DNA of 39,962 nt. Origin: an uncultured Bacteroidales bacterium. GTDB taxonomy: Bacteria; Bacteroidota; Bacteroidia; Bacteroidales; CAIWKO01. The notes below the pieces were generated by a model. That model was not told the origin of the DNA. It worked only from the letters and a program-made list of their open reading frames with translations, and did no database searches. The DNA lies in assembly GCA_903913285.1 (NCBI GenBank), contig CAIWKO010000013.1, positions 1-39,962 of the forward strand. Direction: 5' to 3'. This document shows, piece after piece, positions 1 through 39,962 of the stretch (its first letter is position 1; each line of letters opens with the position of its first letter). Both the position numbers and the translations under genes were made by a program.

Positions 1-83
1 TCTTTGAGTTCTTTTGATAATAAACGTATTAATTCGGCCTTTTCTTCTCTGCTTAAGTCCTGTACAACTTTTTGTAAATCCAT
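1..83 (-). CDS. N-terminal fragment of a small unrecognised protein, cut by the window edge
   Basis: Reading the minus strand from the ATG at 83-81 gives 27 open codons, beginning MDLQKVVQDLSREE and continuing to the window edge without a stop. The visible part is a charged, amphipathic helix (Leu and Val alternating with Lys and Glu) with no signal peptide, so the product is probably cytoplasmic. A good Bacteroidota -7 box lies 17 bases upstream of the start, which is the main support for a real gene. The family cannot be named from 27 residues. The gene is divergent from the OmpA gene at 165. Confidence 0.5.
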   Translation of the reverse strand, partial: MDLQKVVQDLSREEKAELIRLLSKELK

Positions 84-99
84 GACAATTTTGTTTCTT

Positions 100-107
100 C
101 AAAAGTA
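100..107 (-). promoter_or_regulatory. Bacteroidota -7 promoter box for the minus-strand gene at 83
   Basis: CAAAAGTA on the plus strand reads TACTTTTG on the minus strand, an exact TAnnTTTG match. It lies about 17 bases before the ATG of the partial gene. I see no convincing -33 TTTG. Confidence 0.5.
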
Positions 108-164
108 ATCATTTTCTACAATATCATAAAACATAACCTTTATTATTAACTAAAACAAATCAAC

Positions 165-2039
165 ATGAAAAAAATTATTCTTTTAATGGCCATTGTTATC
201 GGCTTGTTTTCTGTTTCGTTTGCACAAAACAAATCTGATTCTGTGAAAGGAATGTATTTTAAATTCCAAGGCCGTGTAAAAGCCGGTATGGGGCAAACTT
301 GCAAAGCCTTGCCCAGCCAATTTAAGGATGTTACCATTGGGAATTGGATAGATACCATAACACATAACGACGTTAAGAACGATTTTATGAAAACCAAATG
401 GGGTTTCTACGGCGGTGCAAACCTCGATTTTTATTTTCATCCAAACTTCGGATTCGGTGTTGATATCGACTATTTCAGTAATAAACTAAATTTTACTGTG
501 CCTCAAAACATAACCGATTACGTGAGTCTGAATCCCACCACACAGCTTGTTCAAAGTAACCTAAAAAATCAGTCACTGTTTTTTGCAGGTATAGGGCCGA
601 GTTTCAAGGTATTCACCAACAAACACTGGGATATTGATGTGAACCTTCGCGGTGGATTGAGCCGTCTAGATATGGGTTCGATGCGATACACCATCACAGG
701 GGTGAGAGTGGATCTGAATCGCGTGTTGGATACCCTACTCAACTACGATTACAGCAAACCCATGAATGCGTTCGGGTTGAAAGCCGGCCTGTTTGTCAAC
801 TACTGGTTCAACTCTTGGATAGGCGTTACTCTGGGAGCAGATTTTATACACACCTTTAAATCGGCTAAAAAGCTGGACGATAATCCCGATTATGTTTACC
901 AATACAAAAACCCAGATTATTATCTGAAAGCCAATGGCACACTGGATCCTTACACATATTTCGATCAGAATACACCTACCTATCATCCCACGAAACTGAA
1001 TATCAACCACGTTTCGGTATCGGCTGGTCTGGTTTTCAGGTTTGTGAAACCTGAGCCAAAACCAATGCCTGTAATTCCAAAACCTGTGGTAGTTGTTAAA
1101 CCCGAACCGAAACCAAAAGACATACTGGTGTTGGTGAAAGATTCCCTAACCAATATACCGATGCCCGGCGTGGTTGTTAACCTGAAAGACAAATCCGGTG
1201 AAGTGGTTGACAGCAAGCCAACAGGAACCGACGGCAAAGTTACATTCACGGGAGTAAAGCCCGGCGATTATACTGTGTCGGGAACTCTTGATAATCTTAA
1301 AACCAATAAGGCCAGCATTGCCAAAGATGATTTCTTTACCGATAAAGATATTATTTACAGAGAATTATTGTTAAATAATTTGAATTTTGTATTGCAGGGC
1401 ACTACTCAGGAATGTTCGAAGAACAAAGTGCTTGCAGATGTTGAAGTTGAATTGACCAATAAATCGACCGGAATTGTTACGAAAGTGAAATCAGGTGCTG
1501 ATGGTGTATTCAAATTTGATCTGGCTCAGAACACCGATTATTCCATAGTTGGAACCCGCGAAGGATACTATTCGGGCATTCAGGACATCACAACCAAGGG
1601 TTTGAATCGGAGTCAGACCATTTATGTTCAACTGAAACTTTGTGTTGAAAAGCTGGAAGTGAATAAGAAGATCGTTTTGCACAACATTTATTACGATTTC
1701 GATAAATGTACCATCCGCAGCGATGCTTCCAATGAACTCGACCGTCTGGTTCAAATCATGAAGGACAATCCTACCATGGAAATAGAACTATCATCCCATA
1801 CTGACCAACGTGGTTCCGACGCTTATAACAACAAACTTTCGCAATGCAGAGCCGAAAGCGCAGTGTCGTATATCATCAGCAAAGGCATCAGCAAAAGCCG
1901 CATCAAAGCAAAAGGCTATGGCAAGACTCAATTGCTGGAAGATTGTTCGCAATACAAAGATTGTCCTCAAACATCGCAGGGCGATTGTCCGTGTCATCAA
2001 AATAACAGAAGAACGGAAGTGAAGATCACCAAGATGTAA
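165..2039 (+). CDS. OmpA-family outer-membrane protein with barrel, Cna-B-like and peptidoglycan-binding domains
   Basis: This 624-residue protein is probably an outer-membrane protein that tethers the membrane to peptidoglycan. It starts with a signal peptide (residues 1-20, ending FAQ). Next comes a beta-barrel-like region (about 25-290) with alternating aromatic strands. A Pro/Lys-rich linker of KPEPKP type follows (about 295-320). Two carboxypeptidase-regulatory/Cna-B-like sandwich domains come next (about 322-395 and 405-495; motif GxxTGxDGxVTFTGVKPGDY). The C-terminus is an OmpA domain (about 505-624), with the typical YYDFDKCTIRSDAS start, SSHTDQRG, and NRRTEVKI near the end. The OmpA domain has an insert with four cysteines (CSQYKDCPQTSQGDCPC), as is common in Bacteroidota versions. 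A strong terminator follows. The domain assignment is confident; the exact role is not known. Confidence 0.9.
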   Translation: MKKIILLMAIVIGLFSVSFAQNKSDSVKGMYFKFQGRVKAGMGQTCKALPSQFKDVTIGNWIDTITHNDVKNDFMKTKWGFYGGANLDFYFHPNFGFGVDIDYFSNKLNFTVPQNITDYVSLNPTTQLVQSNLKNQSLFFAGIGPSFKVFTNKHWDIDVNLRGGLSRLDMGSMRYTITGVRVDLNRVLDTLLNYDYSKPMNAFGLKAGLFVNYWFNSWIGVTLGADFIHTFKSAKKLDDNPDYVYQYKNPDYYLKANGTLDPYTYFDQNTPTYHPTKLNINHVSVSAGLVFRFVKPEPKPMPVIPKPVVVVKPEPKPKDILVLVKDSLTNIPMPGVVVNLKDKSGEVVDSKPTGTDGKVTFTGVKPGDYTVSGTLDNLKTNKASIAKDDFFTDKDIIYRELLLNNLNFVLQGTTQECSKNKVLADVEVELTNKSTGIVTKVKSGADGVFKFDLAQNTDYSIVGTREGYYSGIQDITTKGLNRSQTIYVQLKLCVEKLEVNKKIVLHNIYYDFDKCTIRSDASNELDRLVQIMKDNPTMEIELSSHTDQRGSDAYNNKLSQCRAESAVSYIISKGISKSRIKAKGYGKTQLLEDCSQYKDCPQTSQGDCPCHQNNRRTEVKITKM

Positions 2040-2073
2040 GAATTAATCGGCTTTATGCCACAATAAAATAGAG

Positions 2074-2108
2074 AACGCCGGTTTATTAAATAAGCCGGCG
2101 TTTTTTTT
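2074..2108 (+). terminator. Rho-independent terminator after the OmpA gene
   Basis: AACGCCGG pairs with CCGGCGTT around an AT-rich loop that can extend the stem. Eight T residues follow. It starts 35 bases after the OmpA stop and separates that gene from the efflux operon. Confidence 0.85.
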
Positions 2109-2143
2109 CTCTATTGTTACTACAATTTCTTTTATAAAAAGTA

Positions 2144-2174
2144 GTTTACAATGTAAACCATTTACAAATTAAAC
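2144..2174. promoter_or_regulatory. Two tandem operator-like palindromes upstream of the MarR gene
   Basis: Site 1 (2144-2158) is GTTTACAATGTAAAC, a perfect 7-1-7 inverted repeat. Site 2 (2160-2174) is ATTTACAAATTAAAC and matches site 1 at 12 of 15 positions. The sites repeat every 16 bases, and site 2 ends directly against the -7 box at 2175, so bound repressor would cover the -33 region. MarR proteins commonly bind such palindromes and repress their own operon. The assignment to this regulator is inference from position. Confidence 0.65.
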
Positions 2175-2182
2175 TATCTTTG
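2175..2182 (+). promoter_or_regulatory. -7 promoter box of the efflux operon
   Basis: TATCTTTG followed by C is an exact TAnnTTTG match, 13 bases before the MarR start codon. The expected -33 position falls inside the upstream palindrome, so no independent -33 element is evident. Confidence 0.65.
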
Positions 2183-2195
2183 CCAAAATTATTAG

Positions 2196-2651
2196 ATGAA
2201 GCCTGATTCAAAAAATAAGCCCTCACAGCCGCTTGGCCGAATACTTTCGATAACCGGAAAAGATTATTTGCGGGCATTAAACCTAAAACTCGGCCACCTC
2301 GACTTGGATCGTAACTACTACGCCCTATTGCTCATCGGTAACGCCGAAGAAGAAATAACACAACAGGAACTGGCCGATTTGCTCGAAATTGATAAAGTCA
2401 GCATGTTGCGAAGCATCGATTATCTGTCGGAAAAAGGCTACGTGAACCGCGTAAAGATCGATACCGACCGCCGCAAATACAGTTTGGAACTAACCGCCAA
2501 AGCCCGAAAAGCACTGCCCGAAATAGAAAGATCGTACGTTGAACTGAATAAAATTGCTTTCAAAGGGATCGACGCAGCACAGATTGACGATTTATTATCG
2601 AATTTAAAGACTATCAAAAATAATTTAAACGAATATTCTTCAAACCTATGA
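2196..2651 (+). CDS. MarR-family transcriptional regulator of the efflux operon
   Basis: This 151-residue winged-helix regulator has the usual MarR length. The recognition region reads TQQELADLLEIDKVSMLRSIDYLSEKGYV (about residues 66-94). The wing reads DTDRRKYSLELTAKARKAL (about 100-118), where the DxRR motif is typical of the family. Flanking helices would form the dimer interface. It is the first gene of an operon with the membrane-fusion, RND and outer-membrane subunits. Its stop overlaps the next start (ATGA at 2648-2651), implying translational coupling. By analogy with other MarR proteins it probably represses the operon until a ligand such as a drug or phenolic compound releases it; the ligand cannot be read from the sequence. 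Confidence 0.88.
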   Translation: MKPDSKNKPSQPLGRILSITGKDYLRALNLKLGHLDLDRNYYALLLIGNAEEEITQQELADLLEIDKVSMLRSIDYLSEKGYVNRVKIDTDRRKYSLELTAKARKALPEIERSYVELNKIAFKGIDAAQIDDLLSNLKTIKNNLNEYSSNL

Positions 2652-3703
2652 GCCATTCAAAAATAACCTTATTGATTCTTTTTATTGTTGCGTTTGCTTC
2701 GTGTAAAAATGCCAATAAAGATCAGAACGCAGCTAAAAAAAATCCTCCGGTGCCAGTCGATATTATTATTGCTGCTAACGAAGATTTCCCTTCGAACATT
2801 GAAGTTAACGGAACCGTGTTGTCGGAAGAAATGGTAGAATTGCATCCCGAAGTGAGCGGAAGACTTACCTATTTGAATATACCTGACGGTGCTGAAGTTA
2901 AAGCCGGAACCATATTAGCCAAAATTAACGATGCTGACCTTCAGGCTCAGCTTCAACAGCAAAAAGTACAATTCGATCTGGCTCAGAAGACCGAACAACG
3001 CTTAAAAAAGTTACTTGCAGTGAACGGTGTCGATCAGGCAACCTACGATGCTGCCCTGAGTCAGATGAATTTGATCGATGCCAACATAAAGGTGCTTAAC
3101 GCGCAAATAGATAAAACCGTTATCAAAGCTCCTTTTTCAGGACGTTTGGGGCTCAGGCTGGTAAGCGAAGGTGCTTATGTGAATCCTTCCACACTGATAG
3201 GAACTCTGCAGCAAAGCGATAAAATAAAGATAGATTTCACAGTTCCCGAAACTTACCAAAGCCTCATCGGCATCGGTAAATCGGTGTCTATTCAATCGTC
3301 TTCCTCTGATAAAAGTTTGACGGCTACCATCAGCGCTATCGAACCGCAAATAAACACTACCACCCGTAACATTAAAGTAAGAGCCAAGCTAACCGAAGGA
3401 ACTTTAAACCCCGGTGCTTTCGTCAAGGTGATGCTCGATGATAAGGCAAATGGCATAGTGGTGCCTACCAATGTTATTATTCCCGATGCATTATCAAATC
3501 AGGTGGTCATCATTAAAAAAGGAAAAGTGGTGTTTAAAAATGTTGAAACCGGTATACGAACCGAAAACGTGGTAGAGATCACCAAAGGCATTGATATAGG
3601 CGACAGCGTTATCGTAAGCGGGGTTTTATTTGTGCGCCCCACTTCCAAAATAAAGATCAAAGCGGTTAAAAAAATAGATGCCCTGATGAACCCTGCAAAA
3701 TAG
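2648..3703 (+). CDS. RND efflux membrane-fusion protein, predicted lipoprotein
   Basis: This 351-residue protein is the periplasmic adaptor of a tripartite RND pump (AcrA/HlyD family). The N-terminus has a lipoprotein signal with lipobox FASC and acylated Cys19, so it should be anchored to the inner membrane. Order of domains: a barrel-sandwich/lipoyl half (about 50-95, with PEVSGRLTYLNIPDGAEVKAG), a short alpha-hairpin (about 96-150), the second lipoyl half (IKAPFSGRLGLRLVSEGAYV, about 155-175), then beta-barrel and membrane-proximal domains. It overlaps the MarR gene by four bases and is followed 36 bases later by the pump gene. The family and its place in the complex are secure; the substrate is not known. 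Confidence 0.92.
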   Translation: MSHSKITLLILFIVAFASCKNANKDQNAAKKNPPVPVDIIIAANEDFPSNIEVNGTVLSEEMVELHPEVSGRLTYLNIPDGAEVKAGTILAKINDADLQAQLQQQKVQFDLAQKTEQRLKKLLAVNGVDQATYDAALSQMNLIDANIKVLNAQIDKTVIKAPFSGRLGLRLVSEGAYVNPSTLIGTLQQSDKIKIDFTVPETYQSLIGIGKSVSIQSSSSDKSLTATISAIEPQINTTTRNIKVRAKLTEGTLNPGAFVKVMLDDKANGIVVPTNVIIPDALSNQVVIIKKGKVVFKNVETGIRTENVVEITKGIDIGDSVIVSGVLFVRPTSKIKIKAVKKIDALMNPAK

Positions 3704-3739
3704 ACTACTCATTCATAAACTGAAAATCAAACACACTAA

Positions 3740-6700
3740 ATGAATATTTCTGAATTATCAATCAGGCGACCGATAATGGCAACAGTGATGAACGTGTTCA
3801 TTGTTCTGTTGGGCGTGATCGGATACACATATTTGGGGGTACGCGACTATCCTGCCATCGACCCTCCTATGATCACCGTAAGCACGAACTACACCGGAGC
3901 TAATTCCGATATTATAGAAAGTCAGATCACCGAACCTTTGGAAAAATCCATCAACGGAATTGCAGGTATCCGTACTATCTCGTCAACAAGTTCAATCGGG
4001 AGAAGTTCTATCAGTGTGGAGTTTAATCTGAAGGCCGATCTGGAAACTGCTGCAAATGATGTACGCGACAAAGTGAGTCAGGCAGCCCGAAATCTTCCAC
4101 AAGATATTGATGCACCTCCTGTTGTTACCAAATCGGACGCGAACAGCGATTTTATCATACTTTTGGCAGTTCAGAGCCCCAGCAAAGGATTGCTCGAATT
4201 GAGCGATTATACCGAAAATGTATTGTTGAAGAAATTTCAAACTATACCTGAAGTAAGTGCAGTGAATATTGTAGGGCAGAAACGTCCCGCCATGCGTTTG
4301 TGGGTCGATCCCGATAAAATGAATGCATACAATATTGCGTTCAACGATATTACTAACGTTTTGAGTAAAGAGAACGTGGATATTCCTTCGGGAAAAATCT
4401 ATGGTAATAAAACCGAGTTAACCATCAGAGCTTTGGGCAGATTGAGCACCGAGAAAGATTTCAATGATCTGATTATCCGGGAAGATTCGAATGGAATTGT
4501 TAGGCTGAGCGATGTGGCTAAAGTTGAATTAGGCCCTGAGCAATATGAGCAAAGTTGGAGATTGAATGGAGTTAGCGCTGTTGGTTTAGCCATAGTGCCA
4601 CAACCGGGAGCAAACTACATTAATATTTCGAACGAATTCAATAAACGTCTCGAAGAAATAAAAGCTAATCAAAAGGGGGATATTAGTTTCACTACGCTGA
4701 TAGATAATACAGTGAATGTGCGCCGGTCGCTGAACGAAGTGGGTGAAACTTTACTGATAGCTATTTTTCTTGTAATACTTGTTATCTTTTTCTTTTTCAG
4801 GAATTGGCTTATTGCCATCAGGCCACTTATTGATATTCCCATTTCCCTTATTTTTACATTCTTCATCATGTATATAGCCGGATTTAGCATTAATATCCTG
4901 ACCTTATTAGCCATCATATTGGCGACAGGATTGGTGGTAGATGACGGAATAGTAGTTACCGAAAATATTTTCAGAAAGATTGAAAGAGGCATTCCGATCC
5001 GACAAGCAGCCATCGAAGGAAGTAAAGAGATTTTCTTTGTGGTTATTGCTACATCTCTAACGCTTGCCATAGTATTTTTGCCCGTTTTGTTCCTGCAGGG
5101 ATTTGTTGGTAGCTTATTCAGGGAATTTGGTGTTGTGCTCGCTTGTGCCGTGTTAGTATCGGCTTTTGTTTCGCTGACCATTACCCCTGTTCTGAACGTT
5201 TTTATGAACAGGAAAAATGCTCAGCACGGAAAATTCTACACCCGTACCGAACCTTTTTTCAGCGGAATGGAAAACGGATATAAAAAATTGGTTACCCGTT
5301 TCGTCAACAAACGAGGGATAGCCTGGGTAATAGTCGTCGTATGCGTCCTTGTTTCTGCTGCTATCGGAATGACCATGCAAAGCGAAATTGCTCCGATGGA
5401 AGACAAAGGAATGATACGCCTCCAGATTTCCGGACAGGAAGGTGCCAGTTATCCTTATATGGCGCAAATCGGTAACAAGATCGGCAATTTTCTGATTGAT
5501 TCTGTTCCGGAACGCGATTTCTCTTTTATTTCTGTACCCAGTTACAGTGCAACAGGTGTAAACGGTGGAAACGGAAGAATAGGTTTGGTGCCTGTTTCCG
5601 ACCGGAAAAAAAGTCAAAGCGATATTGTCAAGGAGCTAAACATAAAATTTGCACGCTTTAACGAAGTGCGTATCTTCCCCATTGAAGAACAAACCATTGC
5701 TGTTGGGTTAGCTTCTAAGGGGTCCTTACCGGTTCAATTTGTTATCCAGAATCTTGATTTTAATAAACTTAAAGCTGTTATTCCGAAATTCATGGAGGAG
5801 GTGAAAAATGATAAAACTTTTCAAAATGCAGATGTGAACCTGAAATTCAATAAACCTGAATCGGATATTGTTATCGACAGGATTAAAGCGCGCCAATATG
5901 GCCTTACCATTACCGATATTGCCACAGTATTACAAAGCGCTTTCAGTGGTGGACGTCTGGATTATTTTATTATGAACGGAATGCAATATCAGGTCATCAT
6001 GCAGGTTGCCATGAAAGACAGGCAAAAACCCGTTGATATTTCAAACCTTTATGTTCGCGACAGCAAAGGGAATAACATCCCCTTAAGCGCGGTAACAACG
6101 CTGGTTTCAAATGCAAATCCACCGGCATTATATCACTTCAACCGTTATAAAGCAGCCACAGTTTCGGCTTCGCTTGCCCCGGGAAAGACTATAGGCGACG
6201 GAGTGAAAGCCATGAAGGCAATTGCCGACCGAACACTTGACCCAAGTTTCCAAACATCCTTGAGCGGCCCTTCGCGCGATTATGCCGAAAGTTCGTCCAA
6301 CATTGTCATGGCTCTGTTGCTCGCTTTGGTATTTATTTTCCTGGTTCTTGCCGCACAATTCGAAAGTTTCAGAGATCCTTTGATCATAATGTTTACCGTT
6401 ATTTTTGCATTCACAGGAGCACTTTTAAGCCTTTGGATATTTGGTCAAACGCTAAATATCTTTTCAGAGATTGGAATGATCATGCTGATCGGATTGGTTA
6501 CAAAGAATGGAATTCTGATCGTGGAATTCGCCAATAAAAAGAAAGAACTTGGGATGTCAAAAAAACAGGCGGCGATTGAAGCTGCGACACAACGATTGCG
6601 TCCTATTCTTATGACTAACCTCGCAACGGCTTTAGGTGCATTGCCCATTGCATTAAGTCTGGGTGCTGCTGCCAAAAGTCGTATTCCTTTGGGGATAGTG

Positions 6701-6820
6701 GTGGTTGGTGGTATTCTGGTGTCACTCGTGCTCACACTGTTCGTTATTCCCGCAGTATACACCTTTATTTCGGGAAAGAATAAAAAATCCGTAAATGAAA
6801 TTAGCGACTTAAATTCATAA
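3740..6820 (+). CDS. RND multidrug efflux pump, AcrB-like inner-membrane transporter
   Basis: This 1026-residue protein has the normal length and layout of a proton-driven HAE-1 RND transporter. It has an N-terminal transmembrane helix, a first large periplasmic porter loop (about 30-335), six helices, a second porter loop (about 555-865), and five more helices. The start NISELSIRRPIMATVMN is typical. TM4 carries the paired acidic residues of the proton relay in GLVVDDGIVVTEN (about 396-408), so the pump looks functional. A GLVTKNGILIVEFAN motif marks TM10. It lies between the adaptor and TolC genes, seven bases before the latter. It probably exports hydrophobic drugs, bile-like compounds or metabolites; specificity cannot be read from the sequence. 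Confidence 0.95.
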   Translation: MNISELSIRRPIMATVMNVFIVLLGVIGYTYLGVRDYPAIDPPMITVSTNYTGANSDIIESQITEPLEKSINGIAGIRTISSTSSIGRSSISVEFNLKADLETAANDVRDKVSQAARNLPQDIDAPPVVTKSDANSDFIILLAVQSPSKGLLELSDYTENVLLKKFQTIPEVSAVNIVGQKRPAMRLWVDPDKMNAYNIAFNDITNVLSKENVDIPSGKIYGNKTELTIRALGRLSTEKDFNDLIIREDSNGIVRLSDVAKVELGPEQYEQSWRLNGVSAVGLAIVPQPGANYINISNEFNKRLEEIKANQKGDISFTTLIDNTVNVRRSLNEVGETLLIAIFLVILVIFFFFRNWLIAIRPLIDIPISLIFTFFIMYIAGFSINILTLLAIILATGLVVDDGIVVTENIFRKIERGIPIRQAAIEGSKEIFFVVIATSLTLAIVFLPVLFLQGFVGSLFREFGVVLACAVLVSAFVSLTITPVLNVFMNRKNAQHGKFYTRTEPFFSGMENGYKKLVTRFVNKRGIAWVIVVVCVLVSAAIGMTMQSEIAPMEDKGMIRLQISGQEGASYPYMAQIGNKIGNFLIDSVPERDFSFISVPSYSATGVNGGNGRIGLVPVSDRKKSQSDIVKELNIKFARFNEVRIFPIEEQTIAVGLASKGSLPVQFVIQNLDFNKLKAVIPKFMEEVKNDKTFQNADVNLKFNKPESDIVIDRIKARQYGLTITDIATVLQSAFSGGRLDYFIMNGMQYQVIMQVAMKDRQKPVDISNLYVRDSKGNNIPLSAVTTLVSNANPPALYHFNRYKAATVSASLAPGKTIGDGVKAMKAIADRTLDPSFQTSLSGPSRDYAESSSNIVMALLLALVFIFLVLAAQFESFRDPLIIMFTVIFAFTGALLSLWIFGQTLNIFSEIGMIMLIGLVTKNGILIVEFANKKKELGMSKKQAAIEAATQRLRPILMTNLATALGALPIALSLGAAAKSRIPLGIVVVGGILVSLVLTLFVIPAVYTFISGKNKKSVNEISDLNS

Positions 6821-6826
6821 ATTTAT

Positions 6827-8134
6827 ATGAACCTACAGATGAAACGACTTATTTTATGCCTGGTTCTGTTTATTCCGGGATTAATTCAGGCACAGACTGT
6901 ACTGACATTACGAAATGCTATTGACACAGCCCTTATGAATAATCTCGATATTCAGATCGCTAAGAACTATGTTCAGATAGCAAGGGTCAGCAATACTTAC
7001 GGTATGGCAGGCGGATTACCTTATATCAATGCCAGCGCAGGCGATAATTTCTCTTCCGACAACATCTTTCAGAAATACAGTGCAAGCCCCGAATCCAATC
7101 AGTCTGGTGTTTTAGGCAACTCGGTAAATGCAGGGGTTTCTGCTAATTTGGTTTTGTTCAATGGATTCAAGGTGATGGCCACCAAAAAACGTCTGAGCTA
7201 TTTACAGACACAAAGCGAAATCGAACTCAACGGGCAGGTTCAGGATATTATTGCTTCTGTGATGCTTAAATATTATGATATCATACGTCAGCAGAGCTAT
7301 ATAAATATCATTCAGAGTTCGCTCGATGTTTCGAATAAAAAACTGGATATCGTGAACGAAAAGAATAACGTGGGAATGGCCAATGGCACTCAAATCATGC
7401 AAGCCCAAACGGATGTTAATACAGCACAGCAGAACCTGACAGTTCAGCAATTGATAGTCGAGCAGGAGAAGAACGACCTGCTGACCCTGATGAATTCTCA
7501 TTCCAGATCGCCCATCATCCTTGCCGACAGTATACAGATCGATAACACCCTGGTACTCGATTCCATTTTCAGTTGTTTGAAACGCAACCCCCAACTGCTT
7601 TCGGCCGAACAACAGATTCGCATCGATCAACAACTGGTAAAAGAAGCTAATGCACAGCGCTATCCATCGCTAAAACTAAATGCTGCTTATAATTTTGCAC
7701 GTGCCGATAATAGTTCGGGGTCGCTGCTGCTCAATCAGGTTTATGGCCCAACCGCCGGTTTAACATTGCAGGTTCCCATCTTCAACGGAAACACCTATCA
7801 CATCCAAAAAATTGTTGCCGGTTTGAATGTGAGCAATGCCAAACTCGGAAAAGAAAATCTCTATAATTCGCTTACCACCAATGCCGTCAACAAGTATCTT
7901 GCTTATACCAATACACTGAAACAAATTGAATCGCAACAACAAAATTTCGAACTGGCAAAAAAACTGGTTGATCTCACGCTTCAAAACTTTCAATCAGGGC
8001 AGGCAACCATACTCGACCTGAAAGCAGCTCAGGAAAGTTACGAAAATGCTGCTTACCAGCTTGTCAACTTTAAATATGCGGCAAAAACTGCCGAAATTGA
8101 ATTGAAACAAATGATATCGCAGTTGAGCTATTAG
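6827..8134 (+). CDS. TolC-family outer-membrane efflux channel
   Basis: This protein of up to 435 residues completes the tripartite pump. The signal peptide is best explained by the internal Met at 6839 (MKRLILCLVLFI, ending IQAQT); the Met at 6827 would add only four residues. The mature protein shows two repeats of the outer-membrane efflux domain: TLRNAIDTALMNNLDIQIAKN (about 26-46), then long amphipathic helices rich in Gln and Asn (VNTAQQNLTVQQL). The second repeat has FSCLKRNPQLLSAEQQI (about 245-260). Near the end, QSGQATILDLKAAQESYENA is the family signature. It forms a trimeric outer-membrane barrel and periplasmic tunnel. No terminator is apparent after it. Confidence 0.93.
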   Translation: MNLQMKRLILCLVLFIPGLIQAQTVLTLRNAIDTALMNNLDIQIAKNYVQIARVSNTYGMAGGLPYINASAGDNFSSDNIFQKYSASPESNQSGVLGNSVNAGVSANLVLFNGFKVMATKKRLSYLQTQSEIELNGQVQDIIASVMLKYYDIIRQQSYINIIQSSLDVSNKKLDIVNEKNNVGMANGTQIMQAQTDVNTAQQNLTVQQLIVEQEKNDLLTLMNSHSRSPIILADSIQIDNTLVLDSIFSCLKRNPQLLSAEQQIRIDQQLVKEANAQRYPSLKLNAAYNFARADNSSGSLLLNQVYGPTAGLTLQVPIFNGNTYHIQKIVAGLNVSNAKLGKENLYNSLTTNAVNKYLAYTNTLKQIESQQQNFELAKKLVDLTLQNFQSGQATILDLKAAQESYENAAYQLVNFKYAAKTAEIELKQMISQLSY

Positions 8135-8148
8135 TCGAAAAGATTGTT

Positions 8149-8156
8149 TACGTTTG
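8149..8156 (+). promoter_or_regulatory. -7 promoter box for the gene at 8228
   Basis: TACGTTTG is an exact TAnnTTTG match 71 bases before the start codon, in the 93-base gap after tolC. A TTG at about 8123 is slightly too far away to be a good -33 element. Confidence 0.45.
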
Positions 8157-8227
8157 TATTATAAAAACCCGGTGTTCTTTTGCCGAAAGCATAATATCAG
8201 CATTCTTATGGCAATTCCACCTGATAA

Positions 8228-10162
8228 ATGCAAACGATGAAAAAATCCCTGTTATTTGTTTTCTTTTGTTTTGTCTGGATGCTTTCGCAATCGCAGACCA
8301 TTGATACCGTTTATAATAAAACCGATCCTGCTCTGTTGAAAAAGTATCCCGGCATTAAGGAAGTTGCCGCTTATTTTTTCAACAACTATAATGAAACAGC
8401 CTACTATACCGAATTGTGTAAAAAACCAGACGGATGGTATGCTTCGAAACTGGATTTTGATAAGAATGGCGTGAAACGCATTAATATTGAGAAGATCTGG
8501 GATCTTGATAAAGGCATATATCTTCCCCTTAAAAAATATACTAAAGGCAAGTCTGCCGAAGACGAACTCAGTAAGTTTATCCGGAGTCAGGGTATGGAAG
8601 ACTGGAATAACTCGCCCTACTATGGCTACAACGGATGGGATCTGGATGTGATCAACGCTTTTGGAAAGAACAAAAACCTCAACGATACGGTTTTATACGG
8701 ACTGGCAAGGGCTTACAGCAATTTTGCAGTAGGTTTTCTGCGAACTCAAAGTTCATACCGCACTCAAAAAACAAAATCGCTGAGCTACGAAAAAGCTTCG
8801 AAAGAGCAACTACAAGGATTTGTTTTTTTCGAAAATAAAAGCATTGCTACCCTTAAAACCTTGATGGACCGAAACCCTTTGTTCCAAACGCTCATTGGCT
8901 CTGTTCGTCAAAAGTGGGCCAACGAATATATGAATGGGTATATGAATTTGATGAGCATTAAAGAAGATAAACTTGCCAAAGATTTTCTCAAAAAGGATAT
9001 TTACGACAACGTGGTGCTGAACATGGCCGAAAATTATCTGAATTCATGCGCTCCCAATGCCATACTATTGACCAACGGCGACAACGATACCTTCCCCTTG
9101 TGGTATCTGCAGGAAACAAAAGATTACCGGACCGATGTACGCGTGCTCAACCTCTCTCTGGCCTCTGCCGACTGGTATATTGCCGAGATGTTTTTGAAAC
9201 ATAATGCCTCCGACCCCATTCCGGTTTCGATACCCGAAAACAATTATCTTTCGGGCAAGTTCAGCTATGTGCTCTATCAGCCTAAAGAAACAATGAACAG
9301 CATAAAATTGCAGGACTTGATCGTGGCCATTAATAGCAACACCGATGAAAATACCTACACCGATAATTTCGGCAAACGCATGAGTATCTTTACTAATAAT
9401 AATATTTATATCCAGATCGATAAAGTCAGGTTGCTGAAAAACAATCTGATCCCCAAAGCGATGGAAGAGGGTATTGCCGACCGTATTACGTGGAATATCA
9501 AATCGCAGGTGTTGTATGTGAACGAACTGCTCGTGCTCGACATTATAGCCACCAACAACTGGGACCGCCCTGTTTACTTCGTAAGCCCGGTAAGTATCAA
9601 TAACTTTTTGGATGTGGAGGAATATGGTTTCCTTGAAGGGCTGGTGTATCATTTCATACCTTCACGATTGGGAACAACCGACGGGAACGGAGTGCTGACC
9701 GACAGAACCTATGATCTGATCATGAAACAATTTAAATACGACGATATTTCTGCGCCACTGATAAAAGCCGATAATTCTGTCATTGATTTCTACAGGTTCT
9801 ATCGCAACAATTTCGCCAAGTTGGCACAGTCGTTTATCAACGCGGGTGACAAAGCAAAGACACTGGAAGTTTTGGATAAAGGCATCGCCATAGCCCCCGA
9901 CAGTTTGGTCGATTTCGATATGTATATGGCTCCCTACGCCGAACTTTATTTAAAAGCCGATGCTCCCGAAAAAGCCAATCCGATACTCAAACGGGTGGCC
10001 GATGTGTATCAGCAAAAGCTCGATCGTTATCATGCACTCGAACCTGATGCCCGCAAAGCATTTGCCGAAGATATGGATCAGGCGAGCATGGTGCTTGGCT
10101 ATATTTCCGACCTCACCAAAAAATACAATCAACCCGATATCATCAAAAAAACTGATAAATAA
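8228..10162 (+). CDS. Exported protein with the GDNDTFPLWYLQ domain and C-terminal TPR-like helices
   Basis: This 644-residue protein has an N-terminal signal peptide (about 1-25, ending SQSQT; Met4 is an alternative start) and no further membrane helices. Around residues 278-317 it carries ILLTNGDNDTFPLWYLQ followed by TDVRVLNLSLASADWYI. That block is characteristic of the soluble C-terminal half of the large DUF2723 membrane proteins of Bacteroidota, whose N-terminal multi-helix region is absent here. A downstream NWDRPVYFVSPVS block belongs to the same family. Residues about 525-635 form TPR-like helical pairs (AKTLEVLDKGIAIAPDS). It probably acts in the periplasm. The function is unknown, and I infer only that it is a free-standing version of the domain. 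Confidence 0.75.
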   Translation: MQTMKKSLLFVFFCFVWMLSQSQTIDTVYNKTDPALLKKYPGIKEVAAYFFNNYNETAYYTELCKKPDGWYASKLDFDKNGVKRINIEKIWDLDKGIYLPLKKYTKGKSAEDELSKFIRSQGMEDWNNSPYYGYNGWDLDVINAFGKNKNLNDTVLYGLARAYSNFAVGFLRTQSSYRTQKTKSLSYEKASKEQLQGFVFFENKSIATLKTLMDRNPLFQTLIGSVRQKWANEYMNGYMNLMSIKEDKLAKDFLKKDIYDNVVLNMAENYLNSCAPNAILLTNGDNDTFPLWYLQETKDYRTDVRVLNLSLASADWYIAEMFLKHNASDPIPVSIPENNYLSGKFSYVLYQPKETMNSIKLQDLIVAINSNTDENTYTDNFGKRMSIFTNNNIYIQIDKVRLLKNNLIPKAMEEGIADRITWNIKSQVLYVNELLVLDIIATNNWDRPVYFVSPVSINNFLDVEEYGFLEGLVYHFIPSRLGTTDGNGVLTDRTYDLIMKQFKYDDISAPLIKADNSVIDFYRFYRNNFAKLAQSFINAGDKAKTLEVLDKGIAIAPDSLVDFDMYMAPYAELYLKADAPEKANPILKRVADVYQQKLDRYHALEPDARKAFAEDMDQASMVLGYISDLTKKYNQPDIIKKTDK

Positions 10163-10204
10163 CTTTATCTGAAACTGAACAGCAACGCGTAAAATCTATC
10201 TTCC

Positions 10205-10642
10205 ATGAAAAAAGTAATCCTCACGATATTGTGCTTGTTTTTATCAGCAGCATCGTTTGCGCAGGATGCCAAATCCAACGATCATTTGGTGGGTATTGCA
10301 GGCAAACTTAGCGCTATGCATCAGTCGCAGGACGATATCAGTTTCTACACCTGGAGCCTTTATATTACGCTGGATATGCCCGATGGATGGGAGGTTTACG
10401 AAGATTCGGCCGATGTGCACATCGATCTTAATTCGCTCAAAGCAGGCTGCACCGACCTGGACATGAAAAAGCTCTCGTTCAACAAAAATGGTTTCTACAC
10501 TCCCGAATTGATAGCTACGTTTTTGGGTGGGGCAGCTATCGGTAACAACGTGATCGTATTTGTGAAACGAAGCTGGCTCGACGAGTTTTTCAGGGGCGAA
10601 AAATGTATGATACGGATGGAATCGTTGAAAAAAGTAAACTAA
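10205..10642 (+). CDS. Small exported protein of unknown function
   Basis: This 145-residue protein has a clear signal peptide (1-19, ending SFAQ) and a mature part of about 125 residues with mixed alpha/beta character. It contains two cysteines (in KAGCTDLD and GEKCMIR) that could form a disulfide. I do not recognise the family. It starts 42 bases after the GDNDTFPLWYLQ gene on the same strand, so the two may be co-transcribed. It is convergent with the beta-barrel gene on the other strand, with only 14 bases between stops. Confidence 0.7.
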   Translation: MKKVILTILCLFLSAASFAQDAKSNDHLVGIAGKLSAMHQSQDDISFYTWSLYITLDMPDGWEVYEDSADVHIDLNSLKAGCTDLDMKKLSFNKNGFYTPELIATFLGGAAIGNNVIVFVKRSWLDEFFRGEKCMIRMESLKKVN

Positions 10643-10656
10643 ACCTCAGCCGAAAT

Positions 10657-11268
10657 TTACAGTATCTTTTTTCCCAATCTGCCGATGATATATCCCAAAG
10701 TGAGGGTGATTTGACGGTATTTGGGTTTCGAACTGAAATAATCGGCAGTGAAGGTTTTTGTTAGCCCTAAGTTATAGGTAACATCGAGCGAAATGCGCCA
10801 AATATCTACTCCCACGTTGCCATCAAGGTTGAACGAGCCTTTGTTAAAGTCTTCTTTTTTGAAATCGATATCGTCGTGCACTTTTGTACCGACAAAATAA
10901 TCATACGAGGGGCCAAGGGCTACGCGCAACTTAACATATTTGGTGTTGATGATCTTAAACCCTGCCCACAGTTTGGCTCCCACGGCATAGCGGTCGATGC
11001 GGTTGCGGTTCACGGCAAGGCTGTCGGTTACGTTATAAACGGTTCGTGAGGTTGAAAAATAAGCACCCGGCTGGACATAAAAGCGATGGCCAATGCGGAA
11101 ATCGGTAGCGAAAATGAAACCGTAGGCTCCTTTGGTGTCGACGGCAGCCATAGGCGACGAGTTGCTTTTGGTATAGTTGGCACCCAGTTGAATATTGACC
11201 TGAAACTGAGCAACGGCCGGCAATAATAGGACTGCCAAAAATACAAGGGTGAGGATGAGTTTTTTCAT
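10657..11268 (-). CDS. Outer-membrane beta-barrel protein (PorT/OMP_b-brl-like)
   Basis: This 203-residue protein has a signal peptide (1-20, ending AVAQ) and then a run of short amphipathic strands separated by turns, consistent with a small 8-10 strand barrel. Examples are FQVNIQLGANYT, YGFIFATDFRIGHRFYVQPGAYFSTS and the final QITLTLGYIIGRLGKKI. Length and layout fit the small outer-membrane barrel family common in Bacteroidota, where several such proteins are found per genome and few have a known role. It has its own promoter about 100 bases upstream, at the left edge of the 806-base divergent region that holds the first 21-bp array. Confidence 0.75.
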   Translation of the reverse strand: MKKLILTLVFLAVLLLPAVAQFQVNIQLGANYTKSNSSPMAAVDTKGAYGFIFATDFRIGHRFYVQPGAYFSTSRTVYNVTDSLAVNRNRIDRYAVGAKLWAGFKIINTKYVKLRVALGPSYDYFVGTKVHDDIDFKKEDFNKGSFNLDGNVGVDIWRISLDVTYNLGLTKTFTADYFSSKPKYRQITLTLGYIIGRLGKKIL

Positions 11269-11366
11269 GAGGTTTTGTTAAGTTGTTTGGTTAGTGCGAT
11301 AACTTTATCTATATTTTCGTGGTTGACAGCATAGATGCTTTCTTTTCCGCGCGGTGTTTTTTTAAA

Positions 11367-11374
11367 CAAATATA
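11367..11374 (-). promoter_or_regulatory. -7 promoter box for the beta-barrel gene
   Basis: CAAATATA on the plus strand reads TATATTTG on the minus strand, an exact TAnnTTTG match about 100 bases upstream of the start at 11268. No clear -33 element is seen. Confidence 0.45.
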
Positions 11375-11592
11375 AAGAATTTTAGCGGTGTACGCGACCG
11401 GAGCGATAAAAAAGTTCGGGAAAGTTTTTTTGCTATTTACGGGGTTAGGGAAGGAGACGGAGTTTGCCGCCGAAGGGATTTTGGGTTTGTTTAATGCAAA
11501 TTTATTGGATTGGAAGCATTTGGTTCGTAATTTTTTTATTTTGTTTGTATTTTTTATTATTTGTAATGTATGTTTTATTATTCAGGTTGTTG

Positions 11593-11829
11593 TTGGAATT
11601 AGTATGTGATGTGTTGGAACGATATTTACATTTGTTGGAACGTTGTTTACATGTATTGGAATGATATTGACATGCATTGGAACGATGTTGACATGCGTTG
11701 GAACGATGTTGACATGCATTGGAACGATGTTGACATGCGTTGGAACGATGTTGACATGCGTTGGAACGATATTGACATGCGTTGGAACGATATTGACATG
11801 CGTTGGAACAATAATGGCTGTTGTTGGAA
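11593..11829 (+). repeat. 21-bp tandem array A, 12 phased copies, core GGAACG-N6-ACAT
   Basis: TTGGAA occurs 12 times at exactly 21-base spacing, at 11593, 11614, 11635 and so on to 11824. The middle units read TTGGAACGATGTTGACATGC plus one base; the end units are degenerate. Because 21 is a multiple of three, two plus-strand frames stay open across it and would encode heptapeptides (RWNDVDM, or TCVGTML). Neither has a convincing gene context. A period of 21 bp is two helical turns, so all copies face the same side of the DNA. The array lies 246 bases before the gene at 12075, and the core reads toward that gene. Of the 806-base gap (11269-12074), 11375-11592 and 11830-11942 show nothing else recognisable. 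Confidence 0.9.
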
Positions 11830-11942
11830 ATGAGGTTTTTTTATGTTGTAATGGTCTGTATTTAATATTATTAGTTTTGCACTATGCTGAAATTTGCATG
11901 AGAGGAAAGGAAAGATTTCTGAAGTCAGAAGACCGAAATTAT

Positions 11943-11970
11943 GGCTCGTGGCTAACGGCTCATGGCTAAC
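11943..11970. repeat. Direct repeat of a 14-bp unit in the array A intergenic region
   Basis: GGCTCGTGGCTAAC and GGCTCATGGCTAAC are adjacent and differ at one base. Just upstream, 11920-11940 carries a purine-rich AGTCAGAAGACCGAA motif that reappears in altered form near 31091. It appears noncoding. Confidence 0.55.
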
Positions 11971-12038
11971 TTTAAACTATTGGCACTTTCTGCCAAAAAA
12001 TAAATTACAAAAAGATTTTCTGTATTAACAAACTATTA

Positions 12039-12046
12039 TATATTTG
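12039..12046 (+). promoter_or_regulatory. -7 promoter box for the gene at 12075
   Basis: TATATTTG followed by TTGC is an exact TAnnTTTG match 28 bases before the start codon. TTTC at 12017-12020 is a possible weak -33 element at 18-base spacing. Confidence 0.55.
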
Positions 12047-12074
12047 TTGCATCAATCAATTTAAAACTTTTACC

Positions 12075-13610
12075 ATGAAAAAAACCACTGCCTTCCTTGC
12101 TTTATTCTTCGTGTTGTTTCAGCTTTCGGCCCAAAAAGCCCTCGATTGGAAAAAGATCGATAGTCCGAAAGACGACTATGTGTTCAAATATTTTTATCAG
12201 TACACGGGCGATGTTTATAAAGGTATCTTCACTATTCCGACCGTGAAACCCTTTCAATCGGTTAAAAACCAGATATTCGTCCGCACGTTTAATGCCGACC
12301 TGAGCAGTTATACCGAACAGGGCATCCCTTCGGAATCGCCCTACCTGGTTTCGGTAACCGGATTTAAAGACTACACCGTTATTTATGGCAGCACCGACGA
12401 AAACAAGAACCCCATGCTGCAATATCATGCCGACAACAAGCTCCTCGTCACCGATGCGCAGTTGAATATCCTGCTCAATGTATCGTATTCGGTTCACGGC
12501 AAAAAACACCGCTTCACCGACACCCCCTCGGTCTACAGGTCTTGCGACAGCACACATTTGATCGTAATAAACTCCGAAATCATGGCTCCCGACAAACCTT
12601 CGTTTAAAGCAAGCCCCACGGTGCAGTTTATCAGCGTTTACGACAAAGACCTGCAACTGGTGTGGAAAGATTCTGTCGACTTTGAACAGATATTCGGCAA
12701 AGACGTTCCGTTGAACAACTTTGATATGGATTTTATGAACAACAAACTTTATGTTTTTGCTTCACATCGTGCCGTGCCTACCAAAAAACTGAAGCCAACT
12801 CTGTATATCATCCGCTATGATCATCCGCAATCGTATCAGGTGGTTGATAAAGAAATTTTCCCGAACGACTACTTTTCGTGGAAATATTTGCTCAACAAAA
12901 AAGGCGAAATGTATATGTGCGGCATCAACGAAGTGCTGAACAGTTCGAAAAACAAACAACTCTTCTACATGAGCCTCGATCTGAACGCGCCCGACGCGAA
13001 ACCCCTGCTAAAAACCTATACCATCGACAAAGCTTTTATTGCCAAATATCCCGACTACAAATTCATACTGGCAAATTATCTCACCTATCCGGGCAGTTTG
13101 CTGCTAACCGCCGACGGTTTGATCTATTGCAGCGAATATCATGCTATAGTAACCTCTTCGTCGAAATATTCGAGTTCAACCAGCTACTATTTCAAACCGA
13201 TGACCTTTATTAAATTCGATCTCGACGGAAATATAGTTTGGCTCAAGATGATCGATAAAAACGTTCAGAGCAGCTATAAATATTCAGAATATTTCTGTCG
13301 TGCCTTCTATATCAACAACGAGGTGGTGGTTTTCTACTACGATTTTGTGAACAACATATTTGCCGAAGCGCATAAAGGGAAACCAACTTCGCCATTCGGA
13401 AATAAATTATGTTTGGCGCTTGCCCGCATTGATGCCGACGGCAACATCGTGAAAAAGGTTATAACAGCCGTAGGCGACGATGGCACCAGTGCCGACCTGA
13501 ACCGTTTGCGCCAGATAAGCGACACACGTTTCTTCATGACCGGCTCGGGCATCAACCTGAAAACCCGCGGCGATTATGTAACCTTCTACGACCTGAAAGA
13601 AAAAGAGTAG
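12075..13610 (+). CDS. Exported protein of unknown function, beta-rich
   Basis: This 511-residue protein has a signal peptide (1-19, ending LSAQ). The mature part is rich in short beta-strand stretches ending in Asp/Asn turns, such as ISVYDKDLQLVWKDS, FIKFDLDGNIVWLKMID and ARIDADGNIVKKV. The repeated (D)x(D)GNIVW pattern resembles blades of a beta-propeller, but I cannot assign a family. There is no T9SS sorting domain and no membrane segment, so it is probably periplasmic or exported. It has its own promoter at 12039, stands alone, and ends at a terminator. Array A lies upstream. Confidence 0.75.
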   Translation: MKKTTAFLALFFVLFQLSAQKALDWKKIDSPKDDYVFKYFYQYTGDVYKGIFTIPTVKPFQSVKNQIFVRTFNADLSSYTEQGIPSESPYLVSVTGFKDYTVIYGSTDENKNPMLQYHADNKLLVTDAQLNILLNVSYSVHGKKHRFTDTPSVYRSCDSTHLIVINSEIMAPDKPSFKASPTVQFISVYDKDLQLVWKDSVDFEQIFGKDVPLNNFDMDFMNNKLYVFASHRAVPTKKLKPTLYIIRYDHPQSYQVVDKEIFPNDYFSWKYLLNKKGEMYMCGINEVLNSSKNKQLFYMSLDLNAPDAKPLLKTYTIDKAFIAKYPDYKFILANYLTYPGSLLLTADGLIYCSEYHAIVTSSSKYSSSTSYYFKPMTFIKFDLDGNIVWLKMIDKNVQSSYKYSEYFCRAFYINNEVVVFYYDFVNNIFAEAHKGKPTSPFGNKLCLALARIDADGNIVKKVITAVGDDGTSADLNRLRQISDTRFFMTGSGINLKTRGDYVTFYDLKEKE

Positions 13611-13616
13611 GTATAT

Positions 13617-13638
13617 GACCTGTCAGGTCTTCTTTTTT
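13617..13638 (+). terminator. Hairpin and T-rich tail after the gene at 12075
   Basis: GACCTG-T-CAGGTC forms a tight palindrome followed by TTCTTTTTTAT, seven bases after the stop codon. The hairpin is short, so termination may be weak. Confidence 0.5.
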
Positions 13639-13662
13639 ATTACCAAGCTCCTATCCTGAATT

Positions 13663-13693
13663 ATTGAATTTCAGTTGAGGATTTGTATATTTG
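13663..13693 (+). promoter_or_regulatory. Promoter of the FISUMP gene, -33 and -7
   Basis: ATTG at 13663-13666 and TATATTTG at 13686-13693 are 19 bases apart, the usual Bacteroidota spacing. Transcription would begin near 13698-13700. This rules out the TTG at 13683 as the start codon and favours the ATG at 13707, with a very short leader. Confidence 0.5.
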
Positions 13694-13706
13694 TGTTCGC
13701 ATAAAA

Positions 13707-14294
13707 ATGAAAAGATATTTATCGGGCATCGGCTTGTTGCTTTATTGCTTTATTTGCTTTGGCCAGCACAAAGGCACTTTTGTCGATCCCCGCGACGGAA
13801 AGCACTATAAAACCATTACGGTTGACGGTCAAACCTGGTTTGCCGAAAATCTGGCTTTCAAGACCGACAGCGATTGTTGGGCCTATGATAACAATATGAA
13901 GAACGTGCCCGTTTATGGTTATCTCTATACATATCAATCGGCGACAGTAGGCTGCCCCGCGGGCTGGCATCTCACATCCATGGACGATTGGAATCAGCTG
14001 ATAGATCATTTCGGAGGCGACAGCCTTGCAGGAAATAAATTAAGATCTGCCTCGGGCTGGGATAGCGTTCAACGCTGGGGGAACAATCGAAGCGGCTTTT
14101 CGGCTTTGCCGGGTGGGTTTCGATATCTGCCTGAGGGGTTTAGTAATGACGGATTCATTGGCTATTGGTGGTGTGCCGATCCGGATGGAAACGCGGCATA
14201 TTATATTACTATATATTACGAAAACGGTGAGATCGATAGGAGCCGCTATGATGTGGACTATGGTTTGTCTGTGCGATGCATACGTGATAATTAA
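13707..14294 (+). CDS. Exported FISUMP-domain protein
   Basis: From the ATG at 13707 this is a 195-residue protein with a signal peptide (MKRYLSGIGLLLYCFICFGQ) and one FISUMP domain (Fibrobacter succinogenes major paralogous domain). The hallmarks are present in order: DPRDGKHYKTITVDGQTWFAENL, CWAYDNN, YGYLYTYQSA, CPAGWHLTSMDDWNQLIDHFGG, GNKLRSASGW, SGFSALPGGFR, YWWCAD and GLSVRCIRD at the end. The earlier TTG start at 13683 would put charged residues before the signal peptide and lies inside the -7 box. FISUMP proteins are cell-surface or secreted proteins of Bacteroidota and Fibrobacteres with no firmly established function. The domain is complete and there is no separate sorting domain. 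Confidence 0.88.
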   Translation: MKRYLSGIGLLLYCFICFGQHKGTFVDPRDGKHYKTITVDGQTWFAENLAFKTDSDCWAYDNNMKNVPVYGYLYTYQSATVGCPAGWHLTSMDDWNQLIDHFGGDSLAGNKLRSASGWDSVQRWGNNRSGFSALPGGFRYLPEGFSNDGFIGYWWCADPDGNAAYYITIYYENGEIDRSRYDVDYGLSVRCIRDN

Positions 14295-14339
14295 TTTGAA
14301 TGATCGGAAGCAGTATCGTTATTTCTAAATATTTTTTTG

Positions 14340-14404
14340 TAAATTAGCAGTGATTTTCAGAAGCATTTGTTCTTTTTCCTTATTTCAACCTTAACTCAGG
14401 AGGT
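14340..14404 (+). promoter_or_regulatory. Putative promoter and unusually strong Shine-Dalgarno site for the gene at 14410
   Basis: TAAATTAGC at 14340-14348 resembles a TAnnTTAG variant of the -7 box. AGGAGGT at 14398-14404 is a full anti-SD match six bases before the ATG. Bacteroidota genes rarely use Shine-Dalgarno pairing, and this is the only perfect one I noticed before a start in this window. It fixes the start codon. The ribosome site is clear; the promoter is tentative. Confidence 0.5.
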
Positions 14405-14409
14405 ATTTT

Positions 14410-16290
14410 ATGAAAAAATTGATTACCCTTTTTATGGTAATGTGTGGTTTTTTGTTCGCGACCCATATCTATGCGCAAAAAAGCTCCACCACCTATGTTA
14501 TTGTAACCACCGTAAGTCCGGGCGACCCTTATTATGATGCTGTGCAGGCTCTCAGCACCTATCGCAGTGCACAGGTGGTACATTTCAGTGCCGATTCGAT
14601 CAACGATCTGATACCAACACTCACGGCTCTGGCTCCGCGCTATGTGGCCGTGGTGCTGAAACCCATCGAGCTCGACATCAATTTCGTCCGGCAATTTCTG
14701 GTGATGAGCACCAATCTGGATTCCGATCCGTTCAGTGATTTCTCGTATGGATACATCACGGGTGCAACCGCTCAGGATGCCTTGAATTTTGTGAACAAGA
14801 TCATCTATGCCGAAGCACATGCAATACAGGGCTATCCGCTAAATGTAGGCGGCTATTCGGCTTCCTCTTTGAATTTTGTTTTTCCCGGTTCGGGCAATTT
14901 CCTCACCTATCTGAATCCTCCCGTTTCGAACAATATTTATATGGAAACGAACGATAACGGAACCGGTCATAATTTCTTTCTGGCCAACACCAGCTATATG
15001 CTCAACAATAAAGTGCTCGATATAGGCTATAATGGCGATCCCCATATGCTGTGGCTTTTTGATAACGGCAACTCAACCACCAACCCGCCGCCCTGGATAT
15101 ACGACAGCACCAAAATAGAAGATACGGCTTATGCGCGGGTGGGCCTCACAAGTTTCGACATTGGAGCGTTAAATCTTTACCCGGCTGTAGCTTTTAACGG
15201 TGCCTGCCATTCGGGCGAGCCCAAAAAAGTGATGGTTGAAAGCGATATTGAAGCTACTTTCGGCGATACGCAGGGATTGATAAAGTTCTATACCATGAGC
15301 GATACGTTCAGCTATTGTTTGTCGATACTCAAAACAGGCATTACAGGCTATTTTGCACCCTGCGGAGCTAACAATGCCAACGATCAGGCCGAGGAGATCT
15401 ACAATGCGTTTCTGTATAATGAGCCTTTGGGCGATGTGCAAAAAAGAAGCATAGATGGTGTTGTGATGGGATGTTTGGGCAACCGTCCAAACCTGAAGAT
15501 TTTTCAGGCAGGAGGTTCTATTTACGATGATGATATACTTTCTTCAGGAACTTTCAATCCAGCCGATTGGTCGGGAGCGGCAAGTATGCTGGGTGGAAAA
15601 GCCAACCGTATCTATTTCGGCGATCCGCTTTACGACCCTTATAAATTCGATCATTCCGATTCGCTGAACATCACAAAGTCGACAATAGATTCTATTACTA
15701 CCAGCACCTTTGATATTCATCTCGCCTACAAAAAACCTGATGCATCAGTAGCTTATTTCCCGGTGTGGGATAAATTTCATTTCAGTGGCACACGCATCTA
15801 CATCCCGGTTGAACTGCCTTCGTATTGCGGTGCCATAACCCATTTCGCTGTGGTCGATTCGTCGGCACCCTACAATTTGGTTATACATGCTGAAGAACAA
15901 TTTGATGGCAAGCACATTTTGCATATCGAGGTCGACATACCGGATGATATGTATGCTCCTATTAACTACGATATTCGTTTCCGCATCACATTTTTGCCGG
16001 CAGGCATCGAAACCAATGTGGCACCAGTACTCTCTGAATTTGATGTGTATCCCAATCCGTCAGCAGGTAATGCTGTCGTTAAATTCGGATTAAATGATAA
16101 AGCCGGTATAAACATCAACCTTTATGATATCACGGGTCGAATGATAAAAAACCTGGTGAACGGAGTTCAGGAAAAAGGAATTCATCAGATAAACCTGACG
16201 GACAAAAATGATCTTACCGACGGAATTTATTTCATCAGGTTCGAATCAGGCGATTATAAATCAACTAAAAAGCTGGTGATCGTTAAGTAG
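14410..16290 (+). CDS. T9SS-secreted protein with a possible caspase/gingipain-like (clan CD) peptidase fold
   Basis: This 626-residue protein has a signal peptide (1-23, ending IYAQ). A typical T9SS type A sorting domain covers about 540-626: FDVYPNPSAGN, then NLYDITGRMIKNL, GIYFIRF and KKLVIVK at the end. The product should therefore cross the outer membrane by the type IX system and be attached to the surface or released. The body (about 25-520) has a Rossmann-like start (TTYVIVTTVSPGDPYYDAVQ). It then has His212 in YNGDPHMLW and Cys266 in PAVAFNGACHSG. This order resembles the His-Cys dyad of caspase-like peptidases such as gingipains, but I infer this from pattern only. The nearest neighbours are other exported proteins. 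Confidence 0.8.
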   Translation: MKKLITLFMVMCGFLFATHIYAQKSSTTYVIVTTVSPGDPYYDAVQALSTYRSAQVVHFSADSINDLIPTLTALAPRYVAVVLKPIELDINFVRQFLVMSTNLDSDPFSDFSYGYITGATAQDALNFVNKIIYAEAHAIQGYPLNVGGYSASSLNFVFPGSGNFLTYLNPPVSNNIYMETNDNGTGHNFFLANTSYMLNNKVLDIGYNGDPHMLWLFDNGNSTTNPPPWIYDSTKIEDTAYARVGLTSFDIGALNLYPAVAFNGACHSGEPKKVMVESDIEATFGDTQGLIKFYTMSDTFSYCLSILKTGITGYFAPCGANNANDQAEEIYNAFLYNEPLGDVQKRSIDGVVMGCLGNRPNLKIFQAGGSIYDDDILSSGTFNPADWSGAASMLGGKANRIYFGDPLYDPYKFDHSDSLNITKSTIDSITTSTFDIHLAYKKPDASVAYFPVWDKFHFSGTRIYIPVELPSYCGAITHFAVVDSSAPYNLVIHAEEQFDGKHILHIEVDIPDDMYAPINYDIRFRITFLPAGIETNVAPVLSEFDVYPNPSAGNAVVKFGLNDKAGININLYDITGRMIKNLVNGVQEKGIHQINLTDKNDLTDGIYFIRFESGDYKSTKKLVIVK

Positions 16291-16312
16291 AGTTTAAAAA
16301 TGGAATCGTAGT

Positions 16313-19057
16313 TTATTCGGTTTTTATTAATTTATGAACGCTGCTATTCTTATTTGTAATGATATTGATAAAATAGATTCCGGATTTTAAGTCATCGGTT
16401 GATATAATGATCTCCGAAGCATTGTTAGTATATATTGTCTGAATCTTTTGACCAAAAGCATTAAATATCTCCAATTCATTGGTCGGCGTTTTGGAAACTA
16501 TTGTTGCAAAACCACCATTTGTTGGATTTGGATAAATGGATGCGTCCTCGTTCGATACAATTGAATGGATATTCAATGGATTTTCGATTAGCGTAGTTGT
16601 TGTATTTGTTACTACCGGCATATTATAATCGAAATAGATGTAAGCCTTGTTATTAATAAAATCACCCACCACACAAGTGCTTTTAGGCTTAATACTGTAT
16701 TTTACAAAACCATGACTCAAGGCTTCATTTATTGAACTATCAGGCAAATTGATGTTATAAAATCTGAACCAGATCTCATTATTATAGCAATTAACCACGA
16801 CAGGTTTGCTGGAACTGATAAGCTGAAAACTACTCAGGTCAAGTTTATTACTAATGGTATCGGTAAGAATAACTGTAAAAGCTGTATCATTACCTGTATT
16901 CTGAAAATGTATCGTGTATTCCAAAGGGTCACCCTGACTGATAAATGCAGGTGTAATGTCTCCACCCGGAAAAACTTCTTTTGAATTGGGATCATAAGAA
17001 CCGGAAATAATAGCGTGAATCGTATCCACGTTATTTGAAGGGGTAAGATCGGTAATATCGGGTGCCGAAACAGATGAAACGGCCGAACTTCCTATGACAG
17101 CCGAAGCAGTAACCGTATATTCAATAATATAAATTTGCTGCTCAATGGGGTTTAAATTATAGGCCAAAGTCGCAGTATTTGCAACAATACTTATTGCTGA
17201 TGGTACGCATGATGTAATAGTAATTTCGGGATTATTTAATAATACGGACATTGAACCGGATTTAATTGTTGTACCGATGTTTTTAAGAGATGCGTAAGCA
17301 GTACCATTGAATCCGGGTCTTAATTGTCCGAGGACTAAGTCAACAACAAGATCATTTTGTCCCGGAATAGGTTGAAAAGCAAAATCGTTTAGCGAATCTG
17401 TTTGATTGCAAAAATTTGAAAAGCTTGAAGTATATGAGTTTGGAGTATAGGTATAGTATAAAGGCGATTCATTGACTGTTGTTAAGTAAGTTCCTTTATC
17501 AACACAAACTTTATAGGGTCCGTTCACAAAGGCAGTAGCTGATGTGCCTCCTTTGGTGATATTTAATTTTGCTGGGCAATTAATATCGCCAGGATCTTGT
17601 ATGTTATTACTATTAAAATCGTAATACGTTTTTCCTGCAATAATATTAGCACTATCGGTAAACACTGCTACATAATTCGAGGCATTTGTAATAAGACTTG
17701 AAATTACATACCCACCAAAAGAGGCAATACTGCCAACATTACCGGTAAGATATACTCTTGAATCTGTGCAGGCCATACTTTGAGTATTGAGAGTTGCAAA
17801 ATCAAAACTGTAAGCAGCTCCTGTTAATGCATTTCCGCTAAGATCCGCTTCAACCAGAAAACAAATACAACTATAGGTATTGGCAGTGGGAAGTGTATTG
17901 GCATAAACCAAATTTAATGTGTCGAATTGGTTTGCTGAAACATAAGGACTGGTATATCCTGTGAGGTAGATGCGATTATTGTTTTTGGTAGCGCAATAAA
18001 AATGGGCATCATTAATGCCGTATTGTTTTGCCCACAAAAAAGTACCGCCATTATCAATTTTTGCAAAATAAGTGGAATAGTTTGCTGCAGTTAGTACGGT
18101 TGTGCCAACGTGGATCGTTCCGCTAAAAGTACCAAACAGGTACACATCATTGTTTTGAGATAACACTTCGGTTCTCCACCACGACGAACTCTCAAGAAGT
18201 TTTGCCCAGACAAAATCACCTGTTGCATTTGCTTTACAAACAAAATCCTGTGGTGAGGAAGTCAAAGTGCTTAACGTTCCTGCAACTCCCAGATTTAAAT
18301 CTCCTTTAAATTCACCTGCGATATAAACATCATTATTTGAAGCCATAGCAATGCTTAAACTAATATGCATTGATGTGCCACCAAGAACTGTGGCGTGTTG
18401 CCAGTTTCCATTATTATCTATAACCGCATAAAAAAGGTTGCCGCTACTTGACGAAATCGTAGATACGCCAATTGTCTGTGATGGTATATAATAGAAAAAA
18501 GAACTTATAACGATTCTATCAGTTCCATTACCTGCTATTCTGAATAAATCAGTATTGCTGTTGGTTGTGCCATTTGCTATTTTAATTGAATTGCTCCATA
18601 AAACTGTGCCGTCAGGTGCATATTTAATAATAAATGAATAAATTCCGCTGCTAACACTTATCGGATATGGATCACAATTTAATGTAGTTGCATTTAACGA
18701 ATCACCAAAATAGCCTGTCACATAAAGGTTTGATTGTTGATCAGTATATAATCCGCCAACTATTACTAAGTTCCCGCTACTTAAACTTTTTGCCCAAACA
18801 ACAGAATCATTATCATCCTTTTTTATGATTATTGAACTAATGATCCCGTTAGAAATAAAAGTGCTATTTCCAACCACTATGTTGCCACTGTATACATTGG
18901 AGTTAATAACATTTTTCATGTTATCAGTAGCAATTCTTGACAATCCTCCTACGGAACAATCCGGAGTTTTATCAGTGTATGCATTGATGAAATTTTGAGC
19001 ATAGGATTGAAAACCAATAAAAACAACTGCAATTACGATGAGTATATTTTTTTTCAT
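16313..19057 (-). CDS. Large T9SS cargo with an N-terminal propeller-like region and a DUF11/DUF7619-like domain
   Basis: This 914-residue protein has a signal peptide (1-20, ending SYAQ). Residues about 25-470 contain repeats of the form DGTVLWSNSI, NNDVYIAGEFKG, TGDFVWAKLL and GGTFLWAKQYG, spaced as in SBBP-type beta-propellers. A SdrD-B-like segment follows (IAGKTYYDFNSNNIQDPGD, about 475-495). A conserved-repeat domain lies at about 690-820, with DPNSKEVFPGG, DPLEYTIHFQNTGNDTAF and NKAYIYFDYNMPVVT, the hallmark of the DUF7619 family. A T9SS type A sorting domain ends it (SIYPNPTNGG to KLIKTE). It is a surface or secreted structural or adhesive protein by analogy. It is convergent with the preceding T9SS gene, with 22 bases between stops. 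Confidence 0.85.
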   Translation of the reverse strand: MKKNILIVIAVVFIGFQSYAQNFINAYTDKTPDCSVGGLSRIATDNMKNVINSNVYSGNIVVGNSTFISNGIISSIIIKKDDNDSVVWAKSLSSGNLVIVGGLYTDQQSNLYVTGYFGDSLNATTLNCDPYPISVSSGIYSFIIKYAPDGTVLWSNSIKIANGTTNSNTDLFRIAGNGTDRIVISSFFYYIPSQTIGVSTISSSSGNLFYAVIDNNGNWQHATVLGGTSMHISLSIAMASNNDVYIAGEFKGDLNLGVAGTLSTLTSSPQDFVCKANATGDFVWAKLLESSSWWRTEVLSQNNDVYLFGTFSGTIHVGTTVLTAANYSTYFAKIDNGGTFLWAKQYGINDAHFYCATKNNNRIYLTGYTSPYVSANQFDTLNLVYANTLPTANTYSCICFLVEADLSGNALTGAAYSFDFATLNTQSMACTDSRVYLTGNVGSIASFGGYVISSLITNASNYVAVFTDSANIIAGKTYYDFNSNNIQDPGDINCPAKLNITKGGTSATAFVNGPYKVCVDKGTYLTTVNESPLYYTYTPNSYTSSFSNFCNQTDSLNDFAFQPIPGQNDLVVDLVLGQLRPGFNGTAYASLKNIGTTIKSGSMSVLLNNPEITITSCVPSAISIVANTATLAYNLNPIEQQIYIIEYTVTASAVIGSSAVSSVSAPDITDLTPSNNVDTIHAIISGSYDPNSKEVFPGGDITPAFISQGDPLEYTIHFQNTGNDTAFTVILTDTISNKLDLSSFQLISSSKPVVVNCYNNEIWFRFYNINLPDSSINEALSHGFVKYSIKPKSTCVVGDFINNKAYIYFDYNMPVVTNTTTTLIENPLNIHSIVSNEDASIYPNPTNGGFATIVSKTPTNELEIFNAFGQKIQTIYTNNASEIIISTDDLKSGIYFINIITNKNSSVHKLIKTE

Positions 19058-19169
19058 AGGAAATGATTTTAATTCTTTTTATAGACAGAAAAAAACGAAA
19101 AAGGTTGCACCAAACAATCAAAGGGTGATAATTTAACTCCACATTATTAGATTGTTGATTAAAATATCT

Positions 19170-19178
19170 GCTAAGATA
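19170..19178 (-). promoter_or_regulatory. Possible -7 box for the T9SS gene at 19057
   Basis: GCTAAGATA on the plus strand reads TATCTTAGC on the minus strand, a near match to TAnnTTTGC. It would give a leader of about 105 bases. There is no clear -33 element, and the box lies just downstream of the end of the hydrogenase-like operon. Confidence 0.3.
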
Positions 19179-19253
19179 CGTTTTTTACATCAAAAAATGA
19201 TGTTTACAGATAAATTTTTGACTTTGAAACGAATAAGAATGTTTTGGTATTTA

Positions 19254-20012
19254 CTACTTTTTCCGATCTCTGCCCAAAAGACTCAACAGCCCGTTGATGA
19301 ATGTGAGTGGGTGGGGCGGATTGCCCGGAATGTAAAGATCGACCATGTGCTTTTCAAGAAAGTTTCGGTTGAGAGCGGGACTGTTTGCCAAAATACCTCC
19401 GCTGATAGCATCCGTGCCGCAAAGGATGATGGCTTTTGGTGCAGGTGCATCACGCAGGCAGGTTTCCAAAGGTTCTGCCATGTTTTCGGTAATGGGACCG
19501 GTTATCACCAATGCATCGGCATGACGTGGCGAAGCAACAAATTCGAAACCCAATCTGCCCATATCAAATTGAACATTACCTGAAGCATTCAGTTCCAGTT
19601 CTGCGCTATTATCTCCACCGGCTGAAACTTGACGGAGTTTGAACGAGCCCTTAAACATACTAATGATCTCAGGCCGCACTTTGCTGATTTCAATCTGCAA
19701 AGGCTTATCTTCCCCTGCTTTGATGATAAGAGCATCGCGGCAGTTTACCGAGAGATGATAATCTTTGGTGAACTTTATCTTATTAGGTGAATGAAAAGCA
19801 CAGGCACCGCAAAAGATGCATTTACCCAAATCGATACACAACGGGGAAGAAGTGATGGCGTCGGTCGGGCATAGTTCAATCAATGCAGCTTCATCGCAGG
19901 CATCCGAACTTATCACAGGTCTGCCTTTAAAAATACCGGGCACTTCCGTTTGCCGCAGATCGCGGATGTATTGGCTGCCCTGATGATATACTGTTTTTAG
20001 TTCTTTCAGCAT
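19254..20012 (-). CDS. Fused HyfH-like ferredoxin and HyfI/NuoB-like small subunit, stripped of most Fe-S ligands
   Basis: This 252-residue protein joins a two-motif ferredoxin domain (about 25-115) to a HyfI/NuoB-type small subunit (about 128-245). In the ferredoxin part, motif I keeps only its last Cys (Cys48 in LCPTDAI). Motif II keeps its first three (Cys65, 68, 71) but has Ser75 where the fourth belongs. In this fold those four survivors ligate one cluster, and the four lost ones ligate the other. In the small subunit the proximal-cluster ligands are also replaced: CxxC by Asp134/Ala137 (GGDNSAELELN), the third Cys by Asp201 (CGTDAISGG), and the PGCPP cysteine by Asn231 (IPGNPPHP). The backbone motif FVASPRHADALVITGPITENM is intact. 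It is the last gene of the operon, three bases after the large subunit. The homology is clear; the role without these clusters is unknown. Confidence 0.85.
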   Translation of the reverse strand: MLKELKTVYHQGSQYIRDLRQTEVPGIFKGRPVISSDACDEAALIELCPTDAITSSPLCIDLGKCIFCGACAFHSPNKIKFTKDYHLSVNCRDALIIKAGEDKPLQIEISKVRPEIISMFKGSFKLRQVSAGGDNSAELELNASGNVQFDMGRLGFEFVASPRHADALVITGPITENMAEPLETCLRDAPAPKAIILCGTDAISGGILANSPALNRNFLEKHMVDLYIPGNPPHPLTFINGLLSLLGRDRKK

Positions 20013-20015
20013 GGT

Positions 20016-21515
20016 CTAAAGATCAAATCCGCAGTACGAAAGGTTAAAACTCTTGTTGATTATGGGAAAATCGCTGATCTCGTTGTTTCTCACAGCCAGA
20101 GCCAATGCCAGCCAGTTGTGCATCGAAGGATCTTTGATTTTGTATACTAATAGATTCCCGTCTTTATCGGTCACTGCACAATGGCATATCTCTCCGCGCC
20201 AGCCTTCGGTCATGCTGATAGTAAAGGAATTTGCTTTCGGTTTTAGCTCGCTTTGTTCAAATGGCATTATTTCCGGATCGTTTTCTATCCATTCTTTCAA
20301 ATAGCCTATCGATTGAATGATTTCTTCATTGCGAAGTTGCGTTCGGGAATACACATCTCCGTGATTTTTTAATATGGCCCGATGTTTCGTTTCATTAAAA
20401 AGCCCGTATGGATGCGAAGAGCGTATATCCCGGTTAAGTCCGGCCATGCGTGCTGAAATTCCCACGGTTCCTATCTCCACAACTTTTTCGTGTTTTAGTA
20501 TCCCGGTCTTTTCCAGTCGCGAAAGCAAGCTGGGCAGCGTTTTCATACGGTTCCATATTTCATTATAGTCGGGTTCATAAGCTTCGAAAATACTTTTCAG
20601 CCGTTGTTTTAGCTCCGGTGTTAAGGCATAAAAACTACCAAATGGACGAATAAAACCTTTAGCCAAACGGTTTCCGCACCACTCCTGAAAAAAGTTCACC
20701 ATCGGAGTTCTGAGTCTTCCTAACACCGAATTTCCCAATTGGTAAGCTACATCCGTGCAGATAGCAGCCAGGTCGCCTGTATGAATAGCGATGCGTTCGA
20801 GTTCCATTGCAACACTCCTTTGAAGTATCGTTGAATCAGATGCCGTGTATCCACACAAACTTTCCCACAGGAAGGAAAATGCCGATGCATGGCCACAGGC
20901 TGTATCACCGGCAATCGATTCGGCCAGAGCTATGCGTTGATTGATTTTGCTTTTTGTAAGAAACAACTGTTCTATGCCCCGGTGCTGGTATCCAAGCTGA
21001 ATCTCCAAATGCAGTATACGTTCGCCGCTGCAAATAAACCTAAAATGACCCGGTTCAATGATTCCCGCATGGATAGGGCCTACACCCACTTCGTGCAATT
21101 CCTCGCTGTCGATCCTGAAGAAAGGATAATTGGCGATCGTTTTTCCAATATCAGCTCTGTTCCATGCATATCTAACAGGTTTCAGCCAGGGATGGCCGAC
21201 GAAATTGATCCCGAAATTTTCATGGATCTCGCGTTCGAATATATAAAAAGCAGGATTTTTCTCCGTCAGCGATGGCACCGAAACGTTTTGCTTTGCACAT
21301 TTCCACGAAAGTAAATGAACAGTACCGTCATTATCATCCGCCAAACAGCATATCAAATGCATTTCATCCGTCAAGTAATAGCCGAAATAGCTCACACAAT
21401 GAACACTTTCGGAGGCAGCCAACGCTGTTACATTTGCAAAAAAATCATGGTATGGGAGTACCGGAATGCTTTCGGTGAGTATGGTTTGCTGATTGGTTAC
21501 CTGTAATGATTTCAT
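20016..21515 (-). CDS. HyfG-like large subunit without [NiFe] ligands (Ehr type)
   Basis: This 499-residue protein fuses a NuoC-like 30-kDa domain (about 30-125; motif FEREIHENFGINFVGHPWL) to a NuoD/hydrogenase large-subunit domain (about 145-499), as in HycE and HyfG. Conserved backbone motifs are present: GVGPIHAGIIEPGHFRF with His149, EIQLGYQHRGIE and MELERIAIHTGD. The four [NiFe] cysteines are not. The usual ER(I/V)CGxC is ESIAGDT (Ala202, Thr205), and the C-terminal DPCxxC aligns with NLSYCG (Ser493, Gly496), although a Cys at 495 lies nearby. There is also no C-terminal extension for maturation cleavage. This matches the Ehr class of energy-converting hydrogenase related complexes, which lack the metal site. 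It should not be called a hydrogenase. The substrate is unknown. Confidence 0.88.
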   Translation of the reverse strand: MKSLQVTNQQTILTESIPVLPYHDFFANVTALAASESVHCVSYFGYYLTDEMHLICCLADDNDGTVHLLSWKCAKQNVSVPSLTEKNPAFYIFEREIHENFGINFVGHPWLKPVRYAWNRADIGKTIANYPFFRIDSEELHEVGVGPIHAGIIEPGHFRFICSGERILHLEIQLGYQHRGIEQLFLTKSKINQRIALAESIAGDTACGHASAFSFLWESLCGYTASDSTILQRSVAMELERIAIHTGDLAAICTDVAYQLGNSVLGRLRTPMVNFFQEWCGNRLAKGFIRPFGSFYALTPELKQRLKSIFEAYEPDYNEIWNRMKTLPSLLSRLEKTGILKHEKVVEIGTVGISARMAGLNRDIRSSHPYGLFNETKHRAILKNHGDVYSRTQLRNEEIIQSIGYLKEWIENDPEIMPFEQSELKPKANSFTISMTEGWRGEICHCAVTDKDGNLLVYKIKDPSMHNWLALALAVRNNEISDFPIINKSFNLSYCGFDL

Positions 21516-21521
21516 CCTGCG

Positions 21522-22937
21522 CTACATTATACATTGTGATAAAAATACCGAAAAAGCATGCGGCGGAAAATATCCAAGCCATACAACAGCAATCAACAGC
21601 AACATGATTGGCAACAGCTCATAATATTTTATTTTCCCGTAAGTTTCAACTTTTGTTTTTTCTTCCGAAAATACGATGTTCAAAGCATTCCGTGTAAAAG
21701 CAAATATAATGAACGTCAGCAAAACCAGCAACAATGCCATTTCCCAAATATGTCCCGCGTTAAAAAGTCCTTTAAATATAAGGAATTCGCTTACGAAGAT
21801 CCCCGAAGGCGGAATCCCTCCTAAAAACAACAAAAGCATTAAAAATATCAGCGCTGCACCGGGAGCTTTGCCAAAATAATCTTTGATGGAATTGATCTTA
21901 TACGTTCTGAAATGATGAAAAACAGTCCCCAAATGATAGAACAGCCCCGATTTAACCAGGGAATGAAGTATTAGATGCAGGAACACAGCATAAAGCACAG
22001 GCCCACCTGCCGAAAGTCCGATAGCTACCAGCCCAACATGTTCAAGGCCGGAGTATGCTCCCAATCGTTTCAGGTTTCCGGCGAACATCAGATAAACAGC
22101 TGCTATCATCACACTCAGCATCCCAGTCCACATCAGTAGGTTATTCATCCATTCAACAATATCAGCTGCCGACAACGCGTGATAAAAACGGTACAGGGCA
22201 ACAAAACCTGCATTCATCAGGGCAGTTGAAATAAAGGCACCAACAGGTGAGGGCGCCACCGTCAAGGCATCAACTTTTATGGTCTGCAGAGGGAATAACC
22301 CCATTTTAGTGCTGAACCCCACCAATATGAACAGAAAGACCATTTTCATCCAGAACGGATTCGCTGTGGCAGCCTGCGCACTGATCGACGAAAACGAAAG
22401 GTCATAAACCCCGTTGGTTTGAACTGCCATGCCGAGAAATATGATGCCTACAAACGCCAAAGCGATGCCAATAGAGCAGATGAATACATATTTCCATGTA
22501 GCTTCCAGGCTCAAAGCATTTCGTTCGTGATAGATCAGCAGCGAAACACACAAGGTAGTGGCTTCCACAAACACCCATAACAATCCGGCATGTTCCGACA
22601 GGTAAACTCCGGTAACCGAAGCAATAAGCATGATGAGCACCGCACAATAGATTGAAGTGCGAAAAGGATTGTCCTGGTTTCGTTTCAGATAGATAAAACT
22701 ATAATACACCGTGTAATACGATAACAAGGTGAGTATGCTCAGGAATATCAAACCGGCATGATCGAACCGAAAATATTCCAATTCTCTTTCTCCAAGATGA
22801 ATGAAAGCATAAATATTAATAAGGGTTTGAGCGGCCAGAAAGACTATAAGAGATGCATAAGCGACGAACCTCTTTCGGACCAGAAAGATCAATGCTGCCA
22901 GAACCAAAGCCAATATAAAATACAATCCCAGCATCAT
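21522..22937 (-). CDS. HyfF/NuoN-like antiporter subunit of the Ehr-type complex
   Basis: This 471-residue polytopic protein (about 13-14 helices) belongs to the Mrp/NuoLMN antiporter family. The TM5 glutamate is Glu125 in LWVFVEATTLCVSLLIYHE. The TM7 lysine is Lys211 in GFSTKMGLFPLQ. The family motif LPDAHSxAP is degenerate here (KVDALTVAPSPVGAF), without the usual His. Later helices carry SGLEHVGLVAIGLSAG and the LHLILHSLVKSGLFYHLG block with His and Lys. It would move protons or sodium ions in the membrane arm. It is fourth in the operon and six bases before the large-subunit gene. Confidence 0.88.
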   Translation of the reverse strand: MMLGLYFILALVLAALIFLVRKRFVAYASLIVFLAAQTLINIYAFIHLGERELEYFRFDHAGLIFLSILTLLSYYTVYYSFIYLKRNQDNPFRTSIYCAVLIMLIASVTGVYLSEHAGLLWVFVEATTLCVSLLIYHERNALSLEATWKYVFICSIGIALAFVGIIFLGMAVQTNGVYDLSFSSISAQAATANPFWMKMVFLFILVGFSTKMGLFPLQTIKVDALTVAPSPVGAFISTALMNAGFVALYRFYHALSAADIVEWMNNLLMWTGMLSVMIAAVYLMFAGNLKRLGAYSGLEHVGLVAIGLSAGGPVLYAVFLHLILHSLVKSGLFYHLGTVFHHFRTYKINSIKDYFGKAPGAALIFLMLLLFLGGIPPSGIFVSEFLIFKGLFNAGHIWEMALLLVLLTFIIFAFTRNALNIVFSEEKTKVETYGKIKYYELLPIMLLLIAVVWLGYFPPHAFSVFLSQCIM

Positions 22938-22940
22938 AAC

Positions 22941-23570
22941 TCAGTCTTTTAAGTTTGAAAGGTTATCAATACTCATTTCTTCAAAGGTGTTTCCGATGCG
23001 GTTCAAAAACAGTCCCAACACCAGCACACTGACAAAAATATCCAGCAAAATACCCATATTCACCAGCATAGGTTGATGTGCCCCTATCGTTAACGACAAA
23101 AGGAACACACCGTTTTCAAGTATCATATAGCCCATCATGTGGGTAATGATTTTCTTACGGGTGATGATAATATAAATTCCGGTCAGCAGCGAAGCAAAAG
23201 CTACCGTGAAATCGGCCTTCGTATTTTTATCCAGCCCAAGATAGCCCGAGATAATATAAGACAGTATGATAAAACCCGTGATGATGATCAGCGACCAGAA
23301 ATACGAAACAAAGGGTTCGGTTTCTCTCACGATCTTGTTTTTGTGCAAAATATAAGAAAGAAACCAGGGAATTGCAATGGATTTGAAGATGATGGTTTCG
23401 AGCAGTATCATCGTAAGGTTGAACCAACTGATTTCGGTGAGTTTCAGAAAGGTGATGCCGAACAATAGAACTCCCTGCAAGGCCAGCATCCTGATAAACG
23501 TGTTCAGGCGGTTGGCTATACCGATGAAAAGAAGCGTGAACGAAAAGACAGTCAGCAATATGGTTTCCAT
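22941..23570 (-). CDS. HyfE/NuoK-like membrane subunit
   Basis: This 209-residue protein has about six or seven transmembrane helices and matches HyfE in length and position. It contains the NuoK-like core near the C-terminal half, with two acidic/polar stretches (SLTIGAHQPMLVNMGILLDIFVSVLVLGLFL) and MGYMILENGVFLLSL, whose Glu is typical of the proton-path helices. The last residues (RIGNTFEEMSIDNL) are cytoplasmic. It is the third gene of the operon; two bases separate it from the HyfC-like gene and three from the HyfF-like gene. In complex I this subunit links the redox arm to the antiporter subunits. Confidence 0.82.
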   Translation of the reverse strand: METILLTVFSFTLLFIGIANRLNTFIRMLALQGVLLFGITFLKLTEISWFNLTMILLETIIFKSIAIPWFLSYILHKNKIVRETEPFVSYFWSLIIITGFIILSYIISGYLGLDKNTKADFTVAFASLLTGIYIIITRKKIITHMMGYMILENGVFLLSLTIGAHQPMLVNMGILLDIFVSVLVLGLFLNRIGNTFEEMSIDNLSNLKD

Positions 23571-23572
23571 AA

Positions 23573-24469
23573 TTATTTCTCTAAAAACAACAAAATGCCT
23601 ACAAATATTAAAAATGCCAACGATGTAAGCGACAAGATGAACTGCGGATTATGTGTCATTCTGAATCGTGCCATAAAAGATTCAACGAATGCCACCAAAA
23701 CTGCAATCACCGCCTGTATTCCCACAAAAATGGCAATAGCAACCCAGGCCGATGCTTCGAACAGGAAGAAATCGGCGATAACGGTTCCGAAAACCGCGAA
23801 CTTCAGTGCATTCGATAGCAATATAAGCCCCAGATCGAAGCCGCTGTTGTCGAGTATCATCACCTCGTGAACCATGGTCAGTTCCAGATGGGTGCGCGGG
23901 TCATCCACCGGCAGACGGGAAGTTTCAACCAATGTAAACAGAAAGATCAGAAAGGCAGCCATAAAGCCTATCCCGTATGCAAAGCCGGTTCCGTTGCGCA
24001 TGGTGGTGAATATGTCGGCAAACGAATAATGTCCCGTGAACAGTACCAGCGACCCAAACAAGATCAAAAAAGCCGGCTCGGCAAGCATGCCATAATGTGC
24101 CTCGCGGCTGGCTCCCATGCCTTCAAAACTGCTTCCCGTATCCATAGCGGCAACAATCGACATAAAACGTCCTAGTCCCAACATATAAATAAAGAACACA
24201 AAATCACCGTCAAACGAGATCAGGGCTTTCCATGGACCGATGGGCAGCACCAGCGATGCGCTGATGATGGCTGCAAACGAAATGGTAGGTGCGATCCGAA
24301 AAATGAACCCGGTGGTATTGCTGTAAACACTGCCCTTGCGAAACAAACGTATCATATCTTTCAATGGCTGCAGCAAGCCCGGGCCTTTTCGGCCACTAAG
24401 CAAGCTCCGGGTAATGTTAATTAGCCCCGGAAAAAGCAACGCAATAATTATAATCAATAATACATTCAT
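23573..24469 (-). CDS. HyfC/NuoH-like membrane subunit
   Basis: This 298-residue protein has eight predicted helices and is the anchor between redox and membrane arms in this superfamily. Conserved motifs: GRKGP (26-30) with LLQPLKDMIRLFRK, SSFEGMGASREAHYGMLAEPA (Glu116, Glu123, Glu131) in the loop that faces the quinone or catalytic chamber in complex I, and VETSRLPVDDPRTHLELTMVHE (Glu182 to Glu202), the acidic funnel. All the key acidic residues look intact, unlike the redox subunits of the same operon. It is second in the operon, six bases after the HyfB-like gene. Confidence 0.88.
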   Translation of the reverse strand: MNVLLIIIIALLFPGLINITRSLLSGRKGPGLLQPLKDMIRLFRKGSVYSNTTGFIFRIAPTISFAAIISASLVLPIGPWKALISFDGDFVFFIYMLGLGRFMSIVAAMDTGSSFEGMGASREAHYGMLAEPAFLILFGSLVLFTGHYSFADIFTTMRNGTGFAYGIGFMAAFLIFLFTLVETSRLPVDDPRTHLELTMVHEVMILDNSGFDLGLILLSNALKFAVFGTVIADFFLFEASAWVAIAIFVGIQAVIAVLVAFVESFMARFRMTHNPQFILSLTSLAFLIFVGILLFLEK

Positions 24470-24475
24470 TTCTAA

Positions 24476-26464
24476 CTACTTTTTAAAAAATTCAAGCACC
24501 AAAACAATGATGATAAACAAAAAGGCATACATCAGGTAACTCTGCGTCTGCCCGTTCTGAAAAATGCGGAAGCGCCCCAAAAACTTCACCACCTTTTCCA
24601 GCGGGCCCGATATCAGCTTGTCCTCAATGCGATCATGCGAATGGCTTTCATACGAATATACCTTTTTGGGAAACACCGCCTCTATATCAATTTTATCTTT
24701 TTCAACCGAAACCAAGGGCTGAAACAGTTTACGGAACGTGCGTGCAAACGAACTGGCTGTATATTGCATTCGCGGATTCGGCGCCACATAACCGCATCCC
24801 CATGTTTCGCTTTTCGCGATAACAACTTTGCGCTGTGCAAGTTTCCGAATAATATAAACAACCAGTATGATGCCCAGAAAGATTCCCGACATCAGCGAAA
24901 TACCCGAAAGTGTACTTGTGAAACCCGACATTACATTCCGGATATCCGCAACCGGAACCATCATGTTCAGCGGCTGTTCCATTACTTTCATGATAAGTGA
25001 AGGAAAAAAACCTATTGAAACGATCAAGGCGGTAATGACCAGCATCGGGGCGCGTTTCACCCAACCGGCTTCAACAGGCTCTTTCGGAAATTGAGTGCGT
25101 GGGCTTCCCTGAAAAACAATTCCAAAAGCCTTGGTGAAACACAATATCGCCAGTCCGCCAATCAGCGCGAGCGCAGCAATAACCAGCACAAACGAGAATG
25201 ATTCCGAAAGTCCGAACAGATGGATGGCTTTAAAAAGTCCTGAGAATATGATGAATTCCGAAATAAAACCATTAAGCGGTGGCAACCCGCAGATGGCTAT
25301 GGCGCCAATCAGGAAGAATGCGGAAGTGTATGGCATTTTCTTTCCCAGCCCTCCCAGTTGTTCAATATTCACGGTGCCTGTGGCCTGATAAACATTCCCG
25401 GCGCTGAAAAACAACAGCGATTTAAAAAGGCTATGGTTTAGTGTGTGCAACAATGCGCCTGCAAAGCCCATAAAAGCCAGCACCGTGTTTCCGTAACCCA
25501 TCCCCAAAGCGCCCATTGCAATGCCGATGCCGATGATGCCGATGTTTTCGATGCTATGGTAGGCCAGAAGCTTTTTCAAATTGTGTTGAATAATGGCAAG
25601 CATCACGCCGTAAAGACCCGAACACACTGCAAATATCATGATTATCCAGCCAATGGTGATCATATTTGCCGGACTTTGAATCACCACGCGCAGTATGCCG
25701 TAAATGCCTACTTTGATGATGACTCCCGACATAATCCCCGACAGATGCGAGGGAGCAGCCGGGTGGGCATGAGGAAGCCAGGTATGAAACGGTATGAAAC
25801 CCGATTTGATCCCGAATCCGATAAAGAACAAAAGAAACACGAACAGCGAATTGGTAGCTCCCGCTTGTTGCGGCAGGGCTGCCATGTCGGTGAACGAGGT
25901 GCCTCCCGTCAGGAAAAAGAGATAGAATGTGCCGATAAGCAAAAAAACCACACTCACGTGCATTTGTATAAAGTAGTTGGTGGCAGCTTTTAGTGTGCCT
26001 TCTTTTTTGCGTTCGAACAATATCAGCAAGAACGAACTCAACGACATGATCTCCCACACCACGATGAACAGGAACAGGTCGTTGAGCAGCGTGACGTATA
26101 TCATCGAGGCATGAAAAACAGGCAGCAGGGCATAATGCACCTTAAGGTCGGCTTTCCGGTCGGGATAATGTCCCAGGTATTCCTGTCCGTAGAAACTGCC
26201 TGCCAGCGATATGATATTGATGATGATGATAAACCAGGCGCTCAACGCATCGAGCCTGAGCTGGTATTCGCCGAAAGCAGTATGCAGTGGCGTTGAAACA
26301 ATATCGCCGCCGGATAAAACCATTACCGCCGGTATTACCGAAAACACTGCTATAACCACCGACGAAAAGAACGACATCCACCCGGCCAACCGTGGCCTGA
26401 AAAAAGGCACCGCCAACAGGGCACACACAACGCCAACGAGCGGAAAAAGCAAATTTTCAGGCAT
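24476..26464 (-). CDS. HyfB-like antiporter subunit, first gene of the Ehr-type operon
   Basis: This 662-residue protein has about 16 helices and the extended C-terminus typical of HyfB/HycC. The antiporter-family residues are present: Glu138 in VVWEIMSLSSFLL, Lys220 in GFGIKSGFIPFHTWLPHAHPAAPSHLSG (the canonical LPxAHxxAPS form), and Lys251 in SGVIIKVGIYG. After the last core helix it has SETWGCGYVAPNPRMQYTASSFART, the hallmark of hydrogenase-4 component B, then a final helix (YLMYAFLFIIIVLVLEFF). It leads a compact operon B-C-E-F-G-(H/I) with gaps of 2-6 bases. HyfA, HyfD and accessory genes are absent. It has its own -7 box 22 bases upstream. Confidence 0.9.
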   Translation of the reverse strand: MPENLLFPLVGVVCALLAVPFFRPRLAGWMSFFSSVVIAVFSVIPAVMVLSGGDIVSTPLHTAFGEYQLRLDALSAWFIIIINIISLAGSFYGQEYLGHYPDRKADLKVHYALLPVFHASMIYVTLLNDLFLFIVVWEIMSLSSFLLILFERKKEGTLKAATNYFIQMHVSVVFLLIGTFYLFFLTGGTSFTDMAALPQQAGATNSLFVFLLFFIGFGIKSGFIPFHTWLPHAHPAAPSHLSGIMSGVIIKVGIYGILRVVIQSPANMITIGWIIMIFAVCSGLYGVMLAIIQHNLKKLLAYHSIENIGIIGIGIAMGALGMGYGNTVLAFMGFAGALLHTLNHSLFKSLLFFSAGNVYQATGTVNIEQLGGLGKKMPYTSAFFLIGAIAICGLPPLNGFISEFIIFSGLFKAIHLFGLSESFSFVLVIAALALIGGLAILCFTKAFGIVFQGSPRTQFPKEPVEAGWVKRAPMLVITALIVSIGFFPSLIMKVMEQPLNMMVPVADIRNVMSGFTSTLSGISLMSGIFLGIILVVYIIRKLAQRKVVIAKSETWGCGYVAPNPRMQYTASSFARTFRKLFQPLVSVEKDKIDIEAVFPKKVYSYESHSHDRIEDKLISGPLEKVVKFLGRFRIFQNGQTQSYLMYAFLFIIIVLVLEFFKK

Positions 26465-26485
26465 TTATTTCTTGTTTATACAGCG

Positions 26486-26493
26486 CAAAAGTA
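26486..26493 (-). promoter_or_regulatory. -7 promoter box of the Ehr-type operon
   Basis: CAAAAGTA on the plus strand reads TACTTTTG on the minus strand, an exact TAnnTTTG match, so the leader would be only about 15-18 bases. A possible -33 (CAAG at 26516-26519) is at 22-base spacing. Confidence 0.55.
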
Positions 26494-26648
26494 AGCCTAA
26501 AAAACCTCTTTAATGCAAGCCGCAAAAAAACAAATTAACTGTTTATGGTTAATTATTCACTTGAACCCGAATAATACAAACTTAGGCAAGAAATAGTTCT
26601 GCTTCCCCTTCAAAATTATTTTTTACGGCCTGTTTTTGTAAAATATTC

Positions 26649-26656
26649 TACCTTTG
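26649..26656 (+). promoter_or_regulatory. -7 promoter box for the Old Yellow Enzyme gene
   Basis: TACCTTTG is an exact TAnnTTTG match 18 bases before the ATG at 26675. The 210-base divergent region also holds the Ehr operon promoter; nothing else stands out there. Confidence 0.5.
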
Positions 26657-26674
26657 AACATCAACATTAGATAA

Positions 26675-27901
26675 ATGATATCATCACCGGAAAAAATACT
26701 TTTCACACCAGCAGCTATCGGACCGATTACGCTTCGTAACCGCACCATTCGTGCCGCGGCTTTCGAAGGCATGTGCCCGGGCAACAAACCCTCTCAGCAA
26801 CTGTTCGATTATCACACTTCCGTGGCTGCCGGAGGCGTCGGTATGACCACCATCGCTTATGCATCCGTAATTCAAAGCGGCTTGTCGTTCCCCAGACAAT
26901 TGTGGTTGCGCAAAGAGGTTGTTCCCGAATTGCGGCGCCTGACCGATGCCATTCATCGCGAAGGAGCTGCTGTTTCTGTGCAGTTGGGGCATTGCGGTAA
27001 TATGTCGAAAAAGAGCGTGGCAGGCCGTTTGCCGCTTTCGCCTTCGGGCGGACTGAACATCTATTCGCCAACATGGTCTAAGAAAATGGACCGCAACGAT
27101 ATCGATGAGGTGGTACGAAGCTTTGGCGATGCAGTACATATTGCCCGCCAGTCGGGCTTCGATGCCGTCGAGGTTCATGCAGGCCATGGCTACCTCATCA
27201 GCCAGTTTCTTTCGCCTTACACAAATCGCCGTAAAGATGAATTCGGCGGCTCGCTCCAAAACCGTGCACGTTTCATGCAAATGGCGCTTCGCGAGGTGAT
27301 GAAAGCAGCCGGAAACGATATGGCAGTCATCGTAAAAACCAATATGCGCGACGGATTTCGCGGAGGGATGGAAATCGACGCATGTCTCGAAGTGGCCCGT
27401 TTGATCGAACAGGAAGGTGTTCATGCTCTGGTGCTTAGTGGAGGTTTTGTGAGCAAAGCCCCTATGTATGTGATGCGTGGCAGCATGCCCATCCGCACCC
27501 TTACCTATTATATGGAAAACCTTCCGCTCAAGATAGGCGTAAAACTTTTTGGCCGCTTCATGATACCTTCGGTTCCCTTTCAGGAAGCTTATTTTCTCGA
27601 CGATGCCCTTCGCTTTCGCGAAAAGCTAAAAATGCCGCTCATCTATGTTGGAGGACTGTTATCGCGACCAAAAATTGATGAGGTTTTGGGTCATGGTTTC
27701 GAATTTGTTGCCATGGCACGGGCACTGCTCAATGAGCCTGACTTCGTGAACCGCATGAAAACCGACGAAAAAGCCCGTAGCCTGTGCACCGCCACCAACT
27801 ATTGCATCGCTCGTATGTACACCATCGAAATGGCATGCCATCAGCATGTAACCAACCTGCCCCCCTGTCTGAAACGGGAAATAGACCGTATGAAATCATA
27901 G
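26675..27901 (+). CDS. Old Yellow Enzyme-family FMN oxidoreductase (single-domain NADH:flavin oxidoreductase type)
   Basis: This 408-residue protein is a TIM-barrel FMN enzyme. Motifs in order: ITLRNRTIRAAAFEGM (phosphate and FMN contacts, about 18-33), SVQLGHCGNM (101-110), EVHAGHGYLISQFLSP with the His168/His171 pair that binds the substrate carbonyl, TNRRKDEFGGSLQNRARF, and VGGLLSRPKI near the FMN phosphate site. It lacks the NADPH-binding C-terminal half of 2,4-dienoyl-CoA reductase. The C-terminus keeps Cys371, Cys377 and Cys388, spaced like the Fe-S motif of that family, but Thr374 replaces one ligand. It probably reduces an activated C=C bond. It is followed 12 bases later by a dehydrogenase gene, so the two may form an operon. 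Confidence 0.85.
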   Translation: MISSPEKILFTPAAIGPITLRNRTIRAAAFEGMCPGNKPSQQLFDYHTSVAAGGVGMTTIAYASVIQSGLSFPRQLWLRKEVVPELRRLTDAIHREGAAVSVQLGHCGNMSKKSVAGRLPLSPSGGLNIYSPTWSKKMDRNDIDEVVRSFGDAVHIARQSGFDAVEVHAGHGYLISQFLSPYTNRRKDEFGGSLQNRARFMQMALREVMKAAGNDMAVIVKTNMRDGFRGGMEIDACLEVARLIEQEGVHALVLSGGFVSKAPMYVMRGSMPIRTLTYYMENLPLKIGVKLFGRFMIPSVPFQEAYFLDDALRFREKLKMPLIYVGGLLSRPKIDEVLGHGFEFVAMARALLNEPDFVNRMKTDEKARSLCTATNYCIARMYTIEMACHQHVTNLPPCLKREIDRMKS

Positions 27902-27913
27902 TCTTGCCATCAA

Positions 27914-28720
27914 ATGAAACCAACCGATACTCACTCCATAGCTTTAATAACCGGCGCAAGTTCGGGCATAGGCTATCAAATTGCGCGCAGGCTTGCCGCC
28001 CTGCATTACGATGTGATATTGGTGAGTAATCAGGAAACCCGCCTGCACCAAACCGCCGAAGAACTCGCTGCCGCTTTCGGAGTAAGAACCTGGGCGCACT
28101 TTATGGACCTCTGCCAAGCCGATGCCGCCGGGCAGCTCTATCAGTGGTGTGCCGATAATCAGCTGCAGGTCGACATACTGGTCAACAACGCGGGCATTTT
28201 TTTCTTTGGCGAGGTGGTTAAAACCGATATTGAAAAAACCCGCAACATCATTTCGCTCCACGTATCCACCCCCGCGCAGCTTTGCGCCCTCTTTGGCCGC
28301 GACATGAAACAAAGACGTTCGGGACATATCCTCATCATTTCGTCGCTCTCGGCCTGGATGCCCTACCCCGGCATTGCGCTCTACAGCGCCACCAAACTCT
28401 TCCTGAAAAGTTTCGCCCGTTCGCTGCGCAGCGAAATGCTTCCCTATCATGTAAATGTAACGTGCATCTGTCCGGGAGCGGTTTCAACCGACTTGTATGC
28501 GCTCAGCCCCGAAAACCACCGTACCGCTCTTCGCTTTGGCATTATGATGCGTGCCGAAACACTGGCTCGCCGAAGCCTGCGGGCCATGTTCCGCAAGCGG
28601 GCGCGTTATGTTCCGGGCTTTCTCAATAAAATATTTCTGCCCTTACTGCTAATCGTCCCACCCGGCCTGGTGATGTGGTTCAGGCGCAACAGCAGGTTTT
28701 TGCCTGTGGATGAGGAATAA
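27914..28720 (+). CDS. Short-chain dehydrogenase/reductase
   Basis: This 268-residue protein is a classical SDR. It has the nucleotide-binding motif TGASSGIG (13-20), NNAG (91-94), and the catalytic residues Ser144, Tyr157 and Lys161 (YSATK). The CPGAVSTDLYA segment (about 188-198) matches the class. The C-terminus is unusual: a hydrophobic stretch (FLPLLLIVPPGLVMWF, about 239-256) ends with RRNSRFLP. This suggests peripheral or single-span membrane association, as in some lipid-modifying SDRs. It follows the flavin oxidoreductase by 12 bases. Both have more GC-rich codon use than the AT-rich genes further downstream. The substrate is unknown. Confidence 0.88.
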   Translation: MKPTDTHSIALITGASSGIGYQIARRLAALHYDVILVSNQETRLHQTAEELAAAFGVRTWAHFMDLCQADAAGQLYQWCADNQLQVDILVNNAGIFFFGEVVKTDIEKTRNIISLHVSTPAQLCALFGRDMKQRRSGHILIISSLSAWMPYPGIALYSATKLFLKSFARSLRSEMLPYHVNVTCICPGAVSTDLYALSPENHRTALRFGIMMRAETLARRSLRAMFRKRARYVPGFLNKIFLPLLLIVPPGLVMWFRRNSRFLPVDEE

Positions 28721-28783
28721 GGGAAAGGGAGGGTTGTTGCTTCGAAACAATTAAAAGGTTTGGCAAAGGGAGGTATTGGGACA

Positions 28784-28842
28784 GGGCGTATGCAATACGC
28801 CCCTACGACCGTGTAATAAAAAAGGGCGTATGGAATACGCCC
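28784..28842. repeat. Two copies of a palindromic GGGCGTAT repeat between convergent genes
   Basis: GGGCGTATGCAATACGCCC (28784-28802) and GGGCGTATGGAATACGCCC (28824-28842) are hairpins with perfect 8-bp stems and three-base loops, 40 bases apart. They differ only in the loop. Reversed, the first reads GTAGGGGCGTATTGCATACG and so on, which resembles dispersed REP-like palindromes seen in many genomes. They sit between the convergent SDR and the 403-residue gene and may act as bidirectional terminators. Confidence 0.8.
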
Positions 28843-28867
28843 CTTGAAGAGTTATGAGAGAATTGAT

Positions 28868-30079
28868 TTAGGAATCGGGGGTGGGGTTGTCGGGAGCGGT
28901 GACGGGTTCGAGATAGATCTTTTGAATGACGTTTTCGCCAGCTTTGATTTCGATGGTGTAAGGAACAGGTATGTAGCCTTCCATGAAGATGACACCCTGA
29001 ATAGTACCTACTTTTAATTCACCACAGTAGTCTTCGCCATCTTCGTCGGTGGTGCCGACATAGTTTGCTGACTGGATTGAATTTTGAGCTCCGGCAGCAG
29101 GTTCCTCATTGTTTTTAAAGTATACAAGCGTAGTAAGACTTCCTGTTGTGACATCGGGATCGACGGAAGGATCGTCGGGGGGAGCATTTTTGACGAGGTT
29201 GATGCTGATGCGAAGTATATTCTTTTCGACGGTGGCGATGTCTTTTTGATAGTAGGTTTGATAGTCGGGATATTCGAGGGTAGCTGTCCAAAGGGCATTG
29301 GGAAGGGAATAGAACCTGATATTACCTTTAGCGGTGGAATATTTGACGACGGTATCGGTTCCGTTGGTGAGGGTGCATTTTACTTTGCGGAGGGCCATCA
29401 GTCCGACAGAATCGAGAATGCTTAAAACGATGGATGTGTAGCGAGAGCCGACCGGACGACCGATGCGGGCAGCCGATATGATGGCATCTGCAGATTCTTT
29501 GATTTGGGATTTAAATATTTTAATGAGATTTTCTTCGGGTTTATCGGCTTTTATCAAAAGTTGATGGATTAATTTGTTGCCAAAAATTTTTCTTTTTTCG
29601 ATGATATCTTTGGGTGAACCATTTGCATCATTAAAGGCTTTGATAGCAGCCTGCATGGCGGTGAAATCGGCAGGTTTTAAATTGGTGAGCACTGCAGCGT
29701 TGGTATCCATGATCTTGTAGAGTTCCTGACAACGGGTGCCGATGAGGGTGTCGTCGAGTTGGGTGATGGATGATTTGGGAATACTCAACAATAATTCGAG
29801 TTTGGGAAGATCAACCTGACCTGCTTTTACTGCTGAATAGAGGACACGGTCGAACACGGTTTCGACCATAGCTTCGCGAAGGGAATCTTTGATAGCAGTT
29901 ATTTCGGCGGTGGTTAGGAGACTTATGCCCTTTGCATCTTCGACGTCGTCCATAATGTCGATAAGATTGTTTTGCTCAATTACTGCTTCGGGAATGAGAT
30001 TTATTTTAGCTTGATTGTCGACACAAACTGCTAATACTCTTTTTTTTGCATTGTAGTTTAATTCGTCAAGTGCTGTCAT
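28868..30079 (-). CDS. Unrecognised 403-residue protein with a helical N-terminal half and a beta-sandwich-like C-terminal half
   Basis: I do not recognise this protein. It has no signal peptide or membrane segment, so it is predicted cytoplasmic. Residues about 1-235 are helical, with periodic Leu/Ile and short hairpins (TTAEITAIKDSLREAMVETVFDRVLYSAVKAG). Residues about 235-300 look like a beta-sandwich (KCTLTNGTDTVVKYSTAKGNIRFYSLPNALWTATLEYP). A Pro/Asp linker follows (about 305-318), then a second sandwich resembling carboxypeptidase-regulatory domains (VGTTDEDGEDYCGELKVGTIQGVIFMEGY). Paired domains of this type are normally extracellular, so the missing signal is odd. Array B lies about 86 bases upstream, with its core reading toward this gene. 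Confidence 0.75.
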   Translation of the reverse strand: MTALDELNYNAKKRVLAVCVDNQAKINLIPEAVIEQNNLIDIMDDVEDAKGISLLTTAEITAIKDSLREAMVETVFDRVLYSAVKAGQVDLPKLELLLSIPKSSITQLDDTLIGTRCQELYKIMDTNAAVLTNLKPADFTAMQAAIKAFNDANGSPKDIIEKRKIFGNKLIHQLLIKADKPEENLIKIFKSQIKESADAIISAARIGRPVGSRYTSIVLSILDSVGLMALRKVKCTLTNGTDTVVKYSTAKGNIRFYSLPNALWTATLEYPDYQTYYQKDIATVEKNILRISINLVKNAPPDDPSVDPDVTTGSLTTLVYFKNNEEPAAGAQNSIQSANYVGTTDEDGEDYCGELKVGTIQGVIFMEGYIPVPYTIEIKAGENVIQKIYLEPVTAPDNPTPDS

Positions 30080-30164
30080 GATTTTACTTTTTAATTGTTA
30101 TTACTTTTATTTATTGTGATGGGAATTACTATTTGTTGAACAGGATGAAAAATGAACGAAGTGG

Positions 30165-30440
30165 TTCGGACGATGTAAGGTGCGATTCCAAGAAGGTTTA
30201 GAGCGGTTCCAGGAAAGTATAGTGCGATTCCCAGAATGTATAGTGCGATTCCCAGAATGTATAGTGCGATTCCCAGAATGTATAGTGCGGTTCCAGGAAT
30301 GTATAGTGTCGTTCCAGAAATGTATAGTGTCGTTCCAGGAAGGTATAGTGTGGTTCCGAAAAGGTATAGTGCGGTTCAAACCAGATAGAGCGTCGTTCGG
30401 ACGAGGTAGAGCGTCGTTCGGACGAGTATTGCCGACATTC
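30165..30440 (-). repeat. 21-bp tandem array B, 14 phased copies, core GGAACG-N6/7-ACAT on the minus strand
   Basis: TTC (GAA on the minus strand) recurs at exactly 21-base spacing 14 times, from 30165 through 30186, 30207 and so on to 30438. The central units read GCGATTCCCAGAATGTATAGT; the outer ones drift. On the minus strand, units contain GGAA(T)CG-N6/7-ACAT, the same core as array A at 11.6 kb. The period leaves long frames open on both strands, with heptapeptides such as SGNRTIH. The minus-strand frame starts far into the flank and has no gene-like composition, so I treat it as noncoding. The rest of 30080-30751 holds only the palindrome at 30697 and AT-rich sequence. Confidence 0.9.
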
Positions 30441-30696
30441 GGCAAAGAATGAGCAGCGCAGAAATTAATATGGGCGAAGGAAAGAGAAACATCGGAGTGG
30501 AAAAGACCGATGAGGGAGTTAGAAAGTGAAACGGAGCTGTTGTTATTTTTATTATCAGAGAAATTATTTTGAATGAGCAGGTTTGCCTGAGGGATGAAGG
30601 AGCAATATGGAGAGATTGCAGCGGTCAATTGAGTGAAGGTGTTTACATTTAATTTTCAAAATAATATACAATTTTTTTATTACGCAAGAACTATTT

Positions 30697-30714
30697 TTTT
30701 AGCGAACGCTAAAA
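30697..30714. promoter_or_regulatory. 18-bp palindrome, probable operator of the XRE regulator gene
   Basis: TTTTAGCGAACGCTAAAA is a perfect 8-2-8 inverted repeat, 38 bases before the start of the helix-turn-helix gene. A second, looser pair, ATTACGC (30679-30685) and GCGTAAT (30716-30722), brackets it. XRE regulators often bind such sites in their own promoters; the link is inferred from position. Confidence 0.5.
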
Positions 30715-30751
30715 CGCGTAATTATTTTATTAATTATTAAACACTTAAGAA

Positions 30752-31018
30752 ATGGAAAAAAATGAAAAAAATTTTAAAGAAGAGGCCAATCAGATGACAA
30801 AAAATTTTGGTGAACACCTAAAAGCCCTCCTTAAAAGCCGCGGTTGGTATTTGAAACATCTCGCCGATGCCAGCGGCATTGCCCAATCAGAAATTTCAAG
30901 GATTATAAACAATCGCAAAACGGTTGAATTTCCCACCATGTTCCGCCTAATATGGGCATTTGACCTCGAAGTTTCCGATTTTTTAGATCAGGAATGGTAT
31001 GAAAAGCCGATAAAGTAG
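30752..31018 (+). CDS. Small XRE-family helix-turn-helix regulator
   Basis: This 88-residue protein is essentially one Cro/C1-type HTH domain (about residues 19-80). FGEHLKALLKSRGWYLKHLA forms helices 1-2, and ASGIAQSEISRIINNRKTV contains the recognition helix, followed by FPTMFRLIWAFDLEVSDFL. A charged N-terminal tail (EKNEKNFKEEANQ) precedes it; Met15 is an alternative start. There is no sensor domain, so it is likely a local repressor. It has a palindrome upstream that could be its own operator. No antitoxin partner gene is evident: the next gene is a lipoprotein 178 bases away. Confidence 0.85.
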   Translation: MEKNEKNFKEEANQMTKNFGEHLKALLKSRGWYLKHLADASGIAQSEISRIINNRKTVEFPTMFRLIWAFDLEVSDFLDQEWYEKPIK

Positions 31019-31159
31019 GAATTTAGGGCAGGAATTTTTTTGAGAAGCATCGGGAATGGTGGCTTTTATGGGAGAAGTATGCTTTTTTCAGAAGTAAGAA
31101 GACAGAATTTTTTTAGGTTATTGAATTAATTTGTATTTTTACAAGTGAAATGAAACACA

Positions 31160-31174
31160 CGCGTCGGAGACGCG
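31160..31174. other. GC-rich hairpin in an AT-rich intergenic region
   Basis: CGCGTC-GGA-GACGCG is a perfect 6-bp stem with a three-base loop, followed by GCGCGAGCGGGG, 22 bases before the lipoprotein start. Its GC content contrasts sharply with the AT-rich surroundings, suggesting a mobile or dispersed repeat fragment. Transcribed, it would be a leader hairpin close to the start codon. Confidence 0.5.
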
Positions 31175-31196
31175 CGCGAGCGGGGACTATTAACTT

Positions 31197-31664
31197 ATGA
31201 AAAATTCATTAAATAATTCCATGAATAATAGTATTCTATTTTGTTTTGTTTTAGTTTTTTCTTTTAGTTGCCAAACTAATATAGAGAAGACTAAAAATGA
31301 GAAAAAGTTAAATGAGCTATTATCAAAATCAGAAATATTATATAAATGTTATCAATATGACAAAGCATTAGAATTATTTAATCAAATTATCGAAATTGAT
31401 TCTAATATTGGTATAGTATATTTTAGACGTTCTAATTGTTATGCGGTAAAATCTGAATGGGGAAATTCGATTAAGGATGATTTAAAATGTGTAAAACTTG
31501 GTTATAGAGTAGAAAGTTCTTTTAAAAATATAGGTTTATCTTATGAAGCAGTTTCTGATTATCCTCATGCATTATATTATTATATTAAGGCGCATGAACT
31601 AAATCCCAAAGACAGTGTTGTAAATAAAAGAATTAATTTTATTAAAAGCTTAAGATTAAATTAA
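31197..31664 (+). CDS. Predicted lipoprotein with TPR-like repeats
   Basis: This 155-residue protein has a lipoprotein signal with lipobox FSFSC and acylated Cys25 (Met9 is an alternative start). The mature part has about three TPR-like helical pairs: KSEILYKCYQYDKALELFNQ, IGIVYFRRSNCYAVKSEWG, and EAVSDYPHALYYYIKAHELNP near the end. It probably lies in the periplasm, anchored to a membrane. Its base composition is far more AT-rich than most of the window. It is followed four bases later by a membrane protein of similar composition, and the two are likely co-transcribed. The function is unknown. Confidence 0.75.
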   Translation: MKNSLNNSMNNSILFCFVLVFSFSCQTNIEKTKNEKKLNELLSKSEILYKCYQYDKALELFNQIIEIDSNIGIVYFRRSNCYAVKSEWGNSIKDDLKCVKLGYRVESSFKNIGLSYEAVSDYPHALYYYIKAHELNPKDSVVNKRINFIKSLRLN

Positions 31665-31668
31665 AACT

Positions 31669-32334
31669 ATGATAAAGAAAATTAAAAAAATTAAACTTAT
31701 GGAGTTTGGAATCTTATCTTCATTTTCAATCTTTTTATTCTATTACCTATTAAAATCATCAATTTTCTCCCAAAACGGTTCGTTATTTTGGGCCATATAT
31801 ATATTTTTAGTCTCTTTGTTTATACTTTCTTTAATTCCCTTATATCTCAGTTTAACATATATTATTGAGGATATAAATAAAACAGTACAATTTGATTTTA
31901 CAAATAAAGTTATTGTTATTAAAAAAAAAGGTAAAATTACAACAATTAAAAAAGATGAAATTATTGCTGCATATCAGGTAATGGTTAATATGTATAGTGG
32001 TGCGCGTAATAGCTTACCATGGTTTAAATACTTATTAATAATAAAGAATGAGAGAGAACGAATATGTATCACAAATCTGATATGTGACCCTGAAGATGTT
32101 TTGTCGTTTTTAAAAATTAAATATAAAACTATTTATTGGAATATCCCTATTATTAGTAGAGCTATTGGTTCAGAATTTTTGACTAATGTTGAATTTAAAG
32201 AAAAAGTTAAAGAATTTGAAGAAGAATATCAAAACTATTCACGAGAGCAATTAGAAGAAATTGTTTCAAAAAAGGAAATTTATACAGAATACGCAAGGCA
32301 AGCAGCCTCAGAGTTATTAAAAAAAATAATATGA
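31669..32334 (+). CDS. Two-helix membrane protein with a possible PH-like cytoplasmic domain
   Basis: This 221-residue protein has a basic N-terminus, then two hydrophobic helices (about 16-30 and 38-64). The C-terminal part would be cytoplasmic. Residues about 75-150 (FTNKVIVIKKKGKITTIKKDEIIAAYQ followed by WFKYLLIIKNERERICITNLICDPEDV) resemble the strand order of small bacterial PH-like domains. Residues about 180-221 are a charged helix. I cannot name a family. It is very AT-rich and overlaps the next gene by four bases (ATGA at 32331-32334), so the three genes form a translationally coupled group. Confidence 0.65.
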   Translation: MIKKIKKIKLMEFGILSSFSIFLFYYLLKSSIFSQNGSLFWAIYIFLVSLFILSLIPLYLSLTYIIEDINKTVQFDFTNKVIVIKKKGKITTIKKDEIIAAYQVMVNMYSGARNSLPWFKYLLIIKNERERICITNLICDPEDVLSFLKIKYKTIYWNIPIISRAIGSEFLTNVEFKEKVKEFEEEYQNYSREQLEEIVSKKEIYTEYARQAASELLKKII

Positions 32335-32777
32335 AGAAAATAATTTTACTCCTAATTATTGCAGGAATAAGCAATATTCTTTCAGCCCAAACCACATACG
32401 AGTTTGGCTATGATAATACCGGAAATAGGATATTGCGGCATGTGGTGGAATTGCGGCATACGCAAACAAACAACAACAGCAATAATGCCAACAACAGCGA
32501 CAGCACAACCTTGCCACAAACGGCAACCATGGGTGATATGCAAATTAGCGTGATGCCCAACCCCACGGCGGGAAATTTGCAGATAAGCATTACAAATTTG
32601 CCAGAGGCTGTGCAGGGAGGTATCACCGTGTGGGATTTGAATAGCAAAGAAATATACAAGCAGGATGGTATTTATGCTACAAACAAAATAGATTTGAGCA
32701 AACAGCAGAAAGGGATTTATATGATGCAGATACGGGTAGGGAGCAAGAAAAGCGAATGGAAGGTGGTGAAGGAGTGA
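32331..32777 (+). CDS. Very short T9SS cargo protein with an RHS-like stub
   Basis: This 148-residue protein has a signal peptide (1-20, ending LSAQ). It then has a 20-residue stretch with FGYDNTGNRI, close to the YDxxGNR(I/T) motif of RHS/YD repeats. A low-complexity Asn/Ser/Thr linker follows (about 43-62), then a complete T9SS type A sorting domain (ISVMPNPTAGNLQISI through IDLSKQQKGIYMMQIRV to KVVKE). There is little room for a functional domain between the export signals, so it may be the end-cap of a larger protein or a small secreted factor. Composition shifts from AT-rich to moderate GC just inside the gene. Start overlap: ATGA with the upstream gene. Confidence 0.75.
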   Translation: MKKIILLLIIAGISNILSAQTTYEFGYDNTGNRILRHVVELRHTQTNNNSNNANNSDSTTLPQTATMGDMQISVMPNPTAGNLQISITNLPEAVQGGITVWDLNSKEIYKQDGIYATNKIDLSKQQKGIYMMQIRVGSKKSEWKVVKE

Positions 32778-33095
32778 GGAAGTGAGCTAGAGTGAGCTTG
32801 AGTTGGGAGTTAAGTGAATAGGGAATAATTACAAGTTACTGCACTTTGCTATTTGAAGGCTGTTTGCCTACGCGCGAAGGATGGAAGTGGAAAACCCACA
32901 GCGCAGCGAGGATTTGGAACGGACAGCCTGATCCGCCGGTGGGCGGACTTTCAGCCCGCGAAGAGGCGGACGCGCCCAAATGAGGAAAAAGATAAAAGTG
33001 GAAAGAAACAAGTTTGCTACACCAAAATAAACATTAATAAATCACTCCACATCGCGAATTATTAGTACTTTTAACTGACTAAAAACACTAAGCAA
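32778..33095. other. Noncoding gap with a GC-rich repeat-like segment
   Basis: The first part has degenerate direct repeats of GTGAG(C/G)(T/A). A GC-rich block (about 32865-32990) contains a perfect hairpin, TCCGCC-GGTG-GGCGGA (32932-32947), and phrases such as GCGCAGCGAGGATTTGG that look like a dispersed intergenic element. I find no convincing gene. A weak TACTTTTA near 33066 could be a -7 box for the aldo/keto reductase gene. Confidence 0.45.
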
Positions 33096-34070
33096 ATGGA
33101 AAACACTTCGTCATTGCGTCCGCTGGGGCGCACATCGCTTATGGTAACCCCCATAGGACTCGGATGCTGGCAATTCAGCAAACGCAACAATTTGGCAGGC
33201 AAATTCTGGCCCACCTTAGCAGACGACCTCATCAACAACGTGGTGAGCCTTTCGCTGCAGGGAGGCATCAATTGGTTCGATACCGCCGAAGTATACGGCA
33301 GCGGAGCCTCCGAAAAAGCCTTGTCGAAAGCCCTGCAGGCCGCGGGCAAAAAGCCGGGCGAGGTGTTGATAGCCACAAAATGGTGGCCCATGTTTCGCTT
33401 TGCATCAAACATAGCCAAAACCATAGACGAACGCCTGAAATGTCTGGAGCCCTACCCCATCGACCTGTATCAGGTGCACCAACCCTGGGGCTTTTCGAAC
33501 GAAAGAAAAGAAGTGGCAGCCATGGCAGAACTTGTGGAACGGAAACTGATAAAGAACATAGGCGTGAGCAATTTTTCGGCAAAACAAATGCGTAACGCGT
33601 GGGAAACCCTCGACCAAAAAGGTATTGCGCTTGCCACCAACCAGATGCCCTATAGCCTGCTCGACCGCCGGATAGAAACCAGCGGAGTGATGCAAACGGC
33701 AAAAGAACTGGGCATTACAATTATTGCCTATTCGCCTTTAGCCCAGGGCATGGTTACCGGAAAGTTTCACGATAATCCCGAATTGATAAAGAACTCGGGC
33801 TTCAGAAAATACAGTTCGAAGTTCAAACCCAAGGGCCTCGCAAAAAGCCTTCCGGTGATAAAACTGGTGAAAGAACTTGCCGCGACTTATAATGTAACAC
33901 CTTCGCAGATAGCCCTCAACTGGCTGGTTAATTTTCATGGCAACACAGTTGTAGCCATACCGGGAGCCACCAAAGAAAGTCATGTAAAGGAAAACACAGG
34001 CACCATGAAGTTTCGCCTTTCGGACGAGGATATGAACAGGCTTGATGAAGTGTGTTCGGTGTTTAAATAA
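33096..34070 (+). CDS. Aldo/keto reductase
   Basis: This 324-residue protein is a TIM-barrel NADPH-dependent reductase of the usual length. The catalytic tetrad is complete: Asp62 and Tyr67 (NWFDTAEVYGSG), Lys95 (IATKWW) and His128 (YQVHQPWG). GVSNFSAKQMRNAW, AYSPLAQGMVTGK and AIPGATKESHVKEN are the standard cofactor-binding segments. There is no signal peptide, so it is cytoplasmic. It stands alone between an accessory region and a repeat-rich gap. It probably reduces an aldehyde or ketone; the substrate cannot be predicted. A small hairpin after the stop (AAGGCA-AAATG-TGCCTT, 34080-34096) lacks a T-tract, so it is a weak terminator at best. Confidence 0.92.
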   Translation: MENTSSLRPLGRTSLMVTPIGLGCWQFSKRNNLAGKFWPTLADDLINNVVSLSLQGGINWFDTAEVYGSGASEKALSKALQAAGKKPGEVLIATKWWPMFRFASNIAKTIDERLKCLEPYPIDLYQVHQPWGFSNERKEVAAMAELVERKLIKNIGVSNFSAKQMRNAWETLDQKGIALATNQMPYSLLDRRIETSGVMQTAKELGITIIAYSPLAQGMVTGKFHDNPELIKNSGFRKYSSKFKPKGLAKSLPVIKLVKELAATYNVTPSQIALNWLVNFHGNTVVAIPGATKESHVKENTGTMKFRLSDEDMNRLDEVCSVFK

Positions 34071-34137
34071 AAGCATTTTAAGGCAAAATGTGCCTTTCGG
34101 TAGTTGATTACGGGTATAAAGAGTTAGAAATACTATT

Positions 34138-34234
34138 GCCACTAAGGCTCTAAGACACTAAGAATCACCAAGTCGTTTCGATTGAATATTTATAGGTTTC
34201 TTTGTGTAGCTTTGTGCCTTCGTGTCTTCGTGGC
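34138..34234. repeat. Imperfect long inverted repeat built from 8-bp CACnAAGn units
   Basis: The left arm (34138-34162) reads GCCACTAAGGCTCTAAGACA and so on. The reverse complement of the right arm (about 34197-34234) reads GCCACGAAGACACGAAGGCA and so on. Both arms are tandem units of the form CACnAAGn with period 8, separated by about 34 bases. It lies in the convergent gap between the aldo/keto reductase and the OmpA lipoprotein. Similar CAC(T/A/G)AAG repeats are scattered through many bacterial genomes. Confidence 0.65.
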
Positions 34235-34274
34235 TATAAATAAAACAGATACAAAATCCAGCTCTTGATTCGTA

Positions 34275-35282
34275 TTAATTGCTTTCGATGATCTTCAGCA
34301 ACTCGTCCAATTTTGGACTCAGAATAATCTCGGTGCGACGGTTTTTGGCGCGTGCTTCGGGAGTGTTGGCATTGTCGACAGGGCAATATTGGCTACGACC
34401 TGCCGATGTTATCCGTTCGGGGTTGATGCCCGAATTAGAGAGCAAAATGCGAATGACCGAGGTGGAACGTTTGGCACTCAGATCCCAATTATCGAGAAGC
34501 TGATCGGTGCCTTTGTAGGGCACATTATCGGTATGGCCTTCAACCATTATGTTGATATCGATATTAGTTTCCAGCACCTTGGCGAGTTTTTTCAGCGCAT
34601 CGATACCTTTTGCCGTAACTTCATATTTTCCGGAAGCAAACAATAAGGATTCGTCCATAGAAACATACACTTTTCCGTTCTTCTGCATTACGGTAAGTCC
34701 CTTGTTCTCATATCCCAGCAATGCTTCCGAAACTTTGTTCTTCAGGGCTTTCACTACCGAATCTTTTTTCTGCAAAATCGATTCTAATTCGTTCAACCTA
34801 AGTTGTTTTTCGTCGAGTTTGGTTTGCAGATCGTTGAGGTTTGCCATTTTTCCGTTCAGATCGGATTCCAGTTTTTTCAATGCATCTTCTTTTTTTTGCA
34901 GGGTTTCTTTGGTGTTTTCAAGTTCGGTTATAAGCTTTTGTGTTTCGAATTTATTTCCTTTCATCAATGAGGCATTGTTGCTGAGCAGCGAATCGTAGGA
35001 AACCGTCAGGTCCTGATATTTTGAGGCGATGTCGCGCAATTTGGCTCCAGTTTTAACCGAATCGGAAAGCAGAGCGCTGTTTTGTTTCTTTAATTTATCG
35101 AGTTGAGCCGTTTGCTCGTTTATCCGGGTGCTGTATTCAAGATTTTTGCCTTTTAGTACGGCGTTTTCATCCATACACGATTTATGGGAAGCTTCTATTT
35201 CGTGAAACTTTTTCGACGAAACGCATGATGACAACAGTATTGCACAACATGCAAACGTTAAGAACTTTTTCAGTGTATTCAT
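34275..35282 (-). CDS. OmpA/MotB-family lipoprotein with a long coiled coil
   Basis: This 335-residue protein has a lipoprotein signal with lipobox LSSC and acylated Cys20. Residues about 30-190 form a continuous coiled coil rich in Lys, Leu, Glu and Asn (ELENTKETLQKKEDALKKLE and LQTKLDEKQLRLNELESIL). The OmpA domain (about 215-325) includes VYVSMDESLLFASGKYEV, VEGHTDNVPYKG, LSAKRSTSVIRIL and AKNRRTEIILSPK. It should span the periplasm from a membrane anchor to peptidoglycan, acting in envelope integrity. It has a clear promoter just upstream and no close operon partner. Confidence 0.9.
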   Translation of the reverse strand: MNTLKKFLTFACCAILLSSCVSSKKFHEIEASHKSCMDENAVLKGKNLEYSTRINEQTAQLDKLKKQNSALLSDSVKTGAKLRDIASKYQDLTVSYDSLLSNNASLMKGNKFETQKLITELENTKETLQKKEDALKKLESDLNGKMANLNDLQTKLDEKQLRLNELESILQKKDSVVKALKNKVSEALLGYENKGLTVMQKNGKVYVSMDESLLFASGKYEVTAKGIDALKKLAKVLETNIDINIMVEGHTDNVPYKGTDQLLDNWDLSAKRSTSVIRILLSNSGINPERITSAGRSQYCPVDNANTPEARAKNRRTEIILSPKLDELLKIIESN

Positions 35283-35298
35283 TTTGTATTGTTTTTTT

Positions 35299-35331
35299 CA
35301 AAAGTACGATACTAAGAACGTTGCTTTCAAA
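35299..35331 (-). promoter_or_regulatory. Promoter of the OmpA lipoprotein gene, -33 and -7
   Basis: On the minus strand, TTTG (35331-35328) and TACTTTTG (35306-35299) are 21 bases apart. This is a full match to the Bacteroidota promoter, 17 bases upstream of the start at 35282. Confidence 0.7.
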
Positions 35332-35362
35332 ACAATACGCTTAAGATACTAACAAGGCTTTG

Positions 35363-36130
35363 TTAAAAATCAATTTCAAGCAAAACGGGGCAATGGTCGG
35401 AGTGCTTTGCTTCGGGAAGAATGACCGAACGACACATGATACCCTCTATTGGTTTGCTAACCATATTATAATCGATACGCCAGCCCAGGTTCTTTGCCCG
35501 TGCGTTGGACCGAAAACTCCACCAGGTATATTGTTTAGGCTCGTTGTTGAATGCTCTGAACGAATCGACAAAACCCGAATCGATAAAGCGCGAAAGCCAT
35601 TCGCGTTCCTCGGGTAAAAATCCAGAACTTGTTGCATTTCTGATAGGGTCGTGTATGTCGATTGGTTTATGGCAGATGTTATAATCGCCGCAAATGATCA
35701 GGTTCGGGCGTTCTTTTTTGAGTTCGGTAACCCACGCTAAAAAATCTTCGAGCCATATCATTTTAAATGCCTGACGTTCATCACCGCTCGACCCGGAAGG
35801 ATGATAAACGCTTAAAACAGAAATATCGCCATAGTCGGCTCTCAACACACGTCCTTCGTCGTCGTATTTTTTAATACCCATTCCGTAAACAACTTTATCG
35901 GGTTCGGTTTTGGTCAAAATTCCCACGCCACTGTATCCTTTTTTCTGAGCCGAAAACCAATAATTTTTGTAGCCTGCCATCCCGAAATCAATAACGGGAA
36001 TCTGATCTGGTTGTGCTTTAGTTTCCTGAAAACAAACAATATCGGGATCACAATTATTGATCCATCCAAGCAGGTCTTTTGATAAAGCAGCTCTTATTCC
36101 GTTCACATTATAAGTAATGATTTTCTTCAT
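35363..36130 (-). CDS. xth: Exodeoxyribonuclease III / AP endonuclease
   Basis: This 255-residue protein is a complete member of the exonuclease III family, which cuts DNA 5' of abasic sites in base-excision repair. The active-site motifs are present: YNVNGIRAA (Asn8/Asn10), CFQETKAQ with metal-binding Glu36, SVYHPSG (Tyr109), CGDYNICH with Asp149 and Asn151, GWRIDYNMVS, and the final KHSDHCPV with Asp245 and His246. The HxPxGS-type segment reads YHPSGSSGDER. It is cytoplasmic and monocistronic, divergent from the sigma-factor gene across a 90-base gap. A TAGTTTAGC motif (minus strand, 36153-36145) is a possible -7 box. Confidence 0.93.
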   Translation of the reverse strand: MKKIITYNVNGIRAALSKDLLGWINNCDPDIVCFQETKAQPDQIPVIDFGMAGYKNYWFSAQKKGYSGVGILTKTEPDKVVYGMGIKKYDDEGRVLRADYGDISVLSVYHPSGSSGDERQAFKMIWLEDFLAWVTELKKERPNLIICGDYNICHKPIDIHDPIRNATSSGFLPEEREWLSRFIDSGFVDSFRAFNNEPKQYTWWSFRSNARAKNLGWRIDYNMVSKPIEGIMCRSVILPEAKHSDHCPVLLEIDF

Positions 36131-36190
36131 AGCAAATATTTTTAGCTAAACTAAGCAATTTATTATTAAGTTTCATTTCGTTTAAAAAAT

Positions 36191-36198
36191 TAAATTTG
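36191..36198 (+). promoter_or_regulatory. -7 promoter box of the ECF sigma operon
   Basis: TAAATTTG followed by C is an exact TAnnTTTG match 22 bases before the ATG at 36221. This suggests housekeeping-sigma transcription of the pair. Confidence 0.55.
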
Positions 36199-36220
36199 CA
36201 TCAAATATTCGTGTTCGGGC

Positions 36221-36814
36221 ATGGCCTTTTTTAAGAAAAACATACAAAGATCACCGGAAACCTGTCCCGATCAGGAGTTGATACAATTGTACCTTGAAAC
36301 GAACGATACAAAACATATCGGCGATCTGTTCGAGAGGTATGCTCATTTGGTTTACGGTATCACGCTTAATTATTTCGATCATGAAGATGACCGTCGCGAA
36401 GCAGTGATGCAGGTTTTTGAAAAACTTTACGAGGCATTGAAACAGTTCGAAATATCAAATTTCAAATGTTGGTTATATAGTGTTGCAAAAAACCATTGTT
36501 TGATGCTGGTGAAGAAAAACAACACCGTTTCGTTTAACGAACAGCTTGAATTGAAAAAAATACAAGAGGATTTTATGGAATTTGAGGAGCCATTTTCTCT
36601 TAATAATACTTCGGGGAGTTTGTTGGAACATAAATTGCCCGAAGCTTTAAATAACCTGAGCGATGATCAACGGGTGTGTGTCGAATTATTTTATCTGCAG
36701 GAAAAATCGTATAAAGAAATTGCAGAGATCACCAGTTTTTCATTGAATCAGGTGAAAAGTTTTATTCAGAACGGAAAACGAAATTTAAAAATGATGCTCG
36801 AAAACGTAAAATGA
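36221..36814 (+). CDS. ECF-type RNA polymerase sigma factor
   Basis: This 197-residue protein has the two domains of ECF sigma factors. Region 2 (about 30-95) includes GDLFERYAHLVYGITLNYF, DREAVMQVFEKLYEAL and FKCWLYSVAKNHCLML. Region 4 (about 140-192) includes LNNLSDDQRVCVELFYLQ and SYKEIAEITSFSLNQVKSFIQNGKRNLK, with the -35-binding HTH. Its stop overlaps the start of the next gene (ATGA at 36811), which encodes a zinc-finger anti-sigma protein; this is the standard sigma/anti-sigma arrangement. Its targets are unknown. Confidence 0.92.
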   Translation: MAFFKKNIQRSPETCPDQELIQLYLETNDTKHIGDLFERYAHLVYGITLNYFDHEDDRREAVMQVFEKLYEALKQFEISNFKCWLYSVAKNHCLMLVKKNNTVSFNEQLELKKIQEDFMEFEEPFSLNNTSGSLLEHKLPEALNNLSDDQRVCVELFYLQEKSYKEIAEITSFSLNQVKSFIQNGKRNLKMMLENVK

Positions 36815-38058
36815 AAACCATTAAATTACACAGCAGCATATTTGGACCTTCGGGTTGTATAAACGAAAGTGCTTTTAAAGATTATTTCGAAGACAAACTT
36901 TCCGTTGAAGAAATACGATCTTTTGAAAATCATATTTCCGAGTGTATGCTTTGTAGTGATGCTTTCGACGGATTTGAGAAACAGGCTTCTGCTGGTAACG
37001 CTGTTTCCGATATCTCTTCAATAACAAAAGAAATCAGAACAAGATATGCATCCAAAACTATTGATACCGGTAAAATAAAGAATAATAAAAGGTATATCAT
37101 CACCGGCTTATCGATAGCAGCATGTATATTGCTGCTGATAACCTCCTATTTTCTGATCGACCTGCAAACAAAACAAAGCTCAAAAGAAGTAGCAATAGAA
37201 AGCATTAAACCTGAAGAAAAAACCACTAAAAGTGTTGAAGATCTTACTCCAACCACAAGAACTACTACGGTTGTGAATAGTCAGACCACAAAAGATCAGC
37301 GTGAAGAAGCTGAAAAAACCGAAGATAAAAAATTTGTTTTGGACGGGGAGCAAAAGGCAAGCGGCTTTAAAATAGCAAATATTACTGTGGTTCAAACAAA
37401 AGCAACAGAAAAAGACCGGAATTTTAAAACTGATATTATACAGGCCGGTGATAATTATAGGGGATTGAAGGAGGAACAAAATTACAAGAATGGCATTGAT
37501 CAAACGAAACAGCAACCCGCTACTACGGCAACTTTTGGTCTTACAACTACTGTATCTGCAGATGAGATTTCCACAGGAAAAAGTATGAATATGGAAGATG
37601 TTCAGATTGAACAAAAGGATCAGGATCATTATAAAAAGTTGAAAAACAAAGGAGATAAATCGGGAGAATTATCAAAGACCGTAGTTGCAGGTGCTGCACA
37701 AACAACAACACTTAATTCTGCGATAGGCTATTATAATTCATCAGATTACGAAAACTCGATAGCTGAATGTGAACGTATGATCAGTTCGGACAATAAAAAT
37801 TATGAAGCTATTTATTATTTAGCAATGAGTTATTATAAAACCGGTCAAAAAGATAAAGCGATTGATGAACTCGATAAAATAGTAAAAAACAAGCATAATT
37901 CGTTTTATGAGTTGGCTTTATGGCAAAAAGCTACCATACTGATCGAGGAGGATAAGAAAAAAGAAGCATTGGAATTACTGGACGAAATAGTTAAGCGTTC
38001 CGGTTCGATGAAAACTAATGCCCAGAAAAAAATAGATGAATTGGACATCCCCAAATAG
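36811..38058 (+). CDS. Zinc-finger anti-sigma factor with a periplasmic TPR-like domain
   Basis: This 415-residue protein has an N-terminal anti-sigma zinc-binding domain (about 15-60) with the His41-x3-Cys45-x2-Cys48 motif (NHISECMLC). One transmembrane helix follows (about 95-117), then a periplasmic region. Residues about 125-285 are a low-complexity Lys/Thr/Glu/Gln linker, probably disordered. Residues about 295-410 hold TPR-like repeats: GYYNSSDYENSIAECERMI, EAIYYLAMSYYKTGQKDKAIDELDKI and ALWQKATILIEEDKKKEALELL. The cytoplasmic domain would sequester the sigma factor encoded just upstream, and the TPR part would sense or scaffold in the periplasm. The gene overlaps the sigma gene by four bases. 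Confidence 0.88.
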   Translation: MKTIKLHSSIFGPSGCINESAFKDYFEDKLSVEEIRSFENHISECMLCSDAFDGFEKQASAGNAVSDISSITKEIRTRYASKTIDTGKIKNNKRYIITGLSIAACILLLITSYFLIDLQTKQSSKEVAIESIKPEEKTTKSVEDLTPTTRTTTVVNSQTTKDQREEAEKTEDKKFVLDGEQKASGFKIANITVVQTKATEKDRNFKTDIIQAGDNYRGLKEEQNYKNGIDQTKQQPATTATFGLTTTVSADEISTGKSMNMEDVQIEQKDQDHYKKLKNKGDKSGELSKTVVAGAAQTTTLNSAIGYYNSSDYENSIAECERMISSDNKNYEAIYYLAMSYYKTGQKDKAIDELDKIVKNKHNSFYELALWQKATILIEEDKKKEALELLDEIVKRSGSMKTNAQKKIDELDIPK

Positions 38059-38086
38059 TTTACTCCCTGAATCAAATACTGCTAAA

Positions 38087-38371
38087 ATCTTTGCATTAGT
38101 TGATTGTAATAATTTTTATGCCTCGTGTGAGCGGATCTTCAATCCCTATTTCAAAAAAATCGAAAAATACATAGGTGATTTAATGCATGTTATAGATAAA
38201 ATAAATGAGGGAAAAGGTCAAAGTGCAATAAAATTTGCTGTCCAAGAAACAAAAAAACGATGGAAAATGAATCAGGAACGATTATCGCCAAATTATACCA
38301 CAAAGTGGAATGAGATCTTAAAAATTAAAATAAAAGTTAAAAATTCTATTTTATTTAAAAATATTGTATAA
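38087..38371 (+). pseudogene. umuC: umuC relic with a large internal deletion
   Basis: The reading frame begins, without an ATG, at IFALVDCNNFYASCERIFNP. This is the N-terminus of UmuC (Y-family DNA polymerase V subunit), which normally starts MFALVDCNNFY; the initiator position here is ATC. After about 22 residues it jumps to LMHVIDKINEG, IKFAVQETKKRWKM and ERLSPNYTTKWNEILKI, the C-terminal end of UmuC. About 330 internal codons, including the rest of the catalytic palm and fingers, are missing. A longer frame opens at 38036 inside the anti-sigma gene, but it only reads through by chance. No umuD is next to it. It cannot encode a working polymerase. Confidence 0.85.
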
Positions 38372-38510
38372 ATTTACACACTAATTGCAACCTTATCATG
38401 GGTTTTATCGTCTTTATTGGATATGAAAAAGTTTTTCACAATTATTTTGTTAATAACCCAAGTATTTTAGAAAAAAAGCGTTATTAGAAAAGTAAAAACA
38501 AATTTAAGTA

Positions 38511-39962
38511 ATGAAAAAAATATTATTCGCATTATTCGGAGTGCTTTTGAGTTTTTTTGCAAATGCTCAGGGACCGGATTGTGCAGGAGCTGATCCATTT
38601 TGTACAGGCACAACATACACATATCCCGCAGCTACAAATGTGACATCGTTAGGACAAATTGGCTGTTTATATACATCCCCCAACCCAGCCTGGTACTGGA
38701 TGCAGGTAGGTACTACCGGAAATATTGATATCCATATTTCCAGCGCTGACGCTAGTGGTTCAGGGCATGATGTAGATTTTATATGCTGGGGTCCTTTCAC
38801 CTCTTTGAGTGATGGGTGTGGAACAAATTTGTTGGCAAATTCGGGAGTAGATTGTAGTTATTCTGCTGCTGCCCAAGAAGATTGTAACATTCCAAATGCT
38901 GTGGCTGGTCAAGTTTATATTCTCCTCATAACAAATTACTCAAATGCTGTATCCAATATTTCATTCAGCCAAACCAGCGGAACCGGAGCCACAGACTGTG
39001 GTATTTTGGCACCTCCAATAACAGGAGGATCATTTTGTGCCGGACAAACCATTCAACTAACAGTAAATACTCCAACTCCCGGAGCAAGCTATAATTGGAC
39101 AGGACCAGGCGGTTGGACATCAAATGTGATGAACCCTACACGACCTAATGCAACACCTGCAATGTCTGGAACCTATTCGATGACAGTTACAGTTGGAGGC
39201 CAAACGAGTCCGCCTGTAACATGTACTGTAACTGTAAATCCTAACCCAACAATAACGATTACACCTGCAAACCCAACAACCTGCGCAGGATCTCCAATTA
39301 CGCTAACGGGGAATAGCAGTTCTAGTGGGACTACAACTTATCAATGGAGTACTAACGTTACTGCCTCAACAATAATAGTTTCCCCTACAACACCAACAAC
39401 GTATTTTGTTACCGGAACAGATGCAAATGGTTGTACAGGCACTTCATCAATTACTGTAAATATAAACCCTGTTTTAACAATTACAGTTACGCCTGCATCT
39501 CCAACAACTTGTGCAGGAATACCTGTAAGTTTGACTGCCAGCGGAGGAGCATCCTATGTATGGACCCCTTCTGCAACACTTTCTTCAGGAACGGGAACAA
39601 CGGTTACAGCTACACCTTTAACAACTACAACCTATACAGTTGTGGGAACAAGTGCAAGTAACTGTACAGGAAGTACAACGGTTACAGTAACTGTTAATCA
39701 AAATTCCGTAGTAACTCCCACGGCCTCTCCATCGGCCATTTGTGTTGGAGATTCATCATCTTTATCAGCGAGCAGTAGTGTCTTAGGGACAACTTATACA
39801 TGGATGCCAGGAAGTTTAAGTGGAACTCCGGTTTCTGTTTCACCAGCAACTACCACTATATATACTGTTACCGGTTCTGCTTCAGGTTGTTCGGGAAGTG
39901 CTACAGTTTCAGTAACCGTAAAACCGCTTCCCGTTGTAACTTCAACTGCAACTCCTGCAGCA
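38511..39962 (+). CDS. Large secreted protein with Ig-like/PKD-like repeats, cut by the window end
   Basis: From the ATG at 38511 the frame is open for 484 codons to the window edge with no stop. The signal peptide is residues 1-20 (ending ANAQ). An N-terminal domain (about 21-165) has six or more cysteines and a jelly-roll-like pattern (WYWMQVGTTGNIDIHISSADASG then DVDFICWGPF), as found in many Bacteroidota T9SS proteins. From about 168 onward come repeats of about 75-80 residues: a Cys-containing CAG(S/I)PxxLT start, a TYxWxP core, TTTYTVVGT and a GCxGS(A/T)xxxVTV end. At least four copies are visible, of the kind named PKD-like or Ig-like. A C-terminal T9SS sorting domain is expected but lies outside the window. 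It is likely a surface adhesin or matrix protein. Confidence 0.85.
   Translation, partial: MKKILFALFGVLLSFFANAQGPDCAGADPFCTGTTYTYPAATNVTSLGQIGCLYTSPNPAWYWMQVGTTGNIDIHISSADASGSGHDVDFICWGPFTSLSDGCGTNLLANSGVDCSYSAAAQEDCNIPNAVAGQVYILLITNYSNAVSNISFSQTSGTGATDCGILAPPITGGSFCAGQTIQLTVNTPTPGASYNWTGPGGWTSNVMNPTRPNATPAMSGTYSMTVTVGGQTSPPVTCTVTVNPNPTITITPANPTTCAGSPITLTGNSSSSGTTTYQWSTNVTASTIIVSPTTPTTYFVTGTDANGCTGTSSITVNINPVLTITVTPASPTTCAGIPVSLTASGGASYVWTPSATLSSGTGTTVTATPLTTTTYTVVGTSASNCTGSTTVTVTVNQNSVVTPTASPSAICVGDSSSLSASSSVLGTTYTWMPGSLSGTPVSVSPATTTIYTVTGSASGCSGSATVSVTVKPLPVVTSTATPAA

Follow-up and report, generated by a model that had tools for sequence, protein, structure and literature searches.

According to the accessible parts of the literature on them, Ehr complexes combine hydrogenase-4-like subunits and Mrp-like membrane subunits with a HycE-like large subunit without NiFe-binding motifs, and they form a known class whose function is not established (PMC6349859, PMC10284858); they are suspected of linking charge translocation to redox reactions in the cytoplasm (PMC6349859). 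The six-gene operon that we analyzed has the same subunit make-up but additionally lacks an N2-type cluster and the outer ferredoxin cluster, and the accessible parts of the same papers do not mention the N2 ligands (PMC6349859, PMC10284858). The formate hydrogenlyase and hydrogenase-4 of E. coli (HycC-G and HyfB-I) share the subunit set and the folds with our operon and provide the best structural matches, whereas in the operon the NiFe and N2 cysteines are missing, ferredoxin and small subunit are fused, and the ferredoxin is left with a single-cluster set. Marreiros reportedly devoted a paper to Ehr. Compared with group 4 [NiFe] hydrogenases, both the four NiFe cysteines and the proximal cluster ligands are absent. 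Respiratory complex I has NuoB, NuoC/D, NuoH, NuoK, the antiporter-like subunits and their channel residues in common with the operon, which in contrast contains neither N2 ligands nor NuoE/F/G; in its large subunit, Gly203 and Ile153 stand where E. coli NuoCD has a Tyr and a His, which we take to be quinone-site residues. Complex I-type membrane subunits also work without electron transfer, namely in Mrp antiporters and in the DAB/MpsAB carbon-uptake complexes. To our knowledge, these systems have no hydrogenase-like soluble arm, which is kept in our operon. Ehr as such is already known, and none of the titles and abstract openings that we searched describes a relative of complex I that has lost N2; a prior mention in the text of subscription papers is possible.

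The Ehr operon and its large subunit and membrane arm

The window, i.e., the whole stretch of 39,962 nucleotides that was analyzed, is one (C13) of the 70 contigs that make up a draft genome of 3.99 Mb, assigned to an uncultured Bacteroidales bacterium. Based on ORFs and profile matches, six minus-strand genes running from 26464 to 19254 form an operon that fills positions 19254-26464. The first gene encodes a HyfB-like antiporter-like subunit (24476..26464) and is followed by genes for a HyfC/NuoH-like subunit (23573..24469), a HyfE-like, NuoK-like subunit (22941..23570) and a HyfF-like antiporter-like subunit (21522..22937), all assigned by profile matches and all with their channel residues largely conserved. 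The fifth gene (20016..21515) codes for a large subunit of the HycE/HyfG type (NuoC plus NuoD), which the alignment and an AF2 model identify as an Ehr subunit without the NiFe cysteines. The last gene (19254..20012) specifies a ferredoxin/small-subunit fusion of the HyfH-HyfI type with 252 amino acids that, judged from its reading frame, alignment and model, lacks the N2 ligands (N2-less, as opposed to N2-complete relatives with all four cysteines). The gene order B-C-E-F-G-HI was found in the window and, where all six matches fall on one locus, in 74 (57 N2-less and 17 N2-complete) of 76 cases; the exceptions are L049, in which the large subunit comes first, and L026, a cut locus in which the HyfB match falls on the HyfF gene. 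The six operon genes (19254-26464) include no NuoE, NuoF or NuoG input module, and their proteins gave no DUF2309-type Pfam match.

The columns of the HycE NiFe cysteines are occupied by A202/T205 and S493/G496 in the window, with AGDT in place of the CGIC of HycE. At the C-terminal motif, where HycE has Cys, S493 and G496 are present in all 66 N2-less and all 18 N2-complete rows. Since the NiFe cysteines are absent from the large subunit in both groups, the operon belongs to an Ehr complex, and the combination by which such complexes are recognized, hydrogenase-4-type membrane subunits and a small subunit in one gene cluster, is likewise present. HypD is encoded in the window's genome, so that no case can be built on a lack of NiFe maturation. 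Among the positions that are invariant in 56 aligned large subunits are E437, W439, R440, G441, E442, H445, N467 and W468, as well as D482, N487, K488, S489, S493, Y494, G496 and D498. The AF2 model of the large subunit has a mean pLDDT of 87.8 and matches HycE best (7z0s_E, Z 38.6), with pLDDT values below 50 in the loops 144-156 and 495-499, which hold pocket residues.

In the four membrane subunits, the charged channel residues are kept in 95 to 100% of the N2-less rows. This includes E138, K220, K251, H340, H344, K348 and E403 of the HyfB-like subunit (54/54 rows), R122, E131, E182, R185, D189 and E196 of the NuoH-like subunit (59/59), K63, E152 and D177 of HyfE (61/61), and K149, K211, K329 and E384 of the HyfF-like subunit (62/62), in which E125 and K290 are conserved in 98% and 95%, respectively.

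Just downstream of the operon lies a large minus-strand ORF (16313-19057), the end of which resembles a type IX secretion signal by eye. The window's genome also contains a separate complex I cluster on contig C22 (positions 14500-34000) with matches to NuoA, B, CD, H, I, K, L, M and N; no NuoE, F or G match was found in these 19.5 kb.

Cluster ligands of the fusion protein and its relatives

Relatives of the fusion protein were first collected as 67 sequences from genome_contigs, giving 68 rows with the window. Adding relatives from whole genomes led to 96 usable small subunits, 76 of them N2-less and 20 with all four cysteines. From this comparison onward the partial row L067 was excluded, and short rows were left out of trees and class counts; L070-L097 entered the analysis as longer stretches covering the same loci or only in the copy count of the order survey. 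This survey covered 294 genomes of the window's order, with a completeness of at least 90% requested and a threshold of E <= 1e-40, and yielded a relative in 68 genomes with 70 copies: 66 N2-less (65 genomes), three N2-complete and one unreadable, the latter being L191, a second and partial copy in G658. The N2-complete copies come from G002 (a member of the window's own genus), G620 and G658. In a sample of the phylum, 18 of 392 genomes contained a relative at E <= 1e-20, namely that of the window, one other N2-less (L118 in G067) and 16 N2-complete ones (L098-L105 and L119-L126). The record titles of N2-less sequences also name bins of Planctomycetota, Spirochaetota, Chlorobiota and Delongbacteria. 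The fusion gene of G056 is split into its halves on two separate contigs (L133 and L134; C154 and C158), possibly due to an assembly break or an insertion.

Profile matches and Foldseek place a small-subunit half with the NuoB/HycG fold at about residues 125-247 (19272..19640, minus strand), with the NuoB-like match at 138-246 next to a HycF-like ferredoxin; the AF2 model of the fusion protein has a mean pLDDT of 92.7 and its best Foldseek match is HycG (7z0s_G). The original prediction of an intact frame in which all four N2-type ligands are replaced was borne out: the protein is encoded by a single open minus-strand frame, and the alignment to E. coli HyfI and HycG puts its residues D, A, D and N onto the four cysteines of the N2/proximal cluster. 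These are, in the order of the ligand positions, Asp134 (codon at 19611..19613), Ala137 (19602..19604), Asp201 (19410..19412) and Asn231 (19320..19322). Asp134 was found in 64, Asp201 in 63 and Asn231 in 62 rows of the 68-row set. Among 74 N2-less rows, position 134 is D in 73, position 201 is D in 72 and position 231 is N in 72, and all three are Cys in each of the 18 N2-complete rows compared. Likewise, all 66 N2-less copies of the order survey have D or E at 134 and 201 and N at 231. Position 137 varies in these copies (C in 47, A in six, G in four, N in three, and S, V and T in two each). With a Cys there in 47 of the 66, the window represents an extreme of a clade that has lost three ligands. 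DCDN is the most frequent signature of the 76 N2-less rows (58) and also occurs in Ancylomarina sp. (L066), the record of which carries no MAG label, whereas the DADN of the window was seen in six rows and recurs in G042, at 74% identity.

The ferredoxin half comprises about residues 28-100 (19713..19931, minus strand), as aligned to HyfH, HycF and NuoI. Instead of the eight cysteines of a 2[4Fe-4S] ferredoxin, it has kept four as one cluster set, together with an orphan Cys39. The set consists of Cys48 (19869..19871), the fourth cysteine of motif I, and of Cys65, Cys68 and Cys71 (codons 65-71, 19800..19820), the first three of motif II; Ser75 (19788..19790) replaces the fourth. We take C48/C65/C68/C71 to be the set for one cluster of the 2[4Fe-4S] fold, presumably the N6b-type cluster next to N2, so that the lost set would be that of N6a. 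Cys39, present in four of 68 rows, is placed on the first motif I cysteine of HycF and HyfH by MAFFT and has no partners there. It had been overlooked in the count of eight lost among twelve ligand cysteines, which is strictly seven. The claim that the surviving cysteines follow the set of one cluster holds throughout the relatives, since C48/65/68/71 are kept in 67 of 68 rows, the lone miss being the partial row L067; the order survey gives 68 of 70 copies, the other two being fragments. Ferredoxin motif I is lost in 73 of 74 full-length N2-less rows, ten of which, by a loose pattern, still show a Cys around position four of motif II; L057 alone retains all eight ferredoxin cysteines. Of the 20 N2-complete rows, 14 have the motifs of both clusters and six have lost the same one, independently of N2. 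Conservation within the same operon had been named as support for a selected variant at five of the replaced positions and applies to Asp134, Asp201 and Asn231, but not to Ala137, which is mostly Cys in relatives, or to Ser75, where 56 of 68 rows have Phe.

With these losses, a single isolated cluster would be left in the complex. On-path clusters of complex I are about 9-14 Å apart, edge to edge, according to the accessible part of one study (PMC5938582). Removal of N2 and of the outer cluster would therefore leave the kept one without a partner inside the usual tunneling range. This agrees with the prediction that electrons have no path to the large subunit; an ordinary ligand set for one no longer exists.

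Selection, phylogeny and a second lineage

The N2-less operon is under strong purifying selection. Estimates of dN/dS from close pairs, 19 of 22 of which were usable, range from 0.033 to 0.157, with 0.033-0.138 for the fusion protein (9/11 pairs) and 0.046-0.157 for the large subunit (10/11); the pair of window and G042 is saturated. The fusion-protein tree unites 74 N2-less rows in a single clade (100/93), with the N2-complete rows next to it; three long rows in this tree (L065, L116 and L117) carry a flag of uncertainty. Relatives with the same operon but intact cysteines had been named as evidence against the original reading; they do exist (20 of the 96 rows), but as a sister group. The 21 sampled N2-less rows of the main clade also group together in the small-subunit tree (100/95). 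The large-subunit tree, calculated with all 18 N2-complete and 31 of 66 N2-less rows, places the N2-less rows and the N2-complete L117 and L119 in one clade (100/99) without separating them cleanly. N2-less rows are not one group in this tree, which has three changes, only one of them forced by supported branches, and L119 groups with L056 and L057 (89/86). Because of this last grouping, the trees hint only weakly at one origin of the main N2-less clade. Fifteen positions of the large subunit distinguish N2-less from most N2-complete rows; 11 of them are present in each of L117 and L119, compared to zero to five in the remaining 16 N2-complete rows. Since these two rows lie among or beside the N2-less ones in the tree, the large subunit hardly changed when N2 was lost. 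An order of cluster loss was considered but is not claimed: L057 is the deepest N2-less row in the fusion tree, yet nested in the tree of the small subunit only.

A separate Ehr operon (L193:536-7752) with D-C-D-D at the ligand positions was found in G015, a genome of the same order. Its small subunit shares 51-52% identity with the N2-complete L104 and L105, compared with 33-40% for the five other relatives examined, and falls outside the clade of 35 others in the small-subunit tree (98/98) on a branch flagged as long. Beside the main clade, this makes two lineages in which the same three cysteines were replaced by Asp/Asn. The small subunit of G015 is not fused to a ferredoxin half, and the 8.4 kb contig shows no ferredoxin gene, so L193 possibly encodes a complex I relative that has no iron-sulfur cluster at all. 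Of the listed residues, all 24 of the channels and 26 of 27 of the large subunit are kept, the pocket residue H445 being replaced by Tyr. This second lineage consists of one genome bin in about 700 contigs. No further small subunit of the G015 type was detected among 294 other genomes, where the next best match was a main-clade fusion (E 8e-38), or among the 395 genomes of another search, where the best matches were of the N2-complete L104/L105 types.

Proposed function and rival explanations

From these sequence features, we consider it probable, at roughly 0.6, that this Ehr complex, which is related to complex I and belongs to a widespread subfamily without N2, carries out redox-independent ion translocation and that its remaining cluster is structural. 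No electrons would arrive at the large subunit, and the complex would run without internal electron transfer while translocating ions, by exchange or pumping of H+ and possibly Na+. Its soluble arm would act by binding or by non-redox chemistry in the old active-site pocket, and the remaining [4Fe-4S] cluster would hold the ferredoxin domain together. Asp, Asp and Asn would most likely fill the empty N2 cavity with a hydrated polar network and possibly a bound cation. The N7 site of ovine complex I offers a precedent: as far as the accessible part of that paper goes, Asp, Asp, Ser, Ser and waters are found where E. coli has four N7 cysteines (PMC8357420). The persistence of the proton-handling residues examined, and of the complex itself in many species, suggests a pump-like machine that is no longer run on electrons. 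A more far-reaching version is put forward only tentatively: a machine of the superfamily with a whole hydrogenase-like arm and channel residues may translocate ions without any electron transfer, may have arisen at least twice, and may have converted its old N2 site into a conserved site of carboxylates and an amide (with hydration, cation binding or proton relay) that assumes the role of the cluster in coupling the soluble to the membrane arm.

How electron transfer at N2 becomes distant proton pumping is a central open question of complex I. If our reading is true, nature has provided a rare control in the form of a selected relative that keeps pump and pocket residues and from which the electron wire was removed, apparently twice; it could reveal the parts of the machine that belong to ion transport alone. 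It also suggests more non-redox members of the superfamily than Mrp and DAB, and, as a warning, that in many Bacteroidota the operons annotated as hydrogenase-4 or NADH dehydrogenase may be neither.

That the loss results from decay, sequencing error or an assembly artefact has a negligible probability. The source is a draft genome in 70 contigs, but its signature recurs in G042, DCDN occurs in the Ancylomarina record, 65 of 294 genomes of the order have an N2-less signature, and dN/dS is far below 1. Sequencing error and pseudogenization were ruled out on these grounds, as was decay, in line with the original view that the loss is patterned and selected. The near invariance of the retained cluster set, however, allows for a redox role and counts against redox-independent translocation, and the Cys at position 137 in most of the clade, also found in the second lineage, would be compatible with an unusual metal center and likewise counts against this reading. 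The complex might still be a redox enzyme: Asp, Cys (or its substitutes), Asp and Asn would then coordinate another kind of metal site in place of N2, either mononuclear iron or a cluster of unusual type, from which electrons pass on to the large subunit. Asp134, Asp201 and Asn231 are indeed nearly invariant, and [4Fe-4S] clusters with one Asp among their ligands have precedents elsewhere. But the variation at position 137 leaves at most three constant oxygen ligands, the usual entry is cut by the additional loss of ferredoxin cluster I in 73 of the 74 rows, and ferredoxin is absent from the contig of the second lineage, which makes such an enzyme rather improbable. We also doubt strongly that the single remaining cluster is a sensor whose redox or oxygen state gates a passive antiporter of the membrane arm: this would fit its retention in all but fragmentary copies while the others were lost, as well as the six of 20 N2-complete rows that keep the same cluster and lose the other, but not the small subunit of the second lineage, which has no ferredoxin domain.

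The neighboring genes bear on another explanation, namely that the operon is an ion or anion module for the uptake of inorganic carbon or of anions, in which the Ehr arm, by supplying or using an ion gradient, would serve a SulP-type transporter and would continue to do so in the N2-less form without redox drive. A SulP-type transporter is encoded in seven of 20 N2-complete loci in three arrangements, upstream, inside the operon (L105:6939-9137) and downstream (L119:1114-2871), a further example being L102:720-2429; in L105 it sits between the genes for large and small subunit and is fused to a PTS EIIA domain. A PTS_EIIA_2-type protein is found upstream of a HyfB-like gene in 13 of the 20 loci, including one with an HTH_17 domain (L101:9214-9900). 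Three of the SulP and two of the EIIA proteins were checked by Pfam, and the others were assigned by sequence cluster. In contrast, neither gene occurs in any of the 76 N2-less loci, although the 57 with a whole operon have a median of only 1.4 kb upstream, so that a more distant SulP gene would be missed. No neighbor gene is common to many N2-less operons either, the maximum being six of 76 loci. Taking both sides into account, we regard an anion-uptake module as unlikely and prefer redox-independent ion translocation by an N2-less Ehr complex.

Three N2-complete operons contain a second HyfB-like antiporter-type gene (L098:9747-11741, L120:9726-11699 and L124:9935-11908), which matches Proton_antipo_M (Pfam) in L098. 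A link between the N2-complete L117, from the window's genus, and a NuoE/F input module was rejected: the neighboring NuoE-F-like gene (Pfam) is followed by ORFs that resemble HoxU, Y, H and W by eye, and probably belongs to a separate enzyme, an NAD-linked [NiFe] hydrogenase set. A stretch resembling an NAD-linked [NiFe] hydrogenase operon (L135:952-6107) adjoins the N2-complete Ehr operon of the genus-mate G002.
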